A DNA stretch of 64,000 bases, from positions 13,362,916-13,426,915 of the forward strand of contig OX345637.1 in the NCBI GenBank assembly GCA_947044365.1, written 5' to 3'. The translations under genes were made by a program, and so were the position numbers. Positions 1-64,000 of this stretch are shown here, in pieces. A model generated the notes under the pieces. The model was not told where the DNA came from and ran no database searches. It saw only the letters and a list, made by a program, of their open reading frames with translations. The DNA comes from Petrosia ficiformis. Its lineage: Eukaryota; Porifera; Demospongiae; Haplosclerida; Petrosiidae. How positions within the stretch are numbered: position 1 is the stretch's first letter; every line of letters starts with the position of its first letter.

Positions 1-9
1 TCTCAACAG

Positions 10-3000
10 TCCCTTCAGTTGATTCCAGTATACCAGTAATCATTGAACCAGTAGTCACTGGTGAAATTGTAGAAATAACAGTGCTCTTGAATGTAAGTAA
101 AAGATTATGTATAAGTTTAATCTAAATAGGTGGGTCCATGTTTACATAATTATGCAAATGTCAATCTGGTATATACATGTACATGTATTATATTCTGTCA
201 CGCACTTACATTTTCAGATTAGTGAACTATGTCCTGGTGAGTATCCCACTACTATTGATATATTGATTACTGATTCAACTGATGATACTACAATACAAAA
301 TATCACTGATATACTGTTATTGGAAGGATCATACGATAATATACTCACTACTATGGATAATATTACTCTTCAATCAGATATGATATATAATATACAAGTG
401 TCTTTTAGTAATCTCGATGGAGAGTTTAATATTACTAGTAGTTTTAGCTTCTGTAAGTGAAAGTCTTGTATTTCCAACTTAAAACAGACTATGCACAGTT
501 AGTATTATATTAATGTGCATGGCCTAATTATACTTTAATCAATCAGTTGGTTTGTGTGTATAAACACAACAGTCATACATAGTGTCACAGTCACGCCATA
601 AATTATTGCTGAATCAATGTGTTAAACCTTAATCTGAGGAATATTGTTAGTCAAACTTTGCAATGACTATGTAAAGTGTAATACAAAATCAAACAGCTTT
701 GAATTATCTGAATTGCATAGTAGACTGTCATGTAATAATAACTGTGTCATTTTAGGTTAGTTTTGTATGCTCATAGTATTATTCTTAGTATTACAGATTA
801 AATTATAATAATAAGGGAAATACCAAGTCAATCATACTTTTCTTTTAATCTGTTTTATGTAGTACATTGTTAACTACTATATGGAATTGTACTCGAAACT
901 CAATCTATTTCTGTAGTGACTTATGATGTTCAATCACTTGATATAACTAGTACAAATGGAGGAAGAGTATGTGTGATTTGTACATTCTCTTCAAATACAA
1001 TTGCAGTTGGTTGTGAAATAGAGTTAATGCAAATGGACAGATTGATACTATCAGGAAAGTTTGATAGGGATGCCAATATTGCTGAGGGTTGTATATCAAA
1101 TATTACTACTGGATATTATGACTTGTATGTGTATGATGTTGAGAATGATAACATACTTAGTCCATTACCAGCTATTATTAAGAATCAAGTGTTTGTCCAA
1201 CAAGAAACGACAACATCAGTAACGATCACAACCACATTAAAAACAACAATTTTAGCTTCATCCACAGTTTCAACCACAATAAAAACAACAATTTCAGCTT
1301 CATCCACAGTTTCAACCACAACAATTTCAGCTTCATCCATAGTTTCAACCACATTAAAAACAACAATTTCAGCTTCATCAATAGCTTCTTCATCCACATT
1401 AAAAAGTTAGTAAATTTCATGTACTGAATGATTAGCATTAATTTCATAATTTTTTTTTTCAGTAGCTACAGTGTCGGCAGTTATTCCAGGCCAAAACATT
1501 GATGCAGGTTTTTCTTCTGATTGTAAGCTTTGTATATAAATATCATCAGCAGCACATACAGTATTACTATTAATTGTTCTATGTACAGCTAAAGAATTAT
1601 ATTGAAGCTCATTTGCATAATTATTGTTTTATGCAATATCATTATGAATGCAGTATTACCATCAAATGTGCTTCTCCCCACCTTTATCTTGGTTTGTTAT
1701 GGCTCGTAGGGCCATCCCTATGATTGCTTTGCCACGGGTTCGAAGTATGTTTAATATTCTTGTGTCACTTACGCGAGTATACGTAGTTAAGGAAGTTACG
1801 TTGTTCCGGGGACTCAGTCAATTAATGAGCGTTGTGTGTAATAGAACGTGCGCTCGAGCTCTACAGAGCAGCAGAAAAAAGCTGCTTGTAGTAGCACAAT
1901 GTAGCTTCACAACTTATGTAGAAACTTGAACTAATAGCTAGCTATTTTACCAGAAATATTCTAAAATTCAACAAGGTCCTTTAAGAGGTAAGGAGAGTAG
2001 ATAATCAAATGATAACTATAGTGGGCTGTTGTGTTTCAGTCATGATAATGTCAGCCATGATTACTGAATGCTGGACACCACAAAGCAGTCATAGTGATAC
2101 CTTTTCTCTATATATTTTGTCAGGAGCCCATGAGCAGCGCGAAGTGCCGCGAAGTAGCGTCAAACTCCCACAACCTAACTGTAGTCAAAACACTACTTAT
2201 AATACATTCCATACATGGGAATGCTGCTAAGTGTTTGAGGTTTTATGGGCCGTTACCAGTTTGGTGCACTTTTAATAGAGTAAAGTGAAGAACAAGGTGC
2301 ACTGAAACAGTCAAACGAGCTTTCGAAGACAGCAAAGTCCCAGCCAAACGAAAACGATGGATGGCTCTTTCAATATCCCCACGAATGGCTTCACAGATGG
2401 GACACTTTCGTATCACTGGGAGCCTAAGACGTAAGAACTTCAGACCAAGAAGAAGGCCACAGTATGAAAAACCTCATAAAAATTGTATGAAATAATGTAT
2501 TTTCAGCTAACCCTGTAATGTGTAGCTTCCACCTCGCTGTTTCACAGTGTTGTTGCAAGCATAACAGGAGAGTATCCATTGTTAAACATGAAAACAATGT
2601 TGATTGATGGTGAAAAGATGTGGGGGATTATTGTTGGGGAACCTATGATTGAGACAAACATGCAAACACCTATGTATACTCTACAGATGGTTATTAATGC
2701 TGTTGATGAGTCAGTAATTGGTTTCATTCAAGTTTGAAGTTCTGTATACACCAGTAGCTTCTGGTTATGTACCTGCTGATAATATTCGCTTTCATCAACT
2801 TTTCAAAAGTTTGCTTCCTAAATCCGGATACTTCATCTGTCAAGTTATACCAGTTGAGTCGTCTTCACAAATGACTTACAAAACCAATAGTGCTTGTTTT
2901 TGGGGGGTGCCATTTGGCCGTGTAGACCACAAAGATTGTCCACCATGGCTAATTGCCGTTATAGTAACTGGATTATCATCAGCGCGCTTTCAAAGGTGTG

Positions 3001-5732
3001 ACAAGTGCTCTAAGCTTATGTATTATGTGAGAAAGGAAGCAAACAAATGGAAATTAGTTACACCCAAGCAAAAGGCAGCTAGAGTCCGTGCATCATCTGA
3101 TTTCCCTATGAAATATTTATCTCCAGCTAGTTTACAACAACAAAGGAACTTAATATAGAGGAAGTATTCATGGCAAGCTCAGGTGTCACCGTGCAGTGGA
3201 GACTACAAAAGTGCACCTCTCTCTATATGCAAGCATAAATTGAAACATAAGCCCTACAACCGGAAGAAGTAACAACTATTATACCATCCAAAACAATTAA
3301 GATTATGAAAGAATTAACATTATAATAGCACAGAATTAATTAGTAGTAATATAATTATACATATAACAAACAATATAATTACAGTTTTATTTTTGTTCAT
3401 GTATCAATGGCATATGTCTTCAATGTGTCCCTGAGAGCCATTTCTGGATCTATTGCTTTATTACTTGCTATCATCTCAAGCATGTCTTGATTTATCAGAA
3501 ACTGGTTTGCCATTGTATTGACCACCCGTGATAATAAATCTCTATATACATTAGCTATAGTATCAGATCTTCAAAACCACTAATTAGTTCTTCATCTTTA
3601 AGAACACACAGTTTTGTGAGTAAAATAATTCTTCTGCCTGATTGCTCTGGAACATTTGCACATAAATGGGATGAGTGCTTTGTAGGGAAATGTCATGTGT
3701 TGCAGATTTATTGTTGAAGGAAGAACAGACTTGTCAGTTTCCACACTGCTTGGATGGTAATGTTTGCGAAGCTGACCAAAAAGAGTTTTCTTCCTAAATT
3801 TTATTGCAGTGAACAAAGAAAACCCAAACAGCCGATACAGAGATGGATCATCATCTGGCTCTGTAATTCTTTCCATATCCACAGCATTTAGTTAGGTAGT
3901 TCTCCAGGTTGATTGTAATAGAGACACCTAAATAATAATGTTATATATCCTTTTACTATTGATTGTAGTCTTACCTGCTTTTGAAAAAAAGTGTAAGAAG
4001 CAGCAGCAACAGCTGAAATTAGAGCACTCCTGTCCAAACTTGAGATCTTCTCGCCATATTGACACTTTAGATAACTCCAAAGTGTACTCATGTTGTGTGT
4101 GGACAATTTGTCACAGGCTAGAGTACCTACTTCTTTGTACCATGCAGCAAGAAAACGACCAAAATGTTCTTTACCCATGTAAACAAAACCTGGCAGAAAG
4201 TTCCCTGCAACTTCCATATTTTCGGATTAGGCCTAGTCTTGATGTACTGCCACAGAGCTTGTCTTTTAGATATATGTTGTTCAACGTTTTCCACTTGTTA
4301 GATAACAAACGCCTCTATAACCTCCAAATCCAGTTCTTTTAACAGCTTTTCTATAAACAGAATTTCTTTCTTTCGCAATCTCTTCGCCATTTTCTTATAG
4401 TAATTATATTGATTGGAACGCCACACGTACTTAAATTGCAGAAGTGGGCATCCTTATATGGAAGTGAAACCTGAATGTGTTTCGACAACAGTTAGAACAT
4501 GAATATAATGTAACTTTCACGTTCCTTCACGCCGCTCATGGGCTCCTGATCTTCTTTATTAAATTTACCTAAATTTCACAGATATCAACCATCCATGACC
4601 TTTAATATCAGTGTAGAAATCAATCATAATATATGTTTGTCCCTACATAGTTTCTTTTAAAAATATCATTTGATGATGTAAAACCTTCCTTTGATAATGC
4701 ATTTTTTCCTGTCACAAAACTGCATCCTGCTCTCCAGTTTTTACTAACGGAGAAATTAACATAAATAGAAATTAATAAATTAAACTAATGAAGATAATTT
4801 ATACTTTTCAGTGTTTTTGTTGCTGTTATGCCCTTTGTACTGTACATTCAGTATGTTGTTGATTATGAACACAACACAACATAGTATAGTTTAAAAACTA
4901 TTATCACAAAACAGAGTATTGAACCTGTATGCAATTTTATATAGCTTTAATAAATATTATTATGGTATTATATTAGTGTAGGTACTTGTATTATGTAGGG
5001 ATAGCACTCAGAAAGTTAACTTCTCAATTTAAAGTAATGTATTTATTTCCCTCAATAGTTTCAATTACATATGTGTACATCGTTATTGGTGTCTGTGTGG
5101 TAGTAATAGTTTCTGTGTTGGTTATGATTCTTCTTTCTGTTCTTGTACATAAAAGATATCGACGCCAACAAAACAGTAAGTATTCATTTTTACTTTATGC
5201 ATTGAAAATAATGTTTGATGTGTTGTTGTAGCTCCTGAACAGAGACTAGAATATACACAAAATGTACAAGTAAGCTTATCAACATGCAATTATGCACTGT
5301 CTACTCACATTCATTGACATGGTGTGTAAATAAAATCACCATATAGCATGCAATCTTGGTGTACAATACACAAAAATAACATCTCTTTTGGGTGAAATGA
5401 TGAATAGGGAGGTAATCTGCATGATATATTTAACTTGCAACAAACTTATAGTAATAGCATGCTAGATATCTATTTCTCTGTGTTTTAAGGCATCTATCAC
5501 GCCTTTATTTTGATCAGATTAACTGTATATACTGTATTTCTTTTTGCAGGAAGCTAAACCACAGGACACAACAGATATCAACTCTGAATTAGTGGATAAA
5601 GACAACATTGAAGTATCTAAACAAGAAAGAATGACACAGACACCACCAATTACATCTAGCACTGCTCAACATAGTGTCACTGGTATACCTGTACCGGGAG
5701 GTGATGAGGAAAGTGTTACTATTCAAGTGTAA
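10..5732 (+). CDS. Gene 1: single-pass membrane receptor-like protein (5' partial)
   Basis: Seven exons can be followed: 10-92, 218-452, 917-1405, 1463-1522, 5059-5175, 5232-5269 and 5550-5732 (TAA). Each is bounded by AG and GT, and the phases agree (0,1,1,1,1,0). The first three encode an ectodomain module: a strand with PVVTG, then LCPGEYPTT, then a Cys-containing part ending YDLYVYDV. A Thr/Ser-rich stalk follows. Exon 5 encodes one hydrophobic helix ending in KRYRRQQN, a basic stop-transfer. The tail is only about 75 residues, with no kinase, ZU5 or Death domain. The module is repeated in gene 2 and partly in gene 3, so this is one family. The exon start at 10 follows CAACAG, so the gene begins outside the window; Ig and FN3 exons are probably upstream, as in genes 2 and 3. 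The 3.5-kb intron before the membrane exon holds a transposon. Function unknown; adhesion or recognition is a guess. Confidence 0.8.
1210..1405 (+). repeat. Coding minisatellite: Thr/Ser-rich stalk repeat
   Basis: About four imperfect tandem units of roughly 42 bp (one shortened to 33) lie inside the third exon of gene 1. Each encodes a variant of KTTISASSTVSTT. All length changes are multiples of three, so the frame stays open. Thr/Ser-rich segments next to a membrane helix are usually O-glycosylated stalks. The open frames on the other strand here are shadows of this repeat. Confidence 0.85.
1770..2110 (+). repeat. Dispersed repeat R1, copy 1
   Basis: Roughly 330 bp align by eye with 30195-30510 in the same orientation. 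Shared landmarks include a stretch about a vertebrate-like TAATAGAACRTGC, GCTCTACAGA, and TCAGC.AT.ATTACTGAATG.TGGA. It lies in an intron of gene 1 and ends exactly where the 2121-4548 element begins, so that element inserted into it. No protein is evident. Confidence 0.65.
2718..3158 (+). pseudogene. Transposon-internal open frame, unrecognised
   Basis: A 146-residue open frame inside the 2121-4548 TIR element. It contains a Cys pair (CDKCSKL) about residues 95-101 and a basic C-terminal part. The frame directly upstream (about 2555-2729) is open in a different register and reads like a continuation, which suggests a frameshift or a missed intron. I do not recognise the family. Confidence 0.35.
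3598..4217 (-). pseudogene. Transposon-internal minus-strand coding remnant
   Basis: Two adjacent minus-strand open frames (4217-3888 and 3882-3598) read toward the plus-strand frame of the same element. Possible splice acceptors lie between them. The text has a protein-like composition (for example FLAAWYKEVGTLACDKLS) but no motif I can name. It may be the second gene of the transposon. Confidence 0.3.
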
Positions 5733-5762
5733 TGACTTATTGGATTTCTGAATTGTGTTCTT

Positions 5763-5768
5763 AATAAA
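5763..5768 (+). terminator. Poly(A) signal of gene 1
   Basis: AATAAA lies 31 bases after the gene 1 stop codon (5730-5732), a normal distance for a short 3' UTR. Confidence 0.55.
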
Positions 5769-6283
5769 TAACTGTAAAAACTGAACACCTAAATAGGTGT
5801 GCAATTCTTGTCCCAATACACACACAATGTTAAGTGTAAGTGACACACCTCTTAAATAAAGGTGAGATACACCTCTAAAGAAGTGTGCAAGTGTCACTAT
5901 CACACCAGTACATGCCAAACCACACCCTTTATCACATTAATATCAATAATATTGTATCACCAAAATGGTGCAAAAACTGTTTGTATTGTTTGACAGATGG
6001 TATATTAATTAAGTTGACTTATTAAATAATAATACACTGTACCAAATGGCTTACAAAAATATTTTAGTTGTTCATTACACTACAATATAAATGTTTGACA
6101 GATGTGGAAGCCTTGAAACTCTAGCTTAGCTTGAACAAATGCAAGATTCTGCCATTTTTCAAGTTGCATGTTGTTTAATTTTGTCATCTTGGAGGTACTT
6201 TCCAAGATTTCCAATTAACTAATTTAAAAAGAAACAGAAAAAAAAACTGAAAAAATGATAATTAAAAAAATTCACACCCATAC
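5769..6283. other. Non-coding stretch after gene 1
   Basis: No gene is seen. 5785-5905 has several short ACACCT/AGGTGT inverted pairs that could fold into small hairpins. The rest is AT-rich. Confidence 0.5.
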
Positions 6284-6625
6284 CTGATCATGTATTCTTA
6301 AAAAAAGATAATTTTCGAAAATTGTCTCCATGTCATGACGATTTGTGTGTAAATCTTCCCATCTCAATGTGAATAACATAGACATGAGATCATTCACAAC
6401 ACTGGAATTAGGTTTTAACTTTCTATACTCTGCCTTCAAGGCATTATTGTGAAGTTCAAATGATACTGAATCTTCACCAGCAGGATCCCAAGGGGGAAGA
6501 TAAGAGAGATGTAATACCTGGGGAGATTTTGATACGGGTTGAACTACAGACACACATTGTCTTCCTTCTTCTGTCCAAGTAAGATACAAGTACTGAAAGG
6601 ATTTCTCCTCTTTAAAGAACACACA
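6284..6625 (-). pseudogene. Isolated exon, weakly SAMD3-like transposon-associated family
   Basis: A minus-strand reading frame of exactly 114 codons has an acceptor (GGCAG before 6625) and a donor (GTATGG after 6284), phase 0 on both sides. The composition is protein-like, and the part around DLMSMLF...RWEDL...IFENYLFLR resembles a segment repeated in uncharacterised SAMD3-like proteins of fish and invertebrates (from memory, weak). No neighbouring exons were found, so this is probably a fragment. I do not know its function. Confidence 0.35.
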
Positions 6626-6862
6626 CTGCCATACTGATAATGGTGAGGTCCGTTAGAGTTCTATTTTCGTTAAATAGCTGATGATCACACAAGATAAAGT
6701 TCAACCTTCAAAGAAATGTGGTCTTCTATTGGGCAATGGGCATGTGCAGTAATTATTACAAATTAAGTTTTACATCATGTACTTTCAAAGATGTTATGCG
6801 TCATATTGCTGTTGTTCACTCTCATGAACCTTCGTTTTACACTGTTTGTGGGATTGGTGGAT

Positions 6863-6945
6863 GTTCCAGAAGTTATACAAACTTCTTTTTAAATTAGTTA
6901 AGTTATACAAACTTCTTGTTCCAGAAGTTATACAAACTTCCACAA
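6863..6945. repeat. Three tandem palindromic units
   Basis: GAAGTTATACAAACTTC, itself a near palindrome (GAAGTT, 5-base spacer, AACTTC), occurs in three close copies, two preceded by GTTCCA. The copies lie within 80 bases. Confidence 0.7.
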
Positions 6946-7299
6946 GTCTGTCTAGACAACATAATAAATGAGTTCACCTTATTAGGAAAATCGTTAAAAC
7001 AAAGATAGAGTGCATCATGATTTGCCAAAAGGTGTCCATAATTCTTTGGAAGGTATCGTCACTAATCAAACATTAACTAACCCATTTGCTGGACTGGAAA
7101 CACGTTATCTCTAGAATAAGTACATTGAAGAAACTTTGGGCTTGTTGTGAGTTTATAGTATGTTTTGAATGTTAATTTGTGTTTTATTCTGTGGTTTCTT
7201 GTTCCCATAGATTCCAATGAAAATCAAAGTAGGCCAAAAGTTAAAGAGGGTTATGCAGAAAGGTGGATCTATATAGTTTAAAGCTAGTTTGGAATTGTG

Positions 7300-7994
7300 T
7301 TTATTATATTCCACTACTCAAATCTCTGAAGAGTTTGTTATCACGAAAGTACGTTTTGGAAGAGGTATTGAAGTTTTTACATGTATACAAATTCTTAACA
7401 CAATTGCAATTATGAATAGGTGATAAATGGGCATAGAAGGAATAATAATCTATTGGCTGACTATTGTGATTCACGGTCTCATTTATAGTAAAATTCTGGT
7501 GTACAAGTACAAGTATCAATCTACAGATACTATGAAAGAAGACAGTCTCAAAGATCTGATCTTGAATTGGACGCCATTTTTCTAAGAGGAATTTAATTAC
7601 GCATGCGCATTTGTGCACTTTGAACAAGGAAGCTGAAAAGGTGGAAGTGTTTGTTACATAAGCATAGTGATAAAATTTGTGAGCAAATACATTTTTATAA
7701 ATATAATTATAATAATAATATTGTATACTATGTTAAACATTGGAATACTGAACGGTTGACACAGTGACTGACACTACTTCTTGTAGGATGGCAGACAGTG
7801 CTGTAAGTGAAATAGAGAATATACATCATCTGTAAATGAAAGAGAATGATAATCAATACATAAATACAAAAGACTGACTTTTATTGATGAACAAAATTTT
7901 AATTCATTTTTGTTTGTATGATTTTATAATGATATTATAGTGTTTCTTCAATCTACAAAAACATATTCACACCATTCAGAAAAAAAAACAATGG
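7300..7994. repeat. Composite repeat R3, copy 1
   Basis: From about 7480 the text matches 18000-18156 plus 18797-19170, 32060-32696 and 32990-33566. Landmarks are AAATTCTGGT, ACAGATACTATGAAAGAAGA, ACGCATGCGCATT, GGTTGACACAGTGACTGACA and ACACCATTCAGAAAAAA. Each copy leads directly into a MITE arm. No intact protein is present. Confidence 0.75.
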
Positions 7995-8290
7995 AAACAA
8001 GCATAATAAAAAAACATTTCTAATAAAAACAAAAGAAGATGTAGGGATGTCAAAACCCAAAAGCATGCGAATAAAGTTAGGTGGGACCTAAAATTAAGCA
8101 AAACACTTCCATATAAACCTACATAAGTACTTACACCACTTTGAAGCAAAATACAAAGAGCTGTACTTATGTAGGGTTTTATGGAAGTGGTTTGTTTAAT
8201 TTTGGGTCCCACCTAATCTTGTTCGCATGCTTTTTGGGTTTTGACATCCCTACATCTTTTATTGGAAATGTTTTTTTATTATTCTTGTTT
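7995..8290. mobile_element. MITE family M, copy A
   Basis: A long imperfect hairpin. The left arm begins AAACAAGCATAATAAAAAA, runs through GATGTAGGGATGTCAAAACC and TTCCATATAA.CCTACATAAGT, and the right arm repeats this inverted, ending TTATTCTTGTTT. Five other copies occur in the window. It has no coding capacity, so it would move only with help from another element. Confidence 0.85.
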
Positions 8291-9465
8291 ATGATGATTG
8301 CAATCCTCTTGGGACAAGAGGTACCTTTATAGATAATATTACATACTTTACCAATTGTCATTAGCATTCTTCTACCATTTACTTGGAACATATCTCAGGC
8401 TATTTATCATGCATCTCTAGATAGTATTTAGGTTTTAGCTGTTACTAGATCGTGAATTTTACAATAATATGGAATGAACTATGTTTTGAAAACTATGATG
8501 GATGAAATTATGGTTCTTGACAAGGTTAGTACTGTATAGTACATGGATATACATCTACTTAATTAATGAAAGATAATGGTGGATATCATTGTTATTTGTG
8601 ATCATTGTTTCATTTTTAATTAGGATGGACTTTTTGTTTGTATGAATGAAGTTAACTATAATTTTAAAGGAACAATTGTTCTTGTACTGGGAGACAATCT
8701 TGCCAGCATTAAGGAAATGTCGACACTGCCTTGCTACAGCTAAAGACATGACAAGCAAGGTGCATGTATAAAATTATAATATATCAATAGACAATTTTAT
8801 ACTTGTAACGTGTACATGTATACATGTGATAAAAAGGAAATTATCACTCCTTATGATTATTACATGTGTTATCACAATGACTTCTTAAATTTAGATTCAT
8901 AGAAATTACTTTTATTTACAGACCTTTACATGAAGTCAATGCTACCACATTTAGAATTAAGCATGATTCATTAATTACTCAACACTTCTAACTACTTCCA
9001 TTTAACTGAAAGATTAGGGCTGGGCATCATGCACAATGTTTTAGAGAAGGTTGTCACAAGTTTGGCTTATGAAATGAAAGAACTAATCAAGTATGCAGTT
9101 TCAGGAGCTATTTTCTTTTCAAATCACTTAAATGATTCAATTTTTTGTCTTTCAGTATTTTGGAGCAGATTCACTTAACCCTCTCCAATTGCCACTAATA
9201 TCATGTTGACTTCTAATCATGGCCCTAAGCAATGTGGTATTGGTTTAATGATAATTGTTTCCTAAATTTAGTTTTGTAATTGAAATTTTTCATTAAAGTT
9301 CATTGATATTGTTGGATACATAATAGCTATTTGGATCCTGAGATCATAGTTTGAAGAATCCAAATATCCATAAAATCAGCACCATTGTGTATAGCTAATT
9401 ATTGTGTGAGTCTTTCCTGTGTGAAATCTCTCTGGTTTCCTTAAAACATATTCATAATGAGTGTG
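8291..9465. other. No gene seen
   Basis: AT-rich sequence without convincing exons, long repeats or RNA genes. Short open frames here have no coding-like composition. Confidence 0.5.
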
Positions 9466-9720
9466 ATCTATCAGAGAGTACGGTAGTACTCTTTATGTAG
9501 GGATAGTGAATAATAATATGAACATTTTGCCAGTTTTGCTACTCGCCGGTTCTATACTTAAACGAAGACCTCTGAATATCTAAAAGGTATTGTTAGTTAT
9601 AAAAATGCTCAATATATTGTAAGTTATGTATATTTTAACTTATTTGTATACATTATCAGAGATTTCAGCTTTCCACTTGCAATTGAAATGCATGGGCAAC
9701 CATTGTTTTTCGGGCCATTA
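9466..9720 (-). repeat. Repeat R3 5' part, inverted copy
   Basis: It starts with the palindromic tag AGAGTACGGTAGTACTCT followed by ATGTAGGGAT. It then carries the reverse complement of the R3 landmarks: CAGTTTTGCTACTCGCCGG and AGATTTCAGCT...CAATTGAAATG. The same tag heads copies at 17697, 30524, 31374 and 31608. Confidence 0.65.
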
Positions 9721-10134
9721 TTATTCCTCTTTTTCAGAAAAATAGATTTCTACGTTTCTGGAGCTATAAAAGTAGTTTTAGCACAAATACAAATTTATTT
9801 TAAGTTAAATTCAGGGGAACAAAATTCGTACTGTTCTGTTTCTTGACCTAAACAACGAATACTTTCAGCCACTACAGCAACACACTTATGATAGGACGCC
9901 ATTTGTAATAAACCACACCCTTTAAAACACACCCATTAATTTTAACATATTATTATGGGATAGTTGTATAAAGTATTTTGCATATCATCACTTCCACAAA
10001 TAGCAAAATTTGTAAACCCAGATGATACTGAAACTGCCATGTATAAATCATTAGTATAACTGAATGTGTCAGTTGATCACTCTCAGATAAGAAATTTCAT
10101 CACAATTATGGCACTAATTCATTATTATACCGAG

Positions 10135-10190
10135 TCATTTAAAAATAGAATCGAAACAAGAATAATATAGAAACATGTTCAAAAATGAAA
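10135..10190 (+). repeat. Partial MITE arm
   Basis: AAAAATAGAATCGAAACAAGAATAAT and GAGGATGTAGGA (written here in parts: AAATAGAATCGAAACAAG, then AATGAAAGAGGATGTAGG) repeat the outer arm of the MITE at 10361, about 200 bases away. It looks like a truncated second copy. Confidence 0.5.
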
Positions 10191-10360
10191 GAGGATGTAG
10201 GAATTGTAATAACAAATAATTATAATATTGCAGTAAATTTTGAGTACTGTCTCCTTCTGGACACCATTCCTGCAGAAAATATCAATACTGTAAATAAAAA
10301 CAGAATAGTCATCACGTATTTGATCAAAAATTTACCTGAATTCTTTAAAAATAGAATCAA

Positions 10361-10665
10361 AACAAGAATAATAAAAAACATTCATAAAAAATAAAAGAGT
10401 ATGTAGGGATATATATCAAAACCGAAAAAACACAGGAACAAGATGGCTTTGGCAACGAAATGAATACCACTTCCACATAACAACGGTACATAAGTAATGC
10501 TTTTTTGTGTTTTGCTTTTACTTAAGTTGCGTATACTTATGTAGTGTTTTTATGTGGAAGTGGTATTCATTTTTTTGCCAAAGCCATCTTGTTCCTGTGC
10601 TTTTTTGGTTTTGATATATATCCCTACATACTCTTTCATTTTTTAAAATGTTTTTTTTAAATTTT
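10361..10665. mobile_element. MITE family M, copy B (divergent subfamily)
   Basis: A hairpin with arms containing GTATGTAGGGATATATATC, AACAAGATGGCTTTGGCA and ACCACTTCCACATAA, matched inverted on the right (for example GCCAAAGCCATCTTGTT and GATATATATCCCTACATAC). It shares ATGTAGGGAT and the CTTCCATATAA-type core with copies A, C, D, E and F, but the intervening arm differs. Confidence 0.8.
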
Positions 10666-10964
10666 TATAATTAGAGCTGGAACTCTGTTACGTTGATTAT
10701 TACCACTTTAAAATCGATTGATTAATCACTGGAAGTAGTTAAGTGGGTGTAACCAGAAGCCAACTCCCATTTTAAAATGAATGCAGATTTTTAGTGGTGA
10801 AACGTAAGTGTGTAGTGCTGGTATTTATCCCAGTTACCAACTGTGACTGTAATGTATTATTAATATTGAAAATCAAAAATAGAAATTTTGCGGGAAAGTT
10901 TTACTTTTCGAAAATTAGGTCACATATAATACTGAAATTATGTTTAATACAAATTCATTTCTTT

Positions 10965-11227
10965 TCTAGCTATACGTGTATGGTGCCTTGCTCGTTTATT
11001 GCTTTTGCTGGTTGGAGAAAAATGGCTGAAGATGACAAACATTGGGGGTAAAGTTTACTTTATTAGTTGATTATGCATTTGCTCCTATTGTAACAAGTGG
11101 TATGATAACTTACTTGAAAGAACTTATTCATGACCACCATCAAGAATTCACAGGTCTTTATCCTGCATCTCCAATAATCCATAAAATGCATTATATGATT
11201 CACTATCCTGAATGGATGAGTGGGTAA
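10965..11227 (+). pseudogene. Frameshifted fragment of an unassigned transposon-type protein
   Basis: Three overlapping frames must be joined to read a continuous protein-like text: WCLARLLLLLVGE, then AEDDKHWG, then VDYAFAPIVTSGMITYLKEL...HYMIHYPEWM. At least two single-base frameshifts separate them, one inside the G run near 11045. The HYMIHYP ending recalls a repeat-associated protein family common in cnidarian and sponge genomes, but I cannot name it. A decayed copy, not a working gene. Confidence 0.45.
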
Positions 11228-12397
11228 GACTTGTATACTCAATTAATGTAAAAAAAAACATTACTAATTGTAATTCTTATGATTTTTATTGTTGATTATC
11301 AGTGATCAATGATTAATCAGAAATCAGTGCTAATTATTAAATATATAGGTTTCTAATTGGTTGGTACTTTCTTTATTGGTCATGTTTACCTAAGTCTGCT
11401 TCATAAAATAATATCCAAAACATTGATATTCAAATGCTGACCTTATCGTAAAATTACCAAAAAATTCAAACAATGTGTTAGATACAAAGTATGCTCTATA
11501 TATGTTCCACATAAATTTTTGATGATATCCGATTATCACTTCTTAGAAAAATTAATAACTGGTTTTATATATTACTCAACGAATTATTATCAGTAAAGAA
11601 ACATGAAATCTGGAGGATTCTTTTCCTACATAATCTTTGCTATTTTGATATTCAATTGAGTTTAAGCAGTGGAACCTACATTACTAGATCTGGTCGTATA
11701 TCAAAAGAACCAGTTCATTTTAAACCAAAGGGAAATGTAGTGTAACTTATTCATAGTGGTATTAACTGTAATTATATTCATTACTATTTCCTGTCTTGTA
11801 TGTCTAAGCCATTTTGCAAATTTTCAGTTGATTGTTTTATTAAAAGAATAGTACTAGTAACTCTACAATAAGTAGCTACATTAAATAGCTAAATACAAAA
11901 AAGCTATACTTGTTGTATGGAAGTGGTTACTTTAATTTTAATACTTGTTTTAGAGTTGACTTAATCAGTTATACACTAATCAGACTTTGTAAAGTGTTTT
12001 TTAAATGTACTTTTCTTTTATTATAATAGAGAATAGAGAAGGTGAAGACATAAATGTGAAGGGTATTGATTTCATGATAATTATTAAAATTCTTAATTAA
12101 TTTTCCCATTTGAAAATCTGCTAGTTGACTATTTTTCATATAGGTGAAATCTTCTGAAAACTCATGATATCCTTAAGATTTCGTTAAAATGTTATATGTA
12201 GTACACCAATAACAATAACATAATTTGGAAAACCTTAGTGCCTGTTAGCATGTGTATATGTATGTGTATTTTTTAATAGTATAGCATACTCCTTTCCTTC
12301 CATATATTTATGCATACCTATTAATTTTGTTGCTTGTGAATGTGGTTGAGGTGAAAGCGTTCCTTCTTGAGATATAACTTTCATTGTACTTTTGCAG
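11228..12397. other. No gene seen
   Basis: AT-rich. Only short shadow frames and no clear repeats. Confidence 0.45.
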
Positions 12398-12586
12398 AAC
12401 ATTACACCAGATGAAAATGTAACCACTGCTGAAGATAGTATCACTGTACCTATTCAGGTACTGGGAGATGACGAGGGAAAAGTTACTGCTGTTGAAAACA
12501 TAAAGTGTGGTAGTAATATTATGGAAAAAGCCAAAAAATCACTATTATACCACCACAAAAATGTCAATAATGACTTATATAATTGA
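12398..12586 (+). pseudogene. Possible orphan terminal exon of a gene-1-like tail
   Basis: An acceptor (TTTGCAG) leads into an open frame starting NITPDENVTTAEDSITVPIQV and continuing to a stop at 12584-12586. An internal donor (CAG then GTACTG) also exists near 12457. The acidic tail style and the VPIQV...GDDEG text recall the last exon of gene 1 (VPGGDEESVTIQV). No partner exons were found, so a decayed duplicate is my best guess. Confidence 0.3.
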
Positions 12587-12684
12587 AACTACCGTTTCTG
12601 CTGGAGAACATGTTTGATGTATAGTTCTGATGCAAAAAAGAATTGTCAGGATTCTATGGAAGGTCCGTAAGCAAGGGTAATTTG

Positions 12685-12955
12685 TCAGTCATCTTCATTC
12701 CAAGGTTGACATCTATCATCATATGACGTATCCTTAATTGATTTTTGTGTCTTTGCCACTCTAAATTGTCTTCTTTTCACTATGTATGACAGAGGTTCTG
12801 TAAGGTTTATGACTGTGGCTGGCATCCACTTTCCTTTCCTCTCTATAGCTTCTTGCATATACTTTGTCTCCCACAACAAAATGGTGACAGGTACGTCCTG
12901 TGTTGACATTCTTTTTCTGCTGTTCTTGTTTATGTAAAACCTTTTGTCTCATGTT
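12685..12955 (-). pseudogene. Ty3/gypsy integrase C-terminal fragment
   Basis: Two overlapping minus-strand frames must be combined. One carries VVGDKVYARSY and the other GKWMPATVINLTEPLSYIV. This is the usual text after the gypsy integrase core (a VGD.VY.R motif, then a chromodomain-like P..V....GP.SY). A frameshift separates them. It is in the correct order and strand to be the 3' end of the same element as 14133-14483 and 16442-17002. Confidence 0.65.
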
Positions 12956-12982
12956 TGGTTAAACTCTAGTGAATAACATTGC

Positions 12983-13457
12983 ATGGTTCCTACTACACAG
13001 CATTGGACAGCAGTGAAATGTATTTTCAGATACTTAAAGGGAACTATTCATCTTGGTCTACTCTATGAGAGAAATGGCTTGAAGAAATTGATTGGTTATT
13101 CTGATGCTGAAAGGGGTGGTGACTCCAATGACCATAAACACTCTTCTGGTTATCTGTTCCTAGTGGGAGGAACAAGCAGACCTGTGTAGCATTATCTACA
13201 GCTGAGGCTGAATATATGGCATTAGCCAGTGCTGCTCAGGAGGCAGTGTGGATGAGACAACTCAGTAAGGATATGAAGACTGACATACGTGAACCCACAG
13301 TCATATTTGAAGACAATCAGTCTGCTATATGCGTGGCTAAAAATCCTCAGGTGCTGTTGAACAGAGAATATAATTGCACATATATTCACAAAGGGACTTA
13401 GTCAAGAAAAGTTTGTCAGGTTGCAAAGTATGTGTGGACTACGTTCAATCAATCAAC
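12983..13457 (+). pseudogene. Copia RNase H 3' fragment
   Basis: TAVKCIFRYLKGTIHLGLLY, IGYSDAE.GGD, HSSGYLFLVGGTS, then [19 protein letters not shown] and EDNQSAICVAKNPQ are standard text of the Copia pol C-terminus. A small deletion after GGTS shifts the frame, and the end is eroded. The purine-rich GAGAAGGAG directly after it is followed by an LTR starting TG, so this is the 3' end of a plus-strand Copia element whose 5' part is gone. Confidence 0.75.
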
Positions 13458-13478
13458 CTGTCTACAACTGAGAAGGAG

Positions 13479-13797
13479 TGTAGAAGATAAGACAGTTTTG
13501 ACAGGTTATTTAATTACTTATTTTTGTAGATGCATATATTTAGTATTACTTGACAGTTAATTATTATTAATAGGTGATTAATATCTGTGTTACCATGTGC
13601 TTGTTCTTAGATCTTTCTGGAACATTTTACTGAGTTTAGAACATTCTCATGTGTCTAAAAGTGTGATTCTGTTTATATCTTAGTCAGTTCACTTACTTGG
13701 TGACTCAGTCTGTTAGTTGGTTGTTTTTCAATCATATTGTCATCAATAACACTAGTAACACGCAAAGACCGTTGAGCAACTTTGCACTAATTTTGCA
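13479..13797 (+). mobile_element. LTR of the truncated Copia element
   Basis: It starts TGTAGAAG right after the polypurine tract GAGAAGGAG. It matches, in reverse complement, 23372-23573 joined to 25742-25854. The right border is set where that match fades, near TTTTGCA, and is approximate. Confidence 0.65.
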
Positions 13798-14132
13798 ATA
13801 GCCATTACTGGTACTTGTTGTGATTCTGAAAAGAGATATTTGATTGGCTGATGATCAGAAAAGATGGTAAATATTCTGTTAGAGTTTTATGGCAGCAAGT
13901 CGAATAACAAATAGTTTATTAGTTAATACAAATCGATTATATTGAAAGAAGATAGATAACTAACTTAGTCTAACTATACATAAATGAACTGATTCCTTTT
14001 ATAGAAGGATCTACAGAAACAACTAGAATGTTCTACAAAAACATGTGCATAAGAAGCTTCTAGAACAAATCATACAACAAAGGTATCAAAGCATATCACA
14101 CAAACACCTACAAACAATCTAGTTTTGAAGTG

Positions 14133-14483
14133 TTAATTCCAATATATTCGCCCGAAGAGGAACTTGTGAAACGTTTTACACCGAAAACAATAGCTAATCC
14201 CACTTTTTTCCACTTGACAGTACTTCTTCTCAGCTGTAGCTAACACGCAAGCTGTAGCTAACACGCAAGAGGCGATGGTTTTGTCACTGCCATCCTCCAT
14301 ACCGTGAGCTAACATTGCTCCTACTCCAAACGGTGAAGCGTCACACATTAAGATGATGTCTTTGGATGGATCGAAGTGGGTGAGTACCATGGAGGAGGTT
14401 AACAGTTCTTTTGCTTTACAAAAGGTGTTCTGTTCTACAGTGGACCAGGTGTATTCTGAGTCAACAATCTATAGAGGGGAGAA
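14133..14483 (-). pseudogene. Ty3/gypsy RNase H fragment
   Basis: The minus strand reads WSTVEQNTFCKAKELL, VLTHFDPSKDIILMCDASPF, GVGAMLAH, and ends ..CKTFHKFLFGR. This is the tether and RNase H start of gypsy pol; the DASP with Asp is the first catalytic position. Inside, ATACVLATA is a local duplication and the text beyond KKYCQVEK is disturbed. Confidence 0.75.
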
Positions 14484-15114
14484 AGAAGAGTAGATAAGTT
14501 TGATGTTATTAGGTACTGGTACCTTTGGAGCGCGATGCGCATATATATATGCTTAGCACTTTCAGTTTTTTAATGTTGTAATCTTACACCATCCTGTCAG
14601 AGAGGAAGTACCACACCTACTTATTAGATCACTAAATTTCACTGCAATGACTGGGTCTTGGATGTACCACACCCCAAATTACTGTAGATTACGAGAGTAT
14701 ACCAATGTGGTGGTGGCATGTCGGCATTCTATTGTCCAAAACGCCCACACTTTGTTTGATGTGGTCTATTGGTGCTTTGATTCAAGTGTCCGCCCTTTGA
14801 TGTTACTTTAAAGTTAGCTTGAGTACTTAAAAAAAAAGCGAAAGGAGAGTAGAACGAGATATTGATGTATTGTGTGATGTATAGACTTGGTTTCTAGCTG
14901 GTTCAAGCGAGAGAGAAAGGGATGTTGGGAAAACAAGTGACAAATAGCATTCGCTTGCAGACTTGAGTAGATGCTGTGCTTGCAGTAATTGGTAAGCAAG
15001 GTTGAGGTGACTGTTAGATTGCTCCAGTAGCTGGAGAAAGTTGCAAATTGCCTGTATTCAGTTGCAAAGAAGGTTTTGATTTTAATGAGATGCTGAGCCA
15101 CACCTCTCAATCAG

Positions 15115-15732
15115 TAGTCTCGCGTAGCCAGACCCAACCTACTACGAAGGAAGGGTCTGGTCAACCCACTGTACTAGCGTTCGTCAAGAGCTTCTTAGAA
15201 GTTTAGTGAGTGTCAAACCACACACCCACTAATGATAATTATATTCATAATCAGACGCGTGGATATGTGATAAAATGATAGCACTATCGCTGAAAGTGAT
15301 GGGTCTAAGCCTCGGCCTATACTCGGTCTAAGCAAACTAAAAGACAAGCAAGAAGAAGCTATTTTAGCCTTCCTCTCAGGAAGAGATGTCTTTGTATCTC
15401 TGTCAACTGGCTATGGCAAATCTATAATATACGGAGTTTTGCCTCTAGTTTTTGATCATTACAAAGGTATAATATGATATTATTATAATCAAACCTGCCT
15501 TCAACTCTTCTTTTATTTTTTGCTGTCCCTGTGCTGACATCAGTTCGACACAGAAAACAAATATCACCTTATATTCACGTGGCTTACATAAACATTATTA
15601 TAATGAATATCATTAGCGGTTTGGCACCCACTAAATTCACCAAAAATCTGGTGAAACTCTTGACGAACGCTAGTACAGTGGGTTGACCAGACCCTTCCTT
15701 CGTAGTAGGTTGGGTTTGGCTACGCGAGACTA
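15115..15732. mobile_element. 618-bp TIR element with 10-bp target duplication (MULE-like)
   Basis: Terminal repeats of 76 bp (15115-15190 and 15657-15732, one or two mismatches) begin TAGTCTCGCGTAGCCA. The flanks carry the direct repeat TCTCAATCAG at 15105-15114 and 15733-15742. The R4 copy at 18.2-18.8 kb has the uninterrupted site (TCGCAATCAG then TATATT), so both ends are fixed by a paralogous empty site. A 9-11 bp duplication with long TIRs fits Mutator-like elements (inference). Inside is a RecQ-type helicase exon. Confidence 0.85.
15274..15466 (+). CDS. RecQ-family helicase exon carried by the TIR element
   Basis: An open stretch with no upstream in-frame ATG reads LKDKQEEAILAFLSGRD, then VFVSLSTGYGKS, then IIYGVLPLVFDHYK, and ends at a good donor (AAAG before GTATAA) in phase 1. 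The Q/K-rich start followed by STGYGKS is the motif 0 plus Walker A layout of RecQ-type DEAD/DEAH helicases; the G-x-G-K-S phosphate loop is intact. Only the N-terminal ATP-binding start is present; motifs Ia to VI are absent, so it cannot be a working helicase alone. It is either captured host sequence or the remnant of a transposon-encoded helicase. Confidence 0.7.
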
Positions 15733-15849
15733 TCTCAATCAGTATAATATACATCCATGGTAGGTGTGGTTGGAATTATTATTAAAATTAGTTCATTATT
15801 GTTTTTCAAAAGCTCCCGGGTTACGAAACTGTAAGTCGTAACTTTCCCT

Positions 15850-16050
15850 TAATTAAACGCGGCGCGCATATATATATGCGTATAACATTTAGCGACTTCA
15901 AACAACCCTTAGAACTGTTTCAAACCTTCCATACACCTGTATCTGTCTTATAACTAAGTACCTACCAAGTTTAAACTACCATATTTTTTCCATGAAAGAC
16001 TGTGAGCAGACAGACTCGACGAAGGAGACGGTCGATGCCCAACTTTTTAG
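15850..16050 (-). repeat. Fragment of the TACCGTATAGCGGG element, inverted
   Basis: It matches 27190-27420 in reverse complement: GCGACTTCAAACAACCCTTA, CTTATAACTAAGTACCTACC, CATGAAAGACTGTGAGCAGA, CAGACTCGACG.A.GAGACGG. The terminal repeats of that family are missing here. Confidence 0.65.
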
Positions 16051-16441
16051 AAATGAACGCTTGTCCTGACTTACCTGCTGGGAATAGCTAGCTATAACAT
16101 ACACTGTAGCTGGAGGAGACATCTATCTTCTGTAGATGCACTTCATTTGGGGCGTGCATACAACTGTGTAGATAAAAAAGCAAAATCTCGAGCAACAACA
16201 AAAACGGTAAAAATCACGAAGGAATTGAGAGGAAGCATCTGATAATGTTGTGGTTTTGTTAATCAAAACTTCCTGTTCTATGAATAGATTTCATTTACAA
16301 TACGGAACTAATAAAGCTTATGAATAAGTCAGTATTACACCATCCGCGTTTTGTGCATAGTAACATTAATAAACTAACGCGTTCAAAGGGTTTAAAAGGC
16401 TTTGATTTTTGATGGTGAGGGGTGTAGACAGGCTGAATCTA

Positions 16442-17002
16442 TTATGTGACCTTGGTATTCAATGGATTTCGTTGCAAATGATGGATGGTGAGGCCAGCAG
16501 TTTTCAAACAGTTTAGTACTTGATTGAGGTTTGCTAGGCGGTCTTGTTCATCAGCTTCTATTATGAGTATATCATTGAGGTATGCACAACACAAGGCAAC
16601 CCTTGTAAAATACAAATATTGATGGAGCAGTTGATACTCCGAAAGGTATATGTAGTTGTTCATAATGAAATAGTCCTTTATGTGTATTGATGACTGTGTA
16701 CTTTTTGATTCTTCGTCCAGGGGGATATGTTGATAAGCACTTGTCAGATCCAATTTTGAAAATACAACTCCACCTCCTCATGCAGGAAACAGATATTCTA
16801 ATCTTGGTGGCTTGTAAACGTCTTTTTGTGTGTACTTATTAACAGTTATTTTGTACTCTTCACACAGGCAAATATTTCCATTGGCTTTCGGTTCCATTTT
16901 AAAGAGCATAATAAGAAATTCACTTTGTCTGCTGTGAAAGTCCTCACTTATGAAGGTTTCTTGAGAGTATGACTTGAACGATGGAGAAAGAATATCAGCC
17001 AT
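16442..17002 (-). pseudogene. Ty3/gypsy reverse transcriptase fragment
   Basis: The minus strand reads PKANGNICLCEEYKITVNKY, then DLTSAYQHIPLDEESK, then THKGLFHYEQLHIPFGVSTA, then CCAYLNDILIIEADEQDRL. These are RT motifs A to D in order, but spread over three frames. The catalytic YxDD box reads YLND, so one Asp is replaced by Asn. It lies upstream (on the minus strand) of the RNase H and integrase pieces at 14.1-14.5 and 12.7-12.95 kb, so all three are parts of one element opened by later insertions. Confidence 0.8.
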
Positions 17003-17696
17003 GTTAGAGATAAATTAGAAGACCACTATAGAGGAGTTTATTAATCATTTTGTAGGAGAATCAGTTACGTCATCAGGAAGAAAACAGCAATTCAGAATCA
17101 GATGGCAGCATCAGCAGTGATTATAAATAATATGTAGTATATAGTATAGACCTTTTGCAGCTGACGTCAGAAGGTTGGATTTTCCAGATATTTACCATAT
17201 TTTGAGTTTCTTTATATGAGTGACAATAGAATGAATATTGTATTATTATAATTGTTTACACAGTACCTACTTATAAGCCACTTATTTTCGAGTATCTTGT
17301 AAATTCCTTGTGGTCTTAGGTATTCCTGTGCATGGTGTTTAATGGTACAATTCGTATTCGACTTATAACCGCAAACGTTCGAAACTCCTGAACGGCCTAA
17401 TTGTAAAATACGACTATGGATTCACGGACTACGGACTCGCTATTAATTTTAATTAATAAAACAATTAATTATACCGCACGTGTACTGAGCTGAAACAGGT
17501 TCGAAATGGAGATGGAATCCAATGATCTAATGTGCTGCGTGTATCAGCATCGACTTAACGTGTGATTCCAACTCCAATTCCAGTGATGCTTATGAAGGTG
17601 AAGAGCCAGAGGTTATAGAATTAAGTGATGTTGAGCCATCAGGGAAAGAAAAGTGAGTGAATGATAGTTGAGGATATATTCGAGTTTTAATACTCG
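17003..17696. other. No gene seen
   Basis: Unique-looking sequence without supported exons. It may include the remaining 5' part of the decayed gypsy element. Confidence 0.4.
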
Positions 17697-18156
17697 CTGT
17701 ATCAGAGAGTACGGTAGTACTCTCTATGTAGGGATGGCACGGAAAAAAAATGGCTGCCCATACACATTTCAATTGCAAGTGATGACCTGAAATCTCTGGT
17801 AATATTATACAGATAGGTTTTAATACACACATACCTATTCATATCTAGTGTTTTTATGACTACCAACATCTTCTAGATGGCCAAAGGTTGTCGTTAAGGT
17901 AGAGAATCGGCGAGTGGTAAAACTGGCAAAATCTTCATCATAATATTAATATATTTCAGACAAATCATTTTTTTGTTTGTTGAAATATCACAATGATTCT
18001 AGCACCATTCCAGTCGCATTCATAGTAAAATTCTGGTCTACAAGTATCGAGATGATATCTACAGATACTATGAAAGAAGACAGTCTCAACGACTACAAAG
18101 AGAATTAGACGCCATTTTCCTAAGTGGAATTTAATTACGCATGCGCATTCGTGTAC
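17697..18156. repeat. Composite repeat R3, copy 2, 5' part
   Basis: It begins with the palindromic tag AGAGAGTACGGTAGTACTCT and ATGTAGGGAT. It continues through CAATTGCAAGTGATG, TATCTAGTGTTTTTATGAC, TCGTTAAGGTAGAGAA and CAGATACTATGAAAGAAGA to ACGCATGCGCATTCGTGTAC, where R4 is inserted. Confidence 0.75.
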
Positions 18157-18792
18157 CACTTTCAGTTTTTTAGTGTTGTAAAATTACACCATCCTGTCAG
18201 AGAGGAAGTACCACACCTACCTATTAGATCACTAAATTTCACTGCAATGACTGGGTCTTGGATGTACCACACCCCAAATTACTGTAGATTACGAGAGGAT
18301 ACCAATGTGGTGGCGGCATGTCGGCATTCTATTGTCCAAAACGCCCACGCTTTGTTTGATGTGGTCTATCGGTGCTTTGATTCAAGTGTCCGCCCTTTGA
18401 TGTTACTTTGAAGTGAAAGGAGAGTAGAACGGGATGTTGATGTATTGCGTGATGTATAGACTTGGTTTCTAGCTGGTTCTAGCGAGAGAGAAAGGGATGT
18501 TGGGAGAATAAGTGACAAATAGCGTTCGCTTGCAGACTTGAGTAGATGCTGTGCTTGCAGTAATTGGTAAGCAAGGTTGAGGTGACTGTTAGATTGCTCC
18601 AGTAGTTGGAGAAAGTTGCAAATTGCCTGTATTCTGTTGCAAAGAAGGTTTTTATTTTTAATGAGATGCTGAGCCACACCTCGCAATCAGTATATTAATA
18701 TATATTACATCCATGGTAGGTGTGGTTGGAATTATTATTAAAATTAGTTCATTATTTTTTTCAAAAGCCCCCGGGTTACGAAACTGTAAGTG
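18157..18792. mobile_element. TIR element R4, copy 2
   Basis: A 636-bp element with 12-bp inverted ends (CACTTTCAGTTT and complement of AAACTGTAAGTG, one mismatch). It is flanked by GTAC on both sides (18153-18156, 18793-18796). It is inserted into R3: other R3 copies run through this point uninterrupted. It supplies the empty site for the RecQ-bearing element in copy 1. Confidence 0.75.
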
Positions 18793-18796
18793 GTAC

Positions 18797-19170
18797 TCAG
18801 AACTGAAAAGGTAGAAGTGTTTGTTGCTCGTAATAACATTTGTGAGAAAATACATTCCTATAATAATGAATATAATTATTAATATTAAAGCCATTGTATA
18901 ATAATATTGTATACTATGATAAGCATTGGAATACTGAATAATGGTTGACACAGTGACTGACACTACTTCTTGTAGGATGGCAGACAGTGCTGTAAGTGAA
19001 ATAGAGAATATACATCATCTGTAAGTGAAAGAGAATGATAATCAATACATAAATACGACTTTTATTGATGAACAAATTTTAATGCATTTATTTTTGTATG
19101 ATTCCATAATGATATATAGTATTTCTGTAATCTACAAACAATATTCACACCATTCAGGGAAAAAACAATG
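18797..19170. repeat. Composite repeat R3, copy 2, 3' part
   Basis: It resumes R3 after the R4 insertion with AGGTAGAAGTGTTTGTTG. It passes GGTTGACACAGTGACTGACA and GTAGGATGGCAGACAGTGCT and ends at the MITE. Confidence 0.7.
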
Positions 19171-19477
19171 GAAACAAGAATAATAAAAAACATTTTCAAT
19201 AAAAATGAAAGAAGATGTAGGGATGTCAAAACCCCAAAAGCACGCAAAAAAGGTTGGGAAGCTAACATAGAACCCAAAATCACTTCCATATAACCCTACA
19301 TAAGTACAGCAGCTCCTTGTATTGTGTTTTATAGCACTGTAAGTACTTATGTAGGGTTATATGGAAGTGATTTTGGGTCCTATGTTAGCTTCCCAACCTT
19401 GTTTGCATGCTTTTGGGGTTTTGACATCCCTACATCTTCTTTCATTTTTATTGAAAATGTTTTTTATTATTCTTGTT
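19171..19477. mobile_element. MITE family M, copy C
   Basis: Nearly complete hairpin. The left arm has GAAACAAGAATAATAAAAAA, GAAGATGTAGGGATGTC and AAGCTAACATAGAACCC; the right arm is the inverse, ending TTATTATTCTTGTTC. The loop is about 30 bases of TGTATTGTGTTTTATAGC. Confidence 0.85.
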
Positions 19478-19489
19478 CTATAAGTTATA

Positions 19490-19603
19490 GTTATAAAATG
19501 CGCGTGCGGTTTATAACAGAATTCTAAGCCCTAGCAACGAGGGCGGTACGCCCGAGTGCGCGGGCTTAGAATTCTGTTATAAACCGCACGCGCATTTTAT
19601 AAC
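19490..19603. repeat. Perfect 42-bp inverted repeat with GC-rich centre
   Basis: The arms 19490-19531 and 19562-19603 are exact complements (outer end GTTATAAAATGCGCGTGCGG). The 30-base centre reads TAGCAACGAGGGCGG and TACGCCCGAGTGCGC, itself partly palindromic. It starts 12 bases after MITE copy C. Other hairpins with GC-rich centres occur at 26765, 39387 and 46456. Confidence 0.9.
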
Positions 19604-19624
19604 TGTTTTCTAGCCAACCACTTC

Positions 19625-19875
19625 AATTCAAACACTCGCCTTGCTACCTTCCAGCAACTAACGAAGGATAATGTTGATATGTATGGCGTTCTTAGAAGTT
19701 CTTCTATACAGTCAAACAAGTTAAAAGTCTGTACTGTTAAAAATACGGAAGTTATGAAGCTTAGCCAGAGTGTGGGCGTAGCCCGGGACGTTTCATACAC
19801 TCGCCTTGCTGTTCTTCTGCAACTAACGAAGCGTGAATTACACATCTGTAGCTTTCTTAACACTTCAACTCACCA
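19625..19875 (+). repeat. Imperfect direct repeat pair
   Basis: CACTCGCCTTGCT followed a few bases later by GCAACTAACGAAG occurs at about 19634 and again at about 19799, spacing near 165. No gene product is apparent. Confidence 0.5.
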
Positions 19876-20229
19876 GTAAAAGAAATTACAATCTTGAATC
19901 TTGTAAAATGCAAGAGATATCGTCGCTTATCGAGCTAAGAACAGTTGTTTCTGCAACGCCCCGCCCACACAATTTTCTAATTTACGCATGCGCTATACTA
20001 TTACCTTGGTTACAGCGTCTGCGAAACTGGGAAGTTATAAACCGGTCTATAACTTCCTTATAGTTGAAATATAACACATAGCAACAACATAGTAACAGGC
20101 TAGAAATACAATTTAATACCTGCAAACAACTAATGATCAGTGTAATCTTGAGATGAGGTCAGATACTTTTGAAGTGGAAGATTTAAGTGAAAGTGAAGAT
20201 GCAAAGTAATTAATAAAAAAAAAATCAAA

Positions 20230-20285
20230 GATGTATATATATATATAATTATATATATATATATATATATAATTATATATATTAT
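20230..20285. repeat. (TA)n microsatellite
   Basis: An almost pure TATATA tract with two AATT interruptions. Confidence 0.9.
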
Positions 20286-20344
20286 TATTTAGATATTATA
20301 TATAATTATGGCTGTGAATAATGGAGTATCAGTTTTTTTTGTAA

Positions 20345-21060
20345 TTGAATACTAGGAAAATGAAATATTATTGTGGATTTCTTACATTACCATTTTTTGC
20401 TACTCCAAAGGAAGGGTACAGCAAGAAACAAATAGTACGAATACTATTTCACTCCCAGTTTGACTCTCGTTACTTGTGCACTGATCACCAGACACTTGTT
20501 CAAAACAACGCAGCTTTTGTTATTGATCTGTTCCATTTGAAATCTTTAATGATACAACAGGACACACCTCAAATTTTGCCTGGCCATTTGCTGACAATTC
20601 TGATTAAACAACTGCTGTTCAGAGACTTGACCAATTGTATCCTGCTTGCAATAGCATTAGCAGATATCCTGCTTGTTTTTCATTCAACAGTAGTGCCAGC
20701 CTGCCTTTCTTTAAGCTTTTAAATAGCTGCATCAAAGTATGTGCCGGTTGTAGAGGATCACACATGAAGGGAGCAAATTGCCAACTGTAACCATCACCAA
20801 ACAACCTGTGCATTGGTAGTAAAAAAAAAATTTCCTTTCTTAACCCAAAAACTGGGTTAGAGTTTACCAAGGAAGGCAACTTTTACTACCACTTGACCAA
20901 AGCCTGCATTCTGAAGAAGCACCCCAATTTCTCTCCTTCCCAGATTACTTGTCCAAATGATGTCAAACTGGATGCAGCTCAAAAAACTTATTGCAATGTA
21001 CTTTTGGTTTCACTATGTAATTTCCTTGAGCTTCTTTGCTCACAAACTGAATTGATTTTA
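20345..21060 (+). pseudogene. Decayed protein-like tract, unassigned
   Basis: The plus strand reads protein-like text in several frames: TPKEGYSKKQIVRILFHSQF and NNAAFVIDLFHLKSLM near 20400-20550, then EGNFYYHLTKACILKKHP and SPSQITCPNDVKLDAAQKTY near 20870-20990. Stops and frame changes separate them. The mixture looks like an old copy of a repeat-encoded gene. I cannot name the family; the first and second parts may even come from different sources. Confidence 0.35.
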
Positions 21061-22316
21061 ATGGGTGTGGTCAGCGAAAAATAATAAAATTAATGGGCGT
21101 GGTTTTGAAATAATGTGGTGCAAAACATTAATAGTTCGCGAGTTACATCAGGCGTGCATACCATACCACCTCTTGGTTACACCTTTTTGTCTCGCTGTGC
21201 AGAAATGAATGCATTAGGGTGTGGCTACGCCGGACTAGGAGAAAGAAGCGAATAGTTTACAGGTGAGTGTGTATCTATATGTAACCTATTCTACAATTTA
21301 TTATTATAATAATAATTAAACCACGACACGAATAATTCCTTTTGATGTTTAACGCTATAATGAGGGATCCAAATAGTATAGCAAATAAATCTTAAAATTT
21401 ACACACCTTGGTTGTACTCACTTTCACAGCTCCAGGCGATATATTCCAGCCAAGAATTGTGAAGATATAAATACTACTGTATCAGAATATTCAACAACTT
21501 TTGTTGAATATGTTTATAATCGATAATATGTTTATAATTGATAATATGTGAACCGTTTGTACATATGAAATAACAATAAACTCAGTGGGTGTTCCAATAT
21601 GAATATGGTTTTTAGAAGTTGTACACTGATTTTACTATATTCATGGATTTCAAACCCAGGGCTTTTTTTGTATGAAATGGTAGGGTAGACTGAATGTCTT
21701 TGTAGCGAAGAAGGGTGACTATTCCTTACATTATTTTTTGAAGAGTTGTTATTTGAGCCTTATGATCATGGCAGAAATTAACTTTATTTATACTGCAAAA
21801 AAGAGTTCGGTTATTTCAAACAAACAGTTAGTTACTTCAAGTGCATACAGACCTAATGATATACATTACTGGTGTATCGAGATGTTGAAAGGTAAGCCAA
21901 TTTTCATTTACAATTTTTGGTTGAAATGTTGTTAATAATGACTAAGTAAATTGATAGTGATGTCAGTTAATTATGTAAACTTAAAGTGGGGATGTGTACT
22001 GACATGTAAACTGTGAATCATGATTAATTTACTTGTCATTGTGAACAACATTCAACACCAAACGTTAAACTAACTGAATTCATGTAGCAGTAATGTATAT
22101 TTGAAATGCAATACTGTTTTTGTAATGATAATAAAGCTAATATTTCCTGTGTTCATAAAGCGCAAATAACAATTCCCCAGAATACTACAATATGTATCTA
22201 CATATATATATATATACCACATTACTGATAACTACATAACTAGAATATAATATAATTCTAATAAACATTTATTATATTATAGTTATATGCAATTGTAATA
22301 CATCAATACTTTTATA
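21061..22316. other. Mostly non-coding; one weak exon candidate
   Basis: A possible exon at about 21768-21891 starts with ATGGCAGAAATTAAC and ends at a donor (GAAAG before GTAAGC). It has no recognisable domain and no partners. The rest is AT-rich, including a short TATATA run near 22203. Confidence 0.35.
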
Positions 22317-22508
22317 CACAAGAATAATAAAAAAACATTTCCAATTAAATGAAAGGAGATGTAGGGATGTCAAAACACAAAATGCATGCAAACAAGGTTA
22401 TGTGGGACCCAAAATTAAACAAACCACTTCCATATAACTCTACATAAGTACTTATAAAGCAAAATACAAAGAGCTACACTTATGTAGGGTTATATGGAAG
22501 TAGTTTAA
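22317..22508. mobile_element. MITE family M, copy D (3' truncated)
   Basis: The left arm is complete (ACAAGAATAATAAAAAAAC, GAGATGTAGGGATGTC, CCACTTCCATATAACTC) and the loop is present. The right arm breaks off after TTATATGGAAGTAGTTT. Confidence 0.8.
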
Positions 22509-22838
22509 ATCACTTGGTATTTGGGGTTAAGAGTGCCAGTGTTGTTTCTGAGGATTTTATATAACACTGATTACATTGAAGCGGTTTAGGTACTTCCGCA
22601 CACAGACATGCCTTGCAAAATAATTATAATAATTTAAATTGCATTATTGATTAATGGTTAAGATTGCAAATTGAAGACTGAATTTGTACATTGCATGCAC
22701 CCTTGCTTCACCTCAACCAACCAGGCCCCTTCTCTGTTTTACATAATGTGGTACTGTTGATGCGTACATAATCATAAGTAATATATAATCATGCTTGTTT
22801 GTCTAAAATATAGTGCATGTGTGGTAGGTGAGCACTCA

Positions 22839-22918
22839 ATGGATCTTCTACTTCCACTGTTGGCTTTTTTAAGTGTTGAGTTTACTATTACCTTCTCAGA
22901 GGAACTAAGTGAGTGCAA
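22839..22918 (+). CDS. Candidate signal-peptide exon (possible first exon of gene 2)
   Basis: ATG at 22839 opens a short frame, MDLLLPLLAFLSVEFTITFS, which has the hydrophobic core of a secretory signal. It ends at a GTGAGT donor after 22918 in phase 1. The first recognised exon of gene 2 (34311, Ig domain) also begins in phase 1 on the same strand, so the two could be joined over an 11.4-kb intron filled with transposons. No exon lies between them that I can see. The link is a guess; it could equally be a stray exon of a lost paralogue. Confidence 0.35.
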
Positions 22919-23573
22919 TACATTGATTATAATTATGCTTTTCTTTTTTTTGATAATAATAATTGTAACACATTTTGTAATTAAGACCTCTTATCTCAAA
23001 GAAGATAAAACAAGAATAATTATTATACCTACACAGTAAAAACTGATTTGTTGATTGAACCAATAGTTATTTAGAATATTTACATAGATTGTATACTTTC
23101 TCAAATACTTAACATAAAGTTTGGAAGCACTTTATCTTGATAGTCTATGCAATCAACAACCTTTTGACATGGTATATAAATTTTAGGAATTATTCCAATG
23201 GGAATGTTAAAGATATAAAATCATCTACTTGAGGTTTACTGAGCTTGATGTTTATTATAAACACAGCATTAATGCATTCACTCTAAATAGACATTTAGGG
23301 GAAAACAAGTGTTATATAAAATGTGCCCATATAACCAATCAAAATATTGAAATAACCAATCGTTATACTTATTGGAAAATTGGAGCAAAGTTGCTCAACG
23401 GTCTTTGCATGTTACTAGAGTTATTGATGACAATACGATTGAAAAAAACAACCCACTAACAGACTAAGTAACCAAGTAAGTGAACTGAACAGTATATAAA
23501 CAAAATCACACTTTTATACACATGAGACTGTTCTAGACTCAGTAAAATGTTCCAGAAAAATCTAAGAACAAGG

Positions 23574-25741
23574 CAATGGCATATCTAAGTGGGTGCAGGA
23601 GGTGCAACTGCACCACCTTTTCCTCCTTGTCATTATTTACAAATTACACCCACAATTAATGATAATTTTAATGATGCAATGTGTTATCATAACTAATTGC
23701 TAGTAATACAACTGAACACATGTGGTTTATTTATTATAATGGCTAAGCATCAATCTACATTAACAGCACCAGGAATAGTAGCTCCTCCAAAAAAAAAATA
23801 ACCAGCTCCAGAGACATATTATACTTCTAATCAAATGATAGCAAAAACATCTACCTCTTCTCTTTACATCTATTGAAAGATAGTAAAGAATTGAATAACA
23901 ATAAATGCCTATATCATTACTATATGGAGGTACAATTTACTTAAACTGGTATTCAAACTAGACTCACACTTTGTTTTTCTATCACACCAAGACTTTGGCA
24001 CAAGTCGTAGTTTTTCTGACAAGTGGCTTAAAACTTACTCCACTTGGTTGGTTTATTCCAAAAAATTAGATGGTGGTTTTTGCTTCCATGTGTTTTATTT
24101 GCTAGGGCAGTTAGAGGAAGTAGTGATCTTAGCACACCGGTTCCAAGGCCTCTCAGCACATTTAATAAAGCCACAGAAGTTTTAGGAAAACATAATGATA
24201 ACAAGTATCACAAAAATGCTATGACTGATGTGATTACTTTTGTACAGTCAATGGAACATCAAAGAGAATCAGTTCTAACTTTAGACAAATAGAAGAAAAC
24301 CGGTTAAAAATCACATGTGTAGTGAAATGTTTAGTAAACAGAACATTCCCCTTTGAGGCCACAGAGATGATGAAAGGTGGTTAGGTTCCAGTAGCGACAA
24401 TCCAGGCAATTTTCAATCTTTGGTAAATTTTCGAGTTGAATCAGGTGATGAGGTATTGAAAGAGCACTTTCAGACATGTCCTGGAAATGCAGATCGAAAA
24501 CAATTCAAAATGAATTGATTGAAATTATAGGAGAACAGAGATATGAGAAGATTCTTGAAGAAGTAAAACAAGCACGACTTTTCACTGATGAAGTGGCTGA
24601 TGTATCCAATGAAGAAGAACTAAGCTTAGTCTTGAGATTGGTAGATAGTTCAAGCCAGATTCAAGAAGGATTTCTTGAGTTTGTCAGTTGTAGTGAATTG
24701 ACAACTGGTGAAAAGCTCTCTGAAATTATGCTTGCCATACTTAGAAGCCATGGTTTAGATATAGAACTGCTGAGAGGCCAAGAGTATGATGGTGCTGGAG
24801 TAATGTCTGGCAGGACTAGAGATGTTGCTGCAAGGATACAAAGGGAGTTTCCAAAGGCTTTGTACGTCCACTGCTATTCCCACAAGCTGAATTTAGCTAT
24901 AATGAAGTCATGTGATATTGTCACAATCAGAAATGCTTTTAGGGTAATTAATAAGGTTGCAAACTTCTTCAATTATTCACCAAAGTGACAATCCTCTCTT
25001 GAAAAAATGATTCAAACCTCCATTCAATCAAACAGGAAAAAACATCTATTAGATCTGTTTCGCACAAGTTTTAGTTCCAATGGCTTGTGAATGGCTTAAG
25101 CATACTACCATCATCAATAAACAACAACCCAGGATGGAAGGACAATGTAATGAAATATGGAAGTGAGTATGCTGATGATCTTCCTTCCCAGATAACTTAG
25201 ACACAGAATTGCTATGTTGGGAAATGAAGTGGAAAAATTATCATGGAGACCTGCCAACTAAACCTGGATAAGTGCTCTCACATGCTGGTGCCAATTACTT
25301 TTCCAATATTCAAACACTACTGTGAATATTATGTACCTTACCAGTCACCTCCTGCGCTTGTGAAAGAAGTATCAGCGCACTCAGATGAGTAAAAATGTAT
25401 CTGAGGTCAATGATGGGTCAAGAGAGGCTGAAAGGGTTGCTTTATGTGAACGTCCACTATGGGATGCGGTAGACATTTCAAAAGTTGACTCCTTTGCCAG
25501 AAAACATTCTCGCAGGATTTTGTTGACGAACATTCTTCAGACTGATTAACTAATTTTGTTTGTTTTTTTCTTTGTCTAAAGTTCACTAATTAAAATCTGT
25601 AACCACAAATGTGATGATCACATTGCGCATGGGCTAGTGTAAAGTATTAAGTTAATTGATTACCACACTCCTCATGAAATAAAAAAATGTGGCGTGCGAC
25701 ATTGCTTCACAACCTTGCTTATAACTATGGATCCGCACCTG
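23574..25741 (+). mobile_element. hAT transposon, about 2.2 kb, decayed
   Basis: Its ends are CAATGGCATATCTAAG (left) and the complement CAGGTGCGGATCCAT (right), typical hAT termini. The 8-bp duplication is not clean (CAAG is shared). Coding text runs left to right: start ATG at 23739, a TTF-type zinc-finger region full of stops (to 24290), a DUF4371/RNase H-like part (24476-24988), and a C-terminal dimerisation part (SKVDSFARKHSRRILLTNIL) near 25480-25545. Stops and frameshifts throughout show it is dead. Confidence 0.8.
24476..24988 (+). pseudogene. hAT transposase core fragment
   Basis: The longest intact part (170 codons) reads ARLFTDEVADVSNEEELSLV, GQEYDGAGVMSGRTRDVAAR, and VHCYSHKLNLAI. 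These are the conserved segments of the ZMYM/hAT-type DUF4371 and catalytic core: D in TDEVADVS, D in YDGAGVMSG, then CYSHKLNL. A stop follows at 24986; downstream text continues in other frames. Confidence 0.8.
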
Positions 25742-25854
25742 CAAGCACATGGTAACACAGATATTAATCACCTCACCTAATTAACTGTCAAGTAACACTA
25801 AATATATGCAATTAAGTAGTTAAATAACTTGTCAAAACCGTCTTACCTTCTACA

Positions 25855-26764
25855 ACGTATAAATTGAAATGATAATCTTATTATGTGATGTGCCATATAG
25901 GAAAAGAACAAACAAGGGATGCAAAAACTTACCTGTATAATTATATACATAGTAGTATAGTCCTGAATGATTGGGCACATCAATATTCTGCATTGTTTTT
26001 TTATTTCACCAATCAAAAGTTTATTATAATACTAAACGTTTCGATGGCTATTCAGTCATCTTCATCAGTGGTACAAAAATGTATATAGACTATTCAACTA
26101 TTTATAGTACACTGAAAGTCATAGATTTTACAGAAATCATACAAAAATGGGGCCTAAATTATATATTTTATAGTGAACGTAAACATGGTGCAGATAGAAA
26201 ATGTGCACTGTTAAAGTGTCAACAATTGTGAGACCAATATATATTTATTGTCTTCGCTAGTAATATATAGTGGAACTGTATTTTCATTTGGGAAGCATAT
26301 AAAATTGCTATAATTTATATGTTTTCTATCATTTTTTCTAGTATAATTTCAGACTGCTACTCTATTGATTGCTCCATGTGCTAGTGTTCATAGTTTGTTT
26401 TAGAAACATGGCAACACTACTTGAACACAACGAATCAAACTACCTACCAATATCTGTATCACAAATATTATTATCTACAGGAAATGGCTAATGAATTGCA
26501 TCTCAAAATAAGATCTGTCATTGGATGAATATATCAGTTGTTTTTGTTTGCTTGATAAGCTTACTTCAGTAGTTTTGTTGTCATCTTTGTTTAAACAGCA
26601 GAAATTTCCAATAAGCACAAAGTGACTGCTCTAACCCTCTGTCCATGTGGCAAGGTTAATTGCATTAGTGAAACAGATAATCCTGACAAATTATATATAT
26701 TATATTATGCATATATAATATTATAATTATATGTAATATTATATGTAATATATTTATATATATA
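25855..26764. other. No gene seen
   Basis: AT-rich, with a long TATAT tract about 26690-26765. Open frames at 25.9-26.2 kb have no recognisable domain. Confidence 0.45.
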
Positions 26765-26905
26765 TAATGATTATGAGGTGTATATACAATGTATACAGCT
26801 GTCCAAGAAAGTTTTGTTGAAATATCCCCCGAAGGCCGCAAGCTGGAGGGTGATATTTCTACAAAACTTCTGAGGACAGCTGTATATACACTAAATAATC
26901 ATTAT
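26765..26905. repeat. Imperfect hairpin with GC-rich centre
   Basis: The outer arms ATAATGATTATGAGGTGTAT and the complement of CTAAATAATCATTATG enclose inner arms (CAGCTGTCC...GTTTTGTTGAAATATC) around CCCCGAAGGCCGCAAGC, TGGAGGGTGATAT. The centre resembles that at 39450-39480 (CACCCTCGGG, CCTGCGGCC, CTCGGGTGATAT). Confidence 0.7.
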
Positions 26906-26917
26906 GTATCTGATAAA

Positions 26918-27347
26918 TACCGTATAGCGGGTTAATTTCGTAGGTGAAAATTTTCGATAATTTTTTACACACGGTTTAGAATAAATTTTCATTGTCTTTT
27001 ATTTTCGTCTTGTCAATTGTCACGAAATATAGCGATCAATCAACATAGCCACGGCCATCACACGTCACCTATAATTTTATCAGATTCGTTTGAGTTTAGC
27101 TGGAGCGTGAGAGGGTACCATGTGTACAGTGTACAAAGATATATGGGAAGCAGAGTTAAGTCAGGACAAGAGTTCACTTTTCAGAATGATGGGCGTGACC
27201 GTCTCATCCGTCGAGTCTGTCTGCTCACAGTCTTTCATGGAAGTAATGCGGTTCTTTAAACTTGGTAGGTACTTAGTTATAAGTCAGATAATAACGAAAT
27301 GAAAGATTATAAACATAGTTTAAGGGTTGTTTGAAGTCGCTAAAGTT

Positions 27348-27403
<56 letters not shown>

Positions 27404-27533
27404 ACCACGTTCAATTAAAATGCGCATCGTGCTCAAAGGGTTAATATTCGTAGGCTAAAATTTCGTCCAACTCAGTAAACATGTGAAAAAAAACGAAATT
27501 TAGACCCAAACAAAAAGAACCCGCTATACGGTA
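26918..27533. mobile_element. 616-bp TIR element, TACCGTATAGCGGGTT family
   Basis: Exact 16-bp inverted ends: TACCGTATAGCGGGTT (26918-26933) and AACCCGCTATACGGTA (27518-27533). If TA is taken as the duplication the ends are ACCGTATAGCGGGTT flanked by TA, as in Tc1/mariner-type MITEs (inference). Inside are a (TA)n tract (27352-27400) and a section found inverted at 15850-16050. No protein is present. Confidence 0.8.
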
Positions 27534-27672
27534 TTATGCGTTCTTTTACTCACCCATTTTTCAATTATTTATTGGAGGTGTGTCAGCGCATGCACACAAT
27601 CATCACTTGCATTTGCCATCATTGCCTCGTTAGGAAGTTGCTCTTTTTGTCTGTTGGTATCCTTTTCAATCA

Positions 27673-28312
27673 ATGACTCAGTTCAAAGAAGCTGAAATTT
27701 TGTCTACCAAGATAAAAAGGCCTTCTCTTTCCTTATGTCGTAAGCCACTCTCTGACATATATCCTATATGTAAGAGTGAATCTCAGAATATGGCAAAGCC
27801 AGTGATTGCAAACAATACATCAATAAGCACAAGGTGGGGTGTGAAGAATCTGACTGATTGGCATGCTGATTATAATAAAAGAAATTCAAATGCTTGCTGC
27901 CCTGATGATGTGTTGCTGCCTACATGTCCTAAACACTTGTTGGACAAAAGGTTATCCGTATTCATAACTGAAACACGTACTCAGAATGGTGAGGCTTATT
28001 CCTCCAAAACTATATATTTTTTGATAACTGGTATAGAAGCTTTGCGGTTATATGAATGAATAACTGATGATCAAAATATGGATGTCTCTAAAATATTGCA
28101 TGGTGAAAAAAGAATGTTCAATGAATCTAAAGGAAACCAAATTGCTTCAGATACTGTTCAAAATATGGAATTCTCCACAGTACCACCTGAAGAAAAGAAA
28201 ATCTGATGGAATGCAAACTCGTTCAAATTCAGGTAGTGTGAGTTGTAATAATTGCACTGTAAATGTGTATCAAGTTCAGCCTTCTACAATGACTAAGTCT
28301 TGCTACAGTTGA
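27673..28312 (+). pseudogene. Crypton-like tyrosine recombinase lacking its catalytic part
   Basis: The first frame (27673-28059, 128 codons) matches the N-terminal part of the intact recombinase at 39252-37873: STRWGVKNLTDWHADYN aligns with its ...[15 protein letters not shown], and FITETRTQNGEAYSSKT with [15 protein letters not shown]. After a stop the text changes frame, and a short end with NNCTVNVY recalls the GCTINFNI C-terminus of that protein. The whole R..HxxR..H..Y catalytic domain is missing, so this is an internally deleted copy. Confidence 0.65.
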
Positions 28313-29437
28313 TCTCAGCACTCTGCAATGCCGTGCTACATGGTATATATTCAGCCACCACTGTATTAGCCTGCATTGTCTTCTGACTATTTGTACCCTC
28401 TAGCGGATATCATTCGTACTGAACTGAACTGTCATTTTACTGAACACAGTGAGCAGTGATCTGTAGTTAGCCTATTCGGCTGATTTGTTATCATTTGCTT
28501 TGGGATTCTTTAAAATCTGAAAGAACCCAAAAGAAAAATGATAACTGTGAGAATTCAATCATAATTTAATTATGATTGATTTCTCACAGTTATTGTAATA
28601 AACCACGAACAATTCACATATACAAAATGAGTGCCGTCAGGATGGGACCCTCACCTATGTGGCAAAGTAATACAAAGCACTACAATGTTTTTCTAAATAT
28701 AATAAATTTTGTGTATGAAACAAACAATACATATAAATTTGAAAAACATTTATGGGCATTAAAACTGTTATAACTTTATATCCTAAAAGACAAAATAAGA
28801 ATATCAATGAAAGAAATGTATGTATAATTTGTATATCTATCTTACATATTATTCTCTGTTTTCCTTCGAAAAACAATGAAAAAGTTCTCAAGTCTACCTC
28901 CAAATTCTCCAATGTGTGAAAACATATTGAAAATTGTATAATTTGTATATATCTTATTCTCTGAAGTCCAGCAGCATAGGCAGACTTTAATTGATACCTG
29001 GGCCTAATAAAAGAAAATTGGCGCACAAAGCGGGCCAAAAAAATTTTGGCTAATTATTTATTCATGATGGGCGTGTCGATTAATAATAATGAATAGCGCA
29101 ACCAAGAAGTTAATAAACGGACAGTTCTGGTGATACTGCGATATAGTCAGGAACTCCGCCAAGAACTCTTGTAACACTTGTACATGCAACTGTTAAAATC
29201 ATTGGCGGTCCTGATATCATTCTTACCAGCTGCATCTCCTGTTCATCAGTTCCTGCTGCCTTTGTTGCTTAGAATCAGAAGAATCTAACGGATTCACATC
29301 TAAACAGTCAAAAATATGCTGCTTTACTTTGCTTCTGAAAGGCCATCTCAAATAAACAAACTTGACAATGTCAATTACACGGGATATAAAATTGTTCTTA
29401 ATTTTAATAATATTAATTAAAATTCCAATTTCATTCT
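28313..29437. other. No gene; palindrome at 28536-28598
   Basis: The palindrome (arms AATGATAACTGTGAGAATTC and complement, centre TAATTTAATTA) is flanked by AT-rich non-coding sequence. The minus-strand open frames of 28.6-29.5 kb have no coding character. Confidence 0.5.
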
Positions 29438-29484
29438 GATGCCCTGGCCCAGGCCTGCCAGCCCCGGGTGTAGCTATGCCACTG
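29438..29484 (-). mobile_element. Terminal fragment of a hAT element
   Basis: On the minus strand the sequence starts CAGTGGCATAGCTACACCCG at 29484 and continues GGGCTGGCAGG, the usual start of sponge/cnidarian hAT termini. The matching other end was not found. Confidence 0.4.
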
Positions 29485-29799
29485 CTGAAGTCTCCAACGT
29501 GTCTCAACGTGTGAAAACGAATCACCTCTATTACGTGTTTAGCATTCACGTGCACATGACCATGTGTTTCTTGGCTAGCGACTGGCCATGAAACAGGATA
29601 ACTTGTGTTTGTGTGTCCATATTTACTCTCGTTATTGCCCTCGTTTCATCTTAAAGTCATGAAACGGTAACTGTGAGTTATAAAAATTGTCATAACTTTA
29701 GAACCAAAAGGTTTTAGAAGATTTCCTACGTTATATTGTTCCTTGTATAATTTGAAGTCTACCAGTACCCCGTTTGAAATGTCAATGTTTTCATTTTTC

Positions 29800-30090
29800 C
29801 AGAAAAATTGTTAACACACAGACAGACAGACACACACACACAACAATTACCGTACCCTTCCGCCAGCGCTACACGGCGAGGATAATCAAAGGAATATATA
29901 TGCATGATGTGCAATATAGAATTGTTAAAAGCTATGAAGTATGGCTTAAACAGGATATAATTATATATATATACATATATATATATTTATTTATTTATTT
30001 ATTTATATATATATATATATAATTATATATATATATATATATACAAATATATATATATCTATATTTATATATCTATAATATTATATATAT
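29800..30090. repeat. (CAGA)n, (CA)n and (TA)n simple repeats
   Basis: ACAGACAGACAGACACACAC occurs near 29815, and long TATATA/ATTT tracts at 29955-30090. The [11 protein letters not shown] open frames come only from the TA tract. Confidence 0.85.
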
Positions 30091-30194
30091 GTAGTATTAT
30101 TAGCTATGTGGTATAGGGCTACCTCTATGTTTGCTTTTCCACTGGCCAACACACGTTTTTTTTTTTATAATTGTAATAATAATTGTTATAATTA

Positions 30195-30510
30195 GTTTGT
30201 TTGAGTATGTGTTGTATACAAAGTTAAGGATGTTGCATTCTTCTGGAGGGTGTTGGGTTCAGTTAATTAATAGGCATGGCACATAATAGAACATGCACTT
30301 AAGCTCTACAGACCAGTGGGAAAAAAGCTTTATGTAGAAACTGGAACTAATAGCTGTTCTGGGTACAATATATTCCTAAAGTTCTACAAGAACATCTAAA
30401 AAGTAAGATAATACCATAACAGGAGGTTTTGTTTCATACATGAGAATGTCAGCTATAATTACTGAATGTTGGATAATGCAAAGCAATCATAGGGATACAT
30501 TTTTCTCCAT
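30195..30510 (+). repeat. Dispersed repeat R1, copy 2
   Basis: Second copy of the repeat at 1770-2110, same orientation. It runs on through TTTTTCTCCATATATCTTG, which is the uninterrupted version of the point where the 2121 element sits in copy 1. Confidence 0.65.
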
Positions 30511-30523
30511 ATATCTTGTTTAT

Positions 30524-31631
30524 GTCAGAGAGTACGGTAGTACTCTCTATGTACGGATGGCACAATTTCAATTGCAAGTGATGATTTGAAATCTCTGGTA
30601 ATATATACATAATATATGTTTTAATACACACATACTTACAGCAGCTATATGAAAGCTGGGAACGAAAGTACTTGAGATAATGTATTCATAATGTGTTTCA
30701 AGTGCTAGTGGTAAACATACACACCTAGCCCCGTGTCCTGCACATGATACAAATAGCGACAAAAGCTATGTACTATATATATATACTAGACAGCTGTTGA
30801 AGAAGGAGGTGAAGTATCTTATAAGTAGAGTGAAAGAAGTGGATGCTGTTCATTTCAAGAGCAACTAACCTTCGTTCTTGTGAAGTCTATCCATCATTGT
30901 TTCGGCCTGTAGCTCTAACTTTTTGGGCTGCTACTTATTTCATATACTCCCATATTCTTTGTTGCCTCTTGAGCAAGTGATGTTGATGTGGTTCTCTTCA
31001 TGGAATGTAGGCTCACTACAGCTGCCTTCCTTTTTCCTAACTCATTAGTGTTTACTATACTAGTACTGCACATGCATTGGGTGCGGTTTGTCGGTAGATT
31101 TATCGTCAGCCACTTAGCGCCTCTGGCTTGTTTGCTTATTGTTTGCCCATATATGGCCATTTTGTGCAATTTGTTTGACAAAGGTTGACACAGCGTTATA
31201 TATATAAAGCAGTTGTATGCTCCTTCCCCGCCTGCGGCAAGGTTCATGCACTCCTGCTGTTCATATCTAGTGTTTTTATGACTACCAACACCTTTTAGAG
31301 GACCAATGATTTTGTTAAGGTAGATAATTGGCGAGTGGCAAAACTGGCAAAATCTTCATCATATTATTATTATCAGAGAGTGCAGTAGTACTCTCTATGT
31401 CGGGATGCACGAGAAAAAAAATGGCCGTGATCAAAGCGATGAGCTGAAATCTCAGGTAATATATACATATACGTTTTAATACACACATACCTATTCATAT
31501 CTAGCATTTTTATGACTACCACCATCATCTAGATGGCCAAAGATTGTCGTTAAGGTAGAGAACCGGCAAATTGCAAAACTGGCAAAATCTGCTTAATGTT
31601 ATTGTCAAAGAGTACAGTAGTACTCTCTATG
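30524..31631. repeat. Composite repeat R3, several overlapping 5' parts
   Basis: The palindromic tag AGAGAGTACGGTAGTACTCT (or a near variant) recurs at 30524, 31374 and 31608. Each is followed by the CAATTGCAAGTGATG / AGCTGAAATCTC / TATCTAG / GGCAAAACTGGCAAAATCT landmarks. The stretch 30780-31260 between them does not belong to R3 and shows no gene. Confidence 0.65.
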
Positions 31632-31829
31632 GGGTGCTTCCCAAAATGTGTAATCCCAAAATGTCTACATGGTCTAGGGTGTACGGTCTAGGGTCTAGGG
31701 TTTAGGATTTAGACTCTAGACCCTAAACCCTACACCCTAGACCCTATAGGGTCTAGGGTCTAGAGTCTAGGGTCTAGGGTCTAGGATTTTCATTTAGACA
31801 TTTTGGGATTAGACATTCTGGGAATGATT
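31632..31829. mobile_element. Small TIR element with TCTAGGG interior
   Basis: The ends TTCCCAAAATGTGTAATCCC and its inverse (GGGATTAGACATTCTGGGAA) enclose about 110 bp of TCTAGGG/CCCTAGA units with a few CCCTAAA and TAGGGT. The units are arranged in both orientations. The flanks repeat CTCTCTATG (31623-31631) and CTCTCTGTG (31830-31838), a 9-bp target duplication with one change. R3 copies elsewhere lack it. Confidence 0.8.
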
Positions 31830-31838
31830 CTCTCTGTG

Positions 31839-32696
31839 TAGGGATGACACGGAAAAAATGGCCGCCCCTACATTTCAATTGCAAGTGATGAGCTGAAATC
31901 TCTGCTAAAGTTATTGAGACAAGTCTTAATGAACATAGTTGGAGATCATTGAGAACCGGCAAGTAGCAAAACTGGCAAAATCTTCACCATAATAAATGTT
32001 ATTTTTATTTTTCAGACAAATCATTTTTTTGAAATATCACAGTGATTCTAGTACCATTCCAGTCGCATTCATAGTAAATGTTCGGTCTACAAATATCTAA
32101 ACAATATATTCAGATACTATGAATGAAGAGAGTCCCCACGACTACAAAGATTGGATCTCGAATTGGATGCCATTTTCATAAGTGTATTCATTGATATTTG
32201 TTAACTTTCTTAATTAATGCAACTGCTAAGTTTAACTGTTTAATCAAGCCACATGAAATTTAATTGCGCATGCGCATTTGTATACTCGGAACAAGGAAGT
32301 TGAAAGGGAGAAAGTGCTTGTTGCATTGTAATCATAAGCATAGACTGCATAGTGATAACATTTGTGAGCAAATACATTCTCATAACAATGAATATAATAA
32401 TTATTAAGCCATTGTATAATAATGATAAGCATTGGAATACTGAATGGTTGACACTGACTGACACTAGGACTGCAGACAGTGCTGCAAATGAAATAGAGAA
32501 TAGACATCATCTGTAAGTGAAACAAAATGTTAATGCATAAATAACATATAAATTATATAATATATAAAAGAATGACCTTCATTGATGAACAAATTTTAAT
32601 GCATTTATGATTGTATGATTTCTTATGATATATAACTTACACTAGTATTTGTGCTATCTACAAAAAATGTTCGCATCATTCAGAAAAAAAAAAACA
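31839..32696. repeat. Composite repeat R3, copy 3
   Basis: It resumes GTAGGGATGACACGGAAAAA after the small insertion and follows the R3 order to ATTCAGAAAAAAA before the MITE. Confidence 0.7.
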
Positions 32697-32900
32697 ATGA
32701 AAACACGAAAAAACATTTTCAACATCATGAAAGAAGATGTAGGGATGTTAAAAACCCAAAAAGCATGTGAACAATGTTGGGTTATATGGAAGTAGTTTGT
32801 TTAATTTTGGGTCCTATGTTAGCTTTCCAACTTTTTCACATGCGTTTTGGGTTTTAACATCCCTACATCTTCTTCCAAAGGTTTTATATTATTCTTGTAT
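32697..32900. mobile_element. MITE family M, copy E (internally deleted)
   Basis: The left arm GAAGATGTAGGGATGTTA and right arm TAACATCCCTACATCTTC are present, but most of the left inner arm and loop are missing. Confidence 0.8.
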
Positions 32901-32929
32901 ATATTATATATATTATTATTATTATATTG

Positions 32930-33566
32930 TTATCCAGACAATTCATTTTTTGTTTGTTGAACTGTCACAATGATTCTAGCATCATTGCCATCATATTCAT
33001 TGCAAAATTCAGGTCTACAAATATCTAGATGATATCTTCAGATACTGTGAAAGAATCAAGACAGTCTCAACGACAGGAAAGATTTGATTTCGAATTGAAC
33101 GCCATTTTTATAAGTGTAATTTAGCCACGTGGCCATGGAATTAATTACGCGTGTACATTTGAGTCCTCAAAACATGAACGCTGTTTTCTGGAAACTGCTT
33201 CCTATGTAACCTACATTGGAATCATAGGCATAGTAATACAGTTTCTGAGCAAAGACATTCTTAAAATAATGAGCGTAATAATTATTAATATTGAAACCAT
33301 GATATACTGATAATATAATAAATATTATACTATGATAAGCACTGGAATACCTTTGGTTGACACAAAGACTAGCACTACCCCTTGTGCCAAAGCTGTAAAT
33401 GAAATAGAAAACAAACAGCGTCATCTGTAAGTGAAATTAGAATGATAATCAAATCATAAATAATGTATATAATTATACAAAAGTCTGACCTTCAATGATG
33501 AACAAGCCTCATAGCTATCTACATAAAATATTCACAAATCATCTACCATTCAGAAAAAAAAACAAT
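32930..33566. repeat. Composite repeat R3, copy 4
   Basis: It contains AGACAATTCATTTTTTG, TCAAGACAGTCTCAACGA, GAACGCCATTTTTATAAG and CATTCAGAAAAAAAAAC in R3 order, more diverged than the other copies. Confidence 0.65.
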
Positions 33567-33750
33567 GGAGAAAAGAATAACAAAAAACATTTTCAATAAA
33601 AGTGAAGGAAGATGTAGGGACGTCAAAACCCAAAAAGCATGTGAATAAGGTTGGGAGGTTAACGTAAAAGTATAGCTCTTTGTATTTTGCTTTATAGCGG
33701 TGTAAGTACTTATGTAGGGTTATATGGAAGTGGTTTGTATTATTCTTGTA
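33567..33750. mobile_element. MITE family M, copy F (right arm deleted)
   Basis: The left arm (GAAGATGTAGGGACGTCAAA) and loop are present. The right arm is cut after TTATATGGAAGTGGTTTG, then jumps to TATTATTCTTGTA. Confidence 0.8.
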
Positions 33751-34310
33751 ATATATATGTTCATTATGCTTAAACCATGACTGCTATGCGTTTCCACCTG
33801 GCTGTAAGAGTTCAAAATAGCACACTGCTATTCTTAAGTGTTCTTGCTCTATACTATTCCATTAAGCCTAATCTCCAGTTTGCTTCACAAATAGTGATGT
33901 ATATCCCAACCAGTACATCTTTATAGTAAAATGATGCTGTGCTGCATACAAAACTTGCCACCGATGTATGGTCAACAGTACATGTAATTAATATTTGAAA
34001 TTAATAATTATTAATTATACTTTTTACTAGTATTGAGGGTTTTGTACAGGATGGCATTCAATTGTGAAAGTATCAGTTAATAACAATAATTATTTATTCA
34101 AGGGCATGTATGCATATACCACTCAATGTACACATACCTCTTTTATGGAAAGTATAGTATATACAAAACTATACAGCAAAATAATTAATGTTAATTTATT
34201 TCCTGTTTTAATCTCTTTGAGACCATGAATAGTTCACAATACATGTGAGATAATTATGCTAATTAATTATACTCTGTCACATTTTGCATGCATCTACTTA
34301 TCTTCAATAG
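33751..34310. other. Region upstream of gene 2's Ig exon
   Basis: No exon with a start codon and signal peptide is visible here. The Ig exon at 34311 has an ordinary acceptor (TCTTCAATAG), so gene 2 must begin farther upstream. Confidence 0.5.
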
Positions 34311-37300
34311 TGATTTTGGAATATCCTGAGAACACAGTTGCTATTAATGGTGAAAGAATAGTTTGGAAATGCAAGGCCAAAGGAAGTGATGTAATCCAGT
34401 TTTTGGTAAATGGCACATTTGCTTCTGAGGAAACTCTTGAAGATAAAGGATTCGTACAAGGTGTTACTGACAATATTGATAGCACAACAAAACAAAGAAA
34501 TCTTACTGTAACTGCATTAACACAATATAACAACACTGAAATACAGTGTGTTGCAATTGATATTAACCAACCAAGTATGCCTATACATAGTGATATCGCT
34601 TTACTGTTGATACAAGGTATGGATGATTTATCATAATCATGGCTTTACTTATTAATCTTAAATCACAGGTCCTTTATCATCAGTTGTTGATATATCTCAT
34701 AATTTTATTGATTCCTCAAGTATAAATATCTCATGGAAACCACCATTCACTCTTCCTGGGACGCATATCACTGGATATAACATATCAGTTACTAGTATCA
34801 TGTTCAATATATCTCAGTTTATTACTGATACTTACTATGTGTTAACAGCTCCTAATAATACTGATCCATGTGATGAGATCAGTATAACAGTATCAGGTTA
34901 TAATGGAGCCGGGAATGGAGAAATGACTACTATATCATCACTATTTTTTCCTGAAGGTTATAAACGTTTTGTTGCATTATTCATTGCTAACAACATTGAT
35001 TATTAGTTATGAATGTGTATTTATGTTGTTTGTATTGATTAAAATCATGTCATGCATCCTTTTCTTTCTCTTGGTCAACAGTACCTACTCTTGATACCAA
35101 TATTCAAGTAACCTTTGTACCAGTAGTCACTGGTCAAATGGTAACAATAACGCTGTGTGTAAATGTAAGTTGATGGTTATAATACTGTATATTATATACA
35201 TAATTATGTAATTATGGAAATTAAGGGTATTAATGTGTTAGACAGAGTATCATACAACCCGTAAAGAGAGTGTATGTACTGTTTTTCCCAACTGCAGTAC
35301 AGTCTCCCACTCACACTCTTAACAAACAAAAGGATGTCTGGTGACTCTTGATTTAATCAGAATGCTCATGCCATAGTTTCTTAAGACAATGAATGAAACT
35401 CCATGAGAAATGCAAAAAATAACTCCACGTATACAAATTGCAGGATTATTCCGGTATACTACTCCATGCTATTCTTGCTACATTAGATGGTTTCTATAGG
35501 GAACCTATAACATATATAGCAAAAGCAATGCCACAGATCTTGTTAGGATTAGCACAACTAGAAGACTATTATCCATTACATTTCTGTGTTTTAAACTGTA
35601 AAATGATGATTTGTCTCCAGGTAGATAATGAGTTGATACACCATAATTATGGAACTCAAATTAATAATTATGAATCTATAAGATGCCCATACAACCTCTT
35701 TTTTTTCATGTTAATAACTGTATATGCTTACTATGTTACAGTTACACAAACAATTGTTGATTGCAAACATAGTAATTGTTTTTCCATTTCAGCGAAATGT
35801 TGATGGCTTAAGGTGCAATTATCATTCCACACACCCTCTTTATAATCCTGCATTTGGGATGCAAGCCTATAAGCATATGTGTATAGTCAAACAAGATTAT
35901 AATAAGTATCATTCATACTTACATATCCACAGGTTAGTCAACTATGTCCTGGTCAATATCCCACTACTACTGATATATTGCTTACTAATTCAACTGATGA
36001 CATAGTTGAACACTTTCATGATGTACCGCTTGAAGTAGAATCAGCGAACCATCTACTTAAACCTATGGATTCCATCATACTCAAGCTGGATGTTAGTTAT
36101 ACTGTACAAATGACTTTTAGTAATCTGGATGGAGAATTTCATGTGACAGCTTTTGTTAACTCCAGTAAGTTAACACTTGAAAATCAAGTGACTATGTTCT
36201 ATATTGCCTTTATATTTTAGTGACACATGATATTCAGTCATTTGATATAACTAATACTAATGGAGGAAACGTTTGTGTGGTGTGTAGATTCTCTGCAAAT
36301 ACTACTGCAGTTGGTTGTGAAATAAAGTTGCTACGAATTAACATTTCTATATTATCAGAAAAGTTTTATAGAGATGTCAACATTGCTGAGGGGTGTATAT
36401 CAAATATTACTACTGGATATTATGACTTGTATGTATATGATGTTGAGAAAGATAACACACTGAGTCCATTACCAGCTATTATTAAGAACAATATATTTAT
36501 ATATGAACAAACTGCAACACAAATGGCAACAACAACAGCAATTTCACTTATGTCAATTCAGCTGTCAGTCTCGACTTCATCTGGTTAGTTCACTATGTGT
36601 AAAATAGTTATTTATCAGTTATAAAGAAGACATGCCTGCCTATCGGTAATATGTCTAAAGCATTTAGTAAATTGTATATATATATCCTTTATTGTGTCAA
36701 TATTATTCTATTGAGAGAGGAGGGAGATTTTGAAGATCTGTGTATTGACAAAAAAATTTATCACTTGCAATAAAGCTGATGAATTTATCAGTTGTGTGCT
36801 TAATCATTCTTGTATGTGTTCAATCCAGAAGTAGTTCAAGCATTTTGTCAATGATTTTTACTTCTGTTACATTAGGCAATGCTTCACCTACACTAACAGT
36901 TCCAGAAACAGAAGATAATAATAGTAATCATTTGGGTAAGTTATTCAATGTTGCTATGAACATCAATTATAATATAGTACATACTGTAGGTGCTGGGATA
37001 GGTGGAGCAATATGTAGTACTTTGATCATTATCCTCGCCTTCATCTTGTCAGTTTTAATTATGAGAAGACAAAGTGAGTTTTTTTAACTGGTAAAAAATA
37101 ATTAGTTACATTTACATCATTTATTTGATTATAGAAAGAAAGAAGAAGCACGATGGGTAAATCTTTAAATGTATACTAATTAAATATATAGTAGTGTTGC
37201 ATATAGATGGTACTAGAAATAGCCCAAATAATTGACTATTTTTTATTTATTAAATGAAGGTACCAAGTTGATCATAATGTACAGTATACAACGCCAACAG

Positions 37301-37542
37301 AGGTACTGCATGTCATTGAAAAGTGTTGTACTAATCATATTTATAATTATGCATGTAAATAATTATTTCTTCCTGAAATTCTTATAGTATACACCTGAAT
37401 CTCCAAGACTAAAATTCCCACAAACTAAACAAGGTCAGTAAAATATATAACATAGCCAGAGGACTGCATGAATGCTGTAATTTGAAAATGATTATGCATT
37501 ATTTATAGGATATACCCCAGTTACAGAGAAAAGACATCAGCG
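34311..37542 (+). CDS. Gene 2, part a: ectodomain, membrane helix and proximal tail
   Basis: The Ig exon has [20 protein letters not shown] and ends ..[12 protein letters not shown], the two Cys of an Ig fold. The FN3 exon has [20 protein letters not shown] and ends SGYNGAGNG, classic FN3. Next come [18 protein letters not shown] and [12 protein letters not shown], closely matching gene 1. The membrane helix is at 36990-37073 ([18 protein letters not shown], then RRQKRKKK). Five small tail exons follow, including [14 protein letters not shown] and [10 protein letters not shown]. Several N-x-S/T sites suggest glycosylation. The Ig exon carries a complete V-frame-like core, but Cys spacing was not measured against a profile. 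Confidence 0.8.
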
Positions 37543-40500
37543 GTAAATTTTAATTTATTGTATAATTTGTTTTCTATTTTACTTGAACTATAAACTGATC
37601 AACTGAATAGAACTAAACTTACATTGATATAATATTATATATATATATAACACATATATCATGGTTATATTTCCGCGTACAAAAATAGTACGCGTTTTAG
37701 TATATTCTATTTAACACCCACAGGCTAATATTTTACAATATAAACTATAAACCTGAAAAGAAGTTTATATTTGAAATATATACTCGTGGGTGTGGTTACA
37801 AGCAATTATATATCACTTTTCAAAATGATTACACAAAAAAGAAAATGAACTTAGAATCAATTACAAAAATTCTCAATGAATATTAAAGTTGATTGTGCAT
37901 CCTGTAAGGTTTTGAAAGTTGAACATCTTGTTCTCTTTATCTTCACCAGAAGGCAGTGGTAGCTTTTCAATGGATTGAAGAGTTGCAAGCTTGCGCGTAC
38001 TTGTGTCTGTTTCCTCACACTGACTGGAAGCTGTTTTCATGGCATTAGTTGATGACAGAACCTTAGAAACTTCCATTCTCTGAGCATCTGTTGTCCTTTC
38101 ATAGGATCGAACCCCTCCAATACTAAGGTGCCCACTTCGTTCCATTATCATCTTTTCAGGGACTCCTCCTGCGTACATTCGGGTAATTCCTGAAGCCCTT
38201 AAACCATGATTGTTGATGCCAGTTGAGTCCAATCCTGCTGCTATGAACATGTCCTTCAATCTACGTGAAAGTACATTATGACCAACAAGAATATTGAAAT
38301 ACCACGATGTATCTTCTTTTGTGATTGTTTTTTTAGGTTTGCAATAAAAGAGATTTCTGCCCTTTGCATCTTCTGGCAGAAGTGATACATAGCGTTCAAA
38401 CAAGTTGACGAAACATCTCTGACAAAGTGAAGGATTAGCATACTGTGTAACCACTTTATTTTCCAAATGGACCTGGTGAACAAATCCTTGTCTGTTCTTT
38501 GATCCATGTTCAGCATATGTAACAGATCTAATTGTCTCCCCTTCTGTAGTGGGATGTGGCACTTCTTCAATTTCAAACTGATTAAGCTTCAAATCTCTAT
38601 GTTCAACACCACCACGGAGACAAAAACATACCCCACAATAGAAAAAAATCGCATTCTGTAACGAAGTGGGTGAATGTGTCCCCATTACTCCCTTATTCCA
38701 CAAAGTTTCCTCTTCTTGTGAAGTAACAACTCTTGCTTGTTTCTTTTTTGCTCCTACTCCATCAGTGAGCAACTTTTTAGAGTGATTGTTGAGTACATGA
38801 TGTAGGGGCTTAAACACCTGATCATCAGTGTCCAAGAAGTTCCTGGCAGTGGGATTTTGGTTGCTCGCATAACTCTGCAAATTGATGAGTAGCTGCAACA
38901 GAGTCTTGGGACAGTATGGTTCACCCGAGCGCTGTTTCGCCTCAACAATAAATCTACACAACATTTCACAAACTTTCTTCGAATCAGCTTCGTTCCATAA
39001 ACGTTCAACTTCGACCTCTGGCCAATCGTTACTTCTAACCCATTCCTTAAATACATTCAATGCCCATCTTTGAGACCACTCTGTATTCTTACTCATTGGC
39101 TTCACTTTTAATGATTGCATTTCTTGGTCTGAAGTCTTTACAAATCGCTTTTTCAGTGGACTTGCACTGTTTTCTTCTTTTCTACGCTTCAAAGACAAAG
39201 AAAGACGCTTCTTCTTACGTGAATCTTCACTACTCTCGCCTTTCTCGGCCATCGATCAATGAAGATGAGGGAACTGAACTGTCTCTACGTTCTTGTGAGA
39301 ATGTGACTATGTCTATACTGCACATGCGCAAAAATGCAAAAATGGCGTTGTCAGAAAAATATAACCGTGATATATATCAGATATAACATGATTTTTCGAT
39401 CTATATTATAAAATATAAATCTGGCAACTCGGGCCTATTGCTAGAGATATCACCCTCGGGCCTGCGGCCCTCGGGTGATATCTCTTAGCAATAGCCCTCG
39501 TTGCCAGGTTTATATTTTATCATATACACCTCAAAATCATGATATATATTATACATATATATATATATACTCAACTACATGGAATAATCTAGAATGTTTC
39601 AGAACATACAAGGAAAAAGCAGGCCTGAACAACAAGTACAAAGCAAACAATATATACAATTAGGTGATAAATATTACACAAACAATCGGTCCAAAAAATG
39701 TTTTATCCATCTACACTCCTTCTCATTTGAGGGCTGATTGTTTGTCTATTTCTTTTATTCCTGATATTTCTCTCAGTTTAGTAAATTTTTCACTGTCTAG
39801 TGCCTTTGTAAAAATATCAGCAACCATATCTTCTGTCCCACAATACTTTACTTCAACTGTTCCTTTCTTAATTTGGTCTCGAATAAAATGATGTTTTATG
39901 GCAATGTGTTTAGCTCGTCCATGAAATTGTGGATTCTTACTCATACAAATAACTGACCGTGTTGTCTTTGTATATAACTATTGACTTCACTGGTTCCTTC
40001 TTTATTTCACTGACAAGTTTTCTGATCCATAATTATAGCTTCTTGAGCTGCATTTGCTAAAGCTATATATTCGGCTTCTGCAGTTGAAAGAGCTACACAT
40101 GGCTGTTTTTTACTTCGCCAACTGACAGACGTACCACGAATTTGAAAAAACAAATCAGACGTTGATTTCCGATCATCAAGATCGCCGGCCCAGTCTGCAT
40201 TCGAGTATCCAATGCACTCTTGAGACTCAATTTTCCTGAACACTAGACCAACATTGATAGTACCTGCCAAATACCGCAGTATCTGCTTTATAGCCTTCCA
40301 ATGCTGAGCAGTTGGTCTGTTACAGAACTTTGCTACATACAACACAGCAAACGCTATGTCTGGTCTAGTTTTGGTTGACAGGTATAGTAGTTTTTCTACA
40401 GCTGATTGATATTATCCTTGATCTACTTCTTCACTTTCTTCAAGTCCTATTGTCAGCTTCAAACTGGGGTTGACAGGAGTTTTCGTCGCCTTCACATTTT

Positions 40501-43500
40501 CCATTTTAAACTTCTTTAGAGTACTTTCTATATACATTGGTTAGTCTATCCATATCATTTCAGTTTTTGGATTCTGAATTACTTTAACTCCTAAAAAGTG
40601 ATGAAGTTCACCCATGTCTTTCACCTTAAAACGTTTGGCAATTTCTTCCTTTACTTCAGATATTCACTCAATGCTCTTACCAGCCAGTAGTATGTCGTCC
40701 ACATAGACTGCTATGATAAACATTTCTCCTTCTGAACTTACATACAGACAAGGATCACTGGTTGTCTGAGTGAATCCCATCTTCCTTAGATGACAGTCAA
40801 GGATAGAGTTCCAGCATCGAGGTGACTGTTTAAGGCCATACAAACTGCGTTTTAATATACAAACTAGCTTCTCACAACCTTTTGCCAGAAATCCCTCTGG
40901 CTGTCTCAAATAAACTTCTTCTTCTAGCTCTCCATTGAGGAATGCAGTTGTAAAGTCCATTTGGTGAACTTTTAGTCCATTCTGTGCCACTACTGCAATT
41001 ACTGTTCTTACAGATTCGAATCTTACAACTGGAGAAAAAGTCTCTTCGTAATCCAAACCAGGTCTTTGTGAGTACCTTTGAGCCACAAGCTTAGCTTTGT
41101 AACTCTCAATCTCTCCACCAGCACCTATTTTACATTTAAACACCCACTTACTATTGATAAGTTTCCTGTTCTTTGGCATTTCTACCAACTCCCAGACATC
41201 ATTTGAGTGTAACGATTCCAGTTCCATTTCCATAGCATTTTTCCATTTTTTTCCATCAGGACTTGATAATGCTTCATCCACTGTTCTTGGCTCCATTAGT
41301 TTACCAGCAAGACTTACCCATTCTCCATAGAAATCTGAACATCTTTGTTCCCTGTCTGAATATCGTAAAACAGGTTCTTCTACATCTTGAACACTTGATT
41401 CTTCCTCATTCACACTATCAATTTCAACATACTGTTGCTCCTCACAACACTGAGGCTCCTTCTCAATTCCACGAGGTTTCTCATGAAAATGAACATCACG
41501 ACTATGACAGACCTTTTACATACAGTCGGTATCCTTTTCCATTTTCACAGTAACCTAAGAAGATACACTTCTTTACCTTTGAATCCAGTTTCATTCTTTT
41601 ATCTTTGGGAATATGTGAATAGGCTACTAAACCAAATACCCTCAAGTGATCCATTCTAGGTTTTTCAGCTGTCCATGCTTCAAATGGAGTTTTGTTTTCT
41701 AGTGTTTTTGTCGGTAATTTTGCTTCAGCAAGCATTGATCGTACCATCTCTACCAGAGTACGATTCAATCTTTTGACCACCCCATTTTGTTCAGGTGACT
41801 TAGGAACAGTCAGTTGATGCTTAATTCCATTTTGTTTCAAATAACTTTCAAATTCATCAGAAGTGTGCTCACAACCATTATTTGAACGTACCACCTTCAC
41901 AGTCTGGTCAAATGATTTTTCCACTAATGTCTCCCATTCTATGAACTTTGCAAAAACTTCACTCTTGTGCTTCAAAATGTATACCCATACATAACGAGTA
42001 CAGTCATCAACAAACATAACAAAATACTCAGCACCACTAAGAGACTTTTCACTAATCTTTCTGCACACGTCACTGTGAATAAGCTCTAAGGGCTTCTTTG
42101 ACCGACTTGTACTGTTCACTGAAAACGGGCTTCTGCGATGTTTTCCATTCACACAAGGTTCACAAAAACCAATCCTCTTAGAAACATCGTAGTCAAATCC
42201 ACTTACCAACTCATCCACAGCTAGCTTACGTAAATTTCCTTCTCTTTTCCACTGTCACGTTCCTTTTCCACATTAACATACACACCGAAGGTAACTGGAA
42301 TACAATCGATATGATAAAGGCTTCCTACTTTAGATGCTACACCAATCAACTGTCCACTTCTGTCAGAAATCTGACAGCCTGCTTCATTAAATGTAACAGT
42401 CTTTCCTTTTTCGGTCATCCTCAAAACACTAAGCAAATTAAATGACAGCTTAGGTACATACAAAACGTTTGCACCTTTTTGTTTCACCATGATGCAACTG
42501 CAGTTCCAGCAAAACAGATCCTCAACCAATTGCATGAAGTGCTTTTCCATCCCCCAATGTCACTTCCAGTGGCTGCTTCAAACTATTCAGCTCCACAAAT
42601 AAATTGCTGTCATAACATGTGTGGCATGTCGCTCCTGAATCCATGATCCAGCTTCCCCAAAGAGTACTGGTTGTTTTTGCAGACAGGGCATGTCTTACAA
42701 CCAGCCCAATGGTATCACTATCAGAGCTTTCAGTATCTTGTTTCTTTACTTCAGTTTTATGGACTCTGTGTTTGGTGCTTTTCTTCTCCCATTGTCCAGA
42801 AACTCTCTTCTTCTCACGTTCAAGGCAATATGACCAAGCTTCTTGCAGAAATAACATTTTGGTCCTTTTCTTCGATGTCTGTTAGAAACAGTCATAACTT
42901 CTTCTGAATTTGTAGCAGTTGTTCGCTCCTTTAGTTTTCGTTCTTCATGTAGCAATCTCTCCATCACAACCTCCATTTTGGGTACTTCCGAGTTTGCCTC
43001 CAGTGCTGTTACTAACATATTGTACGATTCAGGTAAACTTGCAAATATTTGCACTACTCTGTCTTCCTCGCTAATGGATTCGCCAACCACTGATAGCTCG
43101 TTGAAAATTTCTGTCATAGCTCTCATGTGTTCTTGTATTGATTCACCTTCTTTCAGTCTCAATGAATATAGTCTATGACGAAGTGCTAACTTGTTGGCCC
43201 ATGACCTTTCCTGAAACTGACTGGCCAGTGCTTTCCAGACATCTGTGGGATCCTTAGGCTCTCCAATCAGGTACAGCAATGACGGCTCCAACGGACAAGA
43301 CAATAATGGCTAATGCTCGGTCCCTTCTTGCTTCATATTTCGAGATCCTTTCAGCATTTCCAGTTGGTGCTTCTTCAGTACAACTAACAATGCCCCACAG
43401 TCCATCCTTCATCAAGGACATCTGGCACTGTATTTTCCATGTAGGATAGTCTGAACTATTTAATGGTATAACACTAACTGTTTTAGACTCCATTGCCATC

Positions 43501-46500
43501 TTATTATATTTCTGCTGCATTCACCTGCTTCAGAGCGTAGCTGGGCTCATAACCTGTTGGCTATTTTACTTGAACTATAAACTGATCAACTGACTAGAAC
43601 TAAACTTATATTAATATATATATATATATATATACTCAACTACATGGAATAATCTAGAATGTTTCAGAACATACAAGAAAAAAGCAGGCCTGAACAACAA
43701 GTACAAAGCAAACAATGTATACAATCAGGTGCTAAATATTACACAAACAATCTGTCCAAAAAATGTTTTATCCATCAACATAATTAACATAATTTATTAG
43801 TGAATATGGGTATATATATAGTCTTCAGCTAGCCTACTCCCCCACTAACAAATAGTCACCCTTCTGATTCAATAACTATATGCTATTATGAGTGATTTCA
43901 TACAGGGTTAAATTGAATTTTCCTGTCTTATTTTGACTCCGATTACACAGGAAATCACCTAAGAAAATCAATATTCCTGGGTAGGAGGGATCATGGCCCT
44001 GTGTTTCAAGATTGGAAACACCCACGCACTTCTGGTGCAGTCCATGTTTCAATTATTTTTAATACATGCATGCTAGCTAGTTGTATCAAATAACAGAGGT
44101 AATTTTTTTAATAGATGCAAATATCTGTAAGCATAAAATTTGACAAAAGTGTGAGTGCAAAACACCAAGGTAAATAAAGTGTGTTTTGCATTCATTTTCG
44201 AGAAAATGGTTGATTTAAACACAGTTGCATTTAATTTCTTACACAAAACATTGTTGAAACTATATAATAATGATATTTTAACAAGTGAAAATCACCTTCA
44301 ACAGTTGAGTTCCTTGAGATAATAAATGTAAACTGCTTTTGCATTTCGGTAATAAAATTTAATTGACAAATTGTAACACGGAATTCATCTGAGTATCTTA
44401 ATCCACATCCATGGGATCATTGTGCATCCTTTCCAATCCCTTATACGTAGTCTATATGTTCATAGTATGTATATGTGTGATTTATGAGCATGCTCAGTAG
44501 TGAACACGTTACACAAGCATTGTATTGCCCAACAGCAGTCCCATTTTAATATCAGGTCTTCTCTCCTGTACTCTATAGTGAATGACCCAAATAAATTATA
44601 GTTTGTATGTTCATTTTAACTGCGAATATTATGGCAACTATCTGCTAAAGGAATTAGCTTAGCTAGAAATCATACCCTAGCTAGTCATTGCTTATTGGTA
44701 AATAACACAATTGCCAGATTTTTCCTCAAAGTTAATGTTCAGTTCACCATAATTATATAGTGAGAACTACACCCTGTTTATACACAAATAGTTGGTTATA
44801 AATTGTACATTCTGTGCACCAATCAATTATCACTCTACAAGAATTAATTATTATAAATTCATTAAATTAAGGTACCAAGGAGATTCCAGTGATAGTGAAA
44901 TGTCAAAAGATGACAGTCAGAACTATGTACAGATTACAAAACCAGCAGAGGTACTGTAGCTAATTCAAAAGTTAATTATGTTCTAATAATAATATATGAT
45001 ATATATAATTATATTTTTATTCTAAAATTCTTGTAGTATTTAAATGAATCACCAAGACCTCATCTACCAACATTTCTACAAATTAGAGATTCCCAACCAG
45101 GTCAATAAAATATGAATCCTGAGTATAGTTGAAAATGATTAGTATTGTAACTTGAGTGTACATGTATGCAGTCTGTATGTTTGACCCTGAATATTTGGTC
45201 ATCTGAAATTAAAGGGAGAAATAAGTAATAATAAATTACTCAGTCATGAATTAAAGGGTTCTGGTATAGCATCTTAGATGACCAAATTCTTGACACTTAA
45301 GTCATAATCCCTTTCTCTATTCATTAATAAATTCATAGAGAAATAATAAAATTACACACATAGACACATGCTGTGTAAAGGAATTAAATACAATGTCATT
45401 TTAAGCATTGTATTAACATTATAATTATAGATCTGTCATTAGATGAAAATGGATTATTCCATCATTGTTACAAATATGGAGTTACAATCATTATACCTCC
45501 TGGAGCAGTTGATCAAAAGTGTACTCTACAATTTGGAGCATGTTTAAAATTTCCTCATTATAGATCTAAGGAATCATTCATTCCAGTTTCTCCTTTTGTA
45601 TGGATACACATTGATGGAAAGTTGAAAAAACCTGCTGAATTATATATTCCACATTATATCCATATTAGCTGTGATGAAGACAAGGAGAAATTATGTCTCC
45701 TAACTTCGAAAGACCATTCACATGGAGAGGAAGATATTGATGTGGATTACTTTGAAACATCAGCCAGAATTGCTACAACCCACTTCTGTTCTGTTTGTAT
45801 TGCAAGTAAATGTTCACCAAAAAAGAGGTATCATTTACTTTTTGCAGAAAAGGTTGAAAATGGCAATATACATCTTGATGTATGTATCATGTATTCTCTG
45901 ACAATATGCCAACAGGTAATGAATACTTAGTTTAACAGTCAATCCTATCAGTTTGTGCACAATACAGAATGCTATGAAACAATATGAAGAAACTGGACAT
46001 AAAGTGACTACATATGGTTCAGTTTTTGTTAAGGATGGTGGTAAGATTACTGTTCAATGTGATCCCACTGTTGTTCCTGGTTGGGTAATGTCATATAGAG
46101 GTGTTCATTATACTACTGTGAGTTCACAGTAGAGAATGACATAATATATAGAGTTATTTTAAACTGCTTAGATAATTGAAGACATGATTGATTTCTATAA
46201 GGTACTAGGTTGTACTCCAGACACAGTGTCTGATGATGATATTGAAACACTCAAAATGTATGAGGAACAGAAGTCATATCCTCCACGTTTCAAACTCGAA
46301 TTTTCCCCTACTGGTTTACAAATTAGAAACACTAAAGTGAAATTAACTCTGTGTGAACTTCATGCCATATGTCTAAATGGACCTCCAGTTCATTACAATG
46401 TGACACTAGGCAACAAAGAGACAGGTGAATGATATGTATAGGATATAGCCCTAGTTGGAGGCATATATGGGCATATAACATCCTTGAGATAATTGGTCTA

Positions 46501-48135
46501 GGGCTTGACCAATTATCTCAAGGATGTTACATGCCCATAACTGCTATTTTATACCATGGTATTACAAAAGTATGCAATTAAATCACATTTGAGATCACTG
46601 TTGTCAAGTAGAAACTATAGTACTATGCTAATTAATGTATACTGTAAAAACTGTGAAATTACACAAGATGATTTAGTGGCTGTCTGCAGGCATGTTATGG
46701 GCATATATCTCCCATGGTACATCATAAGTTACCATGGTGATTGCTTACGCACCGTGGTATAAAATTGTATAAATTATAACAATGCTGATGTAAGAATGCT
46801 ACAATTAGTGAATATGAAAAAGTGAAACTAAAAAATCAGTGGTAATCTGGTATACACAGGTTCATCTCCAATAAAACCAAATTCATCTAATAGGTCAGAT
46901 GCTTTATTTGATTCAGTATTATATGAAGGTATATACATATACACTGTAACAATTGGTGCATGACTTTAATATCATTATACTATAGATGCTGTTTCAACCC
47001 CAACGTTATCTGTTCAGGAACCTGATGAACAACCTGCTACAGGTGGTAAGACAATGTAATTGATATATGTATATAAACACTCCATCTTCATAATATCTAT
47101 ATGTAGGATCTGGTAGTTTCATCTTTGACCTAATGAATTTCTTAGAGCTGAAGCTGCAACCACGTTGGCTACATTTTGGTCATTGTCTAAAGATTTCTCT
47201 CCTAGATCTTCATAAAATTGAATTGAATATTGGTCATGATAAGAAGCGGTGTATACAACAAGTGTTGCTTGTGTGGAGCCAATCTAATCCAGCTGCATCG
47301 TGGGAGCCAATAGCTGAGGCATTGAAGCAATGTGGATTCTCTTTGCTCTCAACTATTGTTACTAAACAATATACAAGTCATCAGTCTTTTCATGGTCTAG
47401 AATATGCTTACTATGATGTGCTAGCCTCTATTTCAAGTATGTCTTTTGTTTTTCATGAGGTTAACTAACTATGAAATTCGTGGAAAATGTAATGTTTTGT
47501 TGGGCCCAAAATATATATTTCAGATTTTGAGTTATACTTTTAATATGTAATGCATTCTAATAGCAATAGTTTATAAAGTTTCTTTTTTGTGGTGCTATTT
47601 TTATTAATTGGAGTATATTAAGGTTATACTGCATAATACACCACAAGTGACAAAAGCATGTAGTTACACATAAAGCAATCATAGAAATGATCATGAATAA
47701 TTGACAATTCAAATCTCATTCATACTTTTGTAAATCACATTCCATATAGTTACTTCAATGCTAACCATTTTATTATTAAAAAAAAATCATTTTTCTACCA
47801 TAGAATCTCCATTACTACATAAGGAACCTGACATCGCTATGCTGAATAATCTTGTTGGTGCTATGATACCTACAAAATGGGAATTTTTCGGACAACAAGT
47901 GGGAGTAGATCAAGAGTGTTTAGATTGTATTCGTGCTGATTATAAGGATGATAGTAAACAGCAATTTAATCGTGTATTTATTGAGTGGAAAAGGCGTAAA
48001 TCTTCAGATTTTACATGGAATGCACTGTATTCAAAAGTGATCAGTGAATACTCTTTAGCAGAAAATATTTTGAAAACCTTGAATGTACCTGTGGATGTTC
48101 ATGATGAAACCCATCCTAAGGAAACAGAAGTGTGA
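34311..48135 (+). CDS. Gene 2: UNC5-like receptor, Ig-FN3-TM-ZU5-Death-Death
   Basis: Twenty exons join with consistent phases: 34311-34616, 34679-34956, 35082-35164, 35933-36164, 36221-36583, 36876-36935, 36990-37073, 37135-37156, 37260-37302, 37388-37433, 37509-37542, 44872-44950, 45037-45100, 45431-45915, 45968-46117, 46172-46424, 46860-46928, 46986-47045, 47107-47436, 47804-48135 (TGA). Order: Ig, FN3, PVVTG/LCPG module, membrane helix, basic and Tyr-rich tail, ZU5, probable UPA-like region, two Death domains. UNC5 netrin receptors share the TM-ZU5-UPA-Death tail but have Ig and thrombospondin repeats outside. The Copia insertion at 37568-43780 lies in the 7.3-kb intron between exons 11 and 12; the CG|G phase across it supports one gene, but two separate genes cannot be excluded without transcripts. 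The 5' end is missing or at 22839. Confidence 0.7.
37650..39386. mobile_element. Recombinase-bearing insertion in the Copia LTR
   Basis: The insert separates LTR text ending ...ATAATATTATATATATATAT (about 37650) from text resuming ATATATACTCAACTACATGG (about 39560). Near the two ends of the recombinase unit is an inverted pair: ATATATCATGGTTATATTT (37654-37672) and the complement at 39356-39378 (AAATATAACCGTGATATAT). Cryptons usually lack inverted ends, so this pair is unusual. The exact insertion edges are blurred by TA repeats. Confidence 0.6.
37873..39252 (-). CDS. Crypton-like tyrosine recombinase, intact 459-residue ORF
   Basis: A single open frame from ATG to stop without interruption. 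The N-terminal 60 residues are basic ([15 protein letters not shown], probably a nuclear signal). A core-binding region follows ([13 protein letters not shown]...[17 protein letters not shown]). The catalytic domain shows Arg in [11 protein letters not shown] (about residue 215), HGLR (about 350), SGHLS (about 372) and Tyr in SYERT (about 381): the R..HxxR..H..Y tetrad of tyrosine recombinases. This matches Crypton / KCTD1-type (DUF3504) proteins common in sponges, cnidarians and molluscs. It ends with a CTINFNI tail shared with the truncated copy at 27673. It sits in the LTR of a Copia element, so it arrived later; the open frame suggests recent activity. A host gene of the KCTD1-like repeat class is the alternative. 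Confidence 0.85.
   Translation of the reverse strand: MAEKGESSEDSRKKKRLSLSLKRRKEENSASPLKKRFVKTSDQEMQSLKVKPMSKNTEWSQRWALNVFKEWVRSNDWPEVEVERLWNEADSKKVCEMLCRFIVEAKQRSGEPYCPKTLLQLLINLQSYASNQNPTARNFLDTDDQVFKPLHHVLNNHSKKLLTDGVGAKKKQARVVTSQEEETLWNKGVMGTHSPTSLQNAIFFYCGVCFCLRGGVEHRDLKLNQFEIEEVPHPTTEGETIRSVTYAEHGSKNRQGFVHQVHLENKVVTQYANPSLCQRCFVNLFERYVSLLPEDAKGRNLFYCKPKKTITKEDTSWYFNILVGHNVLSRRLKDMFIAAGLDSTGINNHGLRASGITRMYAGGVPEKMIMERSGHLSIGGVRSYERTTDAQRMEVSKVLSSTNAMKTASSQCEETDTSTRKLATLQSIEKLPLPSGEDKENKMFNFQNLTGCTINFNIH
39387..39555. repeat. Palindromic element with GC-rich centre
   Basis: Long imperfect arms (AAAATATAAATCTGGCAAC and GTTGCCAGGTTTATATTTT near the core) close on GATATCACCCTCGGGCCTGC, GGCCCTCGGGTGATATC. 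It lies between the recombinase gene and the rest of the LTR, so it is either part of the inserted element or a second insertion. Confidence 0.75.
39715..39731 (-). promoter_or_regulatory. Polypurine tract of the Copia element
   Basis: The minus strand reads AAATGAGAAGGAG directly before the 3' LTR start TGTAGATGG. The same GAGAAGGAG precedes the LTR of the Copia fragment at 13479. Confidence 0.75.
39723..43520 (-). pseudogene. Copia gag-pol, frameshifted
   Basis: Gag starts near 43520 ([20 protein letters not shown]). There is a frameshift near 43280 and another inside the knuckle [10 protein letters not shown] at about 42850. Protease has MDSGATCH (42670). The integrase section (42218-41502) keeps HSDVC but the second catalytic Asp reads RSNNG instead of the usual D, and the Glu of the third motif is Lys ([10 protein letters not shown]), so it is inactive. 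The reverse transcriptase (41413-40664) keeps YVDDILLAG. RNase H text (40345-40007) and the C-terminal tail to about 39723 follow after a stop. It can no longer move on its own. Confidence 0.88.
43533..43554 (-). promoter_or_regulatory. Primer binding site: initiator tRNA-Met anticodon arm
   Basis: The plus strand directly left of the LTR reads GTAGCTGGGCTCATAACC, which is the anticodon arm text of eukaryotic initiator tRNA-Met (GGGCTCATAACC with the CAT anticodon). The minus-strand RNA would therefore pair with a tRNA half cut in its anticodon loop, the known priming mode of Drosophila copia. Confidence 0.75.
43555..43780 (-). repeat. 5' LTR of the Copia element
   Basis: 226 bp, bounded by TGTTGGCTATTTTACTTG (left border on the plus strand) and TTTTATCCATCAACA. 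It includes a (TA)n tract. The matching 3' LTR pieces are at 37568-37650 and 39555-39714. Confidence 0.9.
43786..44871. other. Intron of gene 2, right of the Copia insertion
   Basis: No exon or repeat was recognised. It ends at the acceptor AAATTAAG before 44872. Confidence 0.5.
44872..48135 (+). CDS. Gene 2, part b: cytoplasmic ZU5 and tandem Death domains
   Basis: Two tail exons ([20 protein letters not shown] and [13 protein letters not shown]) precede the ZU5 exon 45431-45915, which has [11 protein letters not shown], the hallmark ZU5 start, and [20 protein letters not shown]. Exons 45968-46424 ([32 protein letters not shown]) fit the position of a UPA domain but the match is weak. Two low-complexity linker exons lead to Death domain 1 (47107-47436: [17 protein letters not shown] and [14 protein letters not shown]) and Death domain 2 (47804-48135: [18 protein letters not shown] and [14 protein letters not shown]). 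The Trp positions of the Death fold are present in both. ZU5-UPA-Death units elsewhere regulate apoptosis or NF-kB style signalling. Confidence 0.8.
46456..46766. repeat. Nested hairpins in an intron of gene 2
   Basis: The arms ATGGGCATATAACATCCTTG and its inverse (CAAGGATGTTACATGCCCAT) lie at 46456-46530 around TTGGTCTAGGGCTTGACCAA. A second pair, TTTTATACCATGGTA near 46545 and the complement of ACCGTGGTATAAAAT near 46751, encloses the next 200 bases. The short open frame at 46556-46762 falls inside and is probably not coding. Confidence 0.7.
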
Positions 48136-48835
48136 TCAAACATGTTCTAAATATCCAGTGTGAACACATTATCAATTGAATTTTAATATTAGATTTACTA
48201 TTTATTAGAATTTCATCGATACTTCACTATATCCTCAAATCACTAAGCATCTAAGTAACATATGCCATGAATCTAATTTACAAGTTAGGGTGTGTCAGTG
48301 TTGTGTTTAGAGTGATTAACTAATTGTTAATGTATACTTAACATAATTACTGTACTATACTGTAATAACACTACAAATTTCAAGTGATGGCACTAAATAT
48401 TTCATATGGTGCATTAGGTGTTTGAACATGGCACTTACATAGGGCCATAATAATTATTAAAAACATGAAATAATTATAGCATAATAGAAATTCTTCACTA
48501 GAATGATTCACTGCATGCAATTGAAATATGTTGATTCTACTAATTAATATTTTGGCAGCATAATTTTCTCTCTGCAACAGACTGGTATTATCTTATGATG
48601 TAATTGCATTTAAGCGTATATATTATAGTATACAACTGAGGAATATTCTGTTGTCATGAATACCCCTGAAAATATGAATTTCCATTTTCTTTACAGTATA
48701 CAATGATTGACGAGTTAGCTAGAGGCATTGCATGTGTACTATTAAGGACATTAATATAAATATAGGGTTATGAATTAAATTGTGAAATCAAAGAACCAAG
48801 ATCTAGAAACTAGATAATCATATTACAACTTTTTA
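48136..48835. other. Between gene 2 and the dehydrogenase pseudogene
   Basis: Presumed 3' UTR of gene 2, then AT-rich sequence. No clear AATAAA was found close to the stop. Confidence 0.45.
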
Positions 48836-48839
48836 TCTG

Positions 48840-49694
48840 CAAAACATCATAATTCTGTTTACTGTAGACAACACCTAGTTGTCTCAAAACCTCATCAACT
48901 ATTTCAGCTACAATTAGAGATTGTTCTAGAGGCATTATACTTCTTTCCTTCCTTCAGACAGGTATATGCTTCTTCAGCTTCATATCGTAGTCCTGTACTA
49001 TTTGGATAATTACCAGGTAGGTAGGGCTGATGTAAAGGAAACTCTTTGATATAGGTGTCTTTTGGTAACACCTTCTGGTGTCTCAAGATTTGTAGGACAC
49101 CAAAAGGGATGAGGTAGCCTTTTGTTTTAGTATCGCATATCACAGCATCACATCATATATCATAAGAGATACTACAACTGATCTGTACTATCCTACCTTC
49201 TGAGTATCACTGCAAAAAATAACAGGTTTCCTGATGTGCGTTAAGAGAAACCTATAAGGAAACATGAGTAGAATCCACTGGAAACATGAAGACACGGCAT
49301 GTTTCTGAGCAGTGTATGTTGGTGTGATCGCTGCTAGATCATCAACACCTGTGGACAGAAGAGTACCTTGGGCATATATAGATCTTCTCGGGATGTTCAC
49401 CTCCAAAAATCATGGTAGCGAGGCTAATTGCATATACACCAATATCTTGTACACTACCTCCTTCTAATGCTGGGTCTATCAGCCGACCTTTACATCTTTC
49501 AGAAGGGCGTATAAATGAGAAGTTGCCTCTGATAAATATCACTTCACCAAGAAAACCTTCAGCAATCATTCAATTTTTTTCCAATCATTTTTTTAGTATC
49601 ACTTGATGTAATAGTTATTAGTTTTTCACAAAGAACAGGTTTACCAGCTTCTATAACCTTCAAAGCAATATCACGATGTATGACATGTATTGTA

Positions 49695-49700
<6 letters not shown>
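48840..49700 (-). pseudogene. DHDH: Dihydrodiol dehydrogenase (Gfo/Idh/MocA family) pseudogene
   Basis: Reading right to left: ALKVIEAGKPVLCEKLITIT (49.6 kb), IAEGFLGEVIFIRGNF and GRLIDPALEGGSVQDIGVYA (49.4-49.57), YAQGTLLSTGVDDLAAIT (49.3), then LPGNYPNSTGLRYEAEEAYT (49.0) and AEIVDEVLRQLGVVY (48.85). This is the order in trans-1,2-dihydrobenzene-1,2-diol dehydrogenase, an NADP enzyme. The pieces lie in different frames. A stretch of about 25 codons is missing after the CEK motif, a TATA insertion shifts the frame near 49375, and the conserved EKP reads EKL. The N-terminal Rossmann part is gone. It is a dead copy; a working gene must lie elsewhere. Confidence 0.75.
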
Positions 49701-49728
<28 letters not shown>

Positions 49729-50397
49729 TACAACCCGAGGAGTTCATCATGACTGCCATGGGAACAAGGTATAGAATGTGTAGCAGCAAATGTCAATGCA
49801 TCATCAGCAAATCTGTAATGACTACTCAACGGTTGATGAACTTCCAAGCCTTTAGTCTGTAAAGCAGAGGGTTGCTGCTGATGCTTGGGAAGTTGTAAGG
49901 AAGAAGTTAAGAGTTGCTTGTATTGAATCTACCCACTCCCTGACGAGCAGTTGTGCATTCATTGTTCCATGGTAGAGGCAGAAATGTGGTGTAGACCATG
50001 TGGTGCATGTACATATTTCTGTAAGGAATGTTAGTCATCTTGCCATGCAAAATTAAATATTTTTCACACTCCAGTAGCTTGGGAAGTAGGTGTTTAAGGT
50101 TTAGACACAAAAGGCTTTCACGCCTATCTGTGTCTACAAGTAATATAAATATCTATTTCAGTTGTTGTGTCTCCTTTCATGTACAAGCTAGTGAAGTGTA
50201 TATGTCTAATTGTGACTTTTACTTTTACATAGAATGGTTACTTTAAACCAGTTGTTTTAGTTGATCGCAAGATTGATGCTCTTCCCATACGATACTAAAA
50301 GGGAAGTAATAATCTGTTGCTTGGATGAAGATGATAATAATGAATAAGTGAATTACAAATATTAATAATGGCTGGTTTATTTTTTAGGAATAGAGCA
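49701..50397. other. No gene seen
   Basis: It contains a short (TA)n tract (49698-49728, adjoining) and otherwise unremarkable sequence. Confidence 0.45.
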
Positions 50398-51985
50398 TAG
50401 AATGGTGTTTGCTACTTGCAGCTGTGAACCCATAGCTGTAACATTTGTGAGAGTAATTCTGTGGCCTGCTACACCACAATATCCAAGATATGCATTCTGT
50501 TTTGACCTTTTGGATTAGTGTGAAGCATTACTTTTAGAGTGTCAAGTGTCCTTGAAAGACCTTTGTGAGGCTCTATACTTCAAATGTCCACATTTAGTAT
50601 GTTGGTATGTGAAATAATTAAACTGAATTACAATTTTCATGGTTAGCGGCGAGATGTTTATGGCTCTCTGATTGATTCCTTTGAGGAATATCGGTATATG
50701 ATGTTTGATTTATTTTGTTGGAAGTATATTATTGATTCTATTTGCAGGTTTATGAAAAGCCAGCTACGCCATCTTAGTTTTCTTTGCCATGAATTGGATA
50801 GTGGGAATATCTGTCCAGCCTGTCCAAAGGTGCTTAAGTTAGAACTGTAGTCATTATATACATTGTATAGTATGTATTTAGGAAAATGGTACTGTGGTCA
50901 TTTCAATGGATGCCTTATTTGGTCTACCTAGAAAGAAAAGTGCTCGTATTAGCTATTCTGAACCTTTATAATGAAAATCTCTACTTCTTGCCTCAAGTGG
51001 AAGCTGATGAGTTTGTAAATCAGCAAACATGTGTAGATCACAATCATGTATGAAAAGTTTATCAAGGCTTCTTTTAATTATATATTCATATCTATAATAT
51101 CATAGGAGTGCAACTCTTTTCTAGCTGGAAACCCACTAAGATCCTCTACTAGATTCCATGCATTAGATGAGACTGCAGTATTTGGCTGTGCTTGTCGGCA
51201 TGAAATGCCTTTGATGTTCATAAGTCTGAAGCATGGTGAAAGGTATTTTTAAAACTGTATCATTTTGCTTAATACACTTATAAAGTTTTCCTTTCATTAA
51301 CTATAGAATAGCATATGCAGTGTATATTCTGCAGAAGGTGCTATCATAATTATTATTCTGAAAATTTTGATGTTATAATGATGTATGATATTGCTTGCAC
51401 ATTACAACGTCATTTAAAGGTTAGATAAAGGAAGGCAATATAGCTATTACGCTACTAAAATGGACATTTTTAGGCTCACGACGAGGTTATACATTGCAGA
51501 TCATGTCCCAATCGTTTACGTCTGGCCATTCCAGTGTTTCATGCATATGGTCATAGAGCAGAATGTCAGGTATGTATTATGTATATCATGGCTTATACAT
51601 GCAGTAAGTTAACACTGGCTTAATTTCTGTTCCTTCTTTCTTTAGTTGACTTTGGCCCCACTGAGATGCAGTGGTATATGATTTTGATGGAGAAGTAATG
51701 GAGAGAATGTGGTCATTTCTCCATAGGTTTTCAAGGATGACAAAAGAAACGCGGGCATCTCATCGCCTTGATATTCTTAGTTCAGCATTGAATTATTATG
51801 GATACAAAAAGAAGCAGAAGTTATGTATGTCAGTATAGGCATGCATCTCCATTCAAAAATGTATATTGTATTAAATGATTTAAACTTTTGTGTTAGATCT
51901 GAATTTGACTGAAAGATTAAAGAAAGCACAAAGTTTTAAAGCTGCTGCAGAAGAAAATTTAAAAGATTTTGTTACACAATGTTAG
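50398..51985 (+). pseudogene. KDZ-type transposase gene, intron-containing and decayed
   Basis: Exon-like blocks in order: 50398-50604 (FATCSCEPIAV, LWPATPQYPRYAF), 50647-50693 (DVYGSLIDSFEEY), 50748-50829 (NICPACP), 50882-50970 (MDALFGLPRKKSA), 51106-51242 (DETAVFGCACRHEMPL, KHGER), 51307-51419 (MMYDIACTLQRHLK), 51472-51570 (CPNRLRLAIPVFHAYGH, AECQ), 51646-51827 (DFDGEVMERMWSF) and 51897-51985. CxC and CPAC pairs, the C.CRH block, YDIAC, HAYGH..CQ and DGE.MER.WS are the conserved series of Kyakuja-Dileera-Zisupton transposases. Stops (for example after FDLLD) and frameshifts (51340, 51675) show it is not functional as it stands. Confidence 0.7.
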
Positions 51986-52973
51986 TTTAATGGGTGTTTG
52001 TCACTGTGATTTACTCATAATCTCACAGATAACTTAGATAACTGTGATGTTTTGCAGCTAGTTGATGAATCAAGGAATTCTCATTTGTGATCTTATGTTC
52101 TAACTTGTTCTTCAGATAATGTTGCCACATCCATTAATTGACTGAACCCCTTGGAACTTCCTTAACTATATATGTATACAGTGCATACCCGCATAAGTAT
52201 AATGATATAGATTCAACCTCATAGAGATGGCCCCATAGCACCGATATGCCAATTACTATATAGCAACTTTCTAAAAGTCACTACTTCATGAAAATTACTG
52301 ACAAACCCTCTTCTATGTACTTTTCAATATTAAAGTTTGAGAGCAATGTTAGATTTATCATTTTGTGTAGGTTAATAATCATAATGTTCAAGAAAACCAA
52401 ATTTGCCTGACGATACAAATGCACTTGCTCAATTTGATTCATCATGGCTGGATTAATGAATGCAGTTACCAAAAACCTATATAGTGACCATTTGAATGTT
52501 CAGGGGGTGGGGGAGATTTGAATATCAATACAAATAACATGAGGTTTCCTGATCTACATCAAGGGAAACCTATAACGAAAACTTAGCACGATCTTCAAGA
52601 AAGTATATGCACACTATACAAACTCCTGCTCTGCATTCTGGAATTTAATGTCATATTGTTCCAGAGTATTAGCCCGTGATGCCAGATGCTTCTCTAAGCA
52701 GTGGGTGCAGCTGGAGATGAGACAAATATACATCCATAATTCAATTACTTATGACAGGATTGATTAATGTGCTTACCAAAATGGCATCCATTTCAAGATA
52801 TGGGATTGTAGGGTGTATAAATGTCAGTGTATGTGCTCTTGGGCTGAACACGCTGGGAAAAAATTGTTGGTTTGAATTAATTTTTCACGAGCGGCATGAT
52901 TAATTAGTTTTGCATTCTGAGTATTTCACCTAAACACTGTTCATATATGTGTTTTGTTATTAGAGATGAACAT
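51986..52973. other. No gene seen
   Basis: The text at 52540-52575 (GGTTTCCTGAT...GGGAAACCTATAA) resembles 49225-49260 inside the dehydrogenase pseudogene, a weak sign of a shared fragment. Confidence 0.35.
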
Positions 52974-53960
52974 TGTGAAATCCAGTTAAATCTCACAAAT
53001 CATGCTGGTACTACTCTTCAACACCCAGTAAACTTTAGTAAGCTAATCGTGTTTCTGTTACTAACTTCACAAATGTTTGTATTATAATAACAGCTACTTT
53101 TGATCTACAAAATGTTCATTTTAGTGTTAGTGCTGGCATACATGCTTTTGCATTTAATTCTAGTAATCAACGATATTTGCTTAGGATATGTCAAGATGGG
53201 AAATCTACAAGTGAAGAGCTTCACAAAAATGATGTTATATCAAATCTGCTAAAGTCTGTGGATTTGAAAATATCATATGTACTTCTTGCTTGACCTGATA
53301 ACCATAAATATTGGGTAGTCAAATTAATTAACAATATTTACTTCACAACATCCATTAATGGTGAGTATAATAATTATTATAACAACATTCATAGCTACTA
53401 TTACAATTCACAACTACAGAGACTTATATATGAGGAACAAGGTAATTTATATAATTTATATTAATTGTATAGTTTATACACTTTATACTTTATATTTACA
53501 TTCAGCCGCAGGTGTTTTCAATGGTGGTAGTCTTGGTTATTTTATCAGTGCTATTATTGTCTTGGTAATAGGTTGTATGTGTGCATATATTTTGTGGCAA
53601 AATGAAAGAGGTGACTTTGTTAATGTTTTACAAGTACTTCTTATTATATACTGAATGATAGATAGAATGCAACATAAATTTTTTAATTACATTAACTATT
53701 CTTTCACTGGCAGCTATATAAGACGTTTTTGGAAAACATTCTGATAATGGTGAGTATAATTATAACAATTTCAGAGACTTATTCATAGAATTTTCTTAAT
53801 TTATTAGCTCTACCAAAGGTTGCAGTGGAAGTATATTCCAGAAACAGTTTGAATATTCCAATAAAACAAAGAATCTTTTCATGACCGAAATGCAGTTATT
53901 AAAAGATGTCAGTCGTTGTCCTAACATACTACCGTTGGGAATATAAATCGCCATTCAATT
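52974..53960 (+). pseudogene. Receptor tyrosine kinase remnant truncated in the N-lobe
   Basis: Exons with good borders: 52974-53037, 53094-53293 (ectodomain, ends in a stop), 53506-53610 (membrane helix LGYFISAIIVLVIGCMCAYI), 53723-53749 (VFGKHSDN), 53808-53960. The last reads KVAVEVYS and, after a one-base shift, FMTEMQLLKDVSRCPNILPL. That is the beta-3 strand and alpha-C helix text of animal tyrosine kinases (alpha-C Glu in TEMQLL). The ATP-binding Lys of VAVK reads Glu. The frame ends at a stop right after, and no C-lobe (HRD, DFG) follows. So it is a broken kinase-receptor copy, possibly once a relative of genes 1 and 2. Confidence 0.6.
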
Positions 53961-55711
53961 GAGGATCTGGATCCTGGTAAAAAATATGAATTGAATCTGC
54001 GTTTCTATCATAATTTGTGGTCTTAAAAATATCACGATACTCATCATGAATTTATAACAGGTCAGGTGGAATAAATGACATACTTATGAATCAATTATGG
54101 TTGTCCTTTTGATTTGTTTTAATTGCTTTACTGCATAGGGACTATAGTAGAAAGCTGTCATAATCTCGCTTTGTTGTCATAAAAGAATAGTAATGAAGTT
54201 GTCCATGGCATTTAAACTCAAGCAATAGAATAATACACTTAATAATACTCTAGAACTTGCAATTGAATACTTTTCAAATTATTATTATATCGGTGTAAAG
54301 ATTTATTTTTCTCCACATCCTTTTGTTTGTCAGTATGATTATCAACAGGAATTGATTCAGACGAGAGAGAAAAGTCAATTAGGTTTTTGTGGTATATAGA
54401 ACAATAATATTGATACTTGATTTTCATTGCTTATCATATAGATGGTTCACAAGCAGGTTTGTGTTATTAAACCTGTATTACTTCATAACAGCTGCTTTTT
54501 TAGTGACAATCACCTTTCAGTGATAATGGCTCTAATATTAATACATATACACATACATATTAACCCATGCCCTTCATTAATAATTAATATTATACTGACA
54601 TTTCATGTGCTGTGTGAACATTTTTCTTTTCAGCGACTTTCCCTAAACCTAGGCCTTCTATTTTTTTGTGTTTCAGCTGCCCTGAACATTAAGGACTCAA
54701 ATACTGATCTATGTGTTATTCAATTCAAAACATAATTATTGTAAACACAAATGGTAAAATTTTGTATATCTATAGTGCATGGGTGATCATACATAACGGT
54801 AAACTTTGATGTATAGTAGTGTACGATACAGATTCATATTCGATTGAAGATTTACAACTTTAATTTAGAATCTTATTATAGAGACTATACTACGTAGCTG
54901 TCATTTTCACACTTCACACGATTTTTTTACGAATTTCTATTATAATTATTACTATAGGGACTGATGGAAATCCAAATGGAGCAGTAAGAAATGTTAGTGA
55001 TGGCAATGGAGGATATTAATTTTCGTACTTGATTTAAAACTGAAACGGGCTTGAACCAATAGAATCATCTTAACTTTCTATTGTTTAATTAATTATTTGT
55101 AATTATTTTGTTGGATGTTGAAAAATAGCAACTATTTTTTCAAATAAATGATTATTGGCAAATTGGTCTCAGGCTATGTCCTAGACCAAATTTCTCACAG
55201 GCAGCACAAACCCATAAAATACCTCTATCAGGGAGATATCCTATACATAATTATTTGCATGCAGAAATCATCTTGTTATGTGCTAATAAGTTGTGATTCA
55301 TTGATAACTAGATCAGTTAGTTTTCGGTGATGTAACTGATAGTGTACTAATAATGTTATTTTATAATGTCCTTAATTATAAAAGTCAGAGATTCTGATCA
55401 TTTTCAATGAAAGAATTGTATGCCAGAAGATAAATGTAATAATTATAGCGGAGTTATTACCAGATATGAGTGTTGTTTTAGTAATCTATAACTAAAACCC
55501 CTTTAGTAAAATATTATGACTTTTAGTTAATTAAAACTCTACTAACATTACTATGTATATTTGAAAAAATTTTTTTAGTTAGTCAGCTAAAGCTAAAACC
55601 CTCTTAGGAAGCCTAATAAATGTTTGATTTAATTAAACTATAACTAAATGAGAAACTGTAACTTAAAGTGGTCACTATTGCAAGATTATTTAATAAATAA
55701 ACATTACAGTT
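53961..55711. other. No gene; one weak terminal-exon candidate
   Basis: 54960-55019 follows an acceptor (ACTATAG) and reads a short glycine-rich end to a TAA stop (GNPNGAVRNVSDGNGGY). It may be the lost end of the kinase remnant or nothing. The rest is AT-rich. Confidence 0.4.
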
Positions 55712-56755
55712 TCAGAGAGGAATAAAACATTTCTCAACATTTTCAAATTGAGTTCCTCCTTCAACTGTATAATGTCCGGTGATATCAAAATCAAACTAAT
55801 AGTGAAAAAAATAAGAAAGTAAAAAGTTTAGTACATATTTACTATCTAGGCCGCTTTTGATCAGTTATCTATAATAATTTAGTGCAGTTATCAATACAAT
55901 TTCTACATGAATCCTAAGGTGTCTTGGTACCAAGCCTTAAATAAAAAAATAATGTAATCTTCCTTAGTTTTTTGTAATAGGTCATTAAAACTAGTTTTAC
56001 TTTCAGGGATTTAACAATACAATTATCTGTTTTGTTGAAAGCTTAATTTTACTACGTAAGTATACAATATTTGCTGAACCTTATTGACCTTTCCCCACAC
56101 AGGTAGAGTGGAGGGTTATTGTAATTGTTTTGTCTGCTTAAAAATGTTGTGATCAAGTAGAAGTTAGGTAGTGACAACTACAATTGGCTCTATGTTTTCT
56201 GCCATGACGTTATTGTCCACATGATTCAAACATAATTAATTGTACACATGGCAGTTCTTGTTTCGTTACATTCATCCTTTAAAGTAGTATTGGTGATTCT
56301 AACAAGTAAGACTCCTTATTTGCCACTGCGATAATTATATATTTTGTATCAATAATTAATTAATATTTTATTCACCTTAATAATTATACATTACTGCATC
56401 AATGCATCCATTGAATCTTTAGTCAATACCCACTTGAGGATATTCAGTAAGGTTTGGAATAATACCAATATATACACTGATTTGATAAATTGATACCACT
56501 GTTGAAATGTGTCTGTGTACGCCTAATGTAATTCAAACACAATAGGTAGTTCTTTTGTATGATTTTTTCATTTATTTTTACCACAAAAAATAGGCATGGA
56601 ATCAAGAATGTAATAAAAATCAGTACATCCACCAGTTTTACGCATTCACCTCTAGTAGTCCCAGATCTACCAGGTTTCCATCTATCTCATAATTGACTGA
56701 AGACAAGTAAGTAGCTTTTATAGTGTGCCATACATTTAGATCAATAACTGATGTT
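55712..56755 (-). pseudogene. Partial duplicate of the gene 3 laminin-G exons
   Basis: Three blocks copy the last three exons of gene 3: 56755-56650, 56522-56395 and 55795-55712. The match extends beyond them to about 57165 (compare 60340). The last block is intact (VEGGTQFENVEKCFIPL then stop). The first has lost its acceptor AG (CACAC instead of CACAG) and 8 bases. The middle one has a frameshift and an in-frame TAA. The first laminin-G exon has no copy. It is downstream of gene 3 on the same strand, so a tandem partial duplication. Confidence 0.8.
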
Positions 56756-57844
56756 GTGTGGACACATGTCATAAAAATATATAATTATGCTTAAAAGTAT
56801 TTATTTGCCAAAATGCATTGACCGCCCTATGCAATGCTTGTATTATTTGAGGTTTAAAGTTAATGTTACAGTTATAGTATTAGACTGTAAACCAATTCAC
56901 TAAATTACAATGTGCTAAAGGGCCTGACAAAGCTCAGAAAAATGAAAAAGAAGTTTGCTGAAATGTTATTGTGATGCAAACAGATGTTACTACACATCAT
57001 GTACTGTCAATCAAATAGGAATATAAGTTCATTCTACACTAATAATTATTATTAAACATTGTAGAGCATATTATATATAATTTATCTAAATTTCTCCCGA
57101 ATGTTCCTGTTCTAATCATATTTGCGCAATGTCTTGTACTCACAAAATTGGCACAGTATGATTATGCCAAAACATATAATCAGTGATGCACTAATAATCA
57201 TCTGATCAGTGAATAAATATGGTTATTATAGCATATCGGTTATCTGCAAATTCGTACTGATAGCCAGGAAATGTTATGCACATGTGCAATGTCAATTCTA
57301 TACACTCGTACGTGTTCAATTTATACATGTGTTAAATTCTCTTATTAAAACCCATTGCACTTACCATGTTGCTACACATGTATTTATAAAAACTATATAA
57401 CTTTGAACTAGTAGGTGGTAAATACATGTATTCAAAATAAGTAATGATAATTTATTATGAGTTATACACATTGCACATGTAATATTATGTACACAAAGTT
57501 TCTTGTACATGTAGTTTGTTTACTTTATTACAATAATTATGTAAGTGTGAAAATATCTAATTAGTATCGGCAGATTTATGTATACAATTATCGATAAAAA
57601 TCCATATTGGTACATCACTACATATAATTATAAGGAAATATAACAAATGCAATAAGTAATAGTTATGATGAATAATGTATATAATTAATATAATCTGATG
57701 GATGAGAATTTTAGCTGCACTTGTTGAATACATGTAATACTAATCTACTTTCATTTATCATTATATTATAGTCACTAAGTTTATATGATGACGGCTCTGA
57801 AGAATATGAAATGAAGTAAATACTGCACCGTTAATTATCATAAT
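56756..57844. other. Duplicated intron sequence, then non-coding
   Basis: To about 57165 this matches the gene 3 intron around 59860-60340 (for example GAAGTTTGCTGAAAT and GGCAATGTCTTGTACTCAC, the latter as CGCAATGTCTTG here). The rest has no gene. Confidence 0.55.
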
Positions 57845-58127
57845 AACAAAAATTTGCACATGTGCAATAACAAAAAAGCAATTTTTGTTGTTTGTTCACT
57901 GGAAACTCCGTAATTATATGCATAATATTAATGATTTATATGATTATAATTATACAATTGTTTAAATTAGCAAAATTATTATAATTATTATAATAATTTT
58001 ACTAATTTAAACAATTGTATAATTATAATCATATAAATCATTAATATTATGCATATAATTACAGAGTTTCCAATGAACAAACAGCAAAAATTGCTTTTTT
58101 GTTATTGCACATGTGCAAATTTTTGTT
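57845..58127. repeat. 283-bp near-perfect palindrome
   Basis: The left arm starts AACAAAAATTTGCACATGTG and the right arm ends with its inverse. Arms of about 138 bp differ at only a few positions, and the centre is an AT-only stretch near 57986 with almost no loop. It could extrude as a cruciform. No coding; a foldback MITE is likely. Confidence 0.92.
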
Positions 58128-58654
58128 AATTAAGAAAGAAGATCATAATTAATCATGATCATGTACTATTAGTACTAACAGTGGGAAAGTGAGAATTTAA
58201 TAATTATATTGATATTTAGTGGCTTTGATTTAGCCTATGTTCATTCTTGTATGCCGAAGAGCAATATTTGCAAGTTGAAGTTGCAGCTGTTGACTGTTTT
58301 GAGGAAATAGCAGACGCAGTGAAAACAGCATATAAAAATGGGTGTAAACCATCTTTAATTTAATAATAATTGCTAATGATTCTATTTCAGCAACTTTTGT
58401 CCAATAATTATAATAATTATTATTATTATTAGTGCATCACTAATGTCAAGGAATATGATAATAATAAAACTTACACAAGCACAATTTAACTTTAATATAT
58501 AATTGGAATTTGTTTTTCATAAAATTAATTAAAAGTCACACTATAATTATAATTATATAAAAATTATAACGAAACTTGAGAGATGTTGATATCATTGGCA
58601 AATCAAATGCAATCAAATTGTGGAAAATGTCTTCAACAAACATTTGTAGATGAT

Positions 58655-61600
58655 TCAAAGAGGAATAAAACATTTCTCAACATTTTCAAATTGTGTTGCT
58701 CCTTCAACTGTATAGTGTCCATCGATGTCAAAATCAAACTAACATGAAAAAAATACATTTGTTGTAATCTCTATGCCTCCAGTTTTGATTCACTATAAAT
58801 TATAGTAAGGTTTAATCCATACATGGCTTACATGAATCTGAAGGCCTTCGTACCAAAGAGGTTTATTTGTAATAAACAATAATAAAGTACAATTAACTAT
58901 ACATGTACTCTAACTGGTATGAAGCAAGTGGAGTTCAGATGTCTGATTTGATATTGCTATTTAACTTTCCTACAAACAAAATAATGTACACTTTCTATCA
59001 TTTTTCATAATAGGTCATAAAAATTAGCTTTAGCAACAAACATTTTACATTAAGCTAATAACTTCATGAGATATACCATTATTCTATCAAAACTAGAACA
59101 TAACTTGTAACCATGGTAACAAATAGAACTATTGCTTGTAGCTACTAGTATACAGTGTTTCAAGAATAGAGGGTGACTAGCTAATAGCTGGCTTGCTTTA
59201 TGTGTCTGTACCCACATTTTCTAGCTTGTTTCGAGCCTATTGCTGGCAAAGCACTGCTTCAAACAGGTAGTGCCACAATCTAGCTCCACCTAACAATTAT
59301 GGGATAATTAATAACGTGAAGGTTCCTGTTTTTTCTTAGGACTGGAGAGTCTAACAATTAAGAGCAAAACATATGAGTATGGGCATTTTTTTATCGATAA
59401 TCTGTTTTGTATAGTGAAGGTTGTGTGTAATCAGATGCGTTAAACTTACTGTATCAATGCATCCATTGAATCCTTTAACAACAGCCACTTGAGGATAGTC
59501 AGTAAGTGAGTTTGGAATATTTCCAATATACAAAAACCCACTTGATAATTTGACATAGCTGTTGGAATGTGTCTGTGTCCCCTGGATATCCTATTGTAAT
59601 GAAATACAATTAGTACTTCTTTTGTATGATCATTGTTTACTTAATCTTTATAATTACGATATAAAAAGAATATAAATGGAATCAAGGATGTGGACATTGT
59701 AATAAAAATTAGTATATTCAACAGTTATATGCATTCACCTCTAGTAGTCCCAGATCTACCAGGTTTCCATCTATCTCAAGAAATACATAATTGACTGAAG
59801 ACAAGTAAGTGACTTTTATGGTGTGCCATACATTTAGATCAACAACTGATGTTCTGTGGATACATAAATGATTATTATATATTTATTTGCCTAAATGCAC
59901 AGGCCAACGTATGCAGTATTATTGTATGCTCCTGTTATTGAGATTCAATTATAATTATGTTAGAGTTATTATTACAGTAGCAATTCACTAAGCAAGGTAA
60001 GTATATATATATTGCCATTAAAAAATTTAATGCTTTTAAGCAAATTCAAGGGTCTGAGAAGAATAAAGGAATAGGCATACAATGTGTACGTATCTCAAGA
60101 TGAGAGGTGAAGAAATATCAAAAAGGAAGTTTGCTGAAATAAAATTCTGATATAAATAGCTAGCCGTTACCACACGTTTACCTCATCAATTAAATAGTAA
60201 GTTCATTCTACAGTAATTATTATTGAACATCATAGAGAATATAATATAAGATTACATAATTTATATGCATTTCTCCCAAATATTCCTGTTTTAATCTTAT
60301 TTGGGCAATGTCTTGTACTCACAAAATTAGCACGCTACACATATTTATAGGAAACATGTATATACATAATACTCCCTAATAACAAATGCAAAAATGCTTA
60401 GACTTACCGAAGAAGAATTTTGTGGTTTCCAGTACTCATGCCAAATTCCACACTTTGCTCCCTCATCTGTAGTAAGATATATGATCCACTACCATTACTG
60501 TACTGTGAAGCAAACAATAAAAGCCCAGCATTATCTTGAGGATGAAATGAAGTTTTCAGAACTATACGTCGTATTGAACGATAGAACTGTGTCTGGTACT
60601 CTACATATCCAGATCCATCAAACTTCCAACCTATAGTGAGCAACTCTGCAATGTATAGTAATGACATTCATTATGACTGACTTTCAGGTAAAAGTAAAAT
60701 AGAATTAGATTACCAAAACGTAATCCAAGCTAGGTCATGCACTATGCTACTTTGTTATTTTAGTAATTAATTTTGTCATACGAGTACCATCCTGACCTTG
60801 TTCTGCATATGTTTTTTTTGTTTTGATATAATATATCCCTATCCATTACAATTATATCATATTTTCAATAAATAGTCTATAATAAAATAACTACTATAAT
60901 ATTTTATTAATGACCACTTACTGAAGTTAGTACTACTAGTAATATTAAACTTTCCATCCAGATTACTAAATGACACTTGTATAGTATATATCATGTCTGA
61001 TTGAAGTGTAATGGTATCCACAGTAGTGAGGACATGATCTTGTGATCCTTCCATTAACATTACATCATTAATATTTTGTATTGTAGTATCATCAGTTGAA
61101 TCAGTAATCAATATATCAATAGTAGTGGGATATTCACCAGGACATAGTTCACTAACCTGTGAAGTATTTGGTATGTATATATAGTAACATACTATATAAT
61201 ATATACACATATTGATCACATATGCTTACATGAGTATGTGCATACAGACCAATCAGTTTACATAAATACTTACAAATGTATACAAACAGTTTACTTACAT
61301 CCACTTGCAATGTTACTGGGAGGAAAATATTATTACCAGTGACTACTGGTGGAATGGTTACTGGTATATTGAAATCATCTGAAGGAACTATCAAGAAAAT
61401 AGTGAATTCAAGATGCCACAATAAAATATTAATCACAATTATTATATACTCCACTCTCTACTCCATAATTAAATATAGAGGAGCATATATCAATTGAATT
61501 AATAACTTTTCATGCAAAAACAAAGTTGTTAAAATAACTAATTAATTTGTTAGCACAGTTGCAACACTGTAAAAAATTGTTTGTTGTTTCCATCAATTCG

Positions 61601-62681
61601 TATGGTTTGTTATATACAATGTCATACGTCTATAAGTACTACAGTATGAATAATGTGTGCCCCCTATAGTACAGAGTTATGCTATATCATGTGACAAAAG
61701 TTTACTATAACTAGCTGCTTTGACAGTGACACTGTTACTGTCAAGCAGTACTTGTTTTACAATATACCGAGTTACTTAGCTGCATTGACAGTGACACTTT
61801 CTATCAAGCAGTATGAATGACATCTAGCTTTGCAGCTTGCTCTTCCTTCATAACAATTTTTTATGTTTAATGTCTATAATTATAGAAATGAAATTCACAT
61901 AACCAATTAAAATGGTTAAAATAACAAATCAGTTTTTACAGTGATATAGGAATATACCAATAAAGTTAGTATACTCTATTGCATTATAGCATTATAAAAC
62001 ATTTTGGTTATATTAATTATTTGTATACCTGTTTGAAAGTATAGTGATGATATAGTAGTCTTTTCTCCATTACCTGCTCCATTATAACCTGCTACTGTTA
62101 TACTGATCTCATCACATGGATCAGTATTATTAGGAGCTGTTAACACATAGTAAGTATCAGTAATAAATTCAGATATATTGAACATGATACTAGTAACTGA
62201 TATGTTATATCCAGTGATATGTGTCTCAGGAAGAGTGAATGGTGGATTCCATGAGATATTGAGACTTGAGGAATCAACAAACTTATAGCGTACAACAACT
62301 GCTGATAACCGATCTAGATTTTAGAAATGGTGGATAATCATGATTTCAGTGGTAAAAGAATGTCATCTTTACCTTGTACCAATAGAATAGCTGTTTCACT
62401 TACTACTGTGAATAATTCAATACCAACAAAATTCCAAGCTATACAGTACACTTCAGTATTATTGTATTTTGTCATAGCAGTTGCTGTTAGAGTTCTTCTT
62501 ATTGTAGTATCATTCAGATCTTCAGTAAGTTGTTGCATGAAACCTTTATTAACAACAATCTGGTCTGATGCAGACGTGCCATTCACAAAAAACACAATCA
62601 GACTTGCTTCCACAGCAACACAGTTGAACTCCACTTCATCACCATTAACAGCATTAACACTGTTAAATACGTTTAATAATT
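58655..62681 (-). CDS. Gene 3: Ig-FN3-LCPG module-laminin G protein (5' partial)
   Basis: Exons, 5' to 3' on the minus strand: 62681-62373 (Ig; VNGDEVEFNCVAV...NTEVYCIAW), 62313-62029 (FN3; [20 protein letters not shown]), 61387-61299 (PVVTG), 61156-60922 (LCPGEYPTTIDILITD), 60645-60408, 59853-59739, 59590-59450 and 58738-58655 (stop TGA). Phases agree throughout (1,1,0,1,2,0,0). The last four form one laminin-G domain: WKFDGSGYVEYQTQ, DNAGLLLFASQY, LEIDGNLVDLGLLE, GFLYIGNIPN, FNGCID and ENVEKC, the closing Cys pair. No membrane segment follows, so it may be secreted. Ig and FN3 exons are close relatives of gene 2's. The 5' end with signal peptide was not found and may be outside the window. 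Confidence 0.82.
60790..60845. repeat. Possible solo end of MITE subfamily B
   Basis: In an intron of gene 3, CCTTGTTCTGCATATG, TTTTTTTGTTTTGATATA and ATATATCCCTAT resemble the right arm of the 10361-10665 MITE. The match is short. Confidence 0.35.
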
Positions 62682-64000
62682 CTGTGAAATAAATACAAGT
62701 GCTTGTTCAATCTAGAATATATACACTAACAATTATTATAAACTATATGTGTATTAATTATGACTGCAAATGAGAACTACAGGCGCCTCACTTGCTATAT
62801 AATAACATACCCTCTCATGCTTTGTAAAATTCATAAATATTTGATGTATATATAATTTTGCATAATAATGGCTGCGTCTACTCCAGTATAATATGTACAA
62901 CTGATGATGCTATAAAGATACATGTGCCCACAACAAACTTGGACAGAATATACCTTGTTGCCAAAAAGGTAAATGGCATCCAAACAAAAGAATACTCAAC
63001 TCTGTGTGCATGAAGTGTGTCAATGATTGAAAATGGAGATTTAAGATTAGTCATACATAATTATCTGTTTTTGCTTCTGTGTTCTATCTGTTAGTGAATG
63101 TGAGTATATACTCTCAAAATTTGTCGATAGCACACTGGATTAGCTGCTCTATAAAATTATTACTAATAAAGTTTTGAACATAACTTTGCTTCTATGGAAT
63201 TCAAGCCACAAATATAGCTTCTCACACTATTAGTTAATGGGCCAAATGATTGTTCTATATGAATGATTGAGTTCATTTACTAATTACTTAATGATGTACA
63301 TCATTGTTCATGACCAATTAATTTACTAGTGGGGGTAGCTGTGGATACATTCCTCATTGTGACCATAATTATACACTTCATACTTCACTTTTAGTAAATG
63401 ATGCATATAAATATTCCAATGTACTATAAATGAATTTAAAGATTACAAATACTTATGGAGTTGTGTACTCTAGGTAACATAGATCACCAACAACATTTTA
63501 CCTTTATTACATGGCCACTATTCAGCAACAAAATTAATGGTACATTGAAGTTGTTTCGAAACTTATATAACCAATCAAAAACTTACATAAGCTTGTGTCT
63601 CTTATGATTTCAGTTTATAATAGAAATGTTGGAACACTGATTCTTAGCTCCAGTCAGCAATATTGGTGATGTTGCTCAAATTGTTTGCTCCTGGACAGAT
63701 ATTTTTAAAATGATCTGCCTTTTGTAAAATGGTCTAAAGAATTAGTTACCATGCTAAAGTAGAGGCAGTAATGGGGTTTGACCATGCTGATGAGACACTT
63801 TTGTTTTGATCTCAGATAAATTGGTAGGTTTTATATTCATTTGGGAAGACAAGAAAATAGAATGAATAGTTGCCATGTTTCTCTGATATGGGCTTTCCTG
63901 ATAGTGCTTTCTCTTAGAGAGTTCTGTAATTGCATGGATAAATGTAGTTAATAGAGGACATGCATAAGTGCTGGTAATGACCTGCTGAGCACTGTAGAGG
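62682..64000. other. Upstream side of gene 3; no exon recognised
   Basis: An acceptor (TTTCACAG on the minus strand) precedes the Ig exon, so more exons exist to the right. None with a signal peptide or domain was identified up to the window end. Confidence 0.45.

Follow-up and report, generated by a model that had tools for sequence, protein, structure and literature searches.

A predicted receptor of the sponge Petrosia ficiformis that probably joins an Ig-FN3 ectodomain from a chromosome 2 cluster to a 24-locus ZU5, Death, Death tail family

The UNC5 netrin receptors (UNC5A-D) have Ig and TSP1 repeats outside, a transmembrane helix (TM), ZU5, UPA and one C-terminal Death domain; in UNC5b the ZU5, UPA and Death domains are known to pack into a closed form (structure 3g5b). 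The Alr allorecognition genes of Hydractinia lie in a cluster and encode Ig-type receptors whose outer domain is variable and whose tails differ. To our knowledge the genetic basis of self/non-self recognition in sponges is not established, and no description of the family presented here was recognised by title or start of the abstract in the open-licence literature. Ig-TIR receptors of sponges are named in PMC12909245. Here we describe a gene of P. ficiformis, a stone sponge of the Mediterranean, that, judged from its sequence, is best read as encoding a shuffled Death-signalling receptor within a candidate recognition cluster. We consider it probable that the product is a type I membrane receptor in which two sponge families, each expanded on its own, have been joined, namely the Ig-FN3 ectodomain of chromosome 2 and a tail found at 24 loci.

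The window, by which we mean the whole stretch of DNA analysed, has a length of 64,000 nucleotides and corresponds to chromosome 2 (C2):13362916-13426915 of P. ficiformis assembly odPetFici3.1 (GCA_947044365.1), for which PMC12648040 gives 35 scaffolds and 191.25 Mb. Searches of the sponge's own genome covered 29 contigs and 191.22 Mb; since only the best candidates were scored, the resulting counts are lower bounds. Alignments were made of 19 near-full ZU5 exons, of 16 and 6 Death exons and of nine of the 18 spliced ZU5-UPA models.

Exons were rebuilt by hand from the sequence and form a single open frame of 20 exons on the plus strand, from 34311 to a stop codon at 48133-48135. All internal junctions are GT-AG and phases chain throughout, which agrees with an earlier note, made from the sequence alone, that had described 20 exons with matching phases as one gene. 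A putative leader exon with a signal-peptide-like stretch (33777-33912, plus strand) ends in phase 1 and fits in phase; it is the weakest exon of the model, and a counterpart was searched and not found upstream of exon 1 (Ig) of tandem paralog L033. With this leader the predicted protein has 1172 aa and consists of an Ig-like domain, FN3, module A, module B (FN3 fold), a membrane helix and a juxtamembrane region, followed in the cytoplasm by ZU5, a UPA-like stretch, Death and Death. The Ig-like domain, variable in the chromosome 2 cluster, is encoded by exon 1 (34311-34616) and FN3 by exon 2 (34669-34956). Exons 3-4 (35082-35164 and 35933-36164) make up module A, for which Pfam gave no match, and exon 5 (36221-36583) is module B. 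Exon 6 (36876-36935) encodes a short stalk that is kept in L033, and direct reading of the sequence places the transmembrane helix GAGIGGAICSTLIIILAFILSVLIMRR in exon 7 (36990-37073). Basic and tyrosine-bearing juxtamembrane sequence is found in exons 8-11 (37135-37156, 37260-37302, 37388-37433 and 37509-37542). Exons 12-13 (44872-44950 and 45037-45100) are by sequence a second copy of exons 9-10, with tyrosines in both copies of the pair, and window 44979-45116 from this region cross-matches L033 5190-5315. Exon 14 (45431-45915) holds ZU5 and the start of the UPA-like region, which by position and spliced alignment continues in exons 15-16 (45968-46117 and 46172-46424). A linker (exons 17-18, 46860-46928 and 46986-47045) leads to Death domain 1 in exon 19 (47107-47436) and to Death domain 2 with the stop codon in exon 20 (47804-48135). 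Elsewhere in the window, a short run of 'gggtcta'-type repeats with a telomere-like look was seen at 31680-31790.

Exon 11 ends at 37542 and exon 12 starts at 44872, and the 7.2-kb gap between them is a mobile-element block (37568-44763) with, on its minus strand, copia-type ORFs, among them one that scanned as integrase, and an open 460-aa ORF of the DUF3504/tyrosine-recombinase type. The alignment to L033, which lies ~60 kb upstream, runs in the same order over window 34304-37567 and resumes at 44764; L033 lacks the block and has ~270 bp in place of the 7.2 kb. Splice dinucleotides at exons 2-19 are kept in the paralog, save for exon 7 where one acceptor is displaced by an indel. Since collinearity is found on both sides and the block is absent from L033, the block is best read as a mobile-element insertion in an intron. 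The size of the insertion, 7.2 kb, would fit two genes, or a gene that was broken by the block and is no longer functional; phases chain across the block, however, and L033 has both halves in order and free of it, which makes this highly improbable. The boundary between two genes at 37.5 and 44.8 kb that the earlier note had reckoned with is not borne out, given that L033 runs collinear across it.

Domain assignments were made by Pfam profiles and by structure comparison. Death was found in two stretches of the whole protein with 36.6 bits (cut-off 22.6), placing it in the Death fold; scored alone, exon 19 reaches 19.9 and exon 20 27.8 bits. ZU5 scores 18.8 bits in the whole protein (cut-off 21) and 23.1 bits, above cut-off, with exon 14 alone, so that the profile check the earlier note had suggested for ZU5 and Death came out in its favour. 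Among the aligned Death 1 exons 15 of 16 match Death at E up to 0.1. The exon 20 profile matches THOC1, CRADD and FADD; for the two Death profiles together the named Death-domain matches are THOC1, FADD, CRADD, TNFR1 and PIDD, with E <0.01 for THOC1 only, and no ankyrin Death domain is among the matches listed. Structures closest to the ZU5 fold are ankyrins. For the ZU5 model the best Foldseek E is 0.0084, and no match reaches 0.001. Against the PDB, the ZU5 exon profile gave a weak match to the ZU5 of ZO-1 (E 0.057), and a single ZU5-UPA sequence retrieved no match resembling a relative. The predicted ZU5 and both predicted Death domains are supported by profile, and ZU5 by fold too. For UPA (PF17217) Pfam gave no match in any of nine spliced sequences, and a genome-wide search found none anywhere, the controls being likewise silent; in the spliced alignment the UPA-like stretch fits UPA in position and length. 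The FN3 exon scores 24.6 bits (fn3, E 3e-5), just under the cut-off of 25, and the Ig exon profile is weak, with 16.7 bits for Ig_3 (cut-off 30) and below every Pfam cut-off. No TSP_1 match was found in the whole protein at E up to 1. Of the receptor layout proposed in the earlier note, ZU5, the duplicated Death, the Ig-FN3 ectodomain and a single membrane pass are retained, as is, by its position, the UPA-like stretch. The 'family-specific module' of that note, exon 5, is present but turns out to be a divergent FN3 fold and not a new fold; a protein search with this exon matched 249 proteins.

FN3 exons like exon 2 were found at 78 distinct places, partial and stop-bearing matches included, in C2 13.22-15.18 Mb (~2 Mb; median spacing ~13 kb). 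In the same stretch there are 61 full-length Ig matches besides this gene, several of which may be pseudogenes. Off chromosome 2 matches are few, namely an Ig row on C14 and two FN3 rows, one on C1 and the other on C12. At C2:10.6-13.0 Mb, distant Ig relatives of 26-38% identity were observed, possibly an older part of the cluster. For comparison of paired exons only near-full rows were used, 62 of 106 for Ig and 73 of 113 for FN3 with this gene included (hence 72 near-full relatives of exon 2); short and distant rows were omitted and three FN3 rows with one stop each were kept. In identity to this gene, Ig fell below FN3 in all 57 Ig/FN3 exon pairs (Ig median 45%, range 31-61; FN3 median 89%, range 81-95), and likewise in 55 of 55 pairs when stop-bearing FN3 rows were left out. 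The spacing of Ig and FN3 starts, determined for 55 pairs, is 311-628 bases with a median of 347. Between this gene and five others, dS per exon was 0.06-0.16 for FN3 and 0.47-1.13 for Ig, with four of the five partners in common. Low dS in FN3 directly adjoining high dS in Ig is a sign that the FN3 exon has been homogenised through conversion or exchange, and not through selection alone. Values of dN/dS against this gene were 0.51-0.76 for Ig, 0.28-0.82 for FN3 and 0.48-1.32 for exon 5, the 1.32 being obtained versus L033 on few changes; the FN3 range and this value indicate that constraint there is weak. Positive selection on the Ig exon was sought and, with dN/dS at 0.51-0.76, not supported.

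Cluster family members are probable cell-surface proteins. Two more lie in the window. The left neighbour (101-5729, plus strand), read by eye and unspliced, has modules A and B within 101-457 and 874-1407, respectively, a membrane helix at ~5020-5170 and what appears to be a short tail up to the stop after 5729. The other, on the minus strand (60860-62706), has an Ig-like domain, FN3 and module A. Behind it a LamG-like ORF (60407-60667, minus strand; 14.4 bits, below cut-off) was noticed, perhaps another ectodomain combination.

The tail was searched in the genome with its ZU5-UPA part and was found at 24 loci on four chromosomes, grouped by eye from 61 matching stretches, with four weak ones (28-34% identity; C1, C4 and C5) left out. 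Near-full ZU5 exons number 19, five on C2, six on C1, seven on C12 and one on C4, and five partial ones are all on C12. Both Death exons follow downstream on the same strand within 4.5 kb at 21 of the 24 loci; one further locus has Death 2 only 8 kb off, and two partial loci have neither. A same-phase ZU5-UPA splice was possible in 18 of 18 loci tried, which means only that such a splice exists, since phases were imposed and similarity was maximised. In comparison with relatives, dN/dS of ZU5 was 0.51-0.77 in eight pairs, and that of Death 1 was 0.33-0.62 in seven. When residues 500-1172, the cytoplasmic part, were searched against proteins, nothing was found at E 0.001, and the nine-row ZU5-UPA alignment retrieved 48 proteins (ENA), 13 of which show 37-50% identity to the window gene and suggest that the tail is present in other sponges. 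The 3' end of the gene is present once more ~12 Mb away, at C2:1.6 Mb, as a 1.6-kb copy (L052 4990-6575) with 85.7% DNA identity, introns included, and no ZU5 was found in the 7.4 kb covered there. This intron-containing ectopic copy implies that the exons of the tail are also displaced as pieces of DNA.

The span of the cluster includes five tail loci. Cluster ectodomain exons precede four of them, at a distance of 4-11 kb and on the same strand; one of the four is L047, where FN3 and the modules turned up and Ig did not. The fifth, L039, has by eye a cluster-like membrane helix. Upstream regions of ~4.3-6.5 kb each were sampled for nine of the 19 tail loci outside C2. Three Ig domains over their cut-offs and a membrane helix precede the tail at L038, long single-exon ORFs with membrane helices, unlike each other, at L036 and L037, a cysteine-rich ORF and a helix at L035 (EGF-like 14.3 bits, below cut-off), and a repetitive stalk and a helix at L040, while the sampled stretches of three loci (L048, L049 and L051) contain no recognisable ectodomain. 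At L050 (C4) a Death effector domain, of the type that FADD and caspase-8 have, was found over the Pfam cut-off (38.2 bits; reverse strand 2423-2740), ~3.7 kb upstream of the ZU5-Death-Death relative and on the same strand; its ORF may be part of another gene. Gene order and orientation suggest that one tail apparently sits under several different ectodomains.

The earlier note had offered two origins for the gene, a divergent relative of UNC5 or an independent assembly, and the evidence favours the second, since there are 24 loci with the tail, at several of which it apparently follows a different ectodomain, and since the ectodomain is shared across a large cluster. Moreover, in five other sampled cluster members (L041-L045) no ZU5 or Death exons were found in the 3.4-6 kb fetched; these may carry the tail further off, as in this gene. 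The tail of L045 has a VVYSKL motif, which fits the ITIM consensus. The first origin would be a divergent UNC5 netrin receptor with its thrombospondin repeats swapped for FN3 and its Death domain doubled. Cytoplasmic ZU5 is present as in UNC5; two tested features differ, as Ig together with TSP1 is not found outside and the C-terminal Death domain is not single. We judge this origin unlikely, even if the receptor can still work in an UNC5-like manner. The earlier note was right that tandem Death domains are no UNC5 feature, with two Death exons here against one domain in UNC5.

The strongest rival is an anchor or adhesion role: a receptor for adhesion or self-aggregation of sponge cells, whose tail would serve, like that of ankyrin, to anchor the cytoskeleton or a scaffold and would have no death output. 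Ankyrins are the closest ZU5 folds, the ankyrin Death domain is not apoptotic and sponges sort cells by surface molecules, all of which count for such a role. Against it stand the Death-profile matches, which name THOC1 and the Death domains of FADD, CRADD, TNFR1 and PIDD and include no ankyrin among those listed, as well as the Death effector domain at L050, although of those matches THOC1 alone has E <0.01; we regard this role as rather unlikely. Self-cutting of ZU5, as in PIDD1, UNC5CL or FIIND proteins, was considered as well. A weak FIIND match is seen in 18 of 19 members, under the cut-off in the window exon, and ZU5 ends in HFCS at the place of the HF|S site of those proteins, all 19 members having this F and this C. 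Here, however, the serine is replaced by cysteine, the histidine is kept in only 11 of 19 and a PIDD1-like ORF of the same genome (L002) keeps HFS, so that self-cutting seems very unlikely, and autoproteolysis was rejected as the leading reading on account of this altered site. L002 itself is 703 aa long; its ZU5 passes the cut-off, its leucine-rich repeats score below theirs, and it contains HFS sites.

If the gene encodes a shuffled Death-signalling receptor, it may link what is recognised at the cell surface to a signal for death or alarm. The variable Ig domain would bind a surface ligand, and the ZU5-UPA-Death part would stay shut, in the manner of UNC5b, as long as the receptors are not clustered by ligand. 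Once released, the tandem Death domains could nucleate an assembly of FADD or CRADD type that would feed caspases or an NF-kB-like response, and the juxtamembrane exons, whose duplicated copies carry tyrosines, may provide further regulation that depends on SH2. More tentatively, the cluster could be a sponge recognition locus, for self or for microbes, in which FN3 scaffolds are kept alike by conversion and the Ig domain is ever-changing. A few members, including this gene and its tandem partner, might then form a killing or alarm arm by means of a shared ZU5-UPA-Death-Death tail that is plugged under other ectodomains too. This wider picture is possible, and we put it forward with reserve.

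Beyond what the earlier note had seen, and of greater interest, are the sizes of both gene families and the variability of the Ig domain. The cluster has been located, its Ig varies on a scaffold that is nearly constant and some of its members bear a Death-type tail, which makes the question of recognition testable. Furthermore, ZU5-Death signalling may have assembled repeatedly in early animals, one tail being plugged under several ectodomains.

With UNC5 the receptor shares the TM, ZU5 and its fold, the position of the UPA-like region and the C-terminal Death, but it has an FN3-type ectodomain without TSP1, two Death domains and a tail that recurs at 24 loci. It differs from the ZU5-ZU5-UPA-DD arrangement of ankyrins and from PIDD1 in being a membrane receptor with one ZU5, without ankyrin or leucine-rich repeats and without HF|S. 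The cluster resembles Hydractinia Alr in its many clustered Ig-type receptor genes, its variable outer domain and its differing tails; unlike Alr, it has FN3 modules and a Death tail on few members, and its variability was compared among paralogs. Of the features of invertebrate allorecognition clusters, many clustered Ig-type genes and an outer domain that is variable among paralogs are found here. Sponge Ig-TIR receptors (PMC12909245) likewise combine Ig outside with a signalling domain of innate-immunity type inside, whereas here the tail is ZU5, Death, Death and not TIR, and the ectodomain comes from a large cluster.
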